Origin: Mesorhizobium sp. B2-8-5
Lineage (GTDB): Bacteria > Pseudomonadota > Alphaproteobacteria > Rhizobiales > Rhizobiaceae
DNA: 64,000 nt
Direction: 5' to 3'
Assembly: GCF_006440675.2 (NCBI RefSeq)
Contig: NZ_CP083951.1
Coordinates: 2,761,501-2,825,500 of the forward strand
Position numbers and translations under genes: made by a program. Below the pieces are notes generated by a model. The model was not told the origin of the DNA and made no database searches. It was given only the letters and a program-made list of their open reading frames with translations. Positions 1 to 64,000 of the stretch are shown piece after piece. Numbering within the stretch: position 1 is the stretch's first letter; every line of letters begins with the position of its first letter.

Positions 1-866
1 GGTCGCTCGATGGCACCCGCCGCAAGGACGATGGAGCGGGCGCGAAGCATGGTGAAGACCTGCCGCGCAGCGCCTTCCTCGGCCGGATCGTCGTTTTGTT
101 CGATCAGACCTAGCGTGTTGCCGTCATAGGTGCCGAATGCCATCGTCTTGCGCAGCATAGCGACGTTGGGCAGGCCCATGAGTTCGGCCTCGGTCGCCCT
201 CAGCCAGGCTGCCGCCTCGCCATCGGGACGTTCCGACAGCAGCTGACCGCCAAGCAGGAAATCCTGCTCGATCAGCGTGACGCTTGCCCCAGCGATGGCT
301 GCGGCGCGCGCCGCCGACAGGCCAGCGGGACCTCCGCCGACGATCGCCACGTCGGCAAATGCGTGGCGCATCTCGTAACGGCCGGGATCGGGCTCGGCGC
401 CGGCTCGGCCCAGGCCTGCCGCCCGGCGGATGAAATGCTCATAGAACATCCAAGCGCGCCGCGACGGCCCCATGAAGGTCTTGTAGTAGAAGCCGGCGGA
501 AAGGAACGGTGCAAACAGCCCGTTGATGCTCTGCAGGTCGAAGCCGAGCGAGGGCCAGCGGTTCTGGCTTTCGGCGATCATGGCTTGCGCCAGTTCGAGC
601 GTAGTTGCCGGCATGTTGGGTTCGCGTCGTCCACCAGCCCCGAGCGTGACCAGCGCGTTCGGTTCTTCGGGTCCGGCCGAAAAGATGCCGCGCGGCCGGT
701 GATACTTGAAACTGCGTCCGGTGAGTGTGACGCCGTTGGCCAGCAGGGCCGAAGCCAGCGTGTCGCCTTGATAGCCATACAGCTTGCGGCCATCGAAGCT
801 GAAGTCGATCGGTTGCGCACGATCGATACGGCCACCGGCCGGCAAACGTCTGTCGCTCGAGTTCAT
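1..866 (-). CDS. soxA: Sarcosine oxidase alpha subunit, 3' part outside the window
   Basis: N-terminal 288 codons of the large subunit of heterotetrameric sarcosine oxidase, which oxidises sarcosine to glycine, formaldehyde (or methylene-THF) and peroxide. The start ATG lies at 866-864. Visible are the N-terminal ferredoxin-like part with GDTLASALLANGV and SFKYHRPRGI (about residues 35-61), typical of SoxA, and a dinucleotide-binding site VAIVGGGPAG at about 173-182. The frame is open to the window edge, so the gene is cut by the window and not visibly damaged. It follows soxD by 4 nt and soxB before that, in the usual B-D-A order; soxG would be expected beyond position 1. Confidence 0.93.
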   Translation of the reverse strand, partial: MNSSDRRLPAGGRIDRAQPIDFSFDGRKLYGYQGDTLASALLANGVTLTGRSFKYHRPRGIFSAGPEEPNALVTLGAGGRREPNMPATTLELAQAMIAESQNRWPSLGFDLQSINGLFAPFLSAGFYYKTFMGPSRRAWMFYEHFIRRAAGLGRAGAEPDPGRYEMRHAFADVAIVGGGPAGLSAARAAAIAGASVTLIEQDFLLGGQLLSERPDGEAAAWLRATEAELMGLPNVAMLRKTMAFGTYDGNTLGLIEQNDDPAEEGAARQVFTMLRARSIVLAAGAIER

Positions 867-870
867 GCTT

Positions 871-1128
871 CTATTTCCTGGCAAAGCCGACGGAGAGGAT
901 GGAATGGTTGCGGGTGTCGCGTTCGACGACCAGCCATTGCCGGCAGCCGGTCACATGTTGCCAGAACTCGCTATGTGGCCCGGGCGGGTTTTTGCGTACA
1001 TAAACATAACGGTACCAGGACTCCGGGTCCGGATCGTCATGACGCGGACGCATAACCGAAGCGTCGCCGCCATAGCGGAACTCGTCATGATCGCGCGGGC
1101 CGCAGCACGGACATTCGATGCGAAGCAT
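871..1128 (-). CDS. soxD: Sarcosine oxidase delta subunit
   Basis: 85-aa zinc-binding small subunit of heterotetrameric sarcosine oxidase. It starts with MLRIECPCCG, where the paired cysteines and the following histidine/cysteine region form the Zn site typical of SoxD. The FRYGGDASVMRP segment and WYRYVYVRKNPPG are family signatures, and the length matches the family (85-100 aa). It sits 11 nt after soxB and 4 nt before soxA, so it is surely co-translated with them. A longer in-frame reading upstream overlaps soxB and is not supported. Confidence 0.93.
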   Translation of the reverse strand: MLRIECPCCGPRDHDEFRYGGDASVMRPRHDDPDPESWYRYVYVRKNPPGPHSEFWQHVTGCRQWLVVERDTRNHSILSVGFARK

Positions 1129-1139
1129 TCGTCTTGCTC

Positions 1140-2402
1140 CTATTGCAGCCAGGCCGCGGGGCCGGCTCCAGCCTCGTCGAGCGTGTGGCCGGTACGGAAA
1201 CGGTCGAGCCCATAGGCGGCGATCAATGGATGCGGCTTGCCGGTTGCCAGCGTGTGCGCAAAACACCAGCCAGAAGCCGGTGTCGCCTTGAAGCCGCCAT
1301 AGCACCACCCACCGTTGAGATAGAGCCCATCGATCGGCGTCGGGCAGATGATCGGGCTGGCGTCGGGCGTCATGTCCATGACACCGCCCCAATGGCGCAG
1401 CAGCCTGACGCGCGAGATGCAGGGCATCAGCGCGATCGCGGCCTCGGCCACCTCGCGCACGATGCCGAGATTGCCGCGCTGGGCGTAGGAATTGTAGCCG
1501 TCGAGATTGCCGCCGAAGACAAGCCCACCCTTGTCGGACTGGCTGACATAGAAATGATCGGCGCCGTAGGCGACGACATGGTCGACCAGCGGCTTCAGCG
1601 GTTCGGTGACGAAAGCCTGGAGCACGTGGCTTTCGATCGGCAGTTCCAGGCCGGCCTTCTGTCCGAGCACTGAGGTGTGGCCGGCGACTGCCAACCCGAC
1701 CTTGCCGGCGCCGATGCGGCCCTTGCTCGTCTCCACGCCGACGATCCTGTCGCCATCGCGGACGAAGCCGGTCACCTCGCAGTTCTGGATGATGTCGACG
1801 CCATGGCCGTCCGCGGCGCGCGCATAACCCCAGGCGACGGCATCGTGGCGGGCGGTGCCGGCGCGGCCCTGCAGGATCGCGCCATGGATCGGAAACCGCG
1901 CTGTGTCGGAGAAATCGAGATAGGGCACGAGCCGCCGCACTTCGTCACGATCCAGGATGTCAGCGTCGATGCCGTTAAGCCGCATGACGTTGGCGCGATG
2001 GCTGAACGTGTCGAGCTGATCCGCCGAATGGGCGGTGACGATCTGGCCGCGCTGCGAAAACATGACGTTGAAATTCAGCGCCTGCGACAGGCCTTCCCAT
2101 AGCTTGACCGAGAATTCGTAGAATTGGGTGTTCCCGTCGAGCAGATAATTGGAGCGGATCACCGTGGTGTTGCGGCCGACATTGCCGCCGCCGATATAGC
2201 CCTTTTCCAGCACGGCGACATTGCGGATGCCGTGGTTCTCGGCGAGATAGAAGGCGGTGGCCAGCCCATGTCCGCCACCGCCCACGATGATCACATCGTA
2301 AGCCGGCTTCGGCTCTGCCGCGCGCCACGCGCGCTGCCAGTTCTTCTGGCCGGACAGGCCGTTACGGAAAATCGAGAACGCCGAATAGCGCGACATGTTC
2401 AT
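1140..2402 (-). CDS. soxB: Sarcosine oxidase beta subunit
   Basis: 420-aa FAD/FMN-binding catalytic subunit of heterotetrameric sarcosine oxidase. The FAD-binding motif VGGGGHGLA lies at residues 40-48, after a typical N-terminal stretch (YSAFSIFRNGLSG). GGNVGRNTTVIRSNYL and the C-terminal GLYLNGGWCYGGFKATPASG are characteristic of SoxB. It begins 3 nt after the stop of the upstream M24 gene, without a clear ribosome-binding site of its own, which suggests translational coupling. Demethylation of sarcosine is therefore the likely last step of the pathway encoded by this minus-strand run. Confidence 0.95.
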   Translation of the reverse strand: MNMSRYSAFSIFRNGLSGQKNWQRAWRAAEPKPAYDVIIVGGGGHGLATAFYLAENHGIRNVAVLEKGYIGGGNVGRNTTVIRSNYLLDGNTQFYEFSVKLWEGLSQALNFNVMFSQRGQIVTAHSADQLDTFSHRANVMRLNGIDADILDRDEVRRLVPYLDFSDTARFPIHGAILQGRAGTARHDAVAWGYARAADGHGVDIIQNCEVTGFVRDGDRIVGVETSKGRIGAGKVGLAVAGHTSVLGQKAGLELPIESHVLQAFVTEPLKPLVDHVVAYGADHFYVSQSDKGGLVFGGNLDGYNSYAQRGNLGIVREVAEAAIALMPCISRVRLLRHWGGVMDMTPDASPIICPTPIDGLYLNGGWCYGGFKATPASGWCFAHTLATGKPHPLIAAYGLDRFRTGHTLDEAGAGPAAWLQ

Positions 2403-2405
2403 GGT

Positions 2406-3554
2406 CTAGCGGACGATCGGGCCGGCCGGAGTGCGGGTCAGCACTTCAGCGCCCGCGTCGGTCAGCAGCACGGTGTTTGAGATGAAATGGTCGCCGCGGC
2501 CGGTGCCCATCAGCCAGGAAAGGATATGGAAGCTCATCCCCGTCTCGATCTCGAGATCGGAATCATGCCTCAGGCCGGTCACCGAGTTGCCGCCGGTCCA
2601 GGATGGCGGCTGGCCGATGCCGACCAGGTAGCCGCAATGGTGGCGGCGATAATGCGAGAGACCTGCTTCGTCTGCGGCGCCCTGCCAGGCACCGTAGACG
2701 TCGCGCGCCCTGACGCCAGGCTTGAGCGCCTTGACGACGGCATCGAATGCCTTGGCTGTGACCTCGGCCATCGCCGCGTCTTCATCCTTGATGCTGCCGA
2801 TGCGGATCAGCCGGCCGAGCGGCGCGTGATAGCGCGAGATGCAGCCGGACAGTTCGACGAAGACCGGCTCGCCGGCGCGGTAGATGCCGTCGCCCCAGGT
2901 CGTATGCTCTTCGCCAAGCCTGGCGGCGGGACGGATGAACGGGCCGAAGCCGGGCGCGTGGCCGCCGGCGCGGATCATCGCCGCCACGCATTGGGCAGCG
3001 ACCTCCTGCTCGGCAGCCCCGTCGGAAATCGCTGCGATTGCTGCACCGGCAGCGGCATCCGTAACCTTTGCAGCGCGGCGCATCAGCGCCTGCTCCTCGG
3101 CACTCTTCACCAGCCGCATCCTGTCGACCAGCCCGGAGACATCGCTCCATTTGGCGTTGGCCTGCGCCTCGAGCTTCAGGGCGAGGCCGTGGCTGAGGCC
3201 CGACGTCCAGTGCTCGAGACCGATGCGCTTGCCCGTCAGGCCAAGCTCGGCAAGGACACGCGCGGCAAGGTCGGCGGCCGTCTCGCTGTCGGAATGGCCG
3301 CGGAAATCCGCCGCCTTCACTTGGTTCTCGATCGTCACCTTTTCCATCGACCGCGTGACTAGAACCGGTCGACCGCCGAGCGGGATGATCAGGAAGTGTG
3401 GCGCGAAGTAGCCCCAATGGTCGAGGCCCGTGAGGTAGAAGATGTTTTCCGGCGCAGAGAAGATAGCTGCATCAAGCCCGCGCTCTGCCAGCGCAGTGCA
3501 GACCTTCGACAGGCGGCCGGCGATTTCTGCTTCGGAAAAGGGATTGCGGTCCAT
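2406..3554 (-). CDS. M24-family (creatinase/ectoine-hydrolase fold) hydrolase
   Basis: 382-aa protein with a creatinase N-terminal domain (about 1-150) and a pita-bread M24 domain. The metal-binding Asp pair of true aminopeptidases is replaced: ELSGCISRYHAPLGR carries E234 and H243 at those positions. A possible catalytic His is H217 (EHTTW). This pattern belongs to metal-independent members such as creatinase and ectoine hydrolase, so peptidase activity is unlikely. An AAGGAT ribosome site precedes ATG 3554. It sits between a second M24 gene and soxB. A C-N hydrolase acting before sarcosine oxidase is the inference; the substrate cannot be read from sequence. Confidence 0.8.
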   Translation of the reverse strand: MDRNPFSEAEIAGRLSKVCTALAERGLDAAIFSAPENIFYLTGLDHWGYFAPHFLIIPLGGRPVLVTRSMEKVTIENQVKAADFRGHSDSETAADLAARVLAELGLTGKRIGLEHWTSGLSHGLALKLEAQANAKWSDVSGLVDRMRLVKSAEEQALMRRAAKVTDAAAGAAIAAISDGAAEQEVAAQCVAAMIRAGGHAPGFGPFIRPAARLGEEHTTWGDGIYRAGEPVFVELSGCISRYHAPLGRLIRIGSIKDEDAAMAEVTAKAFDAVVKALKPGVRARDVYGAWQGAADEAGLSHYRRHHCGYLVGIGQPPSWTGGNSVTGLRHDSDLEIETGMSFHILSWLMGTGRGDHFISNTVLLTDAGAEVLTRTPAGPIVR

Positions 3555-3590
3555 TGGGTATCCTTGAAGTTACCGGCTGTCGGGTGGTGG

Positions 3591-4772
3591 TCAGTCAATG
3601 ACGATGAGATCGCGGGCCACGTCGCAAAGCCGTTCGCCGCCGGCTTCGGTAACGACGAAGGATTCGGAAATGGCGACGCCGAAATCGTCGAGCCAGACGC
3701 CGGCCATGAAGTGGAAGCACATGCCGGGCTGCAGCTCGGTCTTGTCGCCAGGCCTGAGGCTTGCGGTGCGTTCGCCCCAATCCGGCGGATAGGCGAGGCC
3801 GACGGGATAGCCGACGCGGCTTTCCTTCTTCAGTCCGTTTCTGCGCAGCACCGCCTGCCATGCGGCCTCGACCTGTTCACAGGTGTTGCCGGGCCGTGCC
3901 AGATCGAGACCGGCATCGACGCCTTCGACGATCACCTTGGCCATGTCGGAGAGGGCGGTCGGCGGCTTGCCGAAATGCACGGTCCGGGTCAGCGCCGCGT
4001 GGTAGCGCCGCCGCACGCCGGCGATCTCGATGATGGCCAGCCCGCTGTCGGGAAGTGGCGCGTCCGACCAGGTCAGGTGCGGTGTGCTCGTGCCTTCGCC
4101 GACCGGCATCAGCGGACAGATCGCGGCGTAGTCGCCGCCGGCGCCCGGCACGCCCATGATCTGCGCATGATAGATTTCGGCAATCACGTGGTTCTGCGGC
4201 ACGCCCGGGCGCATCTTTTCGATGGCGCGGTTCATGGCATTGCTGCAGATCGCGCCGGCCTGGCGGATCAACGCCAGTTCGGTGTCCGATTTCACCAGCC
4301 GGGCCCAGTTGACCAGGTCGTGGTTGTTGGCGAGGTTCGCTTCGGGCAGGCCGCCGACGAGATGGGCATGGCAGCGCGCCGTGTAATAGTGCGCATCCAT
4401 TTCCACGCCGATCCGCGCCCGTCCCCAACCGCGTGTCCGGATCAGACCGGAGAGCTCGTCATAGGGATGCTCGACGGGCTGCTGAACCAGCCGCTCCGAG
4501 AACGAAACGATGTTTTCTTCAGGCAGGCCGGTGGTCATGCAGGCGCTCTTGGCATCCTGCGCCCTGCCGAACCAGATCGGCCGATCTTCCTCCAGATGGA
4601 CGAGCACGCACTGCGGCACGTAGAAGGACCACCCATCATAGCCGGTCAGCCAGCACATATTTGCCGGGTCCTGGCAGATGATGAGATCGAAGCCAGCCCT
4701 TTCCATGCGCCGCTTCACGCCTGTCAGGCGCCGTGCATATTCTGCCTTTGTGAAGCTGGCTGAGCCGCTCAA
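3591..4772 (-). CDS. Ectoine-hydrolase-like M24 enzyme (DoeA/EutD type)
   Basis: About 393 aa from the preferred TTG start at 4772, which has an AGGGGAAA ribosome site 4-5 nt upstream and begins just before the first conserved segment FTKAEYARRL. A GTG at 4826 would add 18 residues without a good site. The middle and C-terminus carry PHLTWSD, IEIAGVRRRYHAALTRTV and VGYPVGLAYPPDWGERT, close to ectoine hydrolase (DoeA/EutD), where the aminopeptidase metal ligands are lost. It opens the minus-strand operon ending in soxBDA and diverges from the Ehu transporter. Other ectoine genes (eutABC, eutE) are not in the window, so a related N-substituted substrate is also possible. Confidence 0.8.
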   Translation of the reverse strand: MSGSASFTKAEYARRLTGVKRRMERAGFDLIICQDPANMCWLTGYDGWSFYVPQCVLVHLEEDRPIWFGRAQDAKSACMTTGLPEENIVSFSERLVQQPVEHPYDELSGLIRTRGWGRARIGVEMDAHYYTARCHAHLVGGLPEANLANNHDLVNWARLVKSDTELALIRQAGAICSNAMNRAIEKMRPGVPQNHVIAEIYHAQIMGVPGAGGDYAAICPLMPVGEGTSTPHLTWSDAPLPDSGLAIIEIAGVRRRYHAALTRTVHFGKPPTALSDMAKVIVEGVDAGLDLARPGNTCEQVEAAWQAVLRRNGLKKESRVGYPVGLAYPPDWGERTASLRPGDKTELQPGMCFHFMAGVWLDDFGVAISESFVVTEAGGERLCDVARDLIVID

Positions 4773-4997
4773 ACCCGTTTCCCCTGACCGCCGCGTCAAT
4801 TCGAGAAAAATAGCATAATTGTGCACAACTATCGGCTATTCGATCGTACACTCGATCCGAATGTGCGGATTTTTCAGGATTCGTACAGCGTGTCTTGCGA
4901 TATGTCTAGATCAGTTGTATACGTCTTACACGCTCGCTGCGACGGAGGAGAAACGTCGTCCGAGCCAAGGCAATCGTCAAAAAGAAAAGGGGAATGC

Positions 4998-5867
4998 ATG
5001 CTCATGTCACAGATATCTCGCCGCACGGTTGTGAAGGTGGCCGCCGGCTTTGCGCTCGCCGCGACCGCATTCACGGCGTTGCCGGCCCATGCGGAGACGA
5101 CCCTCGAGCGGGCCAAGAAGGACGGCTACATCCGTGTCGGCTTCGCCAACGAGGCGCCGTTTGGTTTTGCGACGCCCGACGGCAAATTGACCGGTGAAGC
5201 GCCTGAAGTCGCCAAGGCGGTGCTTGCCAAGATGGGTATTGCGCAGGTCGACGGCGTGCTGACCGAATTCGGCTCGCTCATCCCAGGCCTGAAGGCCGGG
5301 CGCTTCGACATCATCGCCGCCGGCATGTTCATCAATCCGAAGCGGTGCGCCGAGATCAATTTCTCCGAACCGTCCTACGGTATCGGCCAGGCCATGTTGG
5401 TGACCAAGGGCAATCCGAAGGGCATAAAGGATTATTCGAGCATCAAGGATAATCCGGACCTCAAGCTCGCCGTGATGGCGGGCGCGGTCGAGGGCGGATA
5501 CGCCAAGGATGCAGGTGTCGCGGCGGGGCAGATCGTCGCCTTGCCCGACCAGTCCAGTCTCGTCGCCGCCGTCCAGGCAGGGCGCGCCGACGCCGCCGCG
5601 CTTACCGCATTGTCGATCGCCGATATGGCCAAGAAGGCCGATGGCGTCGAATCGACCAAGCCCTTCGGCGAGGTTGCCGGCAAGTCGGTGAAGGGGCATG
5701 GCGGCTTCGGCTTCCGCAAGGAAGACACCGATCTGCAGGAAGCGTTCAATGCCGAACTGAAGAAATTCATCGGCTCGCCGGAACACATTGCGCTGGTCGA
5801 ACCGCTCGGCTTCGGCAAGGACTATCTGCCCAATAAGACAACCGCGCAGCTCTGCAAGGGCGAATAA
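4998..5867 (+). CDS. ehuB: Ectoine/hydroxyectoine-type ABC transporter, binding protein
   Basis: 289-aa periplasmic binding protein of the polar amino acid family. An N-terminal export signal with twin arginines (ISRRTVVKVAAGFALAA) ends near AHA|ET at about residue 32. It is followed by a type II binding fold (TLERAKKDGYIRVGFANEAPFG, FDIIAAGMFINPKRC) characteristic of EhuB. Start ATG 4998 has GGGGAA just upstream; a much longer open frame back to 4821 would precede the signal peptide and is rejected. It is the first gene of ehuBCDA. A hairpin plus T-run at 5881-5910 separates it from ehuC. The ligand is probably a compatible solute or related quaternary compound. Confidence 0.88.
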   Translation: MLMSQISRRTVVKVAAGFALAATAFTALPAHAETTLERAKKDGYIRVGFANEAPFGFATPDGKLTGEAPEVAKAVLAKMGIAQVDGVLTEFGSLIPGLKAGRFDIIAAGMFINPKRCAEINFSEPSYGIGQAMLVTKGNPKGIKDYSSIKDNPDLKLAVMAGAVEGGYAKDAGVAAGQIVALPDQSSLVAAVQAGRADAAALTALSIADMAKKADGVESTKPFGEVAGKSVKGHGGFGFRKEDTDLQEAFNAELKKFIGSPEHIALVEPLGFGKDYLPNKTTAQLCKGE

Positions 5868-5880
5868 GTTCCCAACTGCT

Positions 5881-5910
5881 GGGCGGTGTGAGAGCGCCGC
5901 CCCCTTTTTT
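5881..5910 (+). terminator. Terminator-like hairpin between ehuB and ehuC
   Basis: GGGCGG (5881-5886) pairs with CCGCCC (5897-5902) around a 10-nt loop, and six T residues follow at 5905-5910. This has the form of a weak intrinsic terminator or an mRNA-stabilising 3' hairpin. Its place after the binding-protein gene would let ehuB be expressed above the membrane and ATPase subunits, as is common in ABC import operons. Confidence 0.6.
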
Positions 5911-5924
5911 CCTCGGAGAAGCAG

Positions 5925-6653
5925 ATGGGTATCCGCACGCTCGTTGGCATGCTGGTCGTCTCGCTGGCCCTGATCGCCGTGCTGGCCACGCAGGCAACAT
6001 ACAGCCTGTTCCTGCCGGGACTGCTGCAGGGCGCCGCCTTGACGATCGAGATCGCAGTCCTAGGCAGCCTACTGGCGGTCGTCATGGGCGTGCTCGCCGC
6101 GTTGGCACGCATGTATGGTCCGGCGCCGCTCAGATGGCTGGCGACGGTCTATGTCGAGATCTTTCGTGGCACCTCGGCGCTGGTGCAGTTGTTCTGGCTG
6201 TTTTTCGTGCTGCCGCAATTCGGCGTCACGCTCGACGCATTTCCCGTTGCCGTTCTGGCGCTTGGCCTGAATGTCGGGGCCTACGGATCCGAATGCGTGC
6301 GCGGTGCCATCCAGTCGGTCGCGCGCGGCCAGTGGGAAGCGGGAACGGCGCTCAACATGAGCCGTGCGCAGATGCTGCGCCGGATCATCCTGCCGCAAGC
6401 CTTCATCGCCATGATCCCGCCCTGGGGCAATTTGTTCATCGAGCTGCTGAAGTCGACCGCGCTGGTGTCGCTGATCACACTGTCCGACCTCGCCTTCAAG
6501 GCGCAGCAGATGAACCAGAACACGTTCAAGACCATTCCGATCTTCACGCTGGTGCTGCTGATGTATCTCGCCATGTCGCTCACCGTCTCCATCGGCATGC
6601 GGCTTCTCGAAAGGCGAGCCTCGCTCGGCCTGGCACGAGGAAAGGCAGCATGA
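5925..6653 (+). CDS. ehuC: Ectoine-type ABC transporter permease
   Basis: 242-aa inner-membrane permease of the His/Glu/Gln/Arg family. It has several hydrophobic segments and the cytoplasmic EAA loop (GQWEAGTALNMSRAQMLRRI, about 137-156) that contacts the ATPase. ATG 5925 is preceded by GGAGAA. The stop overlaps the ehuD start (ATGA). A typical EhuC is slightly shorter, so the first 15-20 residues are less certain. Confidence 0.87.
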   Translation: MGIRTLVGMLVVSLALIAVLATQATYSLFLPGLLQGAALTIEIAVLGSLLAVVMGVLAALARMYGPAPLRWLATVYVEIFRGTSALVQLFWLFFVLPQFGVTLDAFPVAVLALGLNVGAYGSECVRGAIQSVARGQWEAGTALNMSRAQMLRRIILPQAFIAMIPPWGNLFIELLKSTALVSLITLSDLAFKAQQMNQNTFKTIPIFTLVLLMYLAMSLTVSIGMRLLERRASLGLARGKAA

Positions 6654-7309
6654 TCTGGGATTGGAGTTTTGCCCTCGAGATCCTGCCGGTGCTGGCCCGC
6701 GCCGCCGTCATCTCCATAGAGGCGACGCTGCTTGGTTTCGCCATCGCGGCCTCGCTCGGCCTGATCCTGGCGGTGATCCGCATCGCCGTGCCGTGGACAG
6801 GCTGGACGATCTCGGTGCTGGTCGAACTGATCCGCTCGACGCCACTGCTCATCCAGATCTTCTTTGTTTATTTCGTCTTTCCGAAATTCGGCCTTGTGCT
6901 CGACGCGTTCACGGCCGGTGTTCTGGCGATTGGCATCCACTATGCCGCCTACTGCTCGGAGGTCTATCGAGCGGGCTTCGACAATATCCATCGAGGCCAA
7001 TGGGAAGCCTCGATCGCGCTCAATCTCTCGTCCTGGACGACCTTTCGCGACATCATCATTCCGCAGGCCATCCCGCCGATCGTGCCGGCACTCGGCAACT
7101 ATCTCGTCGCGCTGTTCAAGGAGACGCCGCTGCTTTCGGCCATCGCCGTGCTGGAACTCATGCAGACAGCCAAGATCATCGGCTCCGAGACATTCCGCTA
7201 CACCGAACCTATCACACTGGTCGGCCTGTTCTTCCTCGCGATGAGCCTGGTTTCGGCCGCGCTTATTCGTGCCCTTGAACGCCTGCTCAACCGGAGGAAC
7301 GCGCGATGA
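6650..7309 (+). CDS. ehuD: Ectoine-type ABC transporter permease
   Basis: 219-aa second permease, starting MIWDWSFALEILPVL, with about five membrane segments. Its EAA loop is GQWEASIALNLSSWTTFRDI. The start overlaps the ehuC stop by 4 nt (ATGA), and its own stop overlaps ehuA in the same way, so C, D and A are translationally coupled. The longer frame opening at 5888 is only an open shadow across ehuC. Confidence 0.88.
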   Translation: MIWDWSFALEILPVLARAAVISIEATLLGFAIAASLGLILAVIRIAVPWTGWTISVLVELIRSTPLLIQIFFVYFVFPKFGLVLDAFTAGVLAIGIHYAAYCSEVYRAGFDNIHRGQWEASIALNLSSWTTFRDIIIPQAIPPIVPALGNYLVALFKETPLLSAIAVLELMQTAKIIGSETFRYTEPITLVGLFFLAMSLVSAALIRALERLLNRRNAR

Positions 7310-8085
7310 CGGAACAACCGATGGTCCGCTTCGACAATGTTTCCAAACGCTACGGCGCGTTGACTGTTCTCGACGGCCTGAACCTCGAAATCGCGCGCGG
7401 CGAGAAGGTTTCCGTCATCGGTCCGTCCGGTTCCGGCAAGACCACCGTGCTGCGCATGCTGATGACGCTGGAGACGATCAATGACGGCGTCATCTGGGTC
7501 GAGGGCGAGCCGCTGACGCATATGCAGCAGAATGGAAAGCTGGTGCCTGCCAACCTTGCTCACATCCGCCGCATCCGGGCGAAGATCGGCATGGTCTTCC
7601 AGTCCTTCAATCTGTTTCCGCACATGACGGCGATGGCCAACTGCATCGAGGCGCCGATAACCGTGCTTGGCATGAAGCGGGCCGATGCCGAGGCGAGGGC
7701 GGCCGAGCTTCTCGACATGGTCGGGTTGTCACAGAAGAAGGACCACTATCCTTCCCAGCTCTCCGGCGGCCAGCAACAGCGCGTCGCCATCGCCAGGGCG
7801 CTGGCGATGCGGCCCAAGATCATGCTGTTCGACGAGGTGACCTCCGCGCTCGACCCGGAACTTGTCGGCGAAGTGCTGCAAGTGATAAGGCAAATCGGCC
7901 GCGAGCATGATTTGACGATGCTTATGGTCACGCACCAGATGGGCTTCGCCAAGGAATTTTCCGATCGCGTCTGCTTCTTCTACCAGGGCAAGATATGCGA
8001 GCAGGGACCGCCAGGCGAGCTGTTCGGTGCCCCTAAGAACGAGCGGACGCGGCAGTTCCTGCACGCTGTCCTGGAGGCTGGATGA
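7306..8085 (+). CDS. ehuA: Ectoine-type ABC transporter ATPase
   Basis: 259-aa ATP-binding subunit. Walker A is GPSGSGKTT (about 40-48), the signature is LSGGQQQR, Walker B is IMLFDEVTSALDPE, and the switch His is in VTHQMG. Length and sequence fit polar amino acid/ectoine importers. It overlaps ehuD upstream and the GntR gene downstream by 4 nt each. Confidence 0.92.
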   Translation: MTEQPMVRFDNVSKRYGALTVLDGLNLEIARGEKVSVIGPSGSGKTTVLRMLMTLETINDGVIWVEGEPLTHMQQNGKLVPANLAHIRRIRAKIGMVFQSFNLFPHMTAMANCIEAPITVLGMKRADAEARAAELLDMVGLSQKKDHYPSQLSGGQQQRVAIARALAMRPKIMLFDEVTSALDPELVGEVLQVIRQIGREHDLTMLMVTHQMGFAKEFSDRVCFFYQGKICEQGPPGELFGAPKNERTRQFLHAVLEAG

Positions 8086-8831
8086 CGCTGGAGACGGATG
8101 CCTCGGCCACCACCGCGATCGTAGACGCGCCACGACCGCTTTCGGCGCGGGAACGGTTCGAGCGTATCTACCGGATCCTGCGTGATCGCATCTGCCTGCT
8201 CGACTACCCGCCGGGAAGCCGGCTCTCCGAGGAAGAACTCGCGCAGGAATTCGAGATCAGCCGCACGCCGGTCCGCCGCGTGCTGGCGCGCCTCGAATCC
8301 GAGGGTCTGGTTCAATCCGTCCACGGCGTCGGCACCATAGTCACCGATGTCGATATCGAGGAATTGCAGCAGGTCTATCACCTGCGTCTGGAACTGGCGC
8401 TTTTGGTCGGCAAGCTTTCGCCGATCCCGCGGACGGCCGCCGACCTGGACCGAATCCGGGCACTGATTGCACGCTGTGATTCCGATATGCTCAATCCGGA
8501 TCAGCGGGCTTTCCTGCAACTGAACATGGATTTCTTCTCTGAACTGACCGCCATGACAGGGAACCAGCCCCTGCGCGAGATCAGCGAGAGACTGTATTTC
8601 CAGGTGGCGCGTGTCGTCCTGAAGATGATGCCGCAACTAGGTTTGGTGGAGGAGTTCACGGCCTTCCGGCGCGAAATGGAGGAGGTCCTGGCCGCGGCGG
8701 AGATCGGCGACTGGGAGTCGATCGGACACATCAGGCGTGCGCATATCTCAATGAGCTTTCGACGCATGATGCGGCATGGGGGTCATGCCAAAGACACGAA
8801 CAGCGATCGCTTGGTACGGCAAGAAAAATAG
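8082..8831 (+). CDS. GntR-family regulator (FadR/FCD type)
   Basis: 249-aa transcription factor. The N-terminal winged helix (RLSEEELAQEFEISRTPVRR, then a second helix ending in ESEGLVQ) is at about residues 45-80. The C-terminal all-helical FCD-type domain, where an organic acid or amino acid effector usually binds, covers about 95-225. It is the last gene of the ehu operon (ATGA overlap) and so probably autoregulates it. The divergent 4773-4997 interval, serving both ehu and the M24-sox genes, is the expected operator region. No clear palindrome could be assigned there. Confidence 0.85.
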   Translation: MTLETDASATTAIVDAPRPLSARERFERIYRILRDRICLLDYPPGSRLSEEELAQEFEISRTPVRRVLARLESEGLVQSVHGVGTIVTDVDIEELQQVYHLRLELALLVGKLSPIPRTAADLDRIRALIARCDSDMLNPDQRAFLQLNMDFFSELTAMTGNQPLREISERLYFQVARVVLKMMPQLGLVEEFTAFRREMEEVLAAAEIGDWESIGHIRRAHISMSFRRMMRHGGHAKDTNSDRLVRQEK

Positions 8832-9328
8832 TCCGAGCACTCGCCTGCTCAGGCGATTAACGACTCTTCCTTTGCCGAAGTTCGAACGAACCAACTTGCG
8901 CCTTGATGAACCTTTTGACTTTCGCCAATTTGAAGTTTGCCAGGTTTTTTCCTAGCCATCCCAATCCCTACCCCTGACGTGCTTCCCTGTTTTGTCCGCG
9001 TCGTCCACGTTATCCGACCCGAAGCGGACAACAGCAGGCGCTTTGGTCGCAGGAACTTGGAAGTCGCAATTCTTGGTGCCTGCGCCGGCTTCTACATTCA
9101 TTGGATTTGAAATCCGCGAGCCGAGGGGTCACGGTCGTCGACGGAGATGGTGTTGTGGCCGATGACCCGTGCTGACACTCAGTTTGATGCCCTTGAACGA
9201 GCCGATGTCGGGTTCCGTCCTCGATGCGGCCCTCGATATGAACGTGGGATTTTGGGGGCAGGCAGGCTTAGCCGTCGAAAAAACGGCAAGCCAAGAAGTC
9301 CAATATGACGTTTGAATCGACCCACCAA

Positions 9329-9344
9329 TTGGAAACGATATAAG
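9329..9344. promoter_or_regulatory. GAAACGATAT motif, candidate LacI-family operator (A1)
   Basis: TTGGAAACGATATAAG. It shares GGAAACGATAT with the site at 9445-9463 and GAAACGATAT with the site at 23535-23552; all lie in control regions of sugar-acid genes. The GAAACG half matches the LacI-type palindrome at 15333-15350, but the other half is degenerate. Confidence 0.45.
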
Positions 9345-9444
9345 CTCGACAATTCCTATTTCCATACCACAAACTGCTTTATGTTGTGAGTGTTACGAGC
9401 AAATCCTTGTATGCAATATCAACGGTGTCATCGTCCTTGACAGG

Positions 9445-9463
9445 TATCGTGGAAACGATATTG
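9445..9463. promoter_or_regulatory. GAAACGATAT motif, candidate LacI-family operator (A2)
   Basis: TATCGTGGAAACGATATTG, 64 nt upstream of the SDR start at 9527. It contains TATCGT...ACGATA as an inverted repeat plus the shared GGAAACGATAT. It lies about 120 nt from A1, so DNA looping between the two is possible. Confidence 0.5.
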
Positions 9464-9526
9464 TTTTGATGCATCGGCGCGACCAACGGCGCATTTTTGC
9501 CGTGATCGGCCGGCGGAGGAGCACTG

Positions 9527-10294
9527 ATGAGGGGCCTCAACGGCAAGATTGCCGCAGTGACGGGCGCAGGTTCCGGCATAGGGCAGGCGGCGGCCAAGCG
9601 TCTTGCGGAAGAGGGGTGCAAGGTTGCCATACTCGACTGGAACGAGGAGAGCGCAAAGGCAACCGCGCAGCAGATCGCGCAGGCGGGCGGCGAAGCGCTG
9701 CCGCTGAAAGCCGACGTGAGCAACGAATCCCAGGTCGAGGCCGCTTTCAAGGCGATCGTCGCCAGGTTTGGCCGCCTCGACATTCTGGTTTCCAATGCCG
9801 GGATATTCTCCGGCGAACGCGACGGCAAAGTCGACGGGCTTTCCAAAGCGGTGTGGGACGAGATCGTTGGCGTCAATCTTACTGGCATGTATCTCAGCTG
9901 CAAACACGGCGTCGCCGCGATCAAGGCGACGGCCGGAAAGGGTGCGGTGGTGCTGACCGGATCGCCTACCGGCATGTCGGGCTGCACGCCGGCCAATGTC
10001 GCCTACGGCTCCAGCAAGGGCGGAGTGCATGGCCTGTCGCGCGTCATGGCTGTCGATCATGCGCCGGAAGGCATCCGGGTGAATGTGGTTGTTCCCGGTT
10101 TCACGTTGACCCCGATCGTACGGGAACTTGTTGCCGACCCTAAAGTCTATGAATGGCAGATACAGAACATCCCATTGAAGCGTGGCGCCGAGCCCGAAGA
10201 GATCGCAGGCGCTGTGGCGTTCCTGGCTTCCGACGACGCGTCCTATATGACCGGGTCCTTCATGTTCGTCGATGGCGGCCTGACCGCCATCTGA
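9527..10294 (+). CDS. SDR-family oxidoreductase
   Basis: 255-aa classical short-chain dehydrogenase. The cofactor motif TGAGSGIG is at about 12-19, NAG near 88, catalytic Ser around 144-147, YGSSK (Tyr/Lys pair) near 159-163, and the C-terminal end is DDASYMTGSFMFVDGG. It probably oxidises a sugar or sugar-acid hydroxyl with NAD(P). It stands first in front of a ribose-type ABC importer, so the imported sugar or its lactone/acid is the likely substrate. GGAGGA precedes the ATG. Confidence 0.88.
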   Translation: MRGLNGKIAAVTGAGSGIGQAAAKRLAEEGCKVAILDWNEESAKATAQQIAQAGGEALPLKADVSNESQVEAAFKAIVARFGRLDILVSNAGIFSGERDGKVDGLSKAVWDEIVGVNLTGMYLSCKHGVAAIKATAGKGAVVLTGSPTGMSGCTPANVAYGSSKGGVHGLSRVMAVDHAPEGIRVNVVVPGFTLTPIVRELVADPKVYEWQIQNIPLKRGAEPEEIAGAVAFLASDDASYMTGSFMFVDGGLTAI

Positions 10295-10355
10295 CCCGGC
10301 TCCATCAGAAGAAGACGTGCAGACCGATAACGATCAAAAGGGAGGAACAATTCAC

Positions 10356-11426
10356 ATGGCAATCACAAGGTTCAAGACGACATTGCCGCTCGGCGCGCTG
10401 GTGCTGGCGTTCAGCGTGTCAGGCGCATTCGCTGAAGACATCACCATCGGCTTCGTCGCTCATGCGCAGGGCGACCCGTTCGTGCAGCAAATCCAGGATG
10501 GCGCGCAGGCCGCCGCCAACGATCTCGGCGTCAAGCTGGTGACAGCGCAACAGGCCGGCGGCGCACCGGAAGGGCAGCTGAAGCTGGTGCAGAATTTCGC
10601 CAATTCAGGCGCCCAGGGGATAGCGACGTCGGTGCCTGGCGAATCCATGGCCAAGGGTCTTAACGACACCATCTCGAGCGGCGTGCCGATCGTGCAGTTC
10701 AACCTGCTGTCGAAGGCGGTGAATGCACCCTATGTCGGTGAAAAATCGGTCGAGAGCGGCCGCGTTCTCGGCCGCATGGTGCTGGACAAGATCGGCGGCG
10801 AAAGCGCCAAGGGAACGGTCATCATCGGCAACTGCTTCCCCGGTTTCCCGGTTCTGGAAAATCGCGCCAAGGGTGTCGAGGAATCGCTCGCCAAAGCCTC
10901 CGGCATCAAGGTGCTGGGACCTTTCGATGTCAAAGTTTCGGCGGTCGACAACTACAATCATTGGGAACAGCTCTATAGCGCAAATCCTGACGCGGTGGCC
11001 TTGATCGGCCTTTGCGCGCCGGACGTGACCAGCCTCGGCAAGCTCAACGCCGCCAATGGCGACAAGTTCGTGGCCGGCGGCTACGATCTGACGGAACTGA
11101 ACCTCAAGGCCGTCAAGGAAGGCCACGCTTACGTGACCATCGGCCAAAGCGCCTTCGTGCAGGGCTATCTGCCGGTCGCGCTGCTGGTCAATGCGATCAA
11201 GGGCGGCAAGAAACTGGATCCAGGCTTCTACAATGCCGGTTCGCAGATCGTGACCGCCGACAAGGTCGACATGGGCAACGGGCTGACGCCGATCTCTTTC
11301 GATGAGGCACAGAAGCTGGCGGCCGATCCGAAAGCGACCGCAGCCTATTACAAGTCCTGGACGCAGACGCTCACGGCCGACATGCTGTCGGCGACGCCGA
11401 AGCCGATTTCCGCGGAATCCGAATAA
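10356..11426 (+). CDS. Sugar ABC transporter, periplasmic binding protein
   Basis: 356-aa binding protein of the ribose/galactose (type I, Peripla_BP_4) family. The signal peptide is at residues 1-25 (cleavage near AFA|ED). The mature part starts ITIGFVAHAQGDPFVQQI and continues with alternating beta-alpha units (GVPIVQFNLLSK, AVALIGLCAP). ATG 10356 has GGGAGGA 9-15 nt upstream; an earlier in-frame start at 10317 would precede this site and is rejected. It partners with the ATPase at 11502 and the permease at 13037. Confidence 0.9.
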   Translation: MAITRFKTTLPLGALVLAFSVSGAFAEDITIGFVAHAQGDPFVQQIQDGAQAAANDLGVKLVTAQQAGGAPEGQLKLVQNFANSGAQGIATSVPGESMAKGLNDTISSGVPIVQFNLLSKAVNAPYVGEKSVESGRVLGRMVLDKIGGESAKGTVIIGNCFPGFPVLENRAKGVEESLAKASGIKVLGPFDVKVSAVDNYNHWEQLYSANPDAVALIGLCAPDVTSLGKLNAANGDKFVAGGYDLTELNLKAVKEGHAYVTIGQSAFVQGYLPVALLVNAIKGGKKLDPGFYNAGSQIVTADKVDMGNGLTPISFDEAQKLAADPKATAAYYKSWTQTLTADMLSATPKPISAESE

Positions 11427-11501
11427 GCACCGCATCGTTTGAATGAAAGCGGGGTGGCGGAAGCCGCCCCCGATTCTGTCTGGGTCCCTTGCAAAGCACA
11501 G

Positions 11502-13040
11502 ATGTCCGACCGGCCCATCATATCCGTGCACAACCTCGCCAAGCATTATGGCGGCGTCATTGCGCTCGACGATATGAGCCTGGCGGTGGAACGCGGCACC
11601 ATCCACGCCGTGGTCGGTGAGAACGGCGCCGGCAAGTCGACCCTCATGAAGGTGCTGGCCGGTGTCGTCAGACCGGACAGCGGAACCATAGAACTTGACG
11701 GCACCACTGTCGCCATCGACGGACCGAACGCCGCACGCCAGCACGGCATTGGCATGGTGTACCAGGAGCTCAGCCTCTTTCCGGAGCGCTCGGTTCTGGC
11801 CAATTTGTTCGTCAACCGCGAGCCGGTGCGCCGCGGCCTCATCTCCAACACGGTTATGGAGGAACGATGCCGGCCGCTTCTTGACGAATTGGGGCTTCAT
11901 GTCGACGTGAGGGCACCGGTCAACCGTCTGAGCATAGGTGAACGGCAGCTTGTCGAACTGTGCCGGGTGCTCCTTGAAAATCCCCGCCTGCTCATCCTGG
12001 ACGAACCGAATTCGGCTTTGAACCAGCGCGAGACCGAGAAGCTGTTTGCGGTGCTGAAACGCATCCGCGAGCGCGGCATCACCATGATTTACGTTTCGCA
12101 CCGGCTGGAAGAGGTTTTTTCAATCTGCGACCGCATCACCATAACCCGCAACGGTCGCGATGTGCTGACCGGGGATCGTTCAGCGCTTACCATTCCAGAA
12201 GTCATCGAAGGCATGATCGGACGCCAACGCGAGGCGCTGTTTCCGCCTGCTCTGCCTGCCAGAGCCGGAACTGCGAAAGAGATCGCCGTCAGCGGGCTCG
12301 GCGGCGGCAGGCTGCGTCAGATCGATTTCACGGCTCGGTCGGGCGAGGTCGTGGGTTTTGCCGGGCTCGAGGGATCCGGCATTTCAGACCTGTTCGATAT
12401 CCTGTTTGGACTGCGCAGGGCGCGCAGGGGGGAGGTCCGCTTTCCCGACGGGCGTGGACCGCCAAAAAATCCGACGGATGCGGCCCGCCGCAATGTCTGC
12501 CTGGTGCCGGCAGACCGCCGCCGCAACGGTCTGATGCTCGACAAGTCGATCCTGTTCAACATTTCCAACATCGTGGTGGGCGCGCGAGACGACGGCCCGT
12601 CGTGGTTCTCGCCAAAAGTCGCCCTGGGCCGCGCTGGCCGGCAGATCGAGGCTTTGCGCATCAAAGGCCGACCGCACGCGCTGACGAATTCGCTGTCGGG
12701 CGGTAACCAGCAGAAGGTCGTGATCGGGAAGTGGTTGGAGATAGGTCCGCAAGTCTTTCTGCTGGACGATCCGACGCGCGGCGTCGATGTCGGCGCCAAG
12801 CGAGAAATATACGGCCTCATCCGTCAGATGTCCGCCAATGGCGGCATCGTGCTGTTCAGCTCGACCGAATTGCCTGAACTCATCGGTCTCTGCGACCGCA
12901 TCGTGGTTGTCTATCAGGGGCGGTTGGCAGCCATTGTTTCCTCGGGCGCCATGGACAGCCGTTCCATCCTCCATCTTGTCAACACGGGCGAGATGCCGGG
13001 GAGGATTCGAAATCCGCAGCAAGAAACGAACAGGGCATGA
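11502..13040 (+). CDS. Sugar ABC transporter ATPase (RbsA/MglA type)
   Basis: 512-aa double ATPase. The first domain has Walker A GENGAGKST (about 40-48), a divergent signature LSIGERQ and Walker B LLILDEPNSAL. The second domain lacks a Walker A but keeps LSGGNQQKVVIGKWL and FLLDDPTRGVD, the usual asymmetric arrangement of this family. ATG 11502 (MSDRPIIS) is chosen because the first beta strand starts 6 residues later; a TTG at 11439 would add 21 unrelated residues. Its stop overlaps the permease start. Confidence 0.9.
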   Translation: MSDRPIISVHNLAKHYGGVIALDDMSLAVERGTIHAVVGENGAGKSTLMKVLAGVVRPDSGTIELDGTTVAIDGPNAARQHGIGMVYQELSLFPERSVLANLFVNREPVRRGLISNTVMEERCRPLLDELGLHVDVRAPVNRLSIGERQLVELCRVLLENPRLLILDEPNSALNQRETEKLFAVLKRIRERGITMIYVSHRLEEVFSICDRITITRNGRDVLTGDRSALTIPEVIEGMIGRQREALFPPALPARAGTAKEIAVSGLGGGRLRQIDFTARSGEVVGFAGLEGSGISDLFDILFGLRRARRGEVRFPDGRGPPKNPTDAARRNVCLVPADRRRNGLMLDKSILFNISNIVVGARDDGPSWFSPKVALGRAGRQIEALRIKGRPHALTNSLSGGNQQKVVIGKWLEIGPQVFLLDDPTRGVDVGAKREIYGLIRQMSANGGIVLFSSTELPELIGLCDRIVVVYQGRLAAIVSSGAMDSRSILHLVNTGEMPGRIRNPQQETNRA

Positions 13041-14071
13041 CCGAAGCCGACCGCACAGAAACAATCGCTCCACGGCTCCAGGACGGTCCGAAGTGGCGCT
13101 TTCGTATGCCGGAGGAGATCGGCGTGATTGTCGCGCTTGCCGTCATGATGGCGGTGATCGGCGTTGCCCGGCCGCGTTTCCTCAATCCGATCAACCTGTT
13201 TTCGCTGCTCGGCAACACGACGTTTCTTGGCATGCTGGCGATCGGCATGGTGTTTCTGCTGGCGATCCGGGAGATCGACCTTTCGGTCGGCTGGATGTTC
13301 AATTTCTCGGCGGTGATTGCAGCGCTTCTGATGGTCGCGGGGTTCGACCCGTGGCTTGCGGCGCTGGCCGGCATCGTGTTCGGGGCCTGTCTCGGGCTCG
13401 TCAACGGTCTGATTGCAGTTACGCTGCGTCTGCCGTCGATCATCGTGACGCTTGGCACCTATTCGATGTTCCAGGGGCTGTCGCTGGTGGTCAACCACGG
13501 CAGGGCGATCGTACCGTCCGACCAGAGCAGCAGCTTCTTCTGGGTGATTTCCTACAAACTGTTCGGAGTTTTGCCTGTGGCGGCGCTGGTGTTCGTGCTG
13601 CTGGCGATTGCAATGCACATTGTGCTTCACCGCACGCGTTTCGGCTACCGTGTGCAAGCGGTCGGCAGCAATCCGGAAGCCGCCACGCATGCCGGCATAC
13701 CGACGGCCCGGGTGCGCCTTCAGACCTTGGTGCTGATGGGCGCGATATGCGGGCTATCGGGCACAATGTATCTGGGCTTTCGCGGCGCCATCGATCCGAA
13801 TGAAGGCAGCGACTTCGTCCTGGTTGTCATTGCCGCCGTCATCATCGGCGGCACGCCGCTATCTGGCGGGCACGGCACGATCATCGGCGCGGTGATCGGC
13901 ATGATGATCATCCAGGTCATCTCGAGCGGGTTGATCTTCTTTGGCATCGATGCGACGTGGAGCACCTTCGTTACCGGAGCGGTGACCGTGCTTGCCGTCT
14001 CACTCGACCGATTGATCAAATATCATCGAACGCGACGTGCGGAGCTGCGGCGAGAATCCTTGCACGGTTGA
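13037..14071 (+). CDS. Sugar ABC transporter permease (RbsC type)
   Basis: 344-aa inner-membrane permease with 8-10 hydrophobic segments after a 20-residue polar N-terminus. Family signatures include AIREIDLSVG (about 76-85), SIIVTLGTYSMFQGLS and GGTPLSGGHGTIIGAVIG. It overlaps the ATPase by 4 nt and completes the importer 10356-14071. The convergent LacI gene begins 88 nt further. Confidence 0.92.
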   Translation: MTEADRTETIAPRLQDGPKWRFRMPEEIGVIVALAVMMAVIGVARPRFLNPINLFSLLGNTTFLGMLAIGMVFLLAIREIDLSVGWMFNFSAVIAALLMVAGFDPWLAALAGIVFGACLGLVNGLIAVTLRLPSIIVTLGTYSMFQGLSLVVNHGRAIVPSDQSSSFFWVISYKLFGVLPVAALVFVLLAIAMHIVLHRTRFGYRVQAVGSNPEAATHAGIPTARVRLQTLVLMGAICGLSGTMYLGFRGAIDPNEGSDFVLVVIAAVIIGGTPLSGGHGTIIGAVIGMMIIQVISSGLIFFGIDATWSTFVTGAVTVLAVSLDRLIKYHRTRRAELRRESLHG

Positions 14072-14158
14072 GGGCGCTCGGGCACACGCGATTTTCAATT
14101 GGCGTTTCGAGGCTGGCGTCGCTCGGGCAAGTTCCTTGGCTGAGTGCCCAAGAACGAA

Positions 14159-15187
14159 TTAATCGCTGACCGGCCGGCAAGAGCCGCCGAGAATGAGGTG
14201 CGTCGGAAAAGAAATCCGTTGCGCTGGCCGATCGGCCTGGCCGCCCAGCCGTTCAAGAAGAAGCAGTGCTGCCGTACGTCCTATCTCCTCGACCGGGCGG
14301 TCGATAAGCGTGATAGGGCCGGGATAAAGCATGGCCACATCGGAGCGGTCGCATCCGATAAGGGAAATATCGTTCGGCACCGAAACGCCTTGCTGCTGGA
14401 GGGCACGCAACACGCCGACCAGGATACGATTGCCTGCCGCTATGATGGCTGTCGGGCGTTCGCGCATCTGGAGCAGGGCAGTGGCTTCGCGGAAACCGAA
14501 ATCCGCCGACAGGCTTTGCGAACGGATCAGATGCTCAGGCACGGCCAGCCCGCTTTTCTGGAACGCCTCGACGAATCCGCGGACGCGCTCGCGTCCTGGC
14601 CTTATGTCCTTGCCCGCCGTGATGATGGCGATGCGGCGATGACCGAGCTCGATCAAATAGCCGGTCGCCTGCCTCAAGCCCGTCGCGTGCTCGGTCAGCA
14701 CCGCGTCGATCTCCAGCGGTATGTCGCGGTCGAGAAGCACGGAAGGCACGCGCAATTCCTTGAGCCGCTTGATGGTGCGCGGATCCTGTTCGTTGTTGAT
14801 CGTCAGTATCATGCCGTCCGCGCGGCCGTGCTGGAGCATGTCGATGGCCGCGGCTTCGTCCGATGCCCGTCCGTTGGTGCTCATGAGGTAAAGGGAGAAG
14901 CCGCGCTCGCGCATCTGCGAGTCGACCGCCTTGAAACAGCTCGCATGCCATGGATTGGCGATATCATCGATGACGAAGCCCACCGTCATCGTGTTGCGGC
15001 GGCGCATATTCTGCGCGCGCGAATCCGGTTGGAAACCAAGGGAATGGATCGCGGCACGTACCTTGCCGAGGGTTCCCGGCCGCACGGTATCAGGAGCATT
15101 CAGGCTGCGTGAAACGGTTCCGACAGAAACGCCGGAGACACGCGCCACGTCCCGAATTGTCGCCGGCTTGTCGATCCCTTTTCTCAC
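14159..15187 (-). CDS. LacI-family transcriptional regulator (sugar-acid region A)
   Basis: 342 aa from a GTG at 15187, chosen because GGGGG lies 5 nt upstream and only a few residues then precede the helix-turn-helix (ATIRDVARVSGVSVGTVSRS, about 9-28). A TTG at 15220 would add 11 residues. The hinge and a type I periplasmic-like effector domain follow (VGFVIDDIANPWHASCF). It is divergent from the enolase-family gene at 15364, with a near-perfect palindrome (15333-15350) between them. It probably regulates the sugar-acid genes of 9.5-29 kb in response to a sugar-acid effector. Confidence 0.9.
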   Translation of the reverse strand: MRKGIDKPATIRDVARVSGVSVGTVSRSLNAPDTVRPGTLGKVRAAIHSLGFQPDSRAQNMRRRNTMTVGFVIDDIANPWHASCFKAVDSQMRERGFSLYLMSTNGRASDEAAAIDMLQHGRADGMILTINNEQDPRTIKRLKELRVPSVLLDRDIPLEIDAVLTEHATGLRQATGYLIELGHRRIAIITAGKDIRPGRERVRGFVEAFQKSGLAVPEHLIRSQSLSADFGFREATALLQMRERPTAIIAAGNRILVGVLRALQQQGVSVPNDISLIGCDRSDVAMLYPGPITLIDRPVEEIGRTAALLLLERLGGQADRPAQRISFPTHLILGGSCRPVSD

Positions 15188-15332
15188 CGAGCCCCCGTCA
15201 ATACCGGTCGAACCAGACAACCATTTAACTGCCCAGTCTTGTTATAGAACTGCATAGTAGCGCGACGGTGACTTTGACGACAAGCGGGAAGCTCGTGCTT
15301 TGCGCTTGACCTCCGAAAGCCAAGCCCTTATT

Positions 15333-15350
15333 TTTGGAAACGTTTCGAAA
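15333..15350. promoter_or_regulatory. LacI-type operator palindrome (A3)
   Basis: TTTGGAAACGTTTCGAAA is an 18-nt near-perfect palindrome centred on CG, the classic LacI/GalR operator form. It lies in the divergent interval between the LacI gene (start 15187) and the dehydratase gene (start 15364), only 13 nt before the latter, a position suited to repression. It is the best full-length member of the A set. Confidence 0.72.
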
Positions 15351-15363
15351 AACGAGCGTTTCA

Positions 15364-16482
15364 ATGTCAAGCTCCCTCAAAATAGAACGCATAGAATGCA
15401 TTCCGCTCTGCATGCCGCTGCCACGTACCTTCAGGGGCAGCAACTATTTCATGACGCACCGCTGCACAATCATCACACGCGTCTACACCTCCGAGGGAAT
15501 CATCGGCGAGGTCTACAACGGCGATGAGTTCGAAACCCAGGCGGAAGTTGTCAAGATCATCCTGGATGAGATCCAGCCGCTGTTGGTCGGCAAGGATGCC
15601 TTCAATATCGAAGGATGCTGGGAGGCGATGCGCAAGCCGAGCTACAATATCCTGCGCGACCGCAAACTCGCCATGTGCGCGCAGGCCTGCGTCGACAGTG
15701 CGTTGTGGGACGCTGTCGGCAAGGCGCTCGACACCCCTCTCTACAAGCTGTGGGGCGGCTATCGCGATGCGTTGCCGGTCATTTGCATTGCCGGATACTA
15801 TGAGGAAAACAAGACTCTGGCGGATTTCGGCCGCGAGATGGAGCAGATACGCGCCGACGGATACGGCGGCTGCAAGTTCAAGGTGGGCGGACGGACGCCG
15901 AAGGAAGACGCCGAGCGCGTGCGCACGGCGCGCCAAGCCGCGGGCGACGATTTCGCGCTTCTTGTGGACGCAAACCAAGGCTGGAGCCTGCGCGACGCGG
16001 TTGCGTTTTCGCGTTACGTGTCCGACCTCAACATCCGCTGGTTCGAGGAACCGGTCCGCTGGTACAACGACCGGCTCGACCTCGCTGCGGCGCGTAGCCA
16101 GACCGGTATTGCGATTGCGGCCGGGCAAAGCGAGATCAGCCGCGCCGGTTGCCGAGACCTGATGATGGCCGGGGCGATCGACGTCTGCAATTTCGATGCG
16201 AGCTGGGGTGGCGGGCCGACCGAATGGCGCCGGGTCGCGGCCTTGGCGTCATGCTTCGCGGTGGAGATGGGGCATCACGAGGAGCCGCAGATTTCCGCGC
16301 ACCTTCTGGCCTCGATATCCAACGGGACGTATTTGGAAACGTTTCATCCCGATCGCGATCCAATGTTCTATGCACTTGTGGCGAACCGGTCGAAATTCGA
16401 CAATGGCGTCTACAAAGTGCCGCAGGGCGCCGGTTTCGGGCTTGTCCTCGACCAGAAGACGATCGGCAAATATAGACTCTGA
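15364..16482 (+). CDS. Enolase-superfamily (mandelate racemase/MLE) sugar-acid dehydratase or racemase
   Basis: 372-aa enzyme with an N-terminal capping domain and a TIM barrel. Visible active-site elements: KFK (in GGCKFKVGG, about 171-173), metal ligands in LLVDANQGWS, IRWFEEPV and GQSEIS, an Asp in NFDASWGG and a His in GHHEEP. This is the mandelate racemase-like set used to abstract an alpha proton from a sugar acid. Start ATG 15364 is preferred over 15334 because the latter lies inside the operator. It is a single gene under the adjacent LacI regulator. Exact substrate unknown. Confidence 0.85.
   Translation: MSSSLKIERIECIPLCMPLPRTFRGSNYFMTHRCTIITRVYTSEGIIGEVYNGDEFETQAEVVKIILDEIQPLLVGKDAFNIEGCWEAMRKPSYNILRDRKLAMCAQACVDSALWDAVGKALDTPLYKLWGGYRDALPVICIAGYYEENKTLADFGREMEQIRADGYGGCKFKVGGRTPKEDAERVRTARQAAGDDFALLVDANQGWSLRDAVAFSRYVSDLNIRWFEEPVRWYNDRLDLAAARSQTGIAIAAGQSEISRAGCRDLMMAGAIDVCNFDASWGGGPTEWRRVAALASCFAVEMGHHEEPQISAHLLASISNGTYLETFHPDRDPMFYALVANRSKFDNGVYKVPQGAGFGLVLDQKTIGKYRL
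16332..16347. promoter_or_regulatory. Intragenic copy of the LacI-type palindrome (A7)
   Basis: TTTGGAAACGTTTCAT inside the 3' part of the dehydratase gene. It repeats the core GGAAACGTTTC of A3, 997 nt downstream. It also encodes Leu-Glu-Thr-Phe-His in a region where this family conserves Glu-x-Phe-His, so it may be coincidental coding sequence. Confidence 0.25.
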
Positions 16483-16578
16483 GCCCGTTCAGCTCCTGTC
16501 GATGACTGAAATGCAGTCGACGTCACCGATCTTGCTGGTAACTCAAGGCCATAGCATACGACCCGTACGTGACAGCCG

Positions 16579-18075
16579 TCAGGTCGCTGCTTTTTCCTTG
16601 CGCCGCTTCTGTTCAAGCTGCGTGATGTCGGTGGCGAGCATCTCGACGTGCTCATAATTGCCCACCCTCAGCGGCTCTGTCAGCATGCCCGCGGCGACGA
16701 CATAGACAAGGTCGGCTGCTTCATAGACTTCCAATACTTCCGTGCAGAAGATGATGACCGTATTGCCTGCATCGGCATAGTCGCGCAGCAGCCTGTAGAT
16801 CTCGGCCTTGCTGTGAATATCGACGCCGCGGGTCGGCTCTTCCAGAAGCAACAGTTTCGGGGCACAGTGCAGCGCCTGGGCGATCGCGACTTTCTGCTGG
16901 TTGCCGCCGGACAGGGAACGGATGCCTTGCGTCGTCGTGCGGGTCTTGACCAGGAAACGACGCACTGCGTCCCTCGCCATGTCGCGCATCTTGCGCTTCT
17001 TCAGCGTGAGGCCGAACCCGGCGATTTCCGGATAGCCCAGCCGCACGAGCAAGTTCTCGCCGACGGAAAAATTGCTGTACAGGCTAAGCTGACGCGTCGC
17101 CGGCACATAGGCGGTGCGATGCCGCAAGGCCGAGGCTGATGCCTCGCCCTCGATCTGCATCGTCCCCGTGCATCGCTCCAGCCCTGCAAACGAGCGGATC
17201 AGTTCGCGCGAGCCGGATCCTTCGACGCCCATCAGCGCGATGATCTCGCCGGCCCTGCCTTGCATCGATATGGCTCGGAATGCCTTGGGATGGGTCCAGT
17301 CGCGGACCGAAAAAAGCGTTTCGACCGTCGGGGAGCCGCTCGGACGGCGGGCGGCAACGGCGTCGACAATGGCTGCGTCCGTCACCAACTGCCGCGCGAT
17401 CGCGTCTTCCGTAAGCGCGTCGCCAGAAAGTATCGCCCTAACCTTGCCGTCACGCACGATCGCCACCCGGGTGCAATGCTCGACGAGATCGCCCAGACGG
17501 TGCGTGACGAGAAGCACGATCCTTCCGGTGCCGGCTAGCGCGCGCATCTCTCCAAAAAGCTGGTCCGACTCGTCTGCCGTCAAGGCGGAATTCGGCTCGT
17601 CGAAAAGGAAAACACGTGAATCGCGCGCTACCGCGCGGGCGATCTCGGTGCGTTGCTGGGTGGCCAGGGAACAATCGGCCAGCTGTCGGTCCTTCAGCCG
17701 ACCGATGCCGAGCGCATCCATCACCTTGGCGTCGGCCGAACCGAGGCGCGGACGCGCGGAATTGGTGCCCTCGCGGCCAACCATGACGTTCTCCGCCACG
17801 GTCAGGTTGGGAAAGAGCTGCGGTTCCTGGTGCACGACGGCGACGGCATGCCAGTCAACCGAAGGGGACCATGGCCGGCCATCGAAGGTCAGCTTGCCTG
17901 CATCAGGCTTCTCCTCGCCGGCGATGATGCGCACCAACGTGCTCTTTCCCGCGCCGTTCGGCCCGGCGATGCCAAGCACCTCGCCGGGCAAGATATCGAG
18001 GTCGATGCCGTCGAGCGCGATCGTGCTGCCGTAGCGCTTGGTAATCCCGCGGATGCTGATGCCTTCTGCGTTCAT
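16579..18075 (-). CDS. Sugar ABC transporter ATPase (RbsA type)
   Basis: 498-aa double ATPase. Domain 1 has GPNGAGKST (about 38-46), an unusual signature CSLATQQRTEIARA and Walker B VFLFDEPNSAL. Domain 2 keeps LSGGNQQKVAIAQAL and LLLLEEPTRGVD. Start ATG 18075 overlaps the permease stop (ATGA); the open frame continues upstream to 18384 only as a shadow of the permease. It is the last gene of the minus operon that begins at 23187. Confidence 0.9.
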   Translation of the reverse strand: MNAEGISIRGITKRYGSTIALDGIDLDILPGEVLGIAGPNGAGKSTLVRIIAGEEKPDAGKLTFDGRPWSPSVDWHAVAVVHQEPQLFPNLTVAENVMVGREGTNSARPRLGSADAKVMDALGIGRLKDRQLADCSLATQQRTEIARAVARDSRVFLFDEPNSALTADESDQLFGEMRALAGTGRIVLLVTHRLGDLVEHCTRVAIVRDGKVRAILSGDALTEDAIARQLVTDAAIVDAVAARRPSGSPTVETLFSVRDWTHPKAFRAISMQGRAGEIIALMGVEGSGSRELIRSFAGLERCTGTMQIEGEASASALRHRTAYVPATRQLSLYSNFSVGENLLVRLGYPEIAGFGLTLKKRKMRDMARDAVRRFLVKTRTTTQGIRSLSGGNQQKVAIAQALHCAPKLLLLEEPTRGVDIHSKAEIYRLLRDYADAGNTVIIFCTEVLEVYEAADLVYVVAAGMLTEPLRVGNYEHVEMLATDITQLEQKRRKEKAAT

Positions 18076-19124
18076 GCTGCGCGGCTCTTGCGCAACTTGG
18101 TCAGGAAAAGGTCGAGCGCGACCGCGCCGATCGTCACCGCGCCGAGGAATATCTGTTGCACATGCGGACCGGGAGAGAGCAGGGCGAGCCCGATCTGAAG
18201 CTCCGCCAGCAACAACGCGCCGCCCAGGGTGCCGATGATCGTGCCCTTGCCGCCGCTGAGGCTCGCCCCGCCGATGATGACGGCCGCGAAAACCGGAAAT
18301 GTCTGCGACAGGCCGATATCGGGCTGGCTGGTCTGGATGAAGGAGAAGTCGAGGACGCCCGCGATAGCCGCAAGGATCGAGCACAGAATGAAGGCGAGGA
18401 TCTTGTAGCGCCTGACCGGCAGGCGGGCGAGTTTACCCGCCTCGGGATTGCCGCCGATCGCCATCAGCCGGAAGCCGAACAGCGAGCGGTGCAAAAGGAA
18501 GCCAACGACAATTGCGATGCCGAGCATCCAGAAGATTTCCACCGACAGGCTGTATTTGCCGACGTTTTGGGTGAGCCCGATGAAGAAGTTCAGTTCGCCC
18601 TGGTCGACATTGCCTCCCGGCGGCGGATAATTCGGGTTGAATGTGCCGGTGTTGCTGATCCAGAGCGACAGCCCGTAGAGCAGGTTGTAGCTGCCCAATG
18701 TGACGATGAAGGACGGGATTTTCAAACCCGTCACCATGAACCCGTTGAACAGTCCGACCAGGATGCCGACGCCGATTGCGATCGGGATTGCCAGGTAGAC
18801 CGAAACACCCCACAGGATCCACACGACCGCCAGCGTGTTTGCCGCCAGCCCATACATCGCGCCGAACGACAGGTCGATTTCGCCGACGACGATGACAAGG
18901 GTCAGTCCCATCGCCATGATGGCGACGGAACTCATGGCTCTCAGCACCGAGACGGCGAGATTGGGATTGGCGAAGTTCGGATTGATAAAGACGAAGACGA
19001 GCGCGACCACGATAACGGCGGCAAACAGGCCGCCAATACGCAACGCCGCATCGATGGTCGCCTTTCCCGCAGCGGAAAACCCTTGGCGCCGCTCGGCTGG
19101 CTGCGTGGTTTCGCCTGAATGCAT
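18072..19124 (-). CDS. Sugar ABC transporter permease (RbsC type)
   Basis: 350-aa membrane protein with a 27-residue polar start, then 8-10 hydrophobic segments. Family signatures: VVGEIDLSFGAMYG, IPSFIVTLGSYNLLYGLSLW and GGASLSGGKGTIIGTLGG. It partners with the ATPase at 16579 and the binding protein at 19224. Confidence 0.92.
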   Translation of the reverse strand: MHSGETTQPAERRQGFSAAGKATIDAALRIGGLFAAVIVVALVFVFINPNFANPNLAVSVLRAMSSVAIMAMGLTLVIVVGEIDLSFGAMYGLAANTLAVVWILWGVSVYLAIPIAIGVGILVGLFNGFMVTGLKIPSFIVTLGSYNLLYGLSLWISNTGTFNPNYPPPGGNVDQGELNFFIGLTQNVGKYSLSVEIFWMLGIAIVVGFLLHRSLFGFRLMAIGGNPEAGKLARLPVRRYKILAFILCSILAAIAGVLDFSFIQTSQPDIGLSQTFPVFAAVIIGGASLSGGKGTIIGTLGGALLLAELQIGLALLSPGPHVQQIFLGAVTIGAVALDLFLTKLRKSRAA

Positions 19125-19223
19125 CCGTACCTCAAAGATTTTGTTGCCGCAGCGGCTGCGAAATGACCGTGAGCCAGAATCGGACGGGCCGCAAGACGCA
19201 GACCCGTCCTGTCGGTGCGGTCG

Positions 19224-20342
19224 CTATTTTTGCGACATCGTGGTGTCGAGTTCCTTGCGCGCCTGCTCGACGCCGTCCTTCATCACCGCCTTGAGCGTCT
19301 GCGTGTTGGGCAGGATGACGCCATTCTTCAGGAATTGCGCGCAGGCCGGCGCCCCGAAAGCGGCCTGATCGGGCCAGCGCTGGTCGAGTTGGGCGACCTG
19401 GATGCCTTTCTCGATCGCGTCGAGCTGCCCTTTGGACGAATTCCAGCCAATCGTGAAGACCTTTCCTGTCAGGCCAAGGCTCTCGATCGCTCGGTCGGCA
19501 TGTTCGGCGCCGATGTCGACGTTCTCAATGAACTGAACGTCCGGATTGGCTGTCAGAAACGAGCGGAAGACATCGAATGTCTTGCCCGGCTCATAGCTGG
19601 TGTTGAGACCATTGGATGCCGACGTCACGAATTTGGCGTCGGGGATCGCGGCTTTGATGCCGTCCTCAAAACCTTTCATGCGGCCCTGCGCCCAGAATTG
19701 CGTCGGGTCGCCGCCGGAAACCGCGAAGACCTTGATGTCGGACTTGTTGTTGTCCTTGATCCACTTCAGCACGGTTTCGGCTGCGGTATGGCCTTCCTTG
19801 TCCGGAATCTGAGTGAAGTTGGTGAACTCATGCCCGCGCGACGTAACGCCGGCTGTAAAGACCGGAATGCCCTGATCCATCAGCTTGTTGGTGATGGCCG
19901 TCATCGCGTCCGAACTGACGGGCTCGATGCCGATGCAGTCGATCTCGCCAGTTGCAAGCTTGGCCTCGATCTGGCTGACCTGCTGGTTCGGGTCATTTTG
20001 CACCGGCGCGATCGCCGAACACTCCATCGGATAGATGTCCTTGCCCATCTTGCAGCCCATGTCGAAGCCCGCTTTGTACTGCGGCGAGAACAACGGAATG
20101 CCCGAGGCCTGGTAGGAGAAGACGTAATTGATCGACTCGCCTTTCTTGATCTTCTCGGCGATGCGGTCGGCGAGCTTGAAAGTGCCCCAATCCCGCTTCA
20201 CTTCGAACGGGGCTCCTTCGACCTTTTCGCCTGTTGACGGGATCTGGCTTTCGCTGGCGTTCTGTGCGAACGCGGTCGCTGCGACTGCCAGAGTGGCGCA
20301 GCTTGCCGCTGCAAGCAACATATGACGATATGAAATACCCAC
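19224..20342 (-). CDS. Sugar ABC transporter, periplasmic binding protein
   Basis: 372-aa secreted protein starting at GTG 20342, with GGAGGAAGAA just upstream. The signal peptide is at about 1-27 (HMLLAAASCATLAVAATAFA). The mature part shows a type I binding fold (SINYVFSYQASGIPLFSPQY, GIPVFTAGVTSRGHEF, VKVFAVSGGDPTQFWAQG-like segments). It is longer at its N-terminus than ribose-binding proteins, a feature of some sugar-acid or polyol binding proteins. Part of the 16579-23187 operon. Confidence 0.88.
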   Translation of the reverse strand: MGISYRHMLLAAASCATLAVAATAFAQNASESQIPSTGEKVEGAPFEVKRDWGTFKLADRIAEKIKKGESINYVFSYQASGIPLFSPQYKAGFDMGCKMGKDIYPMECSAIAPVQNDPNQQVSQIEAKLATGEIDCIGIEPVSSDAMTAITNKLMDQGIPVFTAGVTSRGHEFTNFTQIPDKEGHTAAETVLKWIKDNNKSDIKVFAVSGGDPTQFWAQGRMKGFEDGIKAAIPDAKFVTSASNGLNTSYEPGKTFDVFRSFLTANPDVQFIENVDIGAEHADRAIESLGLTGKVFTIGWNSSKGQLDAIEKGIQVAQLDQRWPDQAAFGAPACAQFLKNGVILPNTQTLKAVMKDGVEQARKELDTTMSQK

Positions 20343-20392
20343 TTCTTCCTCCCTGTTCTTGATCTCTTGGCGACGAGGCTGCTTTCGCGTCG

Positions 20393-21532
20393 CTATACCA
20401 ACCCCAAGACCTTCTCGCTGCGGTAGCCCTCCACAACGTCTTCAATGACTTCGATGCCGAGCCCGGGACCCGTCGGCGGATAGACCCAGCCATCGACGTG
20501 TTCAAAGGGTTTGGTGACGAGATCGTGCTGCATCGGATTGCGCAGCGGTTTGAACTCGAACAGCTTGCACGATGGCGAGTTGAACGAAATGGCGAGGCTG
20601 GCCGCCGTCACGATGGCCGATGACCAGGCATGGGCATTGGCCTGGCGGCGGTAGAACTCGCAGCGCTCGGTCACCTTCTTGAAGCCGGTGATGCCTTCGG
20701 CCCGGCCGGGATCGACGCCGATCACATCCACCGTTCCGGTCGCGATGACCCGCTCGAACTGTTCCAGCGTCCATTCGCGTTCGCCATAAGCGATACGGGT
20801 TGTCGTCTTGGAGCGAAGGTTGGCATAGCCCTCGGGATCCCAGGCGCCGAGCGGTTCCTCGATCCAGGCGAGATTGTATTCCTCCATCGCCTTGGCGCGG
20901 CGCACCGCATCGGTGACATCCCATTTGATGTTGATGCCGTTGTCGATCATCAGCATCTTGTCGCCAAGCACCTCGCGCATCGCCTTGACGTATGCCACGT
21001 CGCGCTTGTGGTCATAGCCGAGATTGGCGTTGCCGCGCTTGCCGAAGCCCGTCTTCAGCCCCTGCAGTCCAGTCGATACCCATTCGGCCGTCTCTTCGGC
21101 CATCTCTTCGATGGATTCGTAATGCGCATGGCAAGAGGCGATCGCCGGCAGCCGCTCGTGGACGCAGCCCCCCAGCAGGTCGAGGACGCTGCGGCCCAGC
21201 GCCTTGCCCTTCAGATCCCACAATGCGATGTCGATCGCGGCCGTGGCGTAGGAGGCGATGCCGCCATGATAGCCGTACCACCAGGCCTGCTGCTTGTTCT
21301 GCCGCCACAACGCCTCGGTCTGCACCGGATCCTTGCCGATCAGGTTGGGCGCCATGCCTTCGATGATCGCCTTGGCGGCGAAATTCGCTTCGGGGAATTG
21401 GGTAATCGATTCACCCCAGCCGACCTGACCGTCATCGGCGGTAATCTTCGCGAGGCACAAATGCCGCAGCGCGTTGAAGTCGTTGGGTTCCGGGTAGCTG
21501 ACCGGAATGGCTTCGATCCTGGCGATCTTCAT
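20393..21532 (-). CDS. Enolase-superfamily (mandelate racemase/MLE) dehydratase
   Basis: 379-aa enzyme. Active-site features: KTGFGK (about 160), metal ligands in LMIDNGI, WIEEPL and AYGEREW, and His in NAHAWSSA near 310. The MR-type His/Asp arrangement suggests dehydration of an acid sugar to a 2-keto-3-deoxy acid. It lies between a lactonase gene upstream and an ABC importer downstream in the same operon, giving an import, lactone opening and dehydration order. Substrate not determinable. Confidence 0.85.
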   Translation of the reverse strand: MKIARIEAIPVSYPEPNDFNALRHLCLAKITADDGQVGWGESITQFPEANFAAKAIIEGMAPNLIGKDPVQTEALWRQNKQQAWWYGYHGGIASYATAAIDIALWDLKGKALGRSVLDLLGGCVHERLPAIASCHAHYESIEEMAEETAEWVSTGLQGLKTGFGKRGNANLGYDHKRDVAYVKAMREVLGDKMLMIDNGINIKWDVTDAVRRAKAMEEYNLAWIEEPLGAWDPEGYANLRSKTTTRIAYGEREWTLEQFERVIATGTVDVIGVDPGRAEGITGFKKVTERCEFYRRQANAHAWSSAIVTAASLAISFNSPSCKLFEFKPLRNPMQHDLVTKPFEHVDGWVYPPTGPGLGIEVIEDVVEGYRSEKVLGLV

Positions 21533-21545
21533 GGTGGGCCGGTCC

Positions 21546-22424
21546 TTATCCGATCGCGCCGCGGAACAGCGGCATGCCTTCGACGCCGAGGCTTACTTCT
21601 ATGAGGTTTCCGGTCATCGCGGCGCCGCTCGTATCGAACGGCCCCATGTCGCAGCAGAACAGCTTGCCGCCCTTGCCAAAGCAACAATTGAGGATGGTGC
21701 CGCCGGTTTCCAGGAACTCGACGTGCCTGCCGTCCCTGGAGAAATGGTCGACGCCACCGGCCGCGACGGCGGTGATCCAGAAATCGCCTTTCTCATCGAT
21801 CTTCAACCCATCAGGAATGTGTCCCTCCGGCATTTTGCACAACAGCGACTTGCTGCCGTCGGGTTTGCGGCGAATGACGTTCAACGTGTAAGATTCGACC
21901 CAGACGATCGAACCGTCCTTCTCGACAACGATGCCGTTCGGATAGACGTGATCGAGCTCCTCGAGGATCCTGGCGACGCCGTTCTTTTCGATGACCACGA
22001 TCCGGCCCGGATGCGGCTTGTCGGCCTGGTTCCAATCGCCTGAATCGGTGAAGTAAAGCCTGCCGTCCGGACCGAAGCTCAGGTCGTTCGGGCCGTCGAA
22101 CTTCTTGCCGTCGGCTTCCGTCACGAGAATTTCGACTTTCCCGTTGGGCAAGGTCTTCTGGATGGACGGCGGTCTGTGCACCGGCGCGACCCACGAACCG
22201 ACATTCGGGGTCTGCGTCGAATAGACTGCGCCGTCGCTGCCCAGCATGCAGGCGTTCGGGCCGCCGCCGACAAAGGCATATTGCCCTTGCTTGCCGGTCT
22301 TCGGGTCCCAGACTCCGATCTCGCTGGCGTAGGTGTTGGCGTAGATGACGCGCCCGTCGTCAAGTTCGTAGGGACCTTCGGGATGCCCGAGCCCCTTGGC
22401 CCGGATGACCTGCGGTTTCTTCAC
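21546..22424 (-). CDS. SMP-30/gluconolactonase-family lactonase
   Basis: 292-aa six-bladed beta-propeller. Characteristic segments are GLGHPEGPYEL (first metal-binding Glu), GPNDLSFGPDGRLYFTD (Asn ligand), PNGIVVEKDGSIVWVES and IPDGLKIDEKGDFWIT (Asp ligand). These hydrolyse sugar lactones, with Ca or Zn, to the free acids. It sits between an SDR and an enolase-family dehydratase. Paralogue of 45360-46262, with which it shares most propeller motifs. Confidence 0.87.
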   Translation of the reverse strand: MKKPQVIRAKGLGHPEGPYELDDGRVIYANTYASEIGVWDPKTGKQGQYAFVGGGPNACMLGSDGAVYSTQTPNVGSWVAPVHRPPSIQKTLPNGKVEILVTEADGKKFDGPNDLSFGPDGRLYFTDSGDWNQADKPHPGRIVVIEKNGVARILEELDHVYPNGIVVEKDGSIVWVESYTLNVIRRKPDGSKSLLCKMPEGHIPDGLKIDEKGDFWITAVAAGGVDHFSRDGRHVEFLETGGTILNCCFGKGGKLFCCDMGPFDTSGAAMTGNLIEVSLGVEGMPLFRGAIG

Positions 22425-22437
22425 GATTCTCCTCCCT

Positions 22438-23187
22438 TCACCAGGTGACCATTCCGCCGGTGAAATTCACCGCCTGGCCGGTCATGTATGACGCCGCATC
22501 CGACAACAGGAACCAAATGAGGCCTGCGCACTCGTCAGCCGTCGCCGCGCGGCCCAGCGGCACGGCGCGGGTGCGAGCGCTCTCCAGTTCCGCGATCTCG
22601 GCTTGGCGCAGCTTCGACACGCCTGCCAGCACGTGATCTTGCATCGGCGTGTCGACAATGCCCGGGCAGATTGCATTGACCCTTACAGGTCGCGATGCCA
22701 GCGCATAGGCAAAGGAGCGGGTAATGGAGGTAATAGTCGTCTTGGAAGCCGCATAGGCGGCGACCTCGACGGTTGCAGCCAGTTTCGCGGAACTCGAAGA
22801 CAGGTTGACGATCGCGCCGCCCGGTTTAAGGCGCGGGCCGATCTGCTGGCAGAGGAAAAAAATCGACTCGGCGTTGACGGTCTGAATCCGCCGCCAGTCT
22901 TCAAGGCTAACGTCGAAGATCGACTTGATCAAAATAATGCCGTGCGAGTTCACCATGTAGTCGAAACCATCGGCAGCCTCGGCAAGACGGGCGCGGGCAT
23001 CGGCATCAGACAGGTCGATCGTCAATGTTTTGCATCCGGCGGATTTGACATCGGCGAGCTTTTCTTCGTCGATATCGACAGCAATGACGTCAATGCCTTG
23101 TCGCATAAGCCGCAATGCGGCAGCCTTGCCGATGCCGCTGCCGGCTCCGGTCACGACGCCGCGACGATTTCGCGCTGGCGAACCCAT
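22438..23187 (-). CDS. SDR-family oxidoreductase
   Basis: 249-aa short-chain dehydrogenase with TGAGSGIG (about 13-20), NSHG in place of the usual NNAG, Ser in VNLSSSSA, YAASK and the C-terminal end DAASYMTGQAVNFTGGMV. First gene of the 23187-16579 minus operon; an oxidation of sugar to lactone before the SMP-30 step is likely. The NSHG substitution is mild and does not argue against activity. Confidence 0.87.
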   Translation of the reverse strand: MGSPARNRRGVVTGAGSGIGKAAALRLMRQGIDVIAVDIDEEKLADVKSAGCKTLTIDLSDADARARLAEAADGFDYMVNSHGIILIKSIFDVSLEDWRRIQTVNAESIFFLCQQIGPRLKPGGAIVNLSSSSAKLAATVEVAAYAASKTTITSITRSFAYALASRPVRVNAICPGIVDTPMQDHVLAGVSKLRQAEIAELESARTRAVPLGRAATADECAGLIWFLLSDAASYMTGQAVNFTGGMVTW

Positions 23188-23274
23188 TCAGACGTCCTAC
23201 CTCCCAGCGGCCAACCCGCGGCAGCTTCAAACCACGTCAGGAAGAAGGTGCCGTGCGATATCCCTCGAACTATA

Positions 23275-23290
23275 TTGAAACGTTATCAAG
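23275..23290. promoter_or_regulatory. Candidate LacI-family operator (A4)
   Basis: TTGAAACGTTATCAAG, a near-palindrome (TTGAAACG against TTGATAACG on the other strand), 88 nt upstream of the SDR start at 23187. It is related to A3 by the AAACGTT core. Confidence 0.5.
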
Positions 23291-23534
23291 ACATGCAAGC
23301 AATTTCTGTCCGGCTCTCAAACGCGGGCTCGACGGATCACGTTCGCTTGAGCATATCCCTTTCGGCGATTTCGCCTTGAGCCGACGAAAATAGCCGCAAA
23401 ATGCAGTATTCAGTCGCGGCTTGGCCAATATTCTGAGACTTTGACACGCATGCCGGTCGAGAGCGGCGCGCCCCCTTTTCTTCCAAATCGTGCTGCAGGG
23501 GACGCTTGCAAAGAGGCTAAGTGGTGACTATGAA

Positions 23535-23552
23535 TTGAAACGATATTTTCCC
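23535..23552. promoter_or_regulatory. Candidate LacI-family operator (A5)
   Basis: TTGAAACGATATTTTCCC, 35 nt upstream of the dehydrogenase start at 23587. It repeats GAAACGATAT of A1 and A2, and the right side TTTTCC gives a partial inverted repeat to GGAAAA. Confidence 0.5.
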
Positions 23553-23586
23553 AAAGAGGCCCGATCGCCGTGGAGAATTGAGGATC

Positions 23587-24669
23587 ATGTCATCGGCCAG
23601 AATCGCGGTCATCGAAGGAGACGGCATCGGCAAGGAAGTCGTACCCGAGGGACGTAAGGTCCTTGAAGCAGCGGCGCGTGTTTTCGGGCTGGATTTGCGT
23701 TTCGAGGCGTTCGACTGGGGTTGCGACCATCACGCCCGCTTCGGGCGGATGATGCCGGAAGCCGGCCTCGACAAGATCGCCGGGCATGATGCGATCTTCC
23801 TCGGCGCCATCGGTTGGCCAACCGTGTCCGACGTGGAATCGCTGTGGACGTTGCTGATGCCGATCCGACGCAACTTCCAGCAGTATGTCAATCTGCGGCC
23901 CGTGCGGCTGTTCGGCGGCGTGCCGTCGCCGCTGGCAACGCCCGGCGTGATCGACTTCTACATCGTGCGGGAAAACAATGAGGGCGAATACTCCGAGATC
24001 GGCGGCCGGATGTTTCCCGGCATGGATCAGGAGATGGTCATCCAAAACACGGTGCTGACCCGCTTCGGCTGCGATCGCGTGATGCGCTTTGCCTTCGAGC
24101 TCGCCATGAAGCGCAAACGCAGGCTGACCTCCGCAACCAAATCCAACGGCATCATTCACACAATGCCATTTTGGGACGAGAGATTCCGTGCTGTCGCCAA
24201 GGATTACCCCGCGGTCGCGACCGAGCAGTTTCACATCGACATTCTGGCCGCGCATTTCGTCGGACGCCCGTCGCGCTTCGACGTGGTGGTGGCAAGCAAT
24301 CTGTTCGGCGATATCCTGTCGGATCTCGGCCCGGCGGTGACCGGAACGATCGGCATTGCACCTTCCGGCAACCTCAATCCGGAGCGCAGGTTTCCATCCA
24401 TGTTCGAGCCCGTGCACGGTTCAGCGCCTGACATCGCCGGCAGGAACATCGCCAATCCGATTGGCCAGATCTGGTCGGGCGCGATGATGCTGGACCACCT
24501 AGGGGCGACCGAAGCCGCTGCTGCCATCGTCTCGGCGATCGAGCGGGTGCTTCTGTCAGGCGAGAACCTGACGCGCGACATGGGTGGCACGGCCTCGACC
24601 AGCGCGCTCGGCCAGGCCATAGCCGATGCCGTTTCAGCTCACCCCGCGGAGACGCGTCGCCATGGCTGA
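23587..24669 (+). CDS. Isocitrate/isopropylmalate/tartrate dehydrogenase-family enzyme
   Basis: 360-aa beta-decarboxylating dehydrogenase, closest in pattern to tartrate or D-malate dehydrogenase. Elements: IAVIEGDGIGKEV at the N-terminus, LRPVRLF, substrate-binding VRENNEGEYSE (about 124-134), catalytic KSN in TKSNGI, the Asp/NLFGDILSDLG motif, and EPVHGSAPDIAGRNIANP. It should oxidise a 2-hydroxy acid with NAD, with or without decarboxylation. ATG 23587 is preferred to TTG 23578. First of a seven-gene operon to 29472; the next gene starts 8 nt inside it. Confidence 0.85.
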   Translation: MSSARIAVIEGDGIGKEVVPEGRKVLEAAARVFGLDLRFEAFDWGCDHHARFGRMMPEAGLDKIAGHDAIFLGAIGWPTVSDVESLWTLLMPIRRNFQQYVNLRPVRLFGGVPSPLATPGVIDFYIVRENNEGEYSEIGGRMFPGMDQEMVIQNTVLTRFGCDRVMRFAFELAMKRKRRLTSATKSNGIIHTMPFWDERFRAVAKDYPAVATEQFHIDILAAHFVGRPSRFDVVVASNLFGDILSDLGPAVTGTIGIAPSGNLNPERRFPSMFEPVHGSAPDIAGRNIANPIGQIWSGAMMLDHLGATEAAAAIVSAIERVLLSGENLTRDMGGTASTSALGQAIADAVSAHPAETRRHG

Positions 24670-25531
24670 ACTGCCCTTCGTCGATACGCATTTCCATCTG
24701 CACGACATGAAACACCGGCAGCTTCGCTATGGCTGGCTGGAACCCGACGCGGTTCATGGCTTTCTGGCTGACACCGATCCACTGAAATCGCAGCATTATC
24801 TCGTCAAGGACTACATCGCCGAAATCCGCTTTTCCAACGTGCCCAAGGCCGTGCACGTTCAAGCCGCGGTCAATACGCCCGATCCGGTGGTCGAAACTGC
24901 CTGGCTGCAGGCTTTTGCCGACCAGACGGGCTATCCGCACGGCATCATCGCGGAATGCCATTTCGCCCGACCCGACGCGGCGAGCGTGCTCGACCAGCAT
25001 CTGAAGTATCCGAATGTGCGCGGCATTCGCAATTTTGGCGACGGGCGCTACCTTGTCGATGCCGCCTGGCGGCGCGGCTTCGCCGAGCTTGGCTCCCGCA
25101 ATCTGGTTTCCTGCATCGACACGCGGGTCGAACTGGCCGACGACATTCTGGACCTCGCCCGGGCCTTTCCGGACACGCAGATCTGTATCGACCATTGCGC
25201 GATTCCGATGGGCCGCGATCAGGCGAGCTTCCGGCGTTGGCGCGGCGCAATGAACGTGATGGCGAAGTCATCCAATGTCACCATGAAGATCTCAGGGCTG
25301 GGCATGGGCGATCCGCAGTGGACGGTCGAAACCATCCGCCCTTACGTGCTGGGCAGCATCGAGGCGTTCGGCGCGGACAGGGTGGTCTTTGGCACGAACT
25401 GGCCGGTCGACCGCATGTTCAGCTCATATCCGGATGTCATAAACGCCTATGCCGAGATCATTTCCGGCTTTCCGAAAATCGAGCAAGCAGCGATGTTTTC
25501 CGGTAATGCAGAGCGGCTGTTCAGGATTTGA
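24662..25531 (+). CDS. Amidohydrolase-2 family hydrolase (lactonase-like)
   Basis: 289-aa TIM-barrel metal hydrolase. The metal-binding start is FVDTHFHLHD (residues 6-15). CIDHCAIPMG and a C-terminal FGTNWPVDRMFSSY (catalytic Asp) are typical of the L-fuconolactonase/4-sulfomuconolactonase branch. The start ATG 24662 overlaps the preceding gene by 8 nt. The most likely reaction is hydrolysis of a lactone or a C-C bond of a keto acid; neither can be chosen from sequence alone. Confidence 0.8.
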   Translation: MAELPFVDTHFHLHDMKHRQLRYGWLEPDAVHGFLADTDPLKSQHYLVKDYIAEIRFSNVPKAVHVQAAVNTPDPVVETAWLQAFADQTGYPHGIIAECHFARPDAASVLDQHLKYPNVRGIRNFGDGRYLVDAAWRRGFAELGSRNLVSCIDTRVELADDILDLARAFPDTQICIDHCAIPMGRDQASFRRWRGAMNVMAKSSNVTMKISGLGMGDPQWTVETIRPYVLGSIEAFGADRVVFGTNWPVDRMFSSYPDVINAYAEIISGFPKIEQAAMFSGNAERLFRI

Positions 25532-25538
25532 TGGCACG

Positions 25539-26018
25539 ATGAGCGAAACCGCCCATACAATAGAAGCGGTGCACCACATCGGCATGACGGTGGCCAGCCT
25601 TGAAACCGCGCTCCGCTTCTGGGAGGCATTTCTGGGCAAGCCCGCGCGCTGGACCACCGTGCTCGACAGGCCTTATCTCAGCCGCGTCGTCGGTTATCCG
25701 AACGTCGCCATCAACGCGGCGTTCATCGACCTGCCTGGCGGTGGTGTGATCGAATTGCTCGATTATCAGGTTGCCGGCCGGACGGCGAATGCGGACGCGA
25801 CCGCCAACCCCGGCAACGTGCATCTTTGCCTGAAAGTCACCGATGCGCGCTCCACCTGGCAGCGCGCTGTCGATTGCGGCGCGAAGCCGATCTCGCCGGA
25901 TGGTCCGGTGGCGATCGACGGCGGCCCCAACATCGGCGCTGAGGCGGCTTATCTGCGCATTCACGACGGCATTACGCTGGAACTTTTCCAGGCACCGAGG
26001 AAGGATCGATCCGCATGA
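25539..26018 (+). CDS. VOC-family (glyoxalase/bleomycin resistance) protein
   Basis: 159 aa with two beta-alpha-beta-beta-beta modules. Metal ligands fit the vicinal oxygen chelate pattern: His in AVHHIGM (about 11), Glu in VIELLDY, His in NVHLCLKV, Glu in TLELFQAP. It could be an epimerase, lyase or dioxygenase-like enzyme on an acyl-CoA or keto acid. Paralogue of the VOC gene at 35060-35533; the two share HH.G.TV.SLE and the GYP segment. The stop overlaps the next start (ATGA). Confidence 0.82.
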   Translation: MSETAHTIEAVHHIGMTVASLETALRFWEAFLGKPARWTTVLDRPYLSRVVGYPNVAINAAFIDLPGGGVIELLDYQVAGRTANADATANPGNVHLCLKVTDARSTWQRAVDCGAKPISPDGPVAIDGGPNIGAEAAYLRIHDGITLELFQAPRKDRSA

Positions 26019-26347
26019 TCAAGCGCATCAGTTTCCTGCGCCGCAAGGAAGGCATGAGCCAGGAAGATTTCTTCGCTCACTGGACAGGGCCGCATGCCGA
26101 TATCGTGCGCCAGATGCCGGGCCTGCGCGGGCTTCGCTTCGGCCGCGTGCAAAGCTGGACGCCGGCGGAGGATGCCTGGGACGGCGTCGGCGAGATTTGG
26201 TTCGACAGCGTCGAGGACGCGCTGAAAGCCTTCGCCACCGAACCATTCAAGAGCCTCCTCGTCGAAGATCGGAAGAAATTCACCCGCGAAATACAGGCAT
26301 GTTTCGTCACCGAGCAGACGGCGGTGCAACCACCGGCAATTGGCTGA
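26015..26347 (+). CDS. EthD-family small protein
   Basis: 110-aa ferredoxin-like fold protein of the EthD/dimeric alpha-beta barrel family (IKRISFLRRKEGMSQEDFFA, then HWTGPHADIV, about 23-32). Members occur in degradation operons as decarboxylases, cyclases or isomerases, or with no assigned role. Translationally coupled to the VOC gene. Function here unassigned. Confidence 0.78.
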   Translation: MIKRISFLRRKEGMSQEDFFAHWTGPHADIVRQMPGLRGLRFGRVQSWTPAEDAWDGVGEIWFDSVEDALKAFATEPFKSLLVEDRKKFTREIQACFVTEQTAVQPPAIG

Positions 26348-26358
26348 AGGACGGCTCC

Positions 26359-27126
26359 ATGGCTTTCAACATCGGTTCCGGGCTTGAAGGCAAAAGCGTC
26401 GTTGTCACCGGCGGCAGCGGCGGCATAGGCCGCGAGGTCTGCCTGGCCTTCGCTGCCGCCGGATCACGTGTCGCGGTCGTCGATCTCGATCAGGGCAAGG
26501 TCGATGCGGTCGCTGCCGAAATGGAAGCCGGTCCGCATCTTCCGATCGCATGTGACCTGAAGCCGATCGAACATTACAAGACGCTGATAGAAAAGGTCGT
26601 GACCGTGTTCGGCGGCATCGACGTCCTGGTCTGCACGGCTGCGGTCCTGATCCGCCGGCCCAGCGTTTTCGACGTGAGCGAGGCGGACTGGGACCTCCAG
26701 CATGACGTCAACCTGAAAGCATCCTTCTTCCTGAATCAGGCGGTGGCGCGGGTCATGAAGGACCAGGGAAGGGGCGGCCGCATTATCAATTTCACCTCGC
26801 AAGGCTGGCAGAGTGGCGGTTTCGGCGGCTCCGTGGCGTATGCCGCCACCAAAGGCGGCGTCGTGTCGATGACGCGCGGACTGGCGCGGTCGCTCGCCAA
26901 GGACAAGATAACCGTAAATGCGGTATCCCCGGGCGCGGCCGACACGGCCATGATGCGCTCCGGAATGGATCAGGCGGCGCTCGACGCGCAAGTCGCCCAG
27001 ATACCGCTCGGCTACATGGCCGCGCCGTCGGATCTGGCAGGCACGGTGCTGTTCCTGGCCTCAGACCATGCCGGCTACATTACCGGCGCTACCATCAACG
27101 TCAGCGGCGGCTGGCTGATGTACTGA
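26359..27126 (+). CDS. SDR-family oxidoreductase
   Basis: 255-aa short-chain dehydrogenase with TGGSGGIG (about 17-24), Ser/Gln in NFTSQG where NxSS is usual, YAATK, and end DHAGYITGATINVSGG. Start ATG 26359 follows the EthD stop by 11 nt. It is followed 46 nt later by another SDR; both probably act on successive intermediates of the 23587-29472 pathway. Confidence 0.86.
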   Translation: MAFNIGSGLEGKSVVVTGGSGGIGREVCLAFAAAGSRVAVVDLDQGKVDAVAAEMEAGPHLPIACDLKPIEHYKTLIEKVVTVFGGIDVLVCTAAVLIRRPSVFDVSEADWDLQHDVNLKASFFLNQAVARVMKDQGRGGRIINFTSQGWQSGGFGGSVAYAATKGGVVSMTRGLARSLAKDKITVNAVSPGAADTAMMRSGMDQAALDAQVAQIPLGYMAAPSDLAGTVLFLASDHAGYITGATINVSGGWLMY

Positions 27127-27172
27127 CCGGCGACCGCAAGAAGGCCAGGTCCAGATCAGAGGAGGATGAACC

Positions 27173-27949
27173 GTGTCAGGATCGCTTTCGGGAAAAGTCG
27201 CGGTCGTCACGGGCGCGGGGCGCGGCATCGGCGATGCCATCGCGGGCCGACTGATTGCCGACGGCGCAAAAGTCTTTGCGCTGGACAAAATGCTTCCAGA
27301 CGAGCCGCGCAGGGGCGTCACTTACGTCGAGACGGATGTGACCGATCCGGCCAGTGTGAGCGCTGCGTTCAAGGCCGTCGACGACAAAGCGGGTCAAGTC
27401 GACATCCTCGTCAGCAACGCCGGCATCCAGCGTGTCGGCCTGGTCGGCAAGATATCGTTCGCCGACTTCTCTTCGGTGATCGCCACCCACTTGCACGGCC
27501 TCTTCCTGTGCGCCTCGGAAGTCGTACCGCGCATGGTCGAGCGCGGCGCCGGCGGGGCGATCGTCAGCATCGCATCCACCGCCGCTTTCGTCGGCCTGCC
27601 GGGGCGGGGGCCTTACTGCGCCGCCAAGGCAGGCATTCTCGGACTGACGCGCGCGCTGTCGCTTGAAGTCGCGACCGCGGGCATAAGGGTCAATGCGGTG
27701 GCCCCCGGCTTCACGCGCACCAAGTTCATAGAGCAGGGTTTGAAAGATGGCTCCTTGCAGGAAGACTGGATGGTGGCCCGTGTACCGATGAAGCGGTTGG
27801 CGCGGACCGAGGAGATCGCCGAGGCCGTCCGATTTCTTGCTGGCGACGAGTCGTCCTACATGACGGGCCAAACGGTCGTGGTTGACGGTGGCTGGATCGT
27901 ACAAGGTATTCCCGAGGCGCCGACCTGGCTGCAAACGCCAGCCTCATGA
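27173..27949 (+). CDS. SDR-family oxidoreductase
   Basis: 258-aa short-chain dehydrogenase starting at GTG 27173, with GGAGG 8-12 nt upstream. TGAGRGIG (about 13-20), NAG, SIAST, YCAAK and end DESSYMTGQTVVVDGG are all present. The stop overlaps the ligase start (ATGA). Confidence 0.88.
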   Translation: MSGSLSGKVAVVTGAGRGIGDAIAGRLIADGAKVFALDKMLPDEPRRGVTYVETDVTDPASVSAAFKAVDDKAGQVDILVSNAGIQRVGLVGKISFADFSSVIATHLHGLFLCASEVVPRMVERGAGGAIVSIASTAAFVGLPGRGPYCAAKAGILGLTRALSLEVATAGIRVNAVAPGFTRTKFIEQGLKDGSLQEDWMVARVPMKRLARTEEIAEAVRFLAGDESSYMTGQTVVVDGGWIVQGIPEAPTWLQTPAS

Positions 27950-29472
27950 TGCCGGCAAAGCTAAATCTTGCGGAATATTGCATCGGCCGCGCGGCTGCGA
28001 CGAGTCCGGGCAAGACCGCGCTTCTTGTCGTGAGCGACGCCGACAGGCCGCAGGATGCCGAGCGTTGGACCTATGCGGCGCTCGATCTTGCCGTGCGCCG
28101 GGTGGCGGCAGGTCTTCTGGCGGAAGGTCTTTCGCCCCGCGATCGTATCGTGCTGCGGTTGCCGAACACGAGCGACTATGCCCTGCTGTTTCTTGGCGCG
28201 ATGGCGGCCGGCCTGGTGCCGGTTCCCATCTCGGCGCAACTCACCGGCAGCGAAACGGCGTTCCTTGTCGGAGATTCCGGCGCTGCGGCGATAGTCGAGA
28301 CATCGTCGCTGGCCTCCGTAACCGCTCCTTCCGCATGCAAGGTTCTGGATGACGCGGCCTTGATACGACTGAAAAATACAGCGGAGCCGGCTGGCTTTGC
28401 CGATACCGACGCCGAAGCACCGGCCTACATGATCTATACGTCGGGAACGTCCAGTCGGCCCAAAGGCGTCGTCCACGCGCACCGCACGGTTCTCGGACGA
28501 AAACCAATGCACATCGACTGGCAAGGCCTTTCGGCATCTGATGTCGTGCTGCATGCCGGCGCCTTCAACTGGAGCTATACGCTCGGTGTCGGACTCCTCG
28601 ACCCTTGGGCATGCGGCGCCACCGCGGTGCTCTACAACGGGCCAAACGACATCGCGGTCTGGCCGAAGCTTATCGATGCCGTGGGTGCAACGCTGTTTGC
28701 GGCGGTGCCTTCGCTGTATCGCCAGATGCTGAAATATTGCAGCTTGCAGCCAGGATGTCTGCCGATGCTTCGCCACGCGCTTGCCGCCGGCGAAGCGCTC
28801 AGCCCGGCGATCCTCCACGGCTGGCACGCCGCCACAGGCAAGCAACTGTATGAGGCTTTCGGGATGAGCGAATGCTCGACCTTCGTGTCCAATCATCCGG
28901 GCATGCCTGTCAGGCCGGGCAGTCCCGGCAAGCCGCAAGCCGGACGGCCGATCGCGGTGTTGCCGCTGGACGGCGGCGTGGAGCCCCTTGCTGCCGGCGA
29001 GACGGGTTTGCTTGCCATTCACCGCAGCGATCCCGGTCTGATGCTCGGCTATTGGCAGCGGCCCGAAGAGCAGCAGGCTGTGTTTCGCGGTGATTGGTTT
29101 GTCGGCGGCGATCTCGCTGCGTTCGATGGCGACGGCTATCTCTGGCATCGCGGGCGTGCCGACGACATCATGAATGCAGGGGGCTATCGCGTGTCGCCGC
29201 TGGAGGTCGAGGCCGCGCTGACCGGATGCGCGGGGGTTGCCGAGATTGCGGCGGCTGAGCATCATGTGCGGAGCGACGTTACCGTGATTGCCGTCTTTGT
29301 CGTGCGTGACCGAGACAGCAGAACCACAGCCGATGACATCATGGCGATCGCCGAGCGGCGCCTTGCCGCCTATAAACGGCCGAAGCAGGTGTTCTTCGTC
29401 CCGAGCTTGCCTCGCAATGCCAATGGGAAGCTCTTGAGGCGCCAGCTTTCATTGGTGGTGGCTGGCGGTTGA
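27946..29472 (+). CDS. AMP-dependent acyl-CoA synthetase/ligase
   Basis: 508-aa adenylate-forming enzyme. The P-loop-like motif YTSGTSSRPKG (about 160-170), A5 YEAFGMSECS, A7 GDLAAFDGDGYLWHRGRADD and the final catalytic Lys in LPRNANGKLLRR are all in order. It should activate a carboxylic acid to its CoA thioester. It resembles benzoate/acetate-type ligases, but the acid cannot be named. Last gene of its operon, convergent with the CaiB gene 22 nt away, which suggests that both feed a shared CoA-ester pool. Confidence 0.88.
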   Translation: MMPAKLNLAEYCIGRAAATSPGKTALLVVSDADRPQDAERWTYAALDLAVRRVAAGLLAEGLSPRDRIVLRLPNTSDYALLFLGAMAAGLVPVPISAQLTGSETAFLVGDSGAAAIVETSSLASVTAPSACKVLDDAALIRLKNTAEPAGFADTDAEAPAYMIYTSGTSSRPKGVVHAHRTVLGRKPMHIDWQGLSASDVVLHAGAFNWSYTLGVGLLDPWACGATAVLYNGPNDIAVWPKLIDAVGATLFAAVPSLYRQMLKYCSLQPGCLPMLRHALAAGEALSPAILHGWHAATGKQLYEAFGMSECSTFVSNHPGMPVRPGSPGKPQAGRPIAVLPLDGGVEPLAAGETGLLAIHRSDPGLMLGYWQRPEEQQAVFRGDWFVGGDLAAFDGDGYLWHRGRADDIMNAGGYRVSPLEVEAALTGCAGVAEIAAAEHHVRSDVTVIAVFVVRDRDSRTTADDIMAIAERRLAAYKRPKQVFFVPSLPRNANGKLLRRQLSLVVAGG

Positions 29473-29494
29473 TCTTCCTGGCTTAAGCCAAACA

Positions 29495-30676
29495 TCAGCT
29501 TTCGGCTTTGGAGCTGGTGGCTGCAAAGCGGTCGAGCACCGCCTTCGTATCCGCGTCGAATGGACGTCCTGCATGGCGCACGCGGCCGGGCGTCTTCGAA
29601 AATCCTGCGACGACGTTTTGCATTGCGACGCCGTCAACCTGCGTGATCATGTTGCGGGCGCGATAATGCTCGTCGGCAAAAATATCCTTCATGTCGAGCA
29701 CCTTGGCGATGGCTGCGTCGACACGGCGGAACTCGCGGATCACTTCTTGCGAGTGTCGCGACTCCACCCAGTCGGCGACGTAGACCTCGAGCGCTTCGCG
29801 ATTGCGGCTGCGGCCCTGGAATGTCGAGAAGCGGTCGTCGCTGCCCAGACCAACCAGCGCCAGCACCCGTTTGGCGATCGAATCCGCCGAACTGGAAATC
29901 GCCACCCAGACGCCATCGGCGCATCGGTAAGTGCCGCGCGGCACCGTGTAGGGAATACCCGAGCCAAGCCGTGGCTGCAGATAGCCCATATGCGCATAAG
30001 CCGAGGGCAGCGGACCCATGATCTGGAACATCGAAGTCAGAAGGTTGACGTCGATCGTTTGTCCCTCACCGGTGCGCTCGGCGTGGCGGAGCGCGGCCAG
30101 CGTGGCGAAGGCGCCGACCAGGGCCGTCACCTCGTCGGTCAGCGCCACCGGCGGCAGCAGCGGCTGGCCGCCTGCCTCACCCAGCAGATTGGAAAATCCG
30201 CTCATCGCCTCGGCGATCGTCGCAAAGCCCGGGTGCAAGGCATAAGGCCCGTCCTGGCCGAAGCCGGTCACGCGCAGCACCACCATCTTCGGATTGCGCC
30301 GCTGCAATTCGTCCGGGCCGAAACCGAGCGCTTCGAGCTTGCCCGGGCGCATGTTCTCTATCAGCACGTCGGCGCCTTCGAGCAGCGACCAAAGATTGCG
30401 CTGCCCGCTCTCGGTTTTGAGATCGAGCGAGACGACCTGCTTGTTGCGGTTCACCAGCTTCCAGAAATACGAATCGGTCTCGTCCGGGCCGGTCCAGCCC
30501 ATGCGACGGGTCGGATCGCCGTTGGGACCTTCGACCTTGATCACTTCGGCGCCGTAGTCGGCCAGGTATCGCCCGGCACCCGGTCCGGCGACGACGGTGG
30601 CGAGTTCCACGACGCGTATGCCATCAAGAGGCCCGGGCGTCTCGCGCGCCAATTCGGGATCAGCCTTGTCCGTCAT
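29495..30676 (-). CDS. CaiB/BaiF-family (class III) CoA-transferase
   Basis: 393 aa from ATG 30676 (GGAG in the preceding GGCGGCGGAGAGC); 30706 is an alternative adding 10 residues. Signatures: PLDGIRVVELATVVAGPGAG, GAEVIKVEGPNGDPTRR, NRNKQVVSLDLK, and the likely catalytic Asp in PPVALTDEVTAL (about 175). These enzymes move CoA between dicarboxylic or hydroxy acids. The gene follows a MaoC hydratase in the 32805-29495 operon, so a pair making and hydrating an unsaturated C4-C5 CoA ester is plausible (malate, citramalate or itaconate CoA-transferase-like). Confidence 0.85.
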   Translation of the reverse strand: MTDKADPELARETPGPLDGIRVVELATVVAGPGAGRYLADYGAEVIKVEGPNGDPTRRMGWTGPDETDSYFWKLVNRNKQVVSLDLKTESGQRNLWSLLEGADVLIENMRPGKLEALGFGPDELQRRNPKMVVLRVTGFGQDGPYALHPGFATIAEAMSGFSNLLGEAGGQPLLPPVALTDEVTALVGAFATLAALRHAERTGEGQTIDVNLLTSMFQIMGPLPSAYAHMGYLQPRLGSGIPYTVPRGTYRCADGVWVAISSSADSIAKRVLALVGLGSDDRFSTFQGRSRNREALEVYVADWVESRHSQEVIREFRRVDAAIAKVLDMKDIFADEHYRARNMITQVDGVAMQNVVAGFSKTPGRVRHAGRPFDADTKAVLDRFAATSSKAES

Positions 30677-30736
30677 GCGATCGCTCTCCGCCGCCGACAC
30701 TTCCATGCAAATGCGTTTTGACCCATGCGTTGCGCA

Positions 30737-31264
30737 TCAGGTTTCGGCCGCCGCCGAAGCCGTCCGAGCGCGACCAGCCGGCCGGCCGGCGCGCATCGGC
30801 AAAAGCACGGCGCGGATGAATGTGCAGACCTTTGCCCGGTCCTGGTTGAAGCCATCGGTGCGAACGGTGAGAATGCCTTCGCCGGGGCGGGAGGCGGATG
30901 GCCGCGTCTCAAGTATCTCGGTCTGGCCGTAGAGCGTGTCGCCATGGAACAGCGGCTTGATATGGCGAAGTTCGCTGACGCCGAGATTGGCGATGGCGCG
31001 GCCGGAAATGTCGGGCACGCTCATCCCCAGCAGCAGCGAATAGATGTAGGTGCCGACAACGATGTTGCGGCCCTCGGCCATCTCCGTCTCCGCGAAGCGC
31101 CGGTCGATATGCAGTGGGCTGGCGGCCATCGTCAAAAGGCAGAACAGATGGTTGTCCGCCTCCGTGATGGTCTTGCCCGGCCAATGTTCGAAAACATCGC
31201 CGGTCCGGTAGTCGTCGAGATACCCACCGAACCTTCCGTCGCGCGCAGAGTGAACTTTCGCCAT
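30737..31264 (-). CDS. MaoC-family (R)-specific enoyl-CoA hydratase
   Basis: 175-aa hotdog protein. The catalytic Asp/His-type segment is GKTITEADNHLFCLLT with MAASPLHID (about 32-54), followed by GMSVPDISGRAIANLG and PLFHGDTLY. The VPDIS...AIANLG segment is close to mesaconyl-CoA/itaconyl-CoA hydratases. It lies 1 nt downstream of the lipoyl gene and upstream of the CaiB gene. Hydration of mesaconyl- or itaconyl-type CoA is an inference. Confidence 0.82.
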   Translation of the reverse strand: MAKVHSARDGRFGGYLDDYRTGDVFEHWPGKTITEADNHLFCLLTMAASPLHIDRRFAETEMAEGRNIVVGTYIYSLLLGMSVPDISGRAIANLGVSELRHIKPLFHGDTLYGQTEILETRPSASRPGEGILTVRTDGFNQDRAKVCTFIRAVLLPMRAGRPAGRARTASAAAET

Positions 31265-31265
31265 T

Positions 31266-31502
31266 TCAGCCCTCGAGCACCAAAGTCGGCGCGCCGGTCC
31301 GGACGTCGTCGCCGACCTTGATCAGGATTTCCGCAACGGTGCCGGCGAACGGGGACGGGATTTCTACCTGGGTCTTGTCGGTCTCCACCACGAACAGGGT
31401 CTGGCCTTCGTTGACCTTGGCACCGACCTGGACCTGAATTTCGTTGATCACCACCTCGTCGACCGCGTCGCCGACTTTGGGCATCTTGAGCGTGGAACGC
31501 AT
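31266..31502 (-). CDS. Stand-alone lipoyl-domain protein
   Basis: 78-aa single biotinyl/lipoyl domain with no other domain. The modification site is in VVETDKTQVEIPSP with K43; the Asp-Lys context favours lipoylation over biotin (which uses Met-Lys-Met). It covers a whole lipoyl fold, MRSTLKMPKVGDAVDE to APTLVLEG, and is not a fragment of an E2: it has its own start, and the next gene follows after 1 nt. It probably accepts the acyl group from the E1 encoded at 35630-37668. No E2 core or E3 is visible in the window. Confidence 0.86.
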   Translation of the reverse strand: MRSTLKMPKVGDAVDEVVINEIQVQVGAKVNEGQTLFVVETDKTQVEIPSPFAGTVAEILIKVGDDVRTGAPTLVLEG

Positions 31503-31638
31503 TATCTGATCTCCATCAAAACATTGCCAAAAGGAGGATTTTCGCCGATCGAAACTTTGCCCTGGAAACGGAAGACGGCGTGCAAACCGCGACCGCCGGC
31601 CGTAATTCCCAGCAAAATCGGAATGGCTTTCCTCCCTA

Positions 31639-32805
31639 TCACAACGCCTTGCCCGTGCTGCTATCGAAAAGGTGGACCCGCTCGCCGTCGACGACGAGTT
31701 CGAGGCTGGTTTCGCGTGCCGGCACGCGGCTGGCTCCGACGCGCAGCACGAGAAGCCGGGCGTCGATACGGACCAACTCCGCCGGATCGACAACCGCGCC
31801 GCGGGCGTAGTCGTCGGCTGTCCGGATGATGACCGAGGTGCTTGCGGGCGATACCGCGATGAACGATTCCGGCTCCAGTTGTTCGACCAATTCGACCTTG
31901 GCCGGAATGCCGGCACCGCTGCCGGCAGGCTGCCAGGACAAATGCTCGGGCCTGATGCCAAGTATGACGGTGCCGCCGGCCGCGAGCCCAGGTTCTTTCA
32001 CCTTTGGTCGCACGCTGACCTGCCGATCGCCGATAGATACAACGAGAGCATCGGCTCGCGTCTCGATGACCTTTGCTTCGAGGAAGTTCATGGCAGGGCT
32101 GCCGATGAAGCCGGCGACGAATATGTTGGCCGGTGCGTGGTACAGCGCGTGCGGCGTATCGTATTGTTGCAGCGTTCCGCGCGAGAATACGGCGACGCGG
32201 CTGCCGAGCGTCATCGCCTCGACCTGGTCGTGGGTAACGTGGATCGTCGTGACGCCAAGCCTTGTGTGCAGACGCGACAGCTCGGCCCGCAATTGCACGC
32301 GCAGCTTGGCGTCGAGGTTGGAGAGCGGCTCGTCAAGCAGGAACGCTTCCGGATTGCGGACGATGGCGCGGCCCATGGCGACGCGCTGACGCTGGCCGCC
32401 TGAGAGCTCGCGCGGCTTGCGGTCGAGCAACTCCGACAGGTCGAGGATGCGGGCGGCTTCGGCAACCCGTTTGTCGATCTCCGACTTCGGCGTCTTGCGC
32501 AGTTCCAGCGCGAAAGCGATATTCTCGCGCACGGTCATCTGGGGGTAAAGCGCATAGTTCTGGAAAACCATCGCGATGTCGCGGTCGCGTGGCGACACGT
32601 CGTTCATGGTCTTGCCATTGATGCTGATCTCTCCCGACGTGACCGATTCAAGCCCGGCGATCATTCTCAGCAATGTGGATTTTCCGCAGCCGGAAGGTCC
32701 GACGAAGACAACAAATTCGCCGTCGCGTATTTCCAGGTTGACATCCTTCAGGGCCTGCACCGGGCCGTAGAGCTTACCAACCTTGCGAAGACCGATCGAC
32801 CCCAT
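31639..32805 (-). CDS. ABC transporter ATPase, UgpC/MalK type
   Basis: 388-aa ATPase: GPSGCGKST (about 38-46), LSGGQRQRVAMGRA, AFLLDEPLSNLDAKLR, switch His in VTHDQVEA, then a C-terminal TOBE/OB regulatory part (VILGIRPEHL). Start ATG 32805 (MGSIGLRKVGKLYG) is chosen because all further upstream codons are unrelated. No permease genes lie next to it. The only permeases lacking an ATPase in this window are at 43616-45363, and both loci share operator motif B. Confidence 0.9.
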   Translation of the reverse strand: MGSIGLRKVGKLYGPVQALKDVNLEIRDGEFVVFVGPSGCGKSTLLRMIAGLESVTSGEISINGKTMNDVSPRDRDIAMVFQNYALYPQMTVRENIAFALELRKTPKSEIDKRVAEAARILDLSELLDRKPRELSGGQRQRVAMGRAIVRNPEAFLLDEPLSNLDAKLRVQLRAELSRLHTRLGVTTIHVTHDQVEAMTLGSRVAVFSRGTLQQYDTPHALYHAPANIFVAGFIGSPAMNFLEAKVIETRADALVVSIGDRQVSVRPKVKEPGLAAGGTVILGIRPEHLSWQPAGSGAGIPAKVELVEQLEPESFIAVSPASTSVIIRTADDYARGAVVDPAELVRIDARLLVLRVGASRVPARETSLELVVDGERVHLFDSSTGKAL

Positions 32806-32953
32806 CCAGAAACTCTTCGTCGCCTCAAAATTGGTGCCGCGATCCCGGTTGGGACCGCGCGCCGATGATGCCGAACCGGTACCTGAAACAAAGGCCGAAA
32901 AATACCCTTGGACCCGTGAACGGAAGTCGAGACTAGGCAATCGCGAAAACCAT

Positions 32954-32989
32954 GTCAATCGTTTGACTAATGGCAATCAATCGGTTGAC
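32954..32989. promoter_or_regulatory. Tandem LacI-type operators (B1, B2)
   Basis: B1 is GTCAATCGTTTGAC (32954-32967) and B2 is ATCAATCGGTTGAC (32976-32989). Both fit GTCAANCGNTTGAC with a central CG, and the centres are 22 bp apart, about two helical turns. They lie between the divergent ATPase operon (start 32805) and dehydratase operon (start 33058), so one repressor could control both. A third related site is at 42052-42065. The cognate regulator is most likely the LacI protein at 40028-41071. Confidence 0.72.
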
Positions 32990-33057
32990 CGAGCAAAAAT
33001 GCGTCGTTATGGTGGCGGCAAATTCCCGGCTCGGCCGGGCCCTTGGGAGGGGATGGA

Positions 33058-34191
33058 ATGCCTAGTCATTCTACTGTTGTCGACGTCAGCGTAGCCACCA
33101 TTCAGGCTCAGCTGCCGGCGCCGGTGATTTTCGGCGACTGGGTCATGAAGATGCGTGAATTCGCCACGGTGCGAATACGCACGTCGTCGGGGCACGAGGG
33201 GTGGGCGTTCACGCTGACGCGCGACGGCGCCGTCGCCGAGCAGATCCGCAAGAGCATCGCCCCGGTCTATGCCGGCACCGACATCGCCGACCGCGAAGCG
33301 ACCTTCCGGACCGCGAAGGGACGCACCTACGGTTCGCATAGCGCCGGCGTTGGCCTGCGGGCGCTTTCGATCGTCGACCTCGCCGCCTGGGACGCGGCCG
33401 CGAAGATCGCCGACAAGTCGATCGCCGAGTTCCTCGGCGGCAAGGTGAAGCCGATGCCTGCAACCTGCATCATCGGCTATCCGCCCGCGATCATGCCGCC
33501 GGACAAGACCGGCGCGCAGGCGGCTGACTTCTACGCCAAAGGATGGCGGCGCTTCAAAGCCCCGATGGCGGCTACCTGGGAGCTGTCGGCCGCGCGGCTG
33601 CGCGCGATACGCAAGGCGGCGCCCGATGCCTGGCTCGGCACCGATCTTGTCTGGATGTTCAAGACCGTCGACGAGGCAGCCGCCTACGCCGACAGCATCG
33701 CCGACATCGACATGGGCTGCATCGAAGACATTTTCCCGCCCGGCAATGCCGGCATGCTCGCGGCGCTCCGCAAGCGCGTTCCCATGCCGATCTGGCAGGG
33801 CGATGAACAGGGTGGCTCCTACTACCCGGAAGCCCTGATCATGGCTGGGTCCGTCGATCGCGTCCGCGTCGACCTGACCTGCATGGGGGGTATCACCGGC
33901 GGCCGCGCCGTCATCGACGAGTGCCTCGCGGCGGGCGTCGATTTCGGCCCGCACATGTTCCCGCATACCCACAGTCAGGTGTTCAGCGCCTGGGGCTTCG
34001 ACGACAAGCCGATCGAATGGGGCGTGCCGTGGACAGGGGTGCACCCCTATGACGATGCCCTCGCGCAGCCGCAGATCATGGCAGGCGGACTGATGAAGCC
34101 GCTGCCGCAGGGGCCGGGATTCGGTAAGATGATCGACAAGGCGTGGTGCCTGAGCCAGCCGCACCAGGATCCAGACAACATCCTGCAGTAG
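33058..34191 (+). CDS. Enolase-superfamily dehydratase (region B)
   Basis: 377-aa mandelate racemase-type enzyme. Metal ligands appear in LGTDLVWM, CIEDIFPP and WQGDEQGG; a catalytic His lies in FPHTHSQ. The usual KxK is reduced to FKAP (about 161-164), as in some subgroups that rely on the His side. ATG 33058 (GGGAGGGG upstream) is preferred over TTG 33043. It opens the plus operon 33058-40031. A sugar-acid dehydratase making a 2-keto-3-deoxy acid is expected. Confidence 0.83.
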   Translation: MPSHSTVVDVSVATIQAQLPAPVIFGDWVMKMREFATVRIRTSSGHEGWAFTLTRDGAVAEQIRKSIAPVYAGTDIADREATFRTAKGRTYGSHSAGVGLRALSIVDLAAWDAAAKIADKSIAEFLGGKVKPMPATCIIGYPPAIMPPDKTGAQAADFYAKGWRRFKAPMAATWELSAARLRAIRKAAPDAWLGTDLVWMFKTVDEAAAYADSIADIDMGCIEDIFPPGNAGMLAALRKRVPMPIWQGDEQGGSYYPEALIMAGSVDRVRVDLTCMGGITGGRAVIDECLAAGVDFGPHMFPHTHSQVFSAWGFDDKPIEWGVPWTGVHPYDDALAQPQIMAGGLMKPLPQGPGFGKMIDKAWCLSQPHQDPDNILQ

Positions 34192-34219
34192 GAACGCACC
34201 GGTACAGGCGAGAGCTGTC

Positions 34220-35020
34220 ATGGCGGACGATGAGATCACAGTACCCGCGAACTATACGGCAGGTCTTTTCGACATTTCCGGCCGCGTCGCCGTCGTCACC
34301 GGCGCAGGCAGCGGGCTGGGCGCGGCGATCGCGATCGGTTATGCGCAACTCGGCGTCACTGTCGTGCTCGCCGATATCAACGCCGCGGGAATGGCGGCGA
34401 CGCTGGCGACGATCACCGAGCAGGGCGGCAAAGCCGTCGCTGCCGAACTCGACGTCACCAAGCGGGATCGCTGCTTCGACCTCGCCAGGAAAGTCAAAGC
34501 CGACCATGGCAGCGTCGATATTCTGGTGAACAGCGCCGGCTCCGCCTTCCGCAGTCCGGCCGAGGAGTTTCCGGAGGACAAGTTCAACTTCATCCTCGAT
34601 CTCAACCTCAAGGGCACCTATTTCTGCTGCCAGGCTTTCGGCAATGTGATGCTGGCGCAGGGCAGGGGCAGCATTATCAATCTCGCCTCGATCGGCTCGT
34701 TCAACGCTTATCCCTGGGCCAGCGCCTATCTGGCCTCCAAGGGCGGCGTGCTGCAGATGACCAAGGCACTGGCGCTGGAGTGGCGAGACCGCGGCGTGCG
34801 CGTCAACGGCATCGGTCCGACGCTGATGGAATCGCCGCTCACCAAGGCCGCGGCTTCCCGCTCGTCGATCACGGCGGATTTCATCAAGGCGCGCATGCTG
34901 CGGCCCCGGCTCGGGCTGCCGCGCGAGTTGATCGGAACGGCCGTGTTTCTGGCGAGCGATGCGTCCGAACTCGTCACCGGACACATCGTCATGTGCGACG
35001 ACGGATATCTAACGGCATGA
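34220..35020 (+). CDS. SDR-family oxidoreductase
   Basis: 266-aa short-chain dehydrogenase: TGAGSGLG (about 28-35), NSAG, SLAS-type Ser in NLASIGS, YLASK, and end DASELVTGHIVMCDDG. The gluconate 5-dehydrogenase-like layout suggests oxidation of a keto-deoxy sugar acid. It follows the dehydratase by 28 nt. Confidence 0.87.
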   Translation: MADDEITVPANYTAGLFDISGRVAVVTGAGSGLGAAIAIGYAQLGVTVVLADINAAGMAATLATITEQGGKAVAAELDVTKRDRCFDLARKVKADHGSVDILVNSAGSAFRSPAEEFPEDKFNFILDLNLKGTYFCCQAFGNVMLAQGRGSIINLASIGSFNAYPWASAYLASKGGVLQMTKALALEWRDRGVRVNGIGPTLMESPLTKAAASRSSITADFIKARMLRPRLGLPRELIGTAVFLASDASELVTGHIVMCDDGYLTA

Positions 35021-35059
35021 ACACCGAACGCATGGGCCGACCACCGGCCGGAGGCTGAC

Positions 35060-35533
35060 TTGGCAAGGATCACCAAAGCCCATCATACCGGATTCACCGT
35101 GCGCTCGCTCGAACGCTCGATCGCCTTCTATCGCGACATATTGGGCTTCGAGCTGGCCTTCCAATGGAACCCGCAGGCCGAATACATCGGTGAGCTTGTC
35201 GGCTATCCGAGCGTGGATCTGCACGGCGCCATTCTTCGGCTGCCGGGCACGGATGTATGCCTCGAGCTGCTCGAATACCGCAATATCGAACAGGTCCGGG
35301 TCGACATGCGCAACGGCAACATCGGCAATGGCCACATTGCGTTCAACGTCGACGACCTGATGAGCCTCTACGAGGAGCTGGTTGCCAAAGGCGTGAAATC
35401 GGTCTCCGCCCCGGTCACGCCGACGATCGGTCCGAACAAGGGCGGCAAGGCGGTTTATCTCATCGATCCAGACGGTTTCCGCGTCGAACTGATCCAATCG
35501 GCGCAAGCCTTCGGGAGCTATAAGCCGGAGTGA
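35060..35533 (+). CDS. VOC-family protein
   Basis: 157 aa from TTG 35060, with GGAGG about 5-9 nt upstream. Metal-binding pattern: His in AHHTGFTV, Glu in CLELLEYR, His in NGHIAFNV, Glu in RVELIQS. Closely resembles the VOC protein at 25539 and lactoylglutathione lyase/epimerase folds. It could be an epimerase for a CoA ester (methylmalonyl-CoA epimerase is in this superfamily) or a keto-acid enzyme. Confidence 0.82.
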   Translation: MARITKAHHTGFTVRSLERSIAFYRDILGFELAFQWNPQAEYIGELVGYPSVDLHGAILRLPGTDVCLELLEYRNIEQVRVDMRNGNIGNGHIAFNVDDLMSLYEELVAKGVKSVSAPVTPTIGPNKGGKAVYLIDPDGFRVELIQSAQAFGSYKPE

Positions 35534-35544
35534 TCTGGACCAAA

Positions 35545-35560
35545 TAAAAACGTTTCCAAA
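35545..35560. promoter_or_regulatory. Candidate LacI-family operator (A6)
   Basis: TAAAAACGTTTCCAAA; its reverse complement begins TTTGGAAACGTTT exactly like A3 at 15333. It lies between the VOC gene and E1 beta, 70 nt before the E1 start. It suggests an internal promoter controlled by the region-A LacI protein (14159-15187) or a related repressor. Confidence 0.5.
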
Positions 35561-35629
35561 TTTCGTTGCCTGCGCTAGCTTCGCAAGCCTGCATCAACCA
35601 TCCGACCTGCGTATTGGGAGAATTTCGCC

Positions 35630-36637
35630 TTGGCTAAGATATGGGTTCGGCAAGCGGTCCTCAGGGCCCTCGATGATGCGATGACGGAAGATCCGACCGT
35701 CATCATGATGGGGGAAGACATTGCGGCCGCGGGCGGCCCGTTCAAGGTGACGGAGGGTCTGCTCGCCGTGCACGGTCCGCAGCGTGTCATCGACACGCCG
35801 ATCTCGGAAATGGCCTTCATGGGCGCCGCCGTCGGTGCCGCTGTCTGCGGGCTCAAGCCGATCGTCGAGATGATGTTCATCGAATTCATCGGCGTGGCTC
35901 TCGACCAATTGACGACGCAGGCGGCGACGATGCGCTATCTTTCGCGCGGCAAACTGACGACGCCGCTGGTGGTGCGCGCTTCGGCCGGCGCCGGGCAGGG
36001 TTTTGGCTGCCAGCATTCGCAGATGCTCGACCACTGGTTCCGCGGTACCCCGGGCCTCAAGGTGTGCGTCACCAGCAACGCCCGCACGACCTACGGCTTG
36101 CTGCGCTCGGCGATCGAGGATCCGGATCCGGTGGTCGTGCTCGAACCACGCATTCTCTACGCTGAACGCGAGGAATACGAATTCGACAGCAGCTACCGCA
36201 TCTCGCTCGGCAGGGCCGAGATCGTCAAGGCGGGCAAGGATGCGACGCTGCTCGCCTGCGGGGCGATGGTGCGGGTGGCCAAGGAAGCCGCCGAAAACAG
36301 CAGCGCCGACATCGAGGTGATCGATATGCTGACGCTGTGGCCGTGGGACCGCGATACGATCATGGAATCGGTTTCAAGAACCGGTCGTCTGGTGACGCTC
36401 GAAGAGGCCACCGCCGGAAACGGCTGGGGCGCCGAAGTGGTGTCTTCCGTCGCTGTCGAGGCCTTCGGTTCGCTGAAGGCGCCGCCGCACCGCATCACCT
36501 TGCCCGATGCGCCGGTGCCCTACAGCGGCAAGCTGGAAGCGCGCTTTCTGCCCAGCGCGGCCTACGTCGCCGAGCAGGTGTCCGCCCTGGTGTCGACCAA
36601 CAAAACGCCAATGCCCTGGTGGAGGAACGCAGCATGA
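35630..36637 (+). CDS. 2-oxoacid dehydrogenase E1 component, beta subunit
   Basis: 335-aa transketolase-like E1 beta of the pyruvate/acetoin/branched-chain family. VIMMGEDIAA (about 25-34), DTPISEMAFMGAAVGAA (catalytic-site Glu) and the C-terminal transketolase domain (EVIDMLTLWPWD) are present. TTG 35630 has GGGAGAA upstream. It makes the alpha2-beta2 E1 with the next gene. The beta-before-alpha order is the reverse of most pdhAB and acoAB operons. Confidence 0.9.
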   Translation: MAKIWVRQAVLRALDDAMTEDPTVIMMGEDIAAAGGPFKVTEGLLAVHGPQRVIDTPISEMAFMGAAVGAAVCGLKPIVEMMFIEFIGVALDQLTTQAATMRYLSRGKLTTPLVVRASAGAGQGFGCQHSQMLDHWFRGTPGLKVCVTSNARTTYGLLRSAIEDPDPVVVLEPRILYAEREEYEFDSSYRISLGRAEIVKAGKDATLLACGAMVRVAKEAAENSSADIEVIDMLTLWPWDRDTIMESVSRTGRLVTLEEATAGNGWGAEVVSSVAVEAFGSLKAPPHRITLPDAPVPYSGKLEARFLPSAAYVAEQVSALVSTNKTPMPWWRNAA

Positions 36638-37668
36638 CGCTCTCCAATTCCAACTCGCCGCTGGCGCGCCGGGAAGCCCTCGACGACAGGCTGGAGCAGC
36701 TTCGCCGGATGATCGAGATCCGCTTCGTCGAGGAACGCATTCAGAAGCTGTTCGCGGAAGGCCACGTGCGTGGCAGCACGCATCTGGCGAGCGGCCAGGA
36801 AGGCGTGTCGGTCGGCATCGCACGCTCGATCGACCCCGACGACATCGTCACCTGCACTTATCGCGGCCACGGCCATGCGTTGGCATTGGGCCTAACGCCG
36901 GCGGGCGTCATCGGCGAGATCTGCGGTCGTGTCATCGGCTGTGCCGGCGGGGTTGGCGGATCGATGCACCTTGTCGAGCCGGCGATCGGACTGCTGCCCA
37001 CGGCGGCCATCATCGGCGCCGGCCTGCCGATCGCCTGCGGCGCCGCGCTGGCGGCGCGCGCGCGCGGCACGGACCGCGTCGCGGTCGCCATCTTCGGCGA
37101 CGGCTCGGCCAATATCGGGGCCTTCCATGAATCGCTGAATTTCGCCGCGATCCAGAAGCTGCCCGTGGTCTTCGTCTGCGAAAACAATCTGTACGGCGAA
37201 TATACGCGCATCCAGCTGTCGACGCCGGTCGAGGACATCGCGATACGCGCCGCCAGCTACAACATGCCAGGGGTCATCGTCGACGGGCAGGACGCCGACA
37301 AGGTAGCGGAAGCGATGGCGACGGCAGTTGCGCGTGCACGCCGCGGGGAAGGACCTTCGCTGGTCGAGATGAAGACATACCGCTATTCCGGCCATTCCCG
37401 CTCGGACCCGGCGACCTACCGGCCGGCCGGCGAACTCGACGCATGGCTGAAGCGCGACCCGATCGACATCTTCGCCGAACGCCTGACCGCCGAGACGCTG
37501 TTGGCGGCGGGCGGCCTCGATTCGCTCAAGACCGAAGTGCGCGAGGCTGTCGAAACGGCAACGGCGGAGGTGCTGGATTCGCCGGCGCCGGAACTCGGTG
37601 AGATCATGGCGCATGTCGGCGCTTACTCTGCAGGCGGCGATCAGCGCCATTTGTTTTGGTCGAATTGA
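36634..37668 (+). CDS. 2-oxoacid dehydrogenase E1 component, alpha subunit
   Basis: 344-aa thiamine diphosphate-dependent subunit. The ThDP motif runs from FGDGSANIGAFHESLN (GDG at residue 155) to CENN. YRGHGHALALG and GGVGGSMHLV are close to acetoin/pyruvate E1 alpha, and the phosphorylation-loop-like YRYSGHSRSDP is present. The start overlaps E1 beta (ATGA). It decarboxylates a 2-oxo acid and reductively acylates a lipoyl domain, probably the free one at 31266. The oxo acid is unknown. Confidence 0.9.
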   Translation: MTLSNSNSPLARREALDDRLEQLRRMIEIRFVEERIQKLFAEGHVRGSTHLASGQEGVSVGIARSIDPDDIVTCTYRGHGHALALGLTPAGVIGEICGRVIGCAGGVGGSMHLVEPAIGLLPTAAIIGAGLPIACGAALAARARGTDRVAVAIFGDGSANIGAFHESLNFAAIQKLPVVFVCENNLYGEYTRIQLSTPVEDIAIRAASYNMPGVIVDGQDADKVAEAMATAVARARRGEGPSLVEMKTYRYSGHSRSDPATYRPAGELDAWLKRDPIDIFAERLTAETLLAAGGLDSLKTEVREAVETATAEVLDSPAPELGEIMAHVGAYSAGGDQRHLFWSN

Positions 37669-37806
37669 TCTGGCCGTTTTGGTGACGCAGGTCGCTGCAA
37701 AGCAGCCTGCGTCGGGAGGAATTTCTGACCGCACGCCGCCGGAGACGATATCCGGCGGCGATTTTATCGACTGCTGGCGCCCCTTGTCGGCGCAGGCCGG
37801 AGCAAA

Positions 37807-38817
37807 ATGGGCACGCGTTCCGACATAGGCTTCGACGGCCCGTTTTTCGACGATCTCGCGATCGGCGACCGCTTCGACAGCGCGCCGACGATGCGGCTGA
37901 CGGAAGGTCTGGCCGCCGTCCACCACGCAATCGTCGGCGGACGCCTGCGGTTGGCCTTCGATGCCAGGCTGTCCGAGGCCGTGACGGGGCAGGCATCGCC
38001 GTTTGCCGCGCCGGCTTTCGTGTGGGATATCGCCATAGGGCAATCGACGCTTGTCACCCAACGCGCCGTCGCGAACCTGTTCTATCGTGGTTTGGTGTTC
38101 CGCCGCGCACCGGCGATCGGCGACAGCCTGACGACGTCCACGACCGTCATCGGCTTGCGTCCGGCATCCGCAAAACCTGGTCGCCCACCGCGCGGACTTG
38201 TTGCCATGCGCATCGCGACGGTCGATCAGAAGGGGCGCCCGATCCTCGATTTCTGCCGTTGCGCCATGCTGCCCGCGCGCTCGGCCGATGCTGTGGCGGC
38301 GCAAGGCCAGACGGAGCTGCCGAAATCCGATTTCACCCAGACGCAACTGCTGGAAGCGGTATCGGACTGGAATCTTGACGCTTTTCGCGATGCCACGCAC
38401 GGTCCGCATTTTGATGACCTCGAAGCGGGTTCCGTGCACGATCTTGCAGGAGGCGACGTCGTCAGCAGCGCTCCGGAACTGGCCAGGCTGACCATGAATC
38501 TGGCGGTCATCCATCACGACCGTATCGCGGCAGGCGGACAGCGCCTGGTCTATGGCGGCCACACGATCGGCATCGCCGCCGCACAAATCACGCGCGTCTT
38601 CCCCGGCCTGGTGACCATCCTTGCCTGGCATGACTGCGACCATCTCGGCCCGGTGCATGAGGGCGAGACGCTGCATTCGCAGGTCATCGTCGAACGCTGC
38701 CAGCCGCTGCCTGGCGGCGGCGGACTGGCGCATCTTCGCTGCAAGGTCCGGTCGACCGACGGTGCCAGTGAGACGTCGGACGTGCTCGACTGGCGGTTGG
38801 TAGGGCTGTTTGCATGA
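37807..38817 (+). CDS. mch: Mesaconyl-CoA hydratase-like double-hotdog MaoC protein
   Basis: 336 aa, the length of mesaconyl-C1-CoA hydratase (beta-methylmalyl-CoA dehydratase). The N-terminal part FFDDLAIGDRFDSAP, LTEGLAAVHHAIVGGRLRL and AVANLFYRGLVFRRAPAIGD follows the Mch pattern. A second hotdog half (FDDLEAGSVHDLAGG to VLDWRLVGLF) is fused to it. Its stop overlaps the Mct-like start by 4 nt. In the 3-hydroxypropionate bi-cycle Mch interconverts beta-methylmalyl-CoA and mesaconyl-C1-CoA. The pairing with Mct supports a similar C5-CoA reaction here. Confidence 0.78.
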   Translation: MGTRSDIGFDGPFFDDLAIGDRFDSAPTMRLTEGLAAVHHAIVGGRLRLAFDARLSEAVTGQASPFAAPAFVWDIAIGQSTLVTQRAVANLFYRGLVFRRAPAIGDSLTTSTTVIGLRPASAKPGRPPRGLVAMRIATVDQKGRPILDFCRCAMLPARSADAVAAQGQTELPKSDFTQTQLLEAVSDWNLDAFRDATHGPHFDDLEAGSVHDLAGGDVVSSAPELARLTMNLAVIHHDRIAAGGQRLVYGGHTIGIAAAQITRVFPGLVTILAWHDCDHLGPVHEGETLHSQVIVERCQPLPGGGGLAHLRCKVRSTDGASETSDVLDWRLVGLFA

Positions 38818-40031
38818 CGCGAGCCATCCTGAGCGGCATGTCCGTGGTCGAAGGCTCGGCCTTCGTCGCGGCGCCGCTTGGAGGAATGACGCTGGCGCAG
38901 CTTGGCGCCGATGTCATCCGCTATGACCAAATCGGTGGCGGACTGGACTATCGCCGATGGCCGGTGACGGATAGCGGACAAAGCCTGTTCTGGGCCGGCA
39001 TGAACAAGGGCAAGCGCTCGATCCAGATCGACCTGCGTTCCGAGGAAGGGCAGGAGATCGTCGCCGCGCTGATAACCAGGCCCGGCACTGATCAAGGCCT
39101 CTATCTTACCAATTTCGCGGCGCGCGGAGCATTGTCCTACGAGGCATTGAAGGCACGGCGGGCCGATCTCATCATGGTCGCCTTGAGCGGCAACGCCGAC
39201 GGGTCGAGCGAGGTGGACTATACCGTCAATGTCGCCACGGGGTTCCCCGACATCACAGGTTTGCCTGGGTCTTGCGGCCCCACCAATAGCGTGCTGCCGG
39301 CCTGGGATATCGCGATGGGCGAACTCGCCGCCGTTGGTCTGCTTGCCGCCGACAGACACCGCAGCCGCACAGGCGAGGGTTCGCTGGTAAAGCTCGCCTT
39401 GTCCGACGTCGCTTTTGCCACCGTCGGACATCTGGGGCGTATCGGGCAGGCCGAACGCGGCGGCAGCGCGGCGAAGGACGGCAATTTCCTGTTTGGCGCG
39501 TTCGGGCGCGACTTTGCCACAAACGATGGTCGGAGGGTTATGGTCGTTGCGTTGACGGAACGGCAGTGGAAGTCGCTGGTCCAGGCCACAGGTATCGATG
39601 CCAAGGCGCTGGCCGCGGCGACCGGCGCCGATCTTGACAGCGAGGGAGGGCGCTACGCTGCCCGCCATGCCATCGCGGACGCGATAGCGCCGTGGTTCGC
39701 GGCGCGTCGTTTCGACGAGGCGACGAAGGACCTGTCAGCCGCGGGGGTCTCCTGGGGGCCATATCAGAGTTTCCAGCAACTCGTCGCCGAAGACCCACGC
39801 TGCTCGCCGGCCAATCCGCTGTTCTCACCAGTCGATACGCCAGGCATCGGGACGGTGCTGACGCCCGCGTCGCCGCTCTACTTTTCGGTGGCGGATCGGC
39901 TGCCGGCCATGCGTGCGCCGCTGCTCGGGGAACATACCGACGAGATCCTGGCGGGTCTGGGCATCAGTGATGGCGAGATCGGCCGCCTGCACGACCGCGG
40001 CGTCGTCGCAGGAGCCGAGCGCCGCCTTTAG
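38814..40031 (+). CDS. mct: Mesaconyl-CoA C1:C4 CoA-transferase-like CaiB protein
   Basis: 405 aa, a CaiB/BaiF fold. It matches what I recall of Chloroflexus Mct along its length: VVEGSAFVAAPLGGMTLAQL at the N-terminus, IGGGLDYRRWPVT, FWAGMNKGKRSIQID, VLPAWDIAMGELAA (catalytic Asp) and GIGTVLTPASPL near the end. Mct moves CoA from C1 to C4 of mesaconate within one molecule. It is coupled to the Mch-like gene and converges on the LacI gene, with the stop codons overlapping by 4 nt. The assignment rests on motif memory, not on an alignment run. Confidence 0.82.
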   Translation: MTRAILSGMSVVEGSAFVAAPLGGMTLAQLGADVIRYDQIGGGLDYRRWPVTDSGQSLFWAGMNKGKRSIQIDLRSEEGQEIVAALITRPGTDQGLYLTNFAARGALSYEALKARRADLIMVALSGNADGSSEVDYTVNVATGFPDITGLPGSCGPTNSVLPAWDIAMGELAAVGLLAADRHRSRTGEGSLVKLALSDVAFATVGHLGRIGQAERGGSAAKDGNFLFGAFGRDFATNDGRRVMVVALTERQWKSLVQATGIDAKALAAATGADLDSEGGRYAARHAIADAIAPWFAARRFDEATKDLSAAGVSWGPYQSFQQLVAEDPRCSPANPLFSPVDTPGIGTVLTPASPLYFSVADRLPAMRAPLLGEHTDEILAGLGISDGEIGRLHDRGVVAGAERRL

Positions 40032-41071
40032 GACTTTATCTTTATCTTTGGCGGCGGCCCAACGGATTCGCGCATCACCAGTTGCGGCGCAATGTCGATC
40101 ACGACGTCCTGCGGCTCGCGGCCATGGATCATGGCGTCAAGTTCGACCACGGCGCGGGCGCCCATCTCGCTCAGCGGCGTGACGATGGCGGTCAGCGGCG
40201 GCGCGGTGAAGATGGCGTCTTCGCCGTCCAGAGAGACAACCGAAAGGTCACGCGGCACCTGGATGCCGCGTACGCGCGCCGCTGCCAGCGCGCCGATGCC
40301 GACCAGCATGTTGAAGGCGAAGATGCCGGTCGGCGGCGCCGCCTCGCTCATGATGTGGTGCAGGGCGTCGTAGCCGCCGCGCCGCGACACCGGCGCATTG
40401 GCGACGATCGCAGGCCCGAGGCCGGCAGCCTTGCAGGTTTCGATGAAGCCAATATGGCGGCGTCGCGAGGTATCGAGTTCCGGCATCGAACCGATGAAGC
40501 CGAGCCTCGTGTGTCCAGCCTCTATGAGCGTGCGCGCCGCCAGCCGGCCCGAGGCATGGTCGTCCACGGTGACGCTTCTGCCGATCGTGGAACGCCGGTT
40601 GACGAAGACGTGCGGCACCGGATTGTTCGCGATCGCCTCGATCATTTCGCGGCTCTCAGCCGTCACCGCGATGATCAGGCCATCGATGCGCCGCTCGCTG
40701 ACCAGTCTCAGATAGGCCGCCGTCGACCGCTGCTCGTCCGCAACCTCGGCGATCAGCATGACATAGCCGGCTTTTTCAGCCTGCCGCATCGCACCGCGCA
40801 CGGTCTCTGCGTAGACCGGGTTGGTCAGGTCGGGCAGCAGGATGCCAAGAGCGCCGGTGCGCTGGGTGCGCAGATTGCGCGCCAGCGCATGCGGCCGGTA
40901 GTTGACGCGCCCTGCCTCGTCCAGGATAGCCTGACGGGTCTGCGCGCGCACGCTGATGCCGCCATTGTTCAGCACTTTGGACACCGTCGAAACGTCAACG
41001 CCGACTGCGCGCGCTATATCTTTCAGCGTGGCACGTGCAGAGGGAAGCGCAGCTGGTGTCGATGTTTTCAC
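40028..41071 (-). CDS. LacI-family transcriptional regulator (sugar-acid region B)
   Basis: 347 aa from GTG 41071: the start overlaps the SDR stop (GTGA) and GGAAGG lies upstream. Helix-turn-helix ATLKDIARAVGVDVSTVSKV is at about 14-33, then the hinge and a type I binding domain (GALGILLPDLTNPVYAETV). The C-terminus ends in an odd Lys/Ile repeat (KIKIKS). It sits between the Mch-Mct operon and the importer operon. Motif-B operators upstream of both are its likely targets. Confidence 0.9.
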   Translation of the reverse strand: MKTSTPAALPSARATLKDIARAVGVDVSTVSKVLNNGGISVRAQTRQAILDEAGRVNYRPHALARNLRTQRTGALGILLPDLTNPVYAETVRGAMRQAEKAGYVMLIAEVADEQRSTAAYLRLVSERRIDGLIIAVTAESREMIEAIANNPVPHVFVNRRSTIGRSVTVDDHASGRLAARTLIEAGHTRLGFIGSMPELDTSRRRHIGFIETCKAAGLGPAIVANAPVSRRGGYDALHHIMSEAAPPTGIFAFNMLVGIGALAAARVRGIQVPRDLSVVSLDGEDAIFTAPPLTAIVTPLSEMGARAVVELDAMIHGREPQDVVIDIAPQLVMRESVGPPPKIKIKS

Positions 41072-41868
41072 GAGACCTTCCCGTACCTCTCTAGCAGAGC
41101 TGCGTCCGGCTCGTAACGATAGCAGCGGGAGGTCAGGCCGCCATCGACCGCGAGAGACTGGCCGGTGACGAAGGAGGCTTCCGACGAGATAAGCCATGAC
41201 ACCGCCGCCGCTATCTCCCCCGGTTCGCCTATGCGTTCCAGCGGATGCTGGATGGACATTTCCCGTTCGGCGCGGGTGCTGTCCGGGCTATCGCGGATAA
41301 CCCGCTGCACGAGCGATGTGCGCACCGCGCCGGGCGCCACTGCATTGGCTCGAATGCCCACCGGTCCGTATTCGACCGCGATGTAGCGGGTCAGCGCGTC
41401 AATGCCGGCCTTGGCGACGTCATAAGCCGCCCACATGTTGAAGGCGGAGCGGCCATGCACCGACGAGACGTTGACGATCGACCCGGCGACGCGGTCTCTC
41501 ACCCATGTCTGGATCGCTTCCGAAGAGCCCCAGAAATGCGACATCAAATTGACCGCAAAGACGCGCTCGACATCGGCGTCTTTCGGTTCATGCAGATTGC
41601 CCATCAGAGCGATACCGACATTGTTGACCCAGCCTCGCAGGGGCGCGAGCTTTTCGGCGGCCTCTCGCGCTTTCTTCAGCACGGCACGGTCGGAGGCGTC
41701 GCCGCAAAGGCAGCCATGTCCCTTGCCCAGCTTCTTGCCCAGGTCAGATGCCGTTTCAGGGTTGATTTCAAGGCCGACGACGTTCCATCCATCGGCCGCC
41801 AGACGAACGGCTATGGCATGGCCGATGCCGTCGCCGGCTCCCGTTACGACAACGCTTCCGAGACTCAT
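41068..41868 (-). CDS. SDR-family oxidoreductase
   Basis: 266-aa short-chain dehydrogenase: TGAGDGIG (about 9-16), NNVG, Ser in NVSSVHG, YDVAK, and end SEASFVTGQSLAVDGG. ATG 41868 has GGGAGG 6 nt upstream. It is transcribed ahead of, and overlaps, the LacI gene, so regulator and enzyme are co-expressed. Divergent from the importer operon at 42147. Confidence 0.87.
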   Translation of the reverse strand: MSLGSVVVTGAGDGIGHAIAVRLAADGWNVVGLEINPETASDLGKKLGKGHGCLCGDASDRAVLKKAREAAEKLAPLRGWVNNVGIALMGNLHEPKDADVERVFAVNLMSHFWGSSEAIQTWVRDRVAGSIVNVSSVHGRSAFNMWAAYDVAKAGIDALTRYIAVEYGPVGIRANAVAPGAVRTSLVQRVIRDSPDSTRAEREMSIQHPLERIGEPGEIAAAVSWLISSEASFVTGQSLAVDGGLTSRCYRYEPDAALLERYGKVS

Positions 41869-42051
41869 CGAGACCTCCCATTGGATCCGGGCGGGCGGCT
41901 CGGCTTGTCGACGCGCCATGGGTTTGTTGGTCGGCTTCAAGGGTCGTGCAGGACACACAACTAGAAGCTGCCCCCAACGCCTGTCAAGCGCATGGTTCCG
42001 GACCGTGCTCGGTTGCACTACAGCTCTCAATTATCACGCCGAATATGTTTG

Positions 42052-42065
42052 AGCAATCGATTGAC
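42052..42065. promoter_or_regulatory. LacI-type operator (B3)
   Basis: AGCAATCGATTGAC; the core CAATCGATTG (42054-42063) is a perfect palindrome and fits the B1/B2 pattern. It lies 81 nt upstream of the binding-protein start and within the divergent interval before the SDR-LacI pair, consistent with control of both and autoregulation. Confidence 0.65.
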
Positions 42066-42146
42066 TGTTGGGTTGTTCGGATGCACTGTTGCGTCAAGCC
42101 GGATGAATGAAACCGGCGGTGAAGAGAAAACCGGGGAGAGAGAATC

Positions 42147-43583
42147 ATGGATGGAAAACTGGACAACCGGCATCTCGCCAAGGCCAAATCCGGCCATGCC
42201 GACGCGGCCGGCCTCACGCGTCGGGATCTGATGCAGCGCGCCGCGATGCTCGGCATCGCCGGCGCCTTCGCCAATTTCGGCTTCCCGGCGCTCGCCGCCG
42301 ATTTCGACTGGAAGAAGCATGCCGGCACCAAGCTCAGCATCCTGATGACGGGCGACGAGAACGACCACCGGGCGTTGGGCGACATGTTGGACAAATTCAA
42401 GGAAGACACCGGCATGGAACTGGAGATCACGTCTCCGGCGCTGGGCGCGCTGATCGAAAAGACGCTGCAGAACCTGAAGGCCGACCATTCTTCGTTCGAG
42501 CTCATCGAATATCTCGGCTTCCTGACCACCCAGCAGGTCGGCGCCGGCTATTACGAGCAGCTCAATTCCTACATCGACGATCCGTCGAAGACCCCTCCGG
42601 ACTGGGACGTCGCCGACTTCCTGCCGCCGGCCATGTCCAATGTCGGTATTTTCGACATGGCATCCGGGACCGTCGGCAAGGGCAAGGACATCTATGGCAT
42701 TCCGGGCCTGCATTCCGGCTCGGTCATCTACTTCTACCGCAAGGATCTGTTCGAGGCGGCGGGCCTGAAGCCGGCCACGAACTGGGACGAGTTCAAAGAC
42801 GCGGCGATAAAGCTCAACAAGGACGATGTCGCCGGCTGTTCCTTCATCGGCGCCAATGATTTCTCGCTCGCCGCCGTCGACTGGTACACGCGCTTCATCA
42901 CCACGGGCGGCAAGCTGATGAGCGGCAGCCCGAAGGAAAAGAACTTCAAACCGAACGTGAATTCGCCCGAAGGCATCGGCGCGCTGCAGATGCTGATCGA
43001 TCTTCTGCCCTACGCGCCGAAGAACGTGACGAAATACGGCTTTGCCGAGAACGTCGACGGCTTTTCCACCGGCAAGATCGCGCAGATGATCTTTTGGTCG
43101 ACCATCGCCGGCCCAATCCTCAACGGCGACAATTCGATGGTGTCGGACAAGACGGGCACCGGTCCAGTGCCAGCCAAACCGGGCGAGACGGCGCGGGCAA
43201 TTCAGGGCGGCTGGGGCATGGGCATTCCGAAGAACATCGATCCGGCCAAGAAGGATGCTGCCTGGCTCGCGTTGACCTGGATGACCAGCAAGGCGTTCAA
43301 CAAGTTCGAGGTCGAGAAGTACCAGATCGACGCCAGCCGCACCTCGGCGTTCACCGATCCCGACCTTGTTGCCAAGCTACCCTATCTGCCGGACGCGCTG
43401 AAAGCGGCGTCGACGGCGGAGATCATTCCAACCTCGCTGATCCCGGAATTCTTCCAGTTGAACGACATCATGAATGTCGAGTTCAACGCCGCGCTGATCG
43501 GCACGCAGGATGCCAAGACCGCCTGCGAAAAGGTACAGACGCAGTGGGAGGCCATGCTGCGCAAGGCCGGCCATCTCGCCTGA
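42147..43583 (+). CDS. Carbohydrate ABC transporter, binding protein (family 1)
   Basis: 478-aa periplasmic binding protein of the maltose/glycerol-phosphate type. A long N-terminus carries a twin-arginine signal (LTRRDLMQRAAMLGIAGAF, about residues 23-41), so Tat export is expected, with cleavage near ALA|AD. The mature part has KLSILMTGDENDHRALGDML and DIYGIPGLHSGSVIYFYRKD. It heads the operon 42147-47089. Confidence 0.9.
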   Translation: MDGKLDNRHLAKAKSGHADAAGLTRRDLMQRAAMLGIAGAFANFGFPALAADFDWKKHAGTKLSILMTGDENDHRALGDMLDKFKEDTGMELEITSPALGALIEKTLQNLKADHSSFELIEYLGFLTTQQVGAGYYEQLNSYIDDPSKTPPDWDVADFLPPAMSNVGIFDMASGTVGKGKDIYGIPGLHSGSVIYFYRKDLFEAAGLKPATNWDEFKDAAIKLNKDDVAGCSFIGANDFSLAAVDWYTRFITTGGKLMSGSPKEKNFKPNVNSPEGIGALQMLIDLLPYAPKNVTKYGFAENVDGFSTGKIAQMIFWSTIAGPILNGDNSMVSDKTGTGPVPAKPGETARAIQGGWGMGIPKNIDPAKKDAAWLALTWMTSKAFNKFEVEKYQIDASRTSAFTDPDLVAKLPYLPDALKAASTAEIIPTSLIPEFFQLNDIMNVEFNAALIGTQDAKTACEKVQTQWEAMLRKAGHLA

Positions 43584-43615
43584 TCGGCTCACGATCGTCG
43601 GTTTGGAAGTGAGTG

Positions 43616-44533
43616 ATGAGCATTGCTGCGCCGGCGTCGGCGAAATTCGTGTTCGGCACGCGCGACAGGCCGGGGAGGTCGGTATGGCTGCTCCTCGGTC
43701 CGTGCATCGCCTATCTCGTCATCTTCAGCATCTATCCGCTGTTCCACAGCCTGCGCCTGTCGCTGACCGACCTCACCGCGGCGACAGGCACCGGCAATTT
43801 CGTCGGTCTCGACAATTATCGCGCATTGCTGGTCGATCCGCAGTTCTGGAACGCGGCCTGGAACAGCGCCGTCATGGTGTCCTTGTCGGTGGCGATCCAG
43901 GTGGTTCTCGGCGTTGCGCTCGCCATGTTCTTCAACCTCCAGCTGCGCGGGTCGTGGATTGTGCGCGGCATCCTGCTCTTGCCGATGCTGATGACGCCAA
44001 TCGTCGTCGGCGTCATGTGGCGGGCACTGCTCAATCCCGACTGGGGACTTGTCGATTGGGCCATCAAAGCGGTCGGACTGACGCCGCCCGACTGGCTGGG
44101 TACGGTCAGTATGTCGATGGTTACCGTCATCATGGTCGACTGCTGGCAATGGACGCCGTTCGTGTTCATGATCGTCTTCGCCCGACTGCAAGCCCTGCCG
44201 CAGGAGGTGTTCGAAGCGGCGCAGGTCGATGGCGCTGGCCCGGTCGTTACCTTCCGCCGCATCACCTTGCCGATGTTGAGGCCGGCGATCGTCTTTGCCG
44301 CCGTCTTCCGCGCGGTGGACGCCTTCCGCTCCTTCGATCTGATCTACGGGCTGAGCTATGGCGGTCCAGCGCGCAGCACCACGACGCTGAGTTTCTTTTC
44401 GTTCCAGAACGGGTTCCAGTTCCAGAACTACGGCTATGCGGCTGCGGTCGCCTATATGATGCTGATCATCCTCGCCGTCGGCACTACGGTCCTGTTGCAA
44501 TACGTTCAGCTGCGGCCAGGGAATTCACGATGA
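43616..44533 (+). CDS. Carbohydrate ABC transporter permease (MalF/UgpA type)
   Basis: 305-aa permease with six hydrophobic segments and the EAA loop (EVFEAAQVDGAGPVVTFRRI, about 202-221). ATG 43616 has GGAAGTGAG before it; GTG 43613 is equally in frame. Its stop overlaps the next permease (ATGA). Confidence 0.9.
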   Translation: MSIAAPASAKFVFGTRDRPGRSVWLLLGPCIAYLVIFSIYPLFHSLRLSLTDLTAATGTGNFVGLDNYRALLVDPQFWNAAWNSAVMVSLSVAIQVVLGVALAMFFNLQLRGSWIVRGILLLPMLMTPIVVGVMWRALLNPDWGLVDWAIKAVGLTPPDWLGTVSMSMVTVIMVDCWQWTPFVFMIVFARLQALPQEVFEAAQVDGAGPVVTFRRITLPMLRPAIVFAAVFRAVDAFRSFDLIYGLSYGGPARSTTTLSFFSFQNGFQFQNYGYAAAVAYMMLIILAVGTTVLLQYVQLRPGNSR

Positions 44534-45363
44534 AGTTCCGGCCCGGCAGGATCATCGCCTATCTGTTTCTGATCGTGCTTGCGGTCGTCGGCGCAGCACC
44601 CTTCCTTTATCTCGTCGTGCTGTCGACCAAGAAGCGCATCGAGATCCTGGCGCAGGTGCCGCCGAAGCTGACGTTCACCTGGGTGCAGGCGGCCAAAAAC
44701 TACAACGAGGTGCTGTTCAGCCAGGGCATGCTGAGCTTTACGTTGAACTCGCTGATCGTGGTCAGCATCGCCACGGCGATCGCGCTTGTCATCGGCACGC
44801 CCGCTGCCTACGCGTTTTCGCGGCTGCGCTTCCAGAACAGCGAGCGCCTTGCCAGCACCATTCTATCTATGCGTTTCATGCCGCCAATCGCGGTTGCGAT
44901 CCCACTTTTCCTGATGGTCAAGGCCGCGGGCCTGCAGGACAGCTATCCCGGGCTGATCCTGCCCTACGTCGCCTTCTCGCTGCCGCTTGTGGTTTGGATC
45001 ATGATCGGCTTCTTCGACGAGATCCCAGGCGAGATCGACGAGGCGGCCCTGATCGACGGCTGCACGCGCGTCAGCGCGCTCTGGTATGTCATGCTGCCGA
45101 TCGTCAGGCCCGGCCTCGTCACGGCGGCGCTGTTCGGCGCGCTGTTCATCTGGAACGAGTTCCTCGTCGCGCTGTATGTCATCGATTCGCGCGCGTTCCA
45201 GACCATCTCGCTCGGCGCCGCGACGCTGGTCAGCGCACAGCGTCCGATCGACTGGAACATCGCCGCAACGGTGGGTGTCGTCACGGTCATTCCGATCCTC
45301 ATCTTCTCGCTCTTCGTCCAGCGCTACATTGTGCGCGGAATAACCGCCGGAGCTGTCAAATGA
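44530..45363 (+). CDS. Carbohydrate ABC transporter permease (MalG/UgpE type)
   Basis: 277-aa permease with six hydrophobic segments and the EAA loop (EIDEAALIDGCTRVSALWYV). It overlaps genes on both sides by 4 nt. There is no ATPase in this operon; the UgpC-type ATPase at 31639-32805 is the probable partner. Confidence 0.9.
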   Translation: MKFRPGRIIAYLFLIVLAVVGAAPFLYLVVLSTKKRIEILAQVPPKLTFTWVQAAKNYNEVLFSQGMLSFTLNSLIVVSIATAIALVIGTPAAYAFSRLRFQNSERLASTILSMRFMPPIAVAIPLFLMVKAAGLQDSYPGLILPYVAFSLPLVVWIMIGFFDEIPGEIDEAALIDGCTRVSALWYVMLPIVRPGLVTAALFGALFIWNEFLVALYVIDSRAFQTISLGAATLVSAQRPIDWNIAATVGVVTVIPILIFSLFVQRYIVRGITAGAVK

Positions 45364-46262
45364 ACTACGATCTCAAGCCGGAACTCGTGACTTCGGATCT
45401 CGGCTGGCCAGAGGGGCCGACCGTGATGCCGGACGGCAGCGTTGTCTTCGTTGAGAGCTACCGCAGCCAGCTGACCCTCGTCGGCAAGGACGGCAAGGCC
45501 AGGCAATTCGCCTACGTCACCGGCGCGCCGAATTCATGCGTGCTGGGTTCCGACGGCGCGCTCTACGTTTGCCAGAACGGCGGCACGGTCGGCCCGTGGC
45601 GCGCAGCCGAGATGACCTTGCCGTCGATCCAGCGGGTGCGGCCAGGCGGCAAGCCGGAAATCCTGGTGAGCGAAGTCGACGGCGTCAAGATGAATGGGCC
45701 GAACGATCTGGTCTTCGGGCCGGATGGCACACTGGTCTGGACCGATCCGGGGACCTATAATCCGGCCAATCCCGATCCGAGCTACATCTATGCACTGTCG
45801 CCGGACGGCAGGGCCAGCGTGAAGGTCGCGTTTCCCGCGCCAACGTTTCCGAACGGGGTCGTCGTCGAGGCCGACGGCTCGATCGTGTGGGATGAATCCT
45901 ACACCGGCCATGTTTGCCGGCTGAAAACCGACGGAACGATTGAGGATCTCGGCAGGATGCCAGGCAAGAATCCCATTCTCGATGGCATGGCGATCGCCAA
46001 GGACGGCTCCCTGCTCGTTACCGACCTCGTTGGCGAAGGGTTTCACGTTTTGGCGCGCGATGGCACGCCGAAGGGCTTCGTGCGCACCGGCGGCTGTCCG
46101 ACCAATCTTGCCTTCGATGGCGAAACGCTTTGGGTAACGGACGCCAGCGTCCTGGCTAGCAGCGCAGAGCCCAATTATGCGGGGCGATTGTGGCGGCTTA
46201 CATTTCCTGGCGGCGGCGCTCCTACCTACAAGGGCTCGATCGGGATGGAGGCCAAGGCATGA
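45360..46262 (+). CDS. SMP-30/gluconolactonase-family lactonase
   Basis: 300-aa six-bladed propeller: LGWPEGPTVMPDGSVVFVES (metal-binding Glu near residue 18), GPNDLVFGPDGTLVWTDPG (Asn ligand), PNGVVVEADGSIVWDES and LDGMAIAKDGSLLVTD (Asp ligand). Hydrolyses sugar lactones to acids. Paralogue of 21546-22424. It is coupled on both sides, so the imported sugar is probably oxidised to a lactone by a nearby SDR and opened here. Confidence 0.88.
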   Translation: MNYDLKPELVTSDLGWPEGPTVMPDGSVVFVESYRSQLTLVGKDGKARQFAYVTGAPNSCVLGSDGALYVCQNGGTVGPWRAAEMTLPSIQRVRPGGKPEILVSEVDGVKMNGPNDLVFGPDGTLVWTDPGTYNPANPDPSYIYALSPDGRASVKVAFPAPTFPNGVVVEADGSIVWDESYTGHVCRLKTDGTIEDLGRMPGKNPILDGMAIAKDGSLLVTDLVGEGFHVLARDGTPKGFVRTGGCPTNLAFDGETLWVTDASVLASSAEPNYAGRLWRLTFPGGGAPTYKGSIGMEAKA

Positions 46263-47089
46263 GTGCGCGAGAAGCCTTTCCGGGCCTCTCCTACAAGGGA
46301 AAGGTTGCGTTTGTCACCGGCGGCGGCTCCGGGATCGGCCGCGAGACGGCGCTGACGCTCGCCGATCTGGGCGCCGATGTCGCGGTCCTCGATTGGACCG
46401 CCGGCGCGGCCGATGCCACGGCCGAGGCTGTGCGGAAGATTGGGCGCAAGGCCGTTGCCTTCAATGGAGATACAGGCGACGAGAAAACGGTTGTGGATGC
46501 CTTCGCGGCGACGCGCCAACAGCTCGGCGAGATCGACGTTGCGGTTGCCTGTGCCGGGATACTGGGCGCCGGCGGTCCGGTGTTCGAAACCTCGGTCGCG
46601 GATTTCGAGCAGGTAATGGCCGTCAATGTGCGTGGCTCGTTCCTGGTCACGCGCGAGGCCGCCAGCGGCATGCGACAGCGCAAGCGAGGCGCGATCGTGC
46701 TGCTGTCCAGCCTGGACGGCCTGCAGGCAGAGCACGGCATGTTTTCGTATTGCACATCCAAGGGCGCGCTGCTCAATTTGGCCCGCGCCGCCGCGCTCGA
46801 TCTGGCGCGCGACGGTGTAACGGTAAATTGCGTGTGCCCGAGCGTGACGCACACGCCGCTGCTTGCGGGCCGCCTGGCAACACTGCCGAACGGCGACGAG
46901 ATACTTGCCTCCTATGCAGCGCGCCATCCGCTCGGCCGGGTGCTGACGCCGCGCGATATTGCCTCCGCGATCGCTTTTGTCGCGTCGCCGATCGCCAATG
47001 GCATCACCGGGGCTGCGATCCCGGTCGACGCCGGTATCGGCGCGACCTGGGACAACTACCGCGATCCGCCGTGGATCGCTGCTGGCTGA
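46259..47089 (+). CDS. SDR-family oxidoreductase
   Basis: 276-aa short-chain dehydrogenase: TGGGSGIG (about 22-29), CAG in place of NAG, Ser in LLSSLDG, YCTSK, and C-terminal ANGITGAAIPVDAG with an 18-residue tail. ATG 46259 overlaps the lactonase stop. Last gene of the importer operon; oxidation of the imported sugar is a reasonable role. Confidence 0.87.
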   Translation: MSAREAFPGLSYKGKVAFVTGGGSGIGRETALTLADLGADVAVLDWTAGAADATAEAVRKIGRKAVAFNGDTGDEKTVVDAFAATRQQLGEIDVAVACAGILGAGGPVFETSVADFEQVMAVNVRGSFLVTREAASGMRQRKRGAIVLLSSLDGLQAEHGMFSYCTSKGALLNLARAAALDLARDGVTVNCVCPSVTHTPLLAGRLATLPNGDEILASYAARHPLGRVLTPRDIASAIAFVASPIANGITGAAIPVDAGIGATWDNYRDPPWIAAG

Positions 47090-47157
47090 AACGGGCGTCG
47101 GGCAATGCGGGACATTGATGCCTTTGGCCCACGAAAAGGCCAGCAAAATCAATACCC

Positions 47158-47391
47158 GTGACACATCCTCCGGGCCTACCATTATCTTTGATTCAATTGA
47201 TGGAAGACCTCGGCCAAAAACGTTTTGGGCTCATTGTGGGCCGGCGTAAGACATTGCTGGACCTGATGCCGATGCGCGCTTTCGCCGACACGGCCGATGT
47301 GGCGGCGGCGGTTCTGTATCTGGCGTCACCGGCTGCCAAGATCGTCACCGGCCATGTCCTGGCGGTTGACGGTGGCTATCTTGCCCGTTGA
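47158..47391 (+). pseudogene. C-terminal relic of an SDR gene
   Basis: 77-codon open frame whose last 41 codons read like the end of a short-chain dehydrogenase: MRAFADTADVAAAVLYLASP, then IVTGHVLAVDGGYLAR. There is no cofactor motif or YxxxK upstream in any frame, and the first 36 codons show no SDR similarity. It is most likely the remains of an eighth SDR gene at the end of the importer operon, cut at its 5' side. The 47392-47535 stretch after it holds nothing I can name. Confidence 0.7.
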
Positions 47392-47535
47392 GTTCCCGAT
47401 CACAGCCTGTCGATGCTGATCGTTGGCGCGGGCGATTCGAGCTGTGGCACGTGGTCCCCGCGGGTCCGGACCCAGCAACATGCGAACAGCTCTGCCAATC
47501 TTGAGGGCGCGCCGGGTCAAGAGCGCATCGGCAAT

Positions 47536-47709
47536 TCAATTGGTCTTCAGCGGACCCGCCCGGTTTTCGGCGATCCACCGCGCGGCCAGCACCAGCGCCC
47601 CCATGCTGAAATCCTTGCCGTGCTTGGCAACCATCTCTTCCGACAATTTGGCAAGGCGTTCGAAAAAGGCGTCCTTGCTCTTTTCCTCTGCAGTGAGCTC
47701 GGTTTGCAT
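47536..47709 (-). CDS. Small hypothetical protein (57 aa)
   Basis: 57 aa starting at ATG 47709, with AGGAGG 6-11 nt upstream, a strong start. The sequence (TAEEKSKDAFFERLAKLSEE, then MVAKHGKDFSMGALVLAARW) predicts two helices, the first highly charged. No family recognised. It lies 31 nt after the WD40 gene and is probably the last gene of the 49676-47536 operon. Confidence 0.7.
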   Translation of the reverse strand: MQTELTAEEKSKDAFFERLAKLSEEMVAKHGKDFSMGALVLAARWIAENRAGPLKTN

Positions 47710-47740
47710 TCCATCCTCCTGTTGTCGGGCTTCGCCCTGG

Positions 47741-48868
47741 CTATTTGAAAAGCATTGCCGGGAAGGTGACGATCGCAGCAGTTCCATCCACCATGCCCAC
47801 AGCCAAGTGCTGTCCATCGCCGGACCAGGCCAGCGCTGTGATCGCGCTGCCTGAAAATTTCACGACGAGCTCGTCACGCGAGCCGATCTGGGCGACTGTG
47901 ATGCGGCCGTTGGCGTAGCCGGCGGCGATAAGGCTTCTCACCGGATGCGCCGCCATTGTTTCAACTGGAACAGGTGCCGCACGACCCGTTTCCAGCGCGC
48001 CGGAAGCCGCATGCTCAAATGGCGGGACAGCCATTGACCAGCCAGCAATACGGAATGCGCCGGACGCAAACAGCGTGTTCTCTTGCGTGCTCCAGCACAC
48101 GGTCCGGACCGGCGAAGGAAATCCGCCGACTACGCCCGATCGGCCATCTGACAGGCGCACAAGGCCAAAGCCTCCTGTCTCAAGTCCGCAGGCCAGCCAT
48201 GAGCCGTCGTAGCTCCAGCGGATGGAAGCCGGGCGTGAGGGAGTGGAAAATTCGTTAATGAGCCCGGGACCGCCGTCGACCGCCCAGATCGACAGCCCGT
48301 TGCCGGAATCGAACGCGAGCCGGTTCGCGTCCGGCGAGAACGCGATGGCGTGCGTCGATGAGGACGCTGCCTGGCGGAGCCTTACCACTTCATCGTTGGC
48401 GCGCGCCAGGAACACATCATGTCCATCGCTGAAGGCCGTCATGGCCTTCGGGGCACCATGGGCGATAGCGAGGATCGGTCCGTCGATCTTGATCGGCGTT
48501 GGCGCAATCGCGCCGTCGGGTGCAAAATGCGTGGCTTCACCCGCACTCGTGCCGACGAGGAAGCCAGAACTGCGATAAGCGACGATCGGGACATCGCCGT
48601 CCCCAAGCGATGCGGAGGCGATCAAAGGTGCGTGCGGCTTCTCGCGGGGCCGGATCGTGGTCTGTCCGAGATCGCCGCTCACCCGGATCCTTGCCTCCGG
48701 CGGTTCCTGATCCGCCACCTTGCCGATGGCGACGGATCCGTCCACGGATGTGAATGCGATGGCGGAGCCATCGGCGCTGAAGCACACATCGGCAACCGCG
48801 GCCGGGCGCCGCCAGCCTCGTGCCAGCAGGTCGAACAGCGCCAGGTTCTGCGTCGTTTGCTGGTTCAC
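47741..48868 (-). CDS. WD40-like beta-propeller protein
   Basis: 375 aa made of about seven WD40-like units: ADVCFSADGSAIAFTSVDGS (about 26-45), HAIAFSPDANRLAFDSGNGL, SIRWSYDGSWLACGLETGG, VRTVCWSTQENTLFASG and ALAWSGDGQHLAVGMVDG near the C-terminus. No signal peptide or catalytic domain, so it is probably a cytoplasmic scaffold. Its start overlaps the coiled-coil gene (ATGA). Bacterial stand-alone WD40 proteins in small operons are uncommon; the role is unknown. Confidence 0.82.
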   Translation of the reverse strand: MNQQTTQNLALFDLLARGWRRPAAVADVCFSADGSAIAFTSVDGSVAIGKVADQEPPEARIRVSGDLGQTTIRPREKPHAPLIASASLGDGDVPIVAYRSSGFLVGTSAGEATHFAPDGAIAPTPIKIDGPILAIAHGAPKAMTAFSDGHDVFLARANDEVVRLRQAASSSTHAIAFSPDANRLAFDSGNGLSIWAVDGGPGLINEFSTPSRPASIRWSYDGSWLACGLETGGFGLVRLSDGRSGVVGGFPSPVRTVCWSTQENTLFASGAFRIAGWSMAVPPFEHAASGALETGRAAPVPVETMAAHPVRSLIAAGYANGRITVAQIGSRDELVVKFSGSAITALAWSGDGQHLAVGMVDGTAAIVTFPAMLFK

Positions 48869-49206
48869 GGCTTGTCTCCCCTAATGTCGCTCGTTGCTTC
48901 GGCAAGCGCGCGGTCGACATCCGCGACCTTGCCCTCGATTGCCACGATGCGTTCCTCGCTTTCGATGCATGCCTGCCTCATGGCCTCGGCACTCGCTTCA
49001 GCGTCATGCAAATCCCGCACCAGTTCAGCGCTGCCGCCATGCTTCCCGATTTCGAGCTGCAGGCGCAGCACCTCCATCTGGATGCCGGAGAGCATTTGAT
49101 TGAACCGCTGCGCTTCGGCGGTGAGCGCCGAGACTTCGGCGACGAGAGCCAATCGTTGAGCGACCAGCACGGCCAGCCCAGCGTCGCGTCTTGTGCCGCC
49201 GCTCAT
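48865..49206 (-). CDS. Coiled-coil hypothetical protein (113 aa)
   Basis: Starts at ATG 49206, overlapping the stop of the preceding gene (ATGA). Residues 15-105 are almost entirely heptad-like (LVAQRLALVAEVSALTAEAQ; VLRLQLEIGKHGG; EERIVAIEGKVADVDRALAE), so it should form a long coiled coil with a Gly-Gly break near 57. No family recognised. Probably interacts with the WD40 partner. Confidence 0.78.
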   Translation of the reverse strand: MSGGTRRDAGLAVLVAQRLALVAEVSALTAEAQRFNQMLSGIQMEVLRLQLEIGKHGGSAELVRDLHDAEASAEAMRQACIESEERIVAIEGKVADVDRALAEATSDIRGDKP

Positions 49207-49676
49207 CACTTTTTCTCGGCTGGTTTTTCGAAAGCGGACAGCAATCCCGGCAGGCCGTCTACCTGTTTCTGGAACTGCTTTTCGGCGGTTTCGATATGGC
49301 TCTTGAGTTGATCCCATATGTCGACGCGGATCATGGACGTGGTGTCGCCGGTAAGATGCTCGATCTCGGCGATGCGAAACTGGCGCGATAGCGATACCCC
49401 GGAAAACACGAAGTCGCGCAACAGGATCGCGTGGCTTTCAACGAACAGATGGATCATCGGATGCGTCTCCGTGGTGACGCCGCTGGCGGCAAGCTCGGCC
49501 CGGATGAAATCCTGGAAATGGCCTTGCAGACGGTGCTGGCTCTCACCCATGAATCGCATGACGAAAACGAGGTCACTCGGCATCAGCCTGACGAGTTCGG
49601 CGGTCACGTCGTCCGGTTGGCTTGGCCGGGGAAGGCCGGGGCTGTCATTGTTGCCTGGCATTGTCTTTCTCGGCAT
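49206..49676 (-). CDS. Hypothetical helical protein (156 aa), first of the WD40 operon
   Basis: 156 aa, predicted all-helical after a Pro-rich start (SPGLPRPSQPDD). Segments such as MRFMGESQHRLQGHFQDFIR and MIRVDIWDQLKSHIETAEKQ are amphipathic. It has no signal peptide, no membrane segment and no recognised family. It heads a tightly coupled operon and is divergent from the propane-type monooxygenase cluster across an AT-rich interval. Later in-frame Met codons make the exact start uncertain. Confidence 0.72.
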   Translation of the reverse strand: MPRKTMPGNNDSPGLPRPSQPDDVTAELVRLMPSDLVFVMRFMGESQHRLQGHFQDFIRAELAASGVTTETHPMIHLFVESHAILLRDFVFSGVSLSRQFRIAEIEHLTGDTTSMIRVDIWDQLKSHIETAEKQFQKQVDGLPGLLSAFEKPAEKK

Positions 49677-49816
49677 TGCCTCCCGCTCGAGATGGTCATC
49701 AAATCGAGATCGGTATCAAATAGTGTATGAAATAATCGAAATGAATAGGTGCGGACTATTTTATTCGTACCGCCTTTTCTAAGATTATATATTGCAGTGC
49801 ACAAAATAGCACAAAT

Positions 49817-49854
49817 ATTACATATGTAATGTACAGATGTAAAATATCGTTACA
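49817..49854. promoter_or_regulatory. Candidate enhancer (activator) sites for the sigma-54 promoter
   Basis: ATTACATATGTAAT (49817-49830) is a perfect 14-nt palindrome, and TGTAA-N7-TTACA (49838-49854) is a second inverted repeat with the same TTACA half-sites. They lie about 75-115 nt upstream of the -24/-12 elements, the usual distance for binding of an AcoR-type activator such as 59617-61692. Confidence 0.6.
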
Positions 49855-49928
49855 ATCATCTGGATGTTCGCCGGAGACAGCCACGACGGTCTCCGCCCAG
49901 GCGCTGCTCATAGGCCCGATTTTCAAAC

Positions 49929-49943
49929 TGGCACGGCGCTTGC
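49929..49943 (+). promoter_or_regulatory. Sigma-54 (-24/-12) promoter of the monooxygenase operon
   Basis: TGGCACGGCGCTTGC matches the sigma-54 consensus TGGCAC-N5-TTGC exactly, with the GG and GC dinucleotides in correct register. A start of transcription near 49955 is expected, giving an untranslated leader of about 280 nt before prmA. The AcoR-type regulator with a GAFTGA loop at the far end of the cluster supports it. Confidence 0.85.
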
Positions 49944-50237
49944 TTTACCTATTTGCATAAGAAGCCCATCGCGTTCCGACGCGGTGCCAAAAGAACGAAG
50001 GACCGGAGGAAGCCGCAGCACACGCGCTTCGATACGCCCATCGCAAGATGCGACTGGGGTGTCGCAGCGCCCCGCAGTCCACCTCGAGAACCTTTGCCGC
50101 GATCCACTTGAATGGCTGGACCCTGCGTCGCGCCTGGCGGCGCAACCCTTGTCATGCCGTTCGCAAACTCACCGGCGGCGTTGTGTGCCGTCTCATGCCT
50201 GGATCGAGGGATCCATGGCTCAACCTGGTGGAGGCTT

Positions 50238-51911
50238 ATGACGATGTCGTCGTTGACACTTAACAAGATTACCTCGCAGCGCGGTATTTCCGTGGGCGAG
50301 GCGACCAAGAAGATTTCCGACCTCGGTTGGAACCCGACCTATGTCCAGGAAGCGATGACGTTTCCGACCGACTACAAGATCGCCAAGGCGCCGCGCGATC
50401 CGATGAAGCAGGTGCTGCGCTCCTATTTCCCCATGCAGGAGGAAAAGGACAATCGCGTCTACGGCGCGCTCGACGCCGCTCTTCGCGGCGACATGTTCCG
50501 CAATGTCGAGCCGCGCTGGGTGGAGTGGATGAAGCTCTTCCTCGCCATCATTCCCTTCCCGGAGATATCCGCCGCCCGCTCGATGGCGATGGTGGCGCGG
50601 CTGGCGCCCGGCGAGGATCTCAGGACCGGCTTCACCATGCAGATGGTCGACGAGTTCCGCCACTCGACGATCCAGATGAATCTGAAGAAATGGTACATGG
50701 AAAACTACATCGACCCGGCAGGGTTCGATATCACCGAAGAAGCCTTCGGCAAATGCTACGCGACCACGATCGGCCGCCAGTTCGGTGAAGGCTTCATCAC
50801 CGGCGACACCATGACGGCCGCCTGCATGTACCTGACCGTCGTCGCCGAGACGGCGTTCACCAACACGCTCTTCGTCGCCATGCCTTCGGAAGCCGCGCGC
50901 AACGGCGACTATGCGCTGCCGACCGTGTTCCTCTCGGTGCAATCCGACGAGAGCCGCCACATCGGCAACGGTCACTCGCTGCTGATGGCCGCGCTGAAGG
51001 AGCCGGAGAACCACCTGCTGCTCGAGCGCGACATGCGCTACGCCTTCTGGCAGAACCACGCCATCGTCGACGCCGCGATCGGCACCTTCATCGAATACGG
51101 CACCACCAACCGCGACAAGAACAAGGAGTCCTACGCGGAAATGTGGCACCGCTGGATCTACGAGGACTACTACCGCACCTACATGCTGCCGCTCGAGAAA
51201 TACGGCATCAAGATACATCACGACGATGTCCAGGCCGCCTGGGAGCGCATCACCAAGAAGAACTACGTCCACAAGGTTGGCCAGTTCTTCGCCGTCGGCT
51301 GGCCGGTCAACTTCTGGCGCATCGAGGCGCAGACCGACAAGGACTTCGAGTGGTTCGAGCACAAATACCCAGGCTGGTACGCAGAGTTCGGCGACTTCTG
51401 GAAATGGTACGCCAAGCTCAGCCACAAGGGCGAGAAGGTGCTCTTGTTCAACAGCGATGTCGGCTACGTCTATCCGCACCGCTGCTGGTCCTGCCTGGTG
51501 CCTTGCCTGATCCGCGAGGACATGGTGGTCGACGAGATCGACGGGAAACTGCACACCTTCGCACACGAACTCGACCGCTGGACCGCTGTCGAAGCCTTCG
51601 CCGATGAGTATCAGGGCCGTCCGACGCCTGCGATGGGCCGCTTCAGCGGCAAGCGCGAGTGGGAGACGCTCTATGACGGCTGGGATCTCGCCGATGCGAT
51701 CAAGGATCTCAACTTTGTCCGTTCCGACGGCAAGACATTGATCCCGCAGCCGCACCTGCGCTTCGGCGCCGACGAGCAGTGGACGCTCGACGACGTGCGC
51801 GGCAACATCCTCGGATCGCCGCTCAATGCGCTCCGCGGCATGTCGCCGGCCGATCGGGAGAAGCATCTGGCCGAGTATCGGGCAGGCTTCACCATCACGC
51901 CCATCAACTGA
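50238..51911 (+). CDS. prmA: Propane-type soluble di-iron monooxygenase, hydroxylase alpha subunit
   Basis: 557-aa catalytic subunit. The six iron ligands are readable: E109 (FPEIS), E139 and H142 (DEFRH), E204 (VAETA), E238 and H241 (DESRH). Their spacing equals that of methane monooxygenase hydroxylase (E114, E144, H147, E209, E243, H246) with a constant offset of 5. Overall sequence fits the propane/MimA (group 5) type. ATG 50238 has GGTGGAGG upstream; ATG 50244 is a near alternative. Oxidises propane and often acetone, phenol or similar small substrates. Gene order A-B-C-D (alpha, reductase, beta, coupling) matches prm/mim and differs from the tetrahydrofuran monooxygenase order. Confidence 0.93.
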   Translation: MTMSSLTLNKITSQRGISVGEATKKISDLGWNPTYVQEAMTFPTDYKIAKAPRDPMKQVLRSYFPMQEEKDNRVYGALDAALRGDMFRNVEPRWVEWMKLFLAIIPFPEISAARSMAMVARLAPGEDLRTGFTMQMVDEFRHSTIQMNLKKWYMENYIDPAGFDITEEAFGKCYATTIGRQFGEGFITGDTMTAACMYLTVVAETAFTNTLFVAMPSEAARNGDYALPTVFLSVQSDESRHIGNGHSLLMAALKEPENHLLLERDMRYAFWQNHAIVDAAIGTFIEYGTTNRDKNKESYAEMWHRWIYEDYYRTYMLPLEKYGIKIHHDDVQAAWERITKKNYVHKVGQFFAVGWPVNFWRIEAQTDKDFEWFEHKYPGWYAEFGDFWKWYAKLSHKGEKVLLFNSDVGYVYPHRCWSCLVPCLIREDMVVDEIDGKLHTFAHELDRWTAVEAFADEYQGRPTPAMGRFSGKREWETLYDGWDLADAIKDLNFVRSDGKTLIPQPHLRFGADEQWTLDDVRGNILGSPLNALRGMSPADREKHLAEYRAGFTITPIN

Positions 51912-52013
51912 CCATCCGAGCGCGGGGGCCGGGGTTTCCGACCCCCGCGACATTCCAGAGGAAGGCCATCTCCTGTCCTGCGGACGGGCCGGAGAGGAAT
52001 TGGGAGGTTATCG

Positions 52014-53072
52014 ATGACTGGTGCTCACACGGTGCGCCTGGAGCCGGTCGGCGTCGAGTTCGAGGTCGAACACGGCGAGACGGTCCTGAACGCGGCTTTC
52101 CGCCAGGGCATCGCGCTGCCGCATGGCTGCAAGGAAGGGCAATGCTCGGCCTGCAAATGCGTGCTGCTCGAAGGCGAAGTCGACATGCTTAAATACTCGA
52201 CCTTCGCGCTCAACGACACGGAGAAGGAGAGCGGCCACGTCTTGTTGTGCCGGTCGATCGCCTATTCCGACATGCAGGTCGAGCTCCTCAATTACGACGA
52301 GGAGGTTCTGGCGAAATCAATCGCGGTGAAGACGTTCAAGGGCCGGATCTCGAAGTTCGAGCATCTTACCCACGACATCCGCGGCATCGAGATCGAGCTC
52401 GGCTCGCCGATAAAATTCTGGGCTGGCCAATATGTCGACATCACGGTCACCACGCAAAAAGGGGAGACGATTACGCGCTCGTTCTCCATGGCAAATACGC
52501 CGGACGAAACCCAAAAGCTCTCCTTCATCATCAAGAAATACCCCGAAGGAAAGTTCTCCGGAGAGCTCGATTCCGGAGGTATCCGCGTCGGAGCCGAGGT
52601 CAGCGTCGCCGGGCCCTATGGAACCTGCTTCCGGCGGGAAGGACGGCAAGGCCCCCTGATCCTGGTCGGCGCCGGCTCCGGCATGTCGCCGGTATGGTCG
52701 ATCCTCAACGATCACCTGAAGAGCGGCGAGAAGCGGGACGTCTACTTCTTCTACGGCGCGCGGACCCCTACCGACCTGTTCTATCTCGACAGGATCGCCG
52801 AGCTTGCCGGCCGCCACCCGGAGCTGAATTTCATCCCGGTGCTGTCGCATGTGAATGGCGAGGCGTGGGACGGCGAGCGCGGCTTCGTCCACCAGGGCGT
52901 CGACGCCAAGCTCAAGCAGCTCGCGGTCGACGGGCAGGGCGACGTCTATGCCTGTGGTCCGCCGCCCATGATCGATGCGCTGCAGCCCGTGCTGTTCATG
53001 AACGGCTTCGAGACCGAACGCATCTTCTTCGATCGGTTCACCACATCGTCCAACGCCGTCCCCGCCCATTGA
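52014..53072 (+). CDS. prmB: Propane-type monooxygenase reductase
   Basis: 352-aa electron-transfer protein. The N-terminal plant-type 2Fe-2S domain has CKEGQCSACKC (about 41-51) and a fourth Cys in HVLLCRS. Then come FAD-binding RSFSMANTP and NAD-binding GAGSGMSPV, with CGPPPMIDA near the C-terminus. It passes electrons from NADH to the hydroxylase. Separated from prmA by 102 nt. Confidence 0.93.
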   Translation: MTGAHTVRLEPVGVEFEVEHGETVLNAAFRQGIALPHGCKEGQCSACKCVLLEGEVDMLKYSTFALNDTEKESGHVLLCRSIAYSDMQVELLNYDEEVLAKSIAVKTFKGRISKFEHLTHDIRGIEIELGSPIKFWAGQYVDITVTTQKGETITRSFSMANTPDETQKLSFIIKKYPEGKFSGELDSGGIRVGAEVSVAGPYGTCFRREGRQGPLILVGAGSGMSPVWSILNDHLKSGEKRDVYFFYGARTPTDLFYLDRIAELAGRHPELNFIPVLSHVNGEAWDGERGFVHQGVDAKLKQLAVDGQGDVYACGPPPMIDALQPVLFMNGFETERIFFDRFTTSSNAVPAH

Positions 53073-53123
53073 GGCGGGCCGGAGCGCAACATCAGAGCAA
53101 CTGCAACAAAGGGAGTGAAGACA

Positions 53124-54182
53124 ATGGTAGCAACGTCGAGTTCAGTAGGATCGGGAGCCGCGGGAGCCGCGATCTTCGCCGATTCGGACAGCCGCAAATA
53201 TCGGTATTTCGAGCCGAGAGGCCAGCGCGCCACACACTATGAGGATGTCACGGTCGACGTGCAGCCCGACCCCGAGCGCTACCTGATCCAGGACTGGATC
53301 ATCTCGTTCTCGAACGGCAAAGGCGCCTACATCAAGGACAACACTGCCGCCAGAAGCTCGAACTGGCATGCTTTCCGGGCTCCCGACCAGGAGTGGGAAC
53401 GCACGCACTACCAGCGCCAGTCGAAGATCGAGACGATGGTGCAGAGCGTCATCACCAATGCCCGCCGCGCCGGCGCGCCGAAGACCTTCGACAAGGTCTG
53501 GGCCAAGCTGCTGCAGGCGCATCTCGGAGCTTGGAAGCACGCCGAATTCGGCCTGGGCACGTCGCTCATGCAGGCGCAGCGCTACGGCTACACGCAGATG
53601 ATCAACAATGCGACGCTGACCAACTCCTCCTACAAGCTGCGGCTCGCCCAGGACATCACGCTCTATCTCGCCGAGATCGGCATGGACATCGTCGGCTGGG
53701 ACGACGAGCTCGGCAAGAAGCATTGGCTCGAGGACGGCGTATGGCAGAGCACCCGCGAGGCGGTCGAGACCATCATGGGCACGACCGACTATCTGGAACA
53801 GTACTTCGCCATCAATATCGTGTTCGAGCCGCTGGTCGGCGAGTTGTTCCGCTCCGGTTTCCTGATGCAGGCGGCGGCGGCCAACCACGACTTCATCACG
53901 CCGCCGGTGATTTCGGCGGCTGAAGCCGACTACGAGCGCAACCTCGCCAACACCATCGACCTGGCCTACCTGCTCGCCCACGACGAGAAGCATGGCGCGG
54001 CAAACAGGAAGCTCTTCCAGAGCTGGGTGAACAAGCATGGCGCGCTTGCCGACAAGGCAGCCGCCGGCCTCCAGCCGATCTGGTCGATGCCTCATTCCAA
54101 GCCGGTTTCCTTCACCGACGTTCGCGCCCAATCCGAGGAACGGATCGGCCGGATCCTCGGCGAACTCGGCCTCAAGCGCTGA
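53124..54182 (+). CDS. prmC: Propane-type monooxygenase, hydroxylase beta subunit
   Basis: 352-aa non-catalytic ferritin-like subunit: KYRYFEPRGQRATHYEDVTV near the start, WERTHYQRQSKIE, LAQDITLYLAEIGMDI and FEPLVGELFR. It lacks the di-iron ExxH pairs of the alpha subunit, as expected. Start ATG 53124, GGGAG upstream. Confidence 0.92.
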   Translation: MVATSSSVGSGAAGAAIFADSDSRKYRYFEPRGQRATHYEDVTVDVQPDPERYLIQDWIISFSNGKGAYIKDNTAARSSNWHAFRAPDQEWERTHYQRQSKIETMVQSVITNARRAGAPKTFDKVWAKLLQAHLGAWKHAEFGLGTSLMQAQRYGYTQMINNATLTNSSYKLRLAQDITLYLAEIGMDIVGWDDELGKKHWLEDGVWQSTREAVETIMGTTDYLEQYFAINIVFEPLVGELFRSGFLMQAAAANHDFITPPVISAAEADYERNLANTIDLAYLLAHDEKHGAANRKLFQSWVNKHGALADKAAAGLQPIWSMPHSKPVSFTDVRAQSEERIGRILGELGLKR

Positions 54183-54199
54183 ACAGGGGAGAAAAGATC

Positions 54200-54568
54200 A
54201 TGTCAGTAGCAGCACGCGACGCCTCGCAGTCCAACATCTTCAAGTCGATGAAGGACATCACCTTTGAACAGACGATTTCGCACCAGTGCGGCGTCACCAT
54301 GAACGACTCGGTCGAGGCACGCGCCATCGCCGAATTCATGGGCAAGAAGCCCGGGGTCATCGTCACCTACCAGCCGGCCATGATCCGCATCGACGGCGAC
54401 GGCAAGCTGATCTTCAAGATGGACGAGATCAGCGAATATCTCGGCCGCGACATGACCGCCGAGATCTTCGAGGTCAACACCTCCACCCACTATGGCCGCA
54501 TGGTGCGCGTCGACGACAACACCGTGATCCTGTTCGGGAACATGGACGAGGTCTTCGAATACATCTGA
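54200..54568 (+). CDS. prmD: Propane-type monooxygenase coupling (effector) protein
   Basis: 122-aa MmoB/DmpM-like regulatory protein that binds the hydroxylase and tunes catalysis: GVTMNDSVEARAIAEFMGKK, VIVTYQPAMIRIDGDGKLIF, then FDISEYL-like and TSTHYGRMVRVDD segments. Length and position (17 nt after prmC) are typical. Confidence 0.92.
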   Translation: MSVAARDASQSNIFKSMKDITFEQTISHQCGVTMNDSVEARAIAEFMGKKPGVIVTYQPAMIRIDGDGKLIFKMDEISEYLGRDMTAEIFEVNTSTHYGRMVRVDDNTVILFGNMDEVFEYI

Positions 54569-54660
54569 GGAAGCCCGAGACCCGGCGCGCCGCTCGGACG
54601 CGGCGCGCCGGCCCCCGTCAACACGACGCCCTATCAACATGACGACTGCGGAGGCAAGAA

Positions 54661-55683
54661 ATGTACAGGACACCGGAAGGCAAGGACATCTTCGTGGTCG
54701 ACGGCCACACCCATTTCTGGGATGGCAGCCCGGAAAACCAGAAGAACATCCACGGCAAGCAGTTCATTGACTGCTTTTATGCCTATCACACGGGCTTGAG
54801 CCCGAAGGAACAGCTCTGGGAGAAGGGCAAGTTCGAGAAATACAGCGCCGACGATCTCTACCGCGACCTGTTCATCGACGGCCCGGACGACGTGGCGATC
54901 GTCCAGTCGACCTATCTGAAGGATTTCTACAAGAACGGCTTCAACACGATCGAGCGCAATGCCGAGGTCGCCAAGCGCTATCCCGAGCGCTTCATCGTCA
55001 ACGGCGCCTTCGATCCGCGCGACGGCGAGAAGGCGCTGGAATATATCCACTTCCTCAAGGAGACCTACGACGTCAAGGGCGTGAAGATGTACACGGCCGA
55101 ATGGAATGGCGCCTCCAAAGGCTGGAAGCTCACCGACCCCGATGCCTACAAATGCTTCGAGCTGTGCGAAAAGCTCGGCATCAAAAACATCCACGTCCAC
55201 AAGGGCCCTACGATCATCCCGCTCAGCAAGGACGCGTTCGACGTGCATGACGTCGACCATGCGGCGACGGATTTCCAGGGCCTCAACTGGATCATCGAGC
55301 ATTGCGGGCTGCCGCGCCTCGACGATTTCTGCTGGATCGCGACGCAGGAAACCAACGTCTATGGCGGCCTGGCGGTGGCGCTTCCCTTCATCCATTCGCG
55401 CCCGCGCTATTTCGGCGAGGTCATCGGCGAATTGCTGTTCTGGATAGGACCGGAGAAAATCCTGTTCGGCTCCGACTACGCGATCTGGACGCCCCGTTGG
55501 CTTGTCGAGAAATTCTGGGCCTACCAGATCCCGCAGGACATCGCCGCGGAACGCGGTGTGCAACTGACCGACGAGATCAAGGAGAAGATTCTCGGCCTGA
55601 ACGCCGCGCGTCTCTACGACATCGACATCGAAGCCAAGAAGAAGGCGCTCGCAAGCTCGCCCTTCAGCATCGCGGCGGAGTAG
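54661..55683 (+). CDS. Amidohydrolase-2 family protein of the propane monooxygenase cluster
   Basis: 340-aa TIM-barrel hydrolase. Metal site VDGHTHFWDG (HxH at about 16-18), KNIHVHKGPTIIPL, IIEHCGLPRLDD and FGSDYAIWTPRW (catalytic Asp). Proteins of this type recur in propane/acetone monooxygenase operons. The role is not settled: it may help metal loading of the hydroxylase or process an oxidation product. It follows prmD and is 5 nt from the DUF59 gene. Confidence 0.85.
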   Translation: MYRTPEGKDIFVVDGHTHFWDGSPENQKNIHGKQFIDCFYAYHTGLSPKEQLWEKGKFEKYSADDLYRDLFIDGPDDVAIVQSTYLKDFYKNGFNTIERNAEVAKRYPERFIVNGAFDPRDGEKALEYIHFLKETYDVKGVKMYTAEWNGASKGWKLTDPDAYKCFELCEKLGIKNIHVHKGPTIIPLSKDAFDVHDVDHAATDFQGLNWIIEHCGLPRLDDFCWIATQETNVYGGLAVALPFIHSRPRYFGEVIGELLFWIGPEKILFGSDYAIWTPRWLVEKFWAYQIPQDIAAERGVQLTDEIKEKILGLNAARLYDIDIEAKKKALASSPFSIAAE

Positions 55684-55688
55684 AAGCC

Positions 55689-56486
55689 ATGGCAACCGCC
55701 AGTGTTTCCGACAGCCGCGAGAAGGAACTCTGGCGGCGCCTTGGCGAGGTCAACGACCCGGAACTCGACGAACCCATTGCCGAGATGGGCTTTGTCGAGC
55801 GGGCCGAGATGAAGGGTGACGGCAGCGTGGAGGTCGATTTCCGCCTGCCGACCTACTGGTGCTCACCCAACTTCGCCTTCCTCATGCTCGACGGCGTGCG
55901 CAAGGCGCTCGACCACCTCTCCTGGTCGCCCGCCTATCGTGTCCGGCTGCACGACCACATGTTCGCCGAAGAGGTCAATCGCGGCATCGAGGAAGGCAAG
56001 ACGTTCGGCGATATATTCGCCGGACTCGCCGGGGATGAGGATATCGGCGCGCTGCGCGAGACCTTCAGCATGAAGGCTTTCAAGCGGCGTCAGGAAGCTG
56101 TGCTGCTCGCCCTGAGAAAGCAAGGGCTGACGGATCGCGAGATCCTCGGCATGGACCTTGCCGCGTATGATGTTGCCCGGCTCGGGTCCGGCGACGCGGC
56201 AAGGCAGAAGGAGCGATACCGGACAGCGCTTGTCGAGCGCTTTCCGGCGCGAAGGCAGGGCGACCCCGTCTTCCTCACCTGGGAGGGGCGCCAAATCTCG
56301 GCCGAGGCCCTCGATGCCCATCTCGCCGAACTGCGCGCCGTGCGCATCAACATGGAGTTCAACGGCGCGCTTTGCCGTGGGCTCAAGCAGGCAAGATACA
56401 AGGAGCTGGACGTGATCGACGGCGAGCCGACGCTGGTCGACTTCATCATGGATCGCGTGCCGGAGCGAAGCGCGCCGGCCACCTAA
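55689..56486 (+). CDS. DUF59/MIP18-type protein with C-terminal extension
   Basis: 265 aa. Residues about 8-85 are a DUF59 (Fe-S/metal assembly) domain: LGEVNDPELDEPIAEMGFVE and VDFRLPTYWCSPNFAFLMLD, where the Cys is in the usual place. The remaining ~180 residues have no domain I recognise. Related proteins accompany propane-type monooxygenases and may help insert the di-iron centre. The TAA stop runs straight into the repeat at 56486-56590. Confidence 0.8.
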   Translation: MATASVSDSREKELWRRLGEVNDPELDEPIAEMGFVERAEMKGDGSVEVDFRLPTYWCSPNFAFLMLDGVRKALDHLSWSPAYRVRLHDHMFAEEVNRGIEEGKTFGDIFAGLAGDEDIGALRETFSMKAFKRRQEAVLLALRKQGLTDREILGMDLAAYDVARLGSGDAARQKERYRTALVERFPARRQGDPVFLTWEGRQISAEALDAHLAELRAVRINMEFNGALCRGLKQARYKELDVIDGEPTLVDFIMDRVPERSAPAT

Positions 56487-56590
56487 TGCATGTCGCCCAA
56501 AAGTGCGTAGCGGTTTTGGGAGAACGACATGCATCAAACAAAGACTTAGAGCGCGTCGCCTGAATCCGTTTCTGCGCGACGCGCTCTAAG
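56486..56590. repeat. Rhizobial-type intergenic palindromic (mosaic) repeat
   Basis: Two imperfect hairpins in tandem. The first has arms ATGCATGTCG (56486-56495) and CGACATGCAT (56525-56534) plus an inner CCCAAAA/TTTTGGG. The second has perfect 15-nt arms CTTAGAGCGCGTCGC (56545-56559) and GCGACGCGCTCTAAG (56576-56590). The form matches mosaic intergenic elements common in Rhizobiales genomes. It separates the DUF59 gene from groEL and may act as a terminator or RNA-processing site. Confidence 0.8.
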
Positions 56591-56664
56591 CAGAACCGAA
56601 GCAACGGCCTCCCACGCACGAGGCCCCCAACCAACAACCCGCCCGTAAGGCGGAAGGAGGAGTC

Positions 56665-58296
56665 ATGCCCAAAATTATGCTTCACAATTCCGAGGCCCGC
56701 CGCGCGCTGGCCCGTGGTGTCTTTCGGCTCGCCGCGGCCGTCGAGCCTACGCTCGGTCCCAAAGGCATGAATGCCATGATCGACCGGCCGATCGGCACGC
56801 CGATCGTTACGCGCGACGGCGTCAGCATCGCCTCCGAGATCGAACTGCACGACCGTTTCGAGAACATGGGCGCGCAGGTCGTCCGCGAAGTGTCGATGCA
56901 GACCAACGAGGTCGCCGGCGACGGCACCACGACCGCCATCGTGCTCGCCAACGCGCTGATCCAGGGCGGCATCGAGGCGAATGAGCGCGGCGCCAAATCA
57001 GTCGACCTGTGCAAAGGCATCGAACTCGCCGTAACGGCGGTTGTGGATGCCCTCAAGGCATCGGCCAAGCCCGCCAAGGGCAACGGCATTCTCGCCTCCG
57101 TCGCCAATATCGCCGCGACCGACGCCAAGCTCGGCGCGTTGGTGGCGGAAGCGCATCAGCGCGTCGGCGCCGAAGGCGTCATCACCACCGACTTCAGCGT
57201 CACCACCGAGACCACGCTCGACGTGGTCGAAGGCATGTCCTTCGACCGCGGCTACCTCTCGCATCACATGGTCACGGACCAGGAGAAGATGGAGGCCGTG
57301 CTCGAGCGGCCCTTGATCCTGATGACCGATCTCAAGATCAAGGAGCCGCAATCACTCGAGGCCGCGCGCCGCATCGCCGACGAGGCCGACCGGCCGCTCT
57401 TGATCGTGTCCGAGGAAGTGTCGCCGGAAGTCGTCGTCACGCTGCTCGGCAAGCAGGGGCCAGGCAAATACCTCGTCGTGCATCCGCCGGAATACGGCCA
57501 TTGGCGCAAGGCGATGATGGAGGATCTGGCGATCATCACCGGCGGCAGGGTGATAGCCCGCGATCTCGGCGGCCGCTTGGAGGATATCACGGTCGACGAT
57601 CTCGGAACCGCTGACCGCGTGAAGACGAGTTCGTCATACACTTCGATCATCTGCGGTGGCGGCAACCATGATGCGATCGCCTCGCGGCGTGCGCAGGTGC
57701 AGCGGCAATATGAGGCCGCCCCGCCGAACATCGAGCAGGACAAGCTGCGCGAGCGCCTGGCCAAGCTTTCCGGCGGGACCGCGATCCTCTATGCCGGCGG
57801 CGTCACGCCGGTCGAGCAGAAGCGGACAATCCAGCTGATCGAGGATTCGCTGAATGCGGTGCGCGCGGCTTCCGAGGAGGGCGTGGTCGCCGGCGGCGGT
57901 TCGGCGCTCGCCCAGATCGCGCCGATGCTCGACAAGGTGGCGACCGGTGTCGATGGCGACATCGCCGAAGGCGTGCGCCTGGTCCGCTCCGTGCTGACGC
58001 GGCCGCTGTGGCGCATCGCCGCCAATGCCGGCGCCGATCCCGAGGCCGTGGTGACCGAGGTGACGCGCATCAATGGCGGCTACGGCTACAACGCGTCCGC
58101 CGGCAGCTACCAGAACATGTTCGAAGCCGGGATCATCGATCCCGTCCGCGTCACGTATACGGCACTCGCCAACGCGGCGTCCGTGGCGACGCTCATCCTG
58201 ACCACCGAGACATTGATCGGCGATCTTGCCGAGGACGAAGACCCGACGGCCGGGCCGGCGCTCGGCGGCGGCGCGGAAAAGCTTGGCCGCGCCTGA
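56665..58296 (+). CDS. groEL: GroEL-type chaperonin dedicated to the monooxygenase
   Basis: 543-aa class I chaperonin. ATP-site GDGTTTA (about 88-94) and the catalytic Asp region QLIEDSLNAVRAASEEGVVA are kept. It differs clearly from housekeeping GroEL: the N-terminus begins MPKIMLHNSEARRALARGVF, and the C-terminus ends LGGGAEKLGRA without Gly-Gly-Met repeats. There is no groES nearby. In mycobacterial mim clusters the linked chaperonin is needed for productive MimA folding (established), so the same role is inferred. Confidence 0.9.
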   Translation: MPKIMLHNSEARRALARGVFRLAAAVEPTLGPKGMNAMIDRPIGTPIVTRDGVSIASEIELHDRFENMGAQVVREVSMQTNEVAGDGTTTAIVLANALIQGGIEANERGAKSVDLCKGIELAVTAVVDALKASAKPAKGNGILASVANIAATDAKLGALVAEAHQRVGAEGVITTDFSVTTETTLDVVEGMSFDRGYLSHHMVTDQEKMEAVLERPLILMTDLKIKEPQSLEAARRIADEADRPLLIVSEEVSPEVVVTLLGKQGPGKYLVVHPPEYGHWRKAMMEDLAIITGGRVIARDLGGRLEDITVDDLGTADRVKTSSSYTSIICGGGNHDAIASRRAQVQRQYEAAPPNIEQDKLRERLAKLSGGTAILYAGGVTPVEQKRTIQLIEDSLNAVRAASEEGVVAGGGSALAQIAPMLDKVATGVDGDIAEGVRLVRSVLTRPLWRIAANAGADPEAVVTEVTRINGGYGYNASAGSYQNMFEAGIIDPVRVTYTALANAASVATLILTTETLIGDLAEDEDPTAGPALGGGAEKLGRA

Positions 58297-58326
58297 AACA
58301 ATTCCCGGAACCGAGAGGACACGACG

Positions 58327-59370
58327 ATGAAAGCTGCCAGACTCTACGAATACGATCCGAAAATGAACGTGAAGCTCAAGATCGAGGATGTCGCCGCGCC
58401 GACGATTACCGCACCGGATGAGGTGATCGTGCGCGTCGGCGCCGCCGGGCTGTGCCGCACCGACCTCCATATCATCGAAGGGGTGTGGAAGCCGACGATG
58501 GATCCCGACGGCAGCCTGCTGCCCTACATCATGGGGCACGAGAATGCCGGCTGGGTCGAGGAGGTCGGCAGCGGCGTCAGGTCGGTCAAGCGTGGCGACG
58601 CCGTGATCTGCCATCCGTTCCGCTCCTGCGGCATCTGCCTCAACTGCCGGCACGGCGAGGACATGTACTGCGACAACGGCCAGTTCCCCGGCCTCGGCAT
58701 GAATGGCGGCTTCGCCGAGTATTTCATCACCAGCGAGCGCTCGCTGATCAAGCTCAACGCCAACGTCACGCCGATCGAGGTGGCGCCGCTGGCCGATGCC
58801 GGCATCACCGCCTACCGGGCCGCCAAGCGAGCGGCGAAGCTCCTGCGTCCGGGGAGCTACTGCGTCCTGCTCGGCATCGGCGGGCTGGGCCACATCGCGT
58901 TGCAGTCGCTGCATGCGATTTCAGGCTCCCGCATCATCGCCGTCGATCGCGAGCCGGCAGCGCGCGTGCTGGCCAAGGATCTCGGCGCCGACTTCGTGCT
59001 CGACGGCGGGCCGAACGTCGTCGAGGAGGTCAAGGCGATCACCGGCGGCGGCGCCCATGTGGTTATCGACTTCGTCGGCGAGCTGGGCGTCGAGAATATC
59101 TGCTGGAAGATGGTCCGCAAGGGCGGCCAGTTGTTCGTCGTGGGTTACGGCGGCGCCATCAATGTGCCGACCGCGTATCTGGTTATCGAGGAGATCAACA
59201 TCGGCGGCAGCCTGGTCGGCAACTTCACCGAGCTTGTCGAGCTGATGGAGCTCAACGCCGACGGCAAGGTGAAGATGCACTACACCGAGTACAACCTCGC
59301 CAGCATCAACACCGCGCTCGACGACTTCAAGAACCGGCGGTTCACCGGCCGCGGCGTCATCGTTCCCTGA
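58327..59370 (+). CDS. adh: Zinc-dependent alcohol dehydrogenase
   Basis: 347-aa medium-chain dehydrogenase. Catalytic zinc ligands in GLCRTDLH (Cys near 41) and MGHENAGWVEEVG; structural zinc in CGICLNCRHGEDMYC; cofactor motif GIGGLGHIAL with Asp in IIAVDRE, favouring NAD. It probably oxidises the alcohol made by the monooxygenase (2-propanol or 1-propanol). It lies 30 nt after groEL. Confidence 0.92.
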   Translation: MKAARLYEYDPKMNVKLKIEDVAAPTITAPDEVIVRVGAAGLCRTDLHIIEGVWKPTMDPDGSLLPYIMGHENAGWVEEVGSGVRSVKRGDAVICHPFRSCGICLNCRHGEDMYCDNGQFPGLGMNGGFAEYFITSERSLIKLNANVTPIEVAPLADAGITAYRAAKRAAKLLRPGSYCVLLGIGGLGHIALQSLHAISGSRIIAVDREPAARVLAKDLGADFVLDGGPNVVEEVKAITGGGAHVVIDFVGELGVENICWKMVRKGGQLFVVGYGGAINVPTAYLVIEEINIGGSLVGNFTELVELMELNADGKVKMHYTEYNLASINTALDDFKNRRFTGRGVIVP

Positions 59371-59391
59371 GAAAGTCCTGGACCGGATGCC

Positions 59392-59532
59392 ATGTGGAGA
59401 AGGGCCGGCGGGGCGGCGCTGTCGCAACTGTGGCTCTACATCGTTGCCCCTTGCCTTGGTGCTGCCGCAACCGGACTGGCGCTACGCGTCGGCGTGATCG
59501 GTTCCGGCGAACAGGCGCCGCAGCCTGCCTGA
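59392..59532 (+). pseudogene. C-terminal relic of an aquaporin gene
   Basis: 46-codon open frame. GGAALSQLWLYIVAPCLGAA (residues 6-25) then ATGLALRVG resembles the sixth membrane segment and end of aquaporin Z-type channels. The frame upstream meets the adh stop, and no other part of an aquaporin (such as NPA boxes) is present. It is read as a leftover of an aquaporin gene displaced or cut when the monooxygenase cluster arrived. Confidence 0.6.
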
Positions 59533-59575
59533 TCGGCCGTCGATCCATCATTCTCCGTTGACTGAAATCTTCGAT

Positions 59576-59608
59576 CCCATGGCGCGAATGCCATGGGGTT
59601 GTTTTTTT
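59576..59608 (+). terminator. Intrinsic terminator of the monooxygenase operon
   Basis: CCCATGGC (59576-59583) and GCCATGGG (59590-59597) form a perfect 8-bp stem around GCGAAT, followed by GTTG and seven T residues at 59602-59608. It lies between the adh/aquaporin relic and the convergent regulator gene. Confidence 0.85.
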
Positions 59609-59616
59609 GCGGCCGC

Positions 59617-61692
59617 TCAGACGAACCCGCGTCGGATGCCGTACTGCTCGAGCTTGCGGTAGAGTGTTGGCCGGGAAATGCCGAGCCTAAGGGCGACTTT
59701 GCTCAAGTTCCCGCCCTCTGCGGCAAGCGCGTTCCTGATCGCCTGCCGCTCGGCATCCTCGAATGTGCAAACGGGTGCCTCGAGCATGGCCGCGGGATTA
59801 TCGCTTTGCATCGTGCCGCTGCCGTGGCCCGTCGTGATTTCCGAGGGGAGATCCTGGAGGTCGATGCCGCTGTCGCGCGCCAGAATATGCAGGCGCTCCA
59901 TCATGTTTTTCAGTTCACGTACGTTGCCCGGCCAGCGGTAGGCAAGCAGCGCGTCGAGCGCTTGGGTTGAAAATTGCAACGGATCGTTGCCTGCCTTGGC
60001 AGCAATCTGGCGGTTGAAATGCTCGACCAGCAACAGCACGTCCTCGCCACGTTCGCGCAGGGCAGGGACACGGATCGAAACGGCCCCAATGCGGTAGTAG
60101 AGATCGCTGCGGAAGCGCCCGGCCGCGACTTCCTGCTTGAGATCGCGGTTGGTCGAGGCGACCAGGCGGACGTCCACCGGCCGTCCCCTGCTGTCGCCGA
60201 TGCGATGAACCACACGCTCTTCCAGCACGCGCAGCAAGAACGGCTGGATCTCGAGCGGCAACTCACCAATCTCGTCGAGGCTGAGCACGCCACCATTGGC
60301 TTGTTCGAAAACGCCTGCCTTGCCGTCACGTGAGGCACCGGTAAAGGCGCCGGCCACATGGCCGAACAACTCGCTGCCAAACAACTCCCTGGTGATGGCG
60401 CCGCAATTCAACGCGACAAACGGATCGGTGTCGCTGCGCTGGCTGCCAGCATGGACAAGCCGGGCAAACAGCTCTTTGCCCACGCCGGTTTCGCCTTCTA
60501 TCAGCAACGACGTTACACCGCTCGACCGGGCCACGCGGGAAGCGACGTCGACGGCGGCCAGCACCTTCTCGCTCTCGCCGACGATCATCGACGTCGCAGC
60601 CTGCAGCCGCTTGTCCGCCTCGCGGTTGATCGCCGCCACGCCCGAAACGATTGGCGCTGCCGGGAACACCAGGGCCGCCCCACTTAGGTTCCCGTCCAGC
60701 TTCAGCGGCGTGATGTGGCAAGACCTCAGATGCGCCGGGAGTGCCTTGGCGAGATCGTTGTCGGAGCCGGACGCCGGCAGGTTCATGAGCCAGCGACCGC
60801 GGCCCGGCTCCATCGGGCCGTCCGTCATCTCGGCTGTATCGCCATTGGGCACGTTGTTGCAGAAGATCGCTCGGCCACGGTGGTCGACGATCACCAGCCC
60901 GTCTTTTCCGCGGTAACCGGGTGCGGAGGAAATGAAGGCTTCGAGCAGGCGGGTGCGCTGTTCCTGCTGCTGCTCGGCCAGCGCCTTTTCGATCTGCCTG
61001 GCAGTGGCGGCGACAAGCGCGGTGTTGTGGGGACGGAAGATCGGCGAATAGCCCGACAGGTCGACGACGCCGACGATCTTCCCGTCCAGCGGGTCGCGGA
61101 TCGGTGCGCCGGCGCAGGTCCAGCCTTTGATGCCAGCGCAGAAATGCTCGGCCGCGTGGACGAAGATCGGTTCGCCGGTCCACAGCGCGGTGCCGATGCC
61201 GTTGGTTCCGACGGCGCCCTCGTTCCATTTGCCGCCGATGGCGAGATGGATGTCCATGCCATCATGCAGGGTCTTCTTGTCACCGATGGCTTCGATCAGC
61301 ACGCCGTCGCTGTCGGCGAGCACCAGCATCGCTCCCGTCCCTTCCAGCAGTGGGCCGAGAGAGGCGAACGGCCGCCGCGCCGCCGAAAGCAGCTCGGCGT
61401 TGGCGCGGGTCAGATACTCGATCTCGTCGCGGTTGCTGTTGAGCGGCGCTTCGACGCCCTGCGCATTTATCCCGCCAGTAGCGCTGCGGAACCAGGAATC
61501 GTGGATCAATGAGCGGACCTGGACCGGATCACGCGCGCATTTCGGAGGATCGGACAGGAAATTTTCCCAGGCGCGCATGGTGGCGCGCTCGTCATAGTCG
61601 ATGGTATCCAATACCAGCTGTCCGGCGGCCGTCGGCGCACGCGCCGGAAGCGCTCCGGTCTTCATCTGGTTGGTATCGATCCCGCGTTTCAT
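59617..61692 (-). CDS. Sigma-54-dependent activator, AcoR/MimR type
   Basis: 691 aa. The N-terminal GAF-like sensor (LADSDGVLIEAIGDKK, WNEGAVGTNGIGTALWTGEP, about 120-175) is followed by a second sensory stretch. The AAA+ domain has GETGVGKELFARLVH, sigma-54-contacting GAFTGA and Walker B GGVLSLDEIGELP. A C-terminal Fis-type helix-turn-helix is present (NLSKVALRLGISRPTLYRKL). It probably senses the alcohol/ketone substrate or product and turns on the promoter at 49929. Convergent with the cluster. Confidence 0.93.
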   Translation of the reverse strand: MKRGIDTNQMKTGALPARAPTAAGQLVLDTIDYDERATMRAWENFLSDPPKCARDPVQVRSLIHDSWFRSATGGINAQGVEAPLNSNRDEIEYLTRANAELLSAARRPFASLGPLLEGTGAMLVLADSDGVLIEAIGDKKTLHDGMDIHLAIGGKWNEGAVGTNGIGTALWTGEPIFVHAAEHFCAGIKGWTCAGAPIRDPLDGKIVGVVDLSGYSPIFRPHNTALVAATARQIEKALAEQQQEQRTRLLEAFISSAPGYRGKDGLVIVDHRGRAIFCNNVPNGDTAEMTDGPMEPGRGRWLMNLPASGSDNDLAKALPAHLRSCHITPLKLDGNLSGAALVFPAAPIVSGVAAINREADKRLQAATSMIVGESEKVLAAVDVASRVARSSGVTSLLIEGETGVGKELFARLVHAGSQRSDTDPFVALNCGAITRELFGSELFGHVAGAFTGASRDGKAGVFEQANGGVLSLDEIGELPLEIQPFLLRVLEERVVHRIGDSRGRPVDVRLVASTNRDLKQEVAAGRFRSDLYYRIGAVSIRVPALRERGEDVLLLVEHFNRQIAAKAGNDPLQFSTQALDALLAYRWPGNVRELKNMMERLHILARDSGIDLQDLPSEITTGHGSGTMQSDNPAAMLEAPVCTFEDAERQAIRNALAAEGGNLSKVALRLGISRPTLYRKLEQYGIRRGFV

Positions 61693-61791
61693 TCAGCCAT
61701 CACAGAACCTTTTGGGGGCACGGTATTTCTGTATGCTGTTGTGCTGCAGTCTCGCGAGTTAGGACGCCTGATAATCGGTTCGCAAGATGCG

Positions 61792-62265
61792 TTAGGCGAT
61801 GCCGAGTTTCAATCCAATGTCGGCGGCAAGCTGTTCTTCGGTGTAGGAGGCCGCGAGCCGCGACCCGTCCAGGCCGGCAAGCGCTTGTGCGATGGTTTCG
61901 TCGACCAGCGAGAAGTATCCGTTCTGCTTCGTCGCCAGGACGAAGACTTGCTCGCCATTCCGGTTGCGGACATCGCCGATATGGTGAAGCTGGCGGCTTG
62001 TATTCCGGTCCACTGCGACCACCCTGCCGTTGAGGGTGACGCGGATGGATGGTTCTGCCTCGGCGGCGACCGGTGAACCACCGCCGACATGGATGATCAG
62101 GCCTTCGGCTTCCGGTTTCTGGCGCGGCTTCCTGGATGCTGAATAGCCGCCGCTGCTGATCTGGTCGGCAAGGCGCACAATCGTCGAGCGGTTCTGTTCG
62201 ATCAGCCGCCTGACCTGAACGTCCTCGCGCCGGGGGCCATCCCGCTTGGAGATGATTTCGACCAT
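61792..62265 (-). CDS. Hypothetical protein (157 aa)
   Basis: 157 aa from ATG 62265, with GGGAGGA 5-11 nt upstream; the frame runs on to 62367 without good starts. A charged N-terminus (EIISKRDGPRREDVQVRRLI) is followed by a variable linker with KPRQKPEAEG and a C-terminal part rich in beta-strand-like stretches (EPSIRVTLNGRVVAVDR). No family recognised; no signal peptide or membrane segment. Alone on its strand between the activator and the disrupted hydratase. Confidence 0.68.
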   Translation of the reverse strand: MVEIISKRDGPRREDVQVRRLIEQNRSTIVRLADQISSGGYSASRKPRQKPEAEGLIIHVGGGSPVAAEAEPSIRVTLNGRVVAVDRNTSRQLHHIGDVRNRNGEQVFVLATKQNGYFSLVDETIAQALAGLDGSRLAASYTEEQLAADIGLKLGIA

Positions 62266-62497
62266 GAATCCTCCCAGATTCACTCGCCTTCTTCGTGCCT
62301 GGGTCGCATCTTTTTTCTGACCCCATACGACTTCGGTAAGGCTCGCCATTCGTTCATTGGCTAACACAGAAAATCGTGCAGCAGGTAGCAGGCGGCTGCT
62401 ACAGGTCGCTCCGGACGGTCGACCATCTCGCCATCGATCCTTGCGAACCTTTCCCGTGAGCCCGGTACGAACAGCGGCACGACAGAGGTCATCAACC

Positions 62498-63013
62498 TCA
62501 CCATTGGGCCGTGGCCTTGACCGTCACATGTCCATCGGATGCCCGCACCTCCATTTCCATCTCGCCCTTTCCACGAGCCGTTCCGCTCAAGAGCAAGGTC
62601 TGCGGGCCGATCGCGGGACGCACGCCGCGAAAGGAGAAGCGGCGTGGCGCTTGCCCGGCAATGACCGCGGCGAAGTTCATGAGCAACGTCGCCTGAAGCG
62701 GCCCGTGGATGACAAGTCCGGGGTAATGCTCGACATTTGTGGCGTAGGGCGCGTCGTAGTGGATGCGATGCCCTTTGAATGTCAGCGCGGAGTACCGAAA
62801 AAGCAGAACCGGATCGACGTCGACGATCCGTTCATGCGATGCGGGCGACCTTGGGTCCGGCAGCGTCGGCGGCGCAATGCCAACTTCCGTAGGGCGATAG
62901 GCAATGATCTGGTCTTCCTCGACGACGGGGCCGGCGGCATTGGAGATCTCGTGACGGACAGTGACGAAGGTAAGCCGGCCGGTGCGCCCTTGTTTTTCCT
63001 CGACGACGCCTAG
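62498..63013 (-). pseudogene. 3-methylfumaryl-CoA hydratase-like gene, 3' part (IS-disrupted)
   Basis: C-terminal ~170 codons of an HTD2/MaoC-type hydratase: VVEEKQGRTGRLTFVTVRHE, SALTFKGHRIHYDAPYA (catalytic hotdog segment) and YPGLVIHGPLQATLLMNFAA. The 5' part continues at 63871-64000 and beyond, on the other side of an IS element. Joining the flanks with one CTAG copy restores STLGVVEEK in frame. Intact relatives (about 280 aa) include the mesaconyl-C4-CoA hydratase Meh. Not functional as it stands. Confidence 0.85.
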
Positions 63014-63870
63014 GCCGTAGTGACGATTTAAGGAATTGGGATTCCCACGGGCCGGCAAATCAGATTCAACGCTGATTTTTGGGGATCAGTGATGAACTGC
63101 GACGCGCTTCGGGACGACCAGTGGGACCGGATCAAGGGCTTTGTTCCGGGCGGCAGAAAGGGCAAGCGTGGCCCGCGTGCCGACAACCGGAAATTCCTCG
63201 ACGCGTTGTTGTGGATGGCGCGGTCAGGCGGGCGCTGGCGCGACCTGCCGGAGCGGCTCGGGGATTACCGGTCGGTGAAGCGCCGCTACTATCGCTGGAT
63301 CGAGATGGGCGTGCTGGACGACATGCTGGCCGCACTCGCCCGCGAAGCTGATCTCGAATGGCTGATGATCGACTCAACGATCGTGCGGGCGCACCAGCAC
63401 GCCGCCGGGGCACGCAAGGTCAAAGGGGGGCGGATGCCCAGGGCCTGGGCCGGTCTCGCGGCGGCCTAAGCACCAAAATCCACGCGGCTACCGAGGCGCT
63501 CGGCCTTCCCCTGCGCCTGATCGGCACGCCCGGCCAGCGTAACGACATCGCCTTTGCCCACGACCTGATCAACGGTATCGACGCCCATGCCACCATCGCC
63601 GACAAGGGATACGACGCCGATCACCTCGCCGATAGCATCGCGCAAGGGGGCGCCGAGGTCGTCATCCCGCCCAAGCGCAACCGCAAGGTCCAGCGACCCT
63701 ACGACCGTGATCTCTACAAGGAGCGAAATCGAATCGAACACTTCTTCAGCAAGCTCAAGCAGTTCAGGCGCGTCGCAACCCGATACGACAAACTGCTCGC
63801 CAACTTCATGGGCTTCGTCAAACTCGCCGCTATCGCCATCTGGCTCAAATAGTTAAATCGTCACCACCGC
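63014..63870 (+). mobile_element. IS5-family insertion sequence (857 bp, IS427-like)
   Basis: Terminal inverted repeats of 18 nt: GCCGTAGTGACGATTTAA at 63014-63031 and the reverse complement of GCGGTGGTGACGATTTAA at 63853-63870 (2 mismatches). Target duplication CTAG flanks it at 63010-63013 and 63871-63874. One two-frame transposase gene fills the element and ends at the right repeat. The matched duplication and in-frame host junction point to a simple insertion with little later decay. Confidence 0.93.
63092..63852 (+). CDS. IS5-family transposase, two frames with -1 frameshift
   Basis: Frame A (63092-63469, 125 aa from ATG 63092) has the helix-turn-helix part and the first catalytic Asp (LMIDSTIVRAHQHAAGAR). 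Frame B, ending at 63852, has the second Asp (IADKGYDADHLAD) and the Glu region (KERNRIEHFFSKLKQFRRVA). A run of six G after AAA at 63425-63430 lies in the overlap, a typical -1 slippage site. The fused product of about 253 aa carries the DDE triad. The two frames should not be read as a dead gene: this arrangement is normal in the group. Confidence 0.9.
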
Positions 63871-64000
63871 CTAGCGTCGAGCGGCGACGGATCGTGTCGC
63901 CGCTGCGGATCGGCGCCAGAAAACGGATGTCGCTGCCCGCCCACATGCGGCGCGGAAGCGGCACCGGCGGCAGGAGCCCGCCCTTGGCGGCATGTCCGTC
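63871..64000 (-). pseudogene. 3-methylfumaryl-CoA hydratase-like gene, 5' part (IS-disrupted, runs off window)
   Basis: 43 visible codons of the N-terminal half of the hydratase split by the IS: GGLLPPVPLPRRMWAGSDIR and FLAPIRSGDTIRRRSTLG, a signature of HTD2-type 3-methylfumaryl/mesaconyl-CoA hydratases. The start lies beyond position 64000. The reading frame enters the IS and would end soon after. Confidence 0.82.

Follow-up and report, generated by a model that had tools for sequence, protein, structure and literature searches.

A sugar-linked gene set of Mesorhizobium sp. B2-8-5 containing 2-oxoacid dehydrogenase E1 subunits and a member of the mesaconyl-CoA transferase family

The window analysed here is the whole 64,000-nt stretch of Mesorhizobium sp. 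B2-8-5 (GCF_006440675.2, NZ_CP083951.1, 2,761,501-2,825,500, forward strand), in which positions 29495 to about 46262 form one sugar-linked gene set. Encoded there are a sugar ABC transporter, a LacI regulator, SDRs, an SMP-30 lactonase, an enolase-family enzyme and a VOC protein, as well as E1 beta and alpha, a free lipoyl protein, a double-hotdog protein (K), a CoA-transferase of the Mct family (L), a MaoC-family protein and a CaiB-type protein. Family scans agree with the gene kinds and coordinates given in a preliminary description. The genes it listed are real, but the unit is larger than first described, since the ABC ATPase at 31639-32805 had been omitted and the unit continues to about 46262.

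On the reverse strand lie B (29495..30706; CaiB/BaiF family III CoA-transferase, PF02515 363.7 bits), C (30737..31264; RipB/Ich-like MaoC-family protein), D (31266..31502; free lipoyl-domain protein of 78 aa, PF00364 75.3 bits) and E (31639..32805; MalK-type sugar ABC transporter ATPase, PF00005 128.6 and PF17912 50.8 bits). The forward strand then carries F (33058..34191, beginning at the ATG at 33058 of ORF 33043-34191; enolase-superfamily protein and putative sugar-acid dehydratase, PF13378 89.6 bits), G (34220..35020; KduD/gluconate-5-dehydrogenase-like SDR, the models displayed scoring below their cut-offs), H (35060..35533; VOC family, PF00903 61.7 bits), I (35630..36637; E1 beta of a TPP-dependent 2-oxoacid dehydrogenase, PF02779/PF02780), J (36634..37668; E1 alpha, PF00676 260.5 bits), K (37807..38817) and L (38814..40031), the last two genes sharing the first 4 bases of L. 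Next come, on the reverse strand, the LacI-family regulator M (40028..41197; PF00356 and PF13377, true start probably near 41060) and a glucose-1-dehydrogenase-like SDR (41068..42030, ORF start overlong; PF13561 179.4 bits, PRK07231 191.2 bits against a cut-off of 215). They are followed on the forward strand by a sugar-binding protein (42147..43583; PF01547 81.8 bits) whose structure relative 5iai (122.4 bits) is a sugar ABC transporter, two ABC permeases within 43613..45363 (43613-44533 and the 3' part of ORF 43510-45363; PF00528 in both), and an SMP-30/gluconolactonase family lactonase (44994..46262; PF08450 over residues 138-384, 72.9 bits). The N-terminal part of this last ORF is doubtful.

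The window also contains a second upper module (type 1). Its left part (20393..23187, reverse strand) encodes an enolase-family protein, an SMP-30 protein and an SDR, and this gene order is repeated in G306, G340, G419, G397, G015, G825 and G261. Its right part (23578..29472, forward strand) encodes a tartrate dehydrogenase (TIGR02089 525.8 bits, above the cut-off of 470.4), an amidohydrolase, a VOC protein (25449-26018) to which H is 36% identical, two SDRs (26359-27126 and 27173-27949) and an AMP ligase (27946-29472). Read by eye, the alignment of F to 3toy shows the metal-ligand acids, the Asp/His pair and the first KxK lysine in register, and Pro in place of the second lysine. PDB neighbours of F reach 72.4 bits at best and give no pointer to the substrate, nor do those of both binding proteins, and the type-1 enolase has no PDB neighbour at 1e-60. 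No match to F at 1e-60 was found on plasmids or in 296 other sampled genomes of the order.

By its sequence, L belongs with the intramolecular mesaconyl-CoA transferases, and a C1-to-C4 transfer is predicted. It resembles Mct of the 3-hydroxypropionate bi-cycle (7xkg from Roseiflexus, 527.6 bits; 8apq from Chloroflexus, 497.7 bits) in family, length and catalytic residues. Taking the residue roles from PMC9813914 and PMC9196870, nearly all assigned residues are present, in line with the Mct-like label proposed earlier: Asp165, Arg47, Tyr136 and Leu/Ile43 of the intramolecular transferases are kept as D165, R48, Y136 and L44, together with Arg75, Asn100, Phe101, Arg104, Ser132 and Glu133. However, L differs from bi-cycle Mct in its sugar-unit setting, in its clade and in two features that count against the pathway proposed below, namely the replacement of Arg314' (second subunit) by G311 and a score of 522 bits for TIGR04253 (2-methylfumaryl-CoA isomerase), below the curated equivalog cut-off of 725. 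Across 12 loci with Mch and Mcl, the Arg314' position is R in 10 and G in two (L086 and L089). Also against the pathway, other Mesorhizobium copies differ at Phe101 or Arg75, and the copy of G397 has Pro at the Leu43 position (44) and Tyr at Arg104. In a quick tree with SH-aLRT support only (G419 excluded as frameshifted, rows cut at the first stop, the L012 and L120 rows being one gene), 98 Mct-type rows split from 7 SmtAB/CaiB rows (support 100), and window L falls in a 27-row clade (99) outside the bi-cycle Mct clade. The family of L, its kept residues and its 62% identity to a homologue from a Roseiflexus MAG speak for the pathway. L also shares 63-67% identity with the copies of L015, L019 and L029, in which a CitE-type lyase adjoins the K-L pair; on these short contigs there is no match to F, SMP-30 or E1. 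Within 8 kb of window L, and at the thresholds applied, no match was found to the bi-cycle locus genes mcl, mch, smtAB and meh.

K has no Pfam family at E 0.001 and so no match to PF19315, which some of its listed homologues carry. It matches both Rv0216 (2bi0) and beta-methylmalyl-CoA dehydratase, Mch (8hgn, 4e3e), over nearly its whole length, but is much closer to Rv0216 (316.4 bits; a conserved hypothetical protein according to its structure paper's title) than to Mch (8hgn, 86.5 bits; 25-28% identity). The Asn/His motif ahead of YGGH is kept (LTMNLAVIHHD...LVYGGH in K, LYQNTARVHFN...IVYGGH in Mch). In favour of the pathway, all 30 K rows have this motif, as do 8 of 12 Mch rows; the search pattern failed to pick up the other 4 Mch rows, and the one for Meh failed on 2 of 14. 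The earlier name "Mch-like" thus holds for the motif but not for Mch proper, and K is better described as an Rv0216-like protein and a distant relative of Mch.

As parts of a 2-oxoacid dehydrogenase, the unit contains E1 alpha/beta and a lipoyl domain with the motif ETDKTQVEIPSP, and the D copies in the 6 other loci are 83-90% identical. E1 beta scores 305.1 bits with the PDH E1 beta subfamily model (cut-off 321) and E1 alpha 318.2 bits with the PDH E1 alpha model (cut-off 393.85). When three of the four E2 proteins of the genome were used as queries, the lipoyl part was all that they matched in each of the 7 loci, and all four PF00198 places of the genome are outside the window; the unit has no E2 catalytic domain, and the genome has it elsewhere. 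For the oxidative decarboxylation proposed in the preliminary description, E1 and the lipoyl protein are indeed kept together, but no E2 catalytic domain is near. A hydratase role had also been given to C. In all three copies (LTMAASPLHID), however, the catalytic Asn/Asp position five residues before His is Ala, and hydration by C is doubtful because its relatives have Asn/Asp there. The best NCBIfam model for B is succinate-glutarate CoA-transferase (214.9, below the cut-off of 750), and B is found only in the window, G349 and G360 among the 7 loci. As noted before, no Mcl lyase is encoded in the unit; no CitE-type lyase occurs in the unit or the window, and the genome has 6 HpcH/CitE genes at other places.

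The shared operators reported earlier were recovered as palindromes of LacI type. Two sites, 22 bp apart, lie in the E/F divergent promoter (32954..32989), with GTCAANCGNTTGAC at 32954 (0 mismatches) and 32976 (1), and a third (42052..42065, 2 mismatches) in the promoter between the SDR and the binding-protein gene, ahead of the transporter. Over the whole window, matches exceed chance by a modest margin only (7 matches with up to 2 mismatches, shuffle mean 2.55; 3 of 100 shuffles reach 7). In favour of the pathway proposed below, the 32954/32976 pair recurs with identical sequence and spacing in G349 and G360, and the 42052 site has one counterpart in G349 and two in G360; stretches from G306, G340, G397 and G419 have at most 1 unrelated two-mismatch match each. 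The unit is probably controlled by its own LacI protein M.

The unit is like the oxidative non-phosphorylative sugar pathways (Weimberg, Dahms, 2,4-diketo) in its transporter, sugar-dehydrogenase-like SDR, SMP-30 protein, enolase-family protein and second SDR, but it has E1/lipoyl, K and L in place of their lower genes. Among the products of 29495-46262 that were scanned, there is no aldolase, semialdehyde dehydrogenase or FAH-type hydrolase, and a simple Weimberg or Dahms route was rejected for lack of matching lower genes among them. The itaconate/methylsuccinate clusters (ict, ich, ccl, mcd, msi; PMC12290011) likewise place CaiB and an Ich-like MaoC protein beside C5-CoA enzymes. However, an itaconate cluster was also rejected, since C lies far below the RipB/Ich cut-off (RipB_Ich 134.8 bits, cut-off 340) and lacks the catalytic Asn/Asp; the window has no CitE/Ccl, and within 8 kb of window L there is no match to acyl-CoA dehydrogenase. 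The preliminary description knew of no pathway that couples Mch and Mct to sugar-acid dehydration, and the titles and abstract openings returned by our literature search name none with the combination of E1, lipoyl, K and L.

We tentatively propose, at somewhat less than an even chance, that the unit forms and dehydrates a sugar acid, converts it through E1/lipoyl to a dicarboxyl-CoA, and passes this through dehydration by K and a CoA shift by L. In this pathway, imported sugar would be oxidized to a lactone by an SDR, the lactone opened by SMP-30 and the sugar acid dehydrated by F to a 2-keto-3-deoxy acid, which SDR G and VOC H would process further. E1 (I/J) and lipoyl D would then decarboxylate the 2-oxo acid so formed oxidatively to an acyl-lipoyl, to be turned into a CoA ester with a second carboxylate by E2/E3 borrowed from another complex. 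From this 3-hydroxyacyl-CoA, dehydration by K would give a mesaconyl-C1-CoA-type enoyl-CoA, L would transfer the CoA from C1 to the distant carboxyl at C4, and a hydratase and CitE-type lyase from elsewhere would yield acetyl-CoA or a relative and a 2-oxo acid. Observed are the gene content, the operator-like sites, the conservation, and the family and active-site residues; the substrate, each reaction and the sequence of steps we infer. B and H are left without an explained role even by this best scheme, a point against it. The distance of K from Mch, the Ala at the catalytic position of C, and the absence of an E2 catalytic domain and a lyase from the unit also count against it.

Seven of 146 genus genomes carry E1 beta of this type, accompanied by D, J and L in 7 of 7 and by K in 6, which speaks for the pathway; the lack of K in G397 and the frameshifted L of G419 speak against it. 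The absence of conserved co-occurrence, named earlier as a possible refutation, was thus not found. The upper sugar module above lipoyl, E1 and L is of two kinds across the 7 genomes. In G349 and G360, identities are 74-77% for E, 79-80% for F, 75-79% for LacI M and 80-88% for the SDR at 41068..42030. At 1e-90, E1 beta was found in one of 385 sampled class genomes, Mesorhizobium sp. B2-8-5 itself. In favour of the pathway, too, linkage of E1 alpha to K or L also in Devosia and others is suggested by longest-contig sizes, which coincide exactly in the protein lists for 14 J/K and 9 J/L cases (about 0.9 expected each; 120 K rows, 119/120 L rows and 119/120 J rows). In L121, genes for an acyl-CoA dehydrogenase and for Mct-like, Meh-like and CitE-type proteins adjoin an OGDH-like E1, a parallel in favour of the pathway, and in Azospirillum and two alphaproteobacterial MAGs (L059, L061) E1 is paired with an Mct-like gene and acyl-CoA dehydrogenase. 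K adjoins L in 42 of 98 loci, which again favours it. Against it, 36 of these 42 loci, many on short contigs, have no E1 within 8 kb. In that range, 39 of the 42 have no match to F, type-1 enolase or SMP-30; the locus maps rest on tblastn matches and many loci are short, so absences partly reflect lack of sequence (for this survey and the residue tally, joined genome maps replace L013, L014 and L093-L103, and L001 is left out). E1, lipoyl, K and tartrate dehydrogenase are all missing from the type-1 units of G015, G825 and G261, so the parts of the unit are separable, and in G015 and G825 a divergent Mct follows the AMP ligase with no E1; both observations count against the pathway.

The scheme as first written is only partly supported. 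On an unbranched 4-hydroxy-2-oxoglutarate route, CoA migration would be idle; a branched or substituted intermediate is therefore predicted, because the shift matters only with an asymmetric diacid. For the same reason, an unbranched pentarate leading to malyl-CoA was rejected as a full account. Aldarate, apiose, aceric-acid and 2-C-methylerythritol schemes, weighed by reasoning alone, do not account for every gene. If the CoA ester is mesaconyl-CoA, the sugar acid should be branched, for example giving 3-methyl-4-hydroxy-2-oxoglutarate and then beta-methylmalyl-CoA. It seems unlikely that Mesorhizobium and relatives take a sugar that is branched, or becomes a branched acid by rearrangement, through oxidation, dehydration and oxidative decarboxylation by E1 and free lipoyl directly to a beta-methylmalyl-CoA-type ester, and on through K and the CoA shift by L to citramalyl-CoA; to our knowledge, no known sugar yields the branched 2-oxo acid. 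A little less doubtful is the same unit with the same steps in which K and L now act on a different short dicarboxyl-CoA that is hydroxylated or carries a hydroxymethyl group, with no mesaconate formed. Common sugars yield unbranched or hydroxylated acids, and the separate clade of L, its lost Arg314' and the low identity of K to Mch point the same way, whereas the carboxylate-binding Arg47 and Tyr136 and the Leu43 cork kept in the window copy, and the closeness of L to the lyase-adjoining L015, L019 and L029, argue against this version.

The unit may instead combine two linked but separate functions with no common intermediates, a sugar-acid pathway completed by other enzymes, and a co-regulated K-L module for C5-CoA esters or glyoxylate/propionyl-CoA (lyase elsewhere), E1 being a pyruvate or similar dehydrogenase. 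The many K-L loci with no E1 or sugar genes within 8 kb, the type-1 modules without E1 and K, and the PDH models as best, though below cut-off, matches of the E1 subunits would fit. We consider it rather improbable, given that all 7 genomes keep lipoyl, E1 and L together under one or other of two upper modules, that contig sizes tie E1 alpha to K or L elsewhere, and that one operator type stands at both promoters. Cleavage of an alpha-hydroxyketone or diketone by E1 and lipoyl to acyl-CoA and an aldehyde, as in acetoin dehydrogenase, appears very improbable: a diketone could come from the SDR and VOC, and some close homologues are named "acetoin:2,6-dichlorophenolindophenol oxidoreductase subunit alpha", but others are named pyruvate dehydrogenase, and the curated models place the E1 subunits nearest PDH.

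In PMC9813914 and PMC9196870, the intramolecular CoA transferase is described from one carbon-fixation cycle. Here a heterotroph carries a member of the Mct family within a sugar unit, and many K-L pairs likewise have no other gene of that cycle within the range examined. The name "2-methylfumaryl-CoA isomerase" appears in carbon-fixation surveys, and Mct-family genes could mislead if used as a carbon-fixation marker. If the proposed pathway is true, sugar acids would enter CoA metabolism by being oxidatively decarboxylated rather than cleaved by an aldolase, a free lipoyl protein replacing a dedicated E2, and the branched version, if true, would be a heterotrophic entry from carbohydrate into half of the 3-hydroxypropionate bi-cycle.

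According to family scans, the whole unit extends from 29495 to about 46262 on both strands, in a source genome of 6.46 Mb, placed in Mesorhizobium by a protein that is 99% identical in Mesorhizobium sp. B3-1-9. One minus-strand group encodes an ABC ATPase, a free lipoyl protein (D), a MaoC-family protein (C) and CaiB, and one plus-strand group encodes an enolase-family protein (F), an SDR (G), a VOC protein (H), E1 beta (I), E1 alpha (J), an Rv0216-like double-hotdog protein (K) and an Mct-family CoA-transferase (L), with 4-base overlaps between E1 beta and E1 alpha and between K and L. A LacI regulator, an SDR, a sugar-binding protein, permeases and an SMP-30 lactonase make up the rest. The reaction of F is putative, because only the first Lys of the KxK motif, not the second, is kept in the printed alignment (read by eye). 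At 50112-53072, and with no connection to the sugar unit, a gene for a phenol/alkene hydroxylase-type subunit precedes one for a ferredoxin-type reductase.

E1 beta was found at E 1e-90 or better in 7 of 146 genomes of the genus, and in 1 of 385 sampled genomes of the class, which is the source genome itself. D, I, J and L are present in all seven loci and K in six (missing in G397), so the proposed co-occurrence of E1, lipoyl protein, K and L holds in other genomes. In four Mesorhizobium genomes (G306, G340, G419 and G397) a type-1 module (enolase-family, SMP-30, SDR, then tartrate dehydrogenase, amidohydrolase, VOC, two SDRs and AMP ligase) continues into lipoyl protein, E1 beta, E1 alpha, K (not G397) and L. 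The 32 kb examined of G349 contain only type 2, the kind of unit described here, while in the window and G360 the type-1 upper module adjoins the type-2 unit, with a single D-I-J-K-L set. Lying below two upper modules, D, I, J, K and L thus behave as a lower module fed by two different sugar modules. Against this reading, the type-1 module of three genomes from another family lacks tartrate dehydrogenase, E1, lipoyl protein and K, and in two of them a divergent Mct-like gene comes after the AMP ligase.

The second, different sugar-acid module adjoining the unit in the window, with the type-1 genes listed above, lies at 20393-29472. The enolase-family protein of this module shares 93-98% identity between genomes from two families; for its neighbours the range is 59 to 89%. 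The G419 copy of L (joined map 18440-19700) and the G360 copy of the AMP ligase (joined map 6943-8293) appear frameshifted, by error or decay.

Shared operators had also been described, and they are borne out: two copies of the palindrome GTCAANCGNTTGAC stand in the divergent promoter at a distance of 22 bp, and one more precedes the transporter. G349 and G360 have the identical promoter pair, equally spaced, with one site before the transporter in G349 and two in G360. The palindrome is absent from the examined stretches of G306 and G419, and those of G340 and G397 each contain one unrelated two-mismatch match. Counted across the whole window, the palindrome exceeds chance only modestly, and the regulon argument is therefore based on position and conservation; by these, sugar transport, F, E1, K and L are probably tied together as one regulon, and we infer that the LacI protein of the unit binds these palindromes. 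At 8090 of the G349 joined map, left of the type-2 unit, an extra LacI-type palindrome with two mismatches falls within a stretch that matches a different LacI-type gene.

The nearest solved chains to L are both Mct structures (7xkg and 8apq). By the residue assignments in the two structure papers (PMC9813914 and PMC9196870), the alignment shows catalytic Asp165, Arg47, Tyr136, Leu43, Arg75, Asn100, Phe101, Arg104, Ser132 and Glu133 kept in the window copy. Arg75 and Phe101 vary among other Mesorhizobium copies, and that of G397 carries Pro in place of Leu43 and Tyr in place of Arg104. As the carboxylate-binding residues are kept, the substrate of L should be a dicarboxylic mono-CoA ester. In a tree of 105 rows (quick search, SH-aLRT only), 98 Mct-type rows split from 7 SmtAB/CaiB rows (support 100), and the clade of 27 rows (99) that includes the six Mesorhizobium rows (100) is distinct from the bi-cycle enzymes. 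Compared with bi-cycle Mct, window L is of the same family with key residues kept, but belongs to a separate clade and has Gly at the Arg314' position.

The preliminary description of K as Mch-like stands in part. The Mch Asn, His and YGGH motif are retained, but among solved structures Rv0216 comes first (316.4 bits) and Mch next (86.5 bits), and a Pfam scan matched no family. K adjoins L in 42 of the 98 mapped Mct-type loci, including 21 of 27 in the clade, while Mch and Mcl are found instead in 12. A CitE-type lyase other than Mcl occurs in 10 of the 98, eight of which also have K; gene order suggests that K-L with CitE may be the heterotrophic equivalent of Mch-Mct-Mcl. These eight loci (L015, L019, L029, L038, L039, L041, L047 and L052), mostly from actinobacterial MAGs, have the lyase within about 2 kb of the K-L pair, and no Mch, Mcl or SmtAB match was found within 8 kb.

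Linkage of J, K and L elsewhere was read indirectly, from contig sizes rather than contig sequence, by comparing the exact size of the longest contig per protein cluster in the best-match lists. Among listed matches, identical sizes number 14 for J and K, 9 for J and L and 27 for K and L, six of them being shared by all three lists; with one list jittered by 5%, about 0.9 coincidences per list pair would be expected. For example, one coinciding contig has 147076 bases, and the J, K and L proteins listed with it all bear the name Devosia.

Some partners lie at a distance. Three E2 queries found no E2 catalytic domain near any of the seven E1 sets, and four such domains are located elsewhere in the genome. 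Likewise, as had been noted, no lyase is visible in the unit, and the six HpcH/CitE genes all lie elsewhere. One of them adjoins an Ich-like MaoC gene with intact Asn; judged from sequence, this pair could supply hydration and cleavage, with scores below curated cut-offs (169.8 vs 375 and 135.7 vs 340). The MaoC gene of the unit is present as described, but its role as a hydratase is doubtful: Ala occupies the catalytic Asn position in all three copies, and C may not be a normal hydratase.

In the proposed scheme, E1 would convert HOOC-CO-CHR-CHOH-COOH to 2-R-malyl-CoA, K would convert this to 2-R-fumaryl-C1-CoA, and L would yield the C4 ester. With R = H the CoA shift would be degenerate, and with R = CH3 beta-methylmalyl-CoA would pass through mesaconyl-C1-CoA to mesaconyl-C4-CoA, the sugar acid being 3-C-branched or the branch made by an upstream enzyme. 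We know of no common sugar that fits a 3-C-branched acid, which is the main weakness of the scheme. Each enzyme kind is already known; the combination and its free lipoyl protein are apparently new, at least to us, and searches of open-access literature by titles and abstract beginnings, with subscription journals mostly outside, found no description of this combination.

E1 types lie near Mct in 11 of the 98 loci, 7 of them Mesorhizobium; being few, these contexts are a parallel, not proof. In L121 (genome G063, 6740-15102), an operon of Mct-like, acyl-CoA dehydrogenase, Meh-like hydratase and CitE-type genes is read divergently from an OGDH-like E1; together they make a compact candidate for a route that starts at a 2-oxo acid and passes through mesaconyl-CoA. 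An Azospirillum brasilense plasmid (L104, 5448-13200) contains a TRAP transporter, 2-oxoglutarate-dehydrogenase-like E1, acyl-CoA dehydrogenase, LysR, SDR and Mct-like gene, and two other loci (L059 and L061) contain E1 alpha/beta, acyl-CoA dehydrogenase and an Mct-like gene. This suggests a recurring logic: decarboxylation turns a 2-oxo acid into a C5-dicarboxyl-CoA, a double bond is introduced, Mct shifts the CoA, and hydration and cleavage follow. For Mesorhizobium, the acyl-CoA dehydrogenase would be replaced by K, since the sugar-derived ester would already be hydroxylated.
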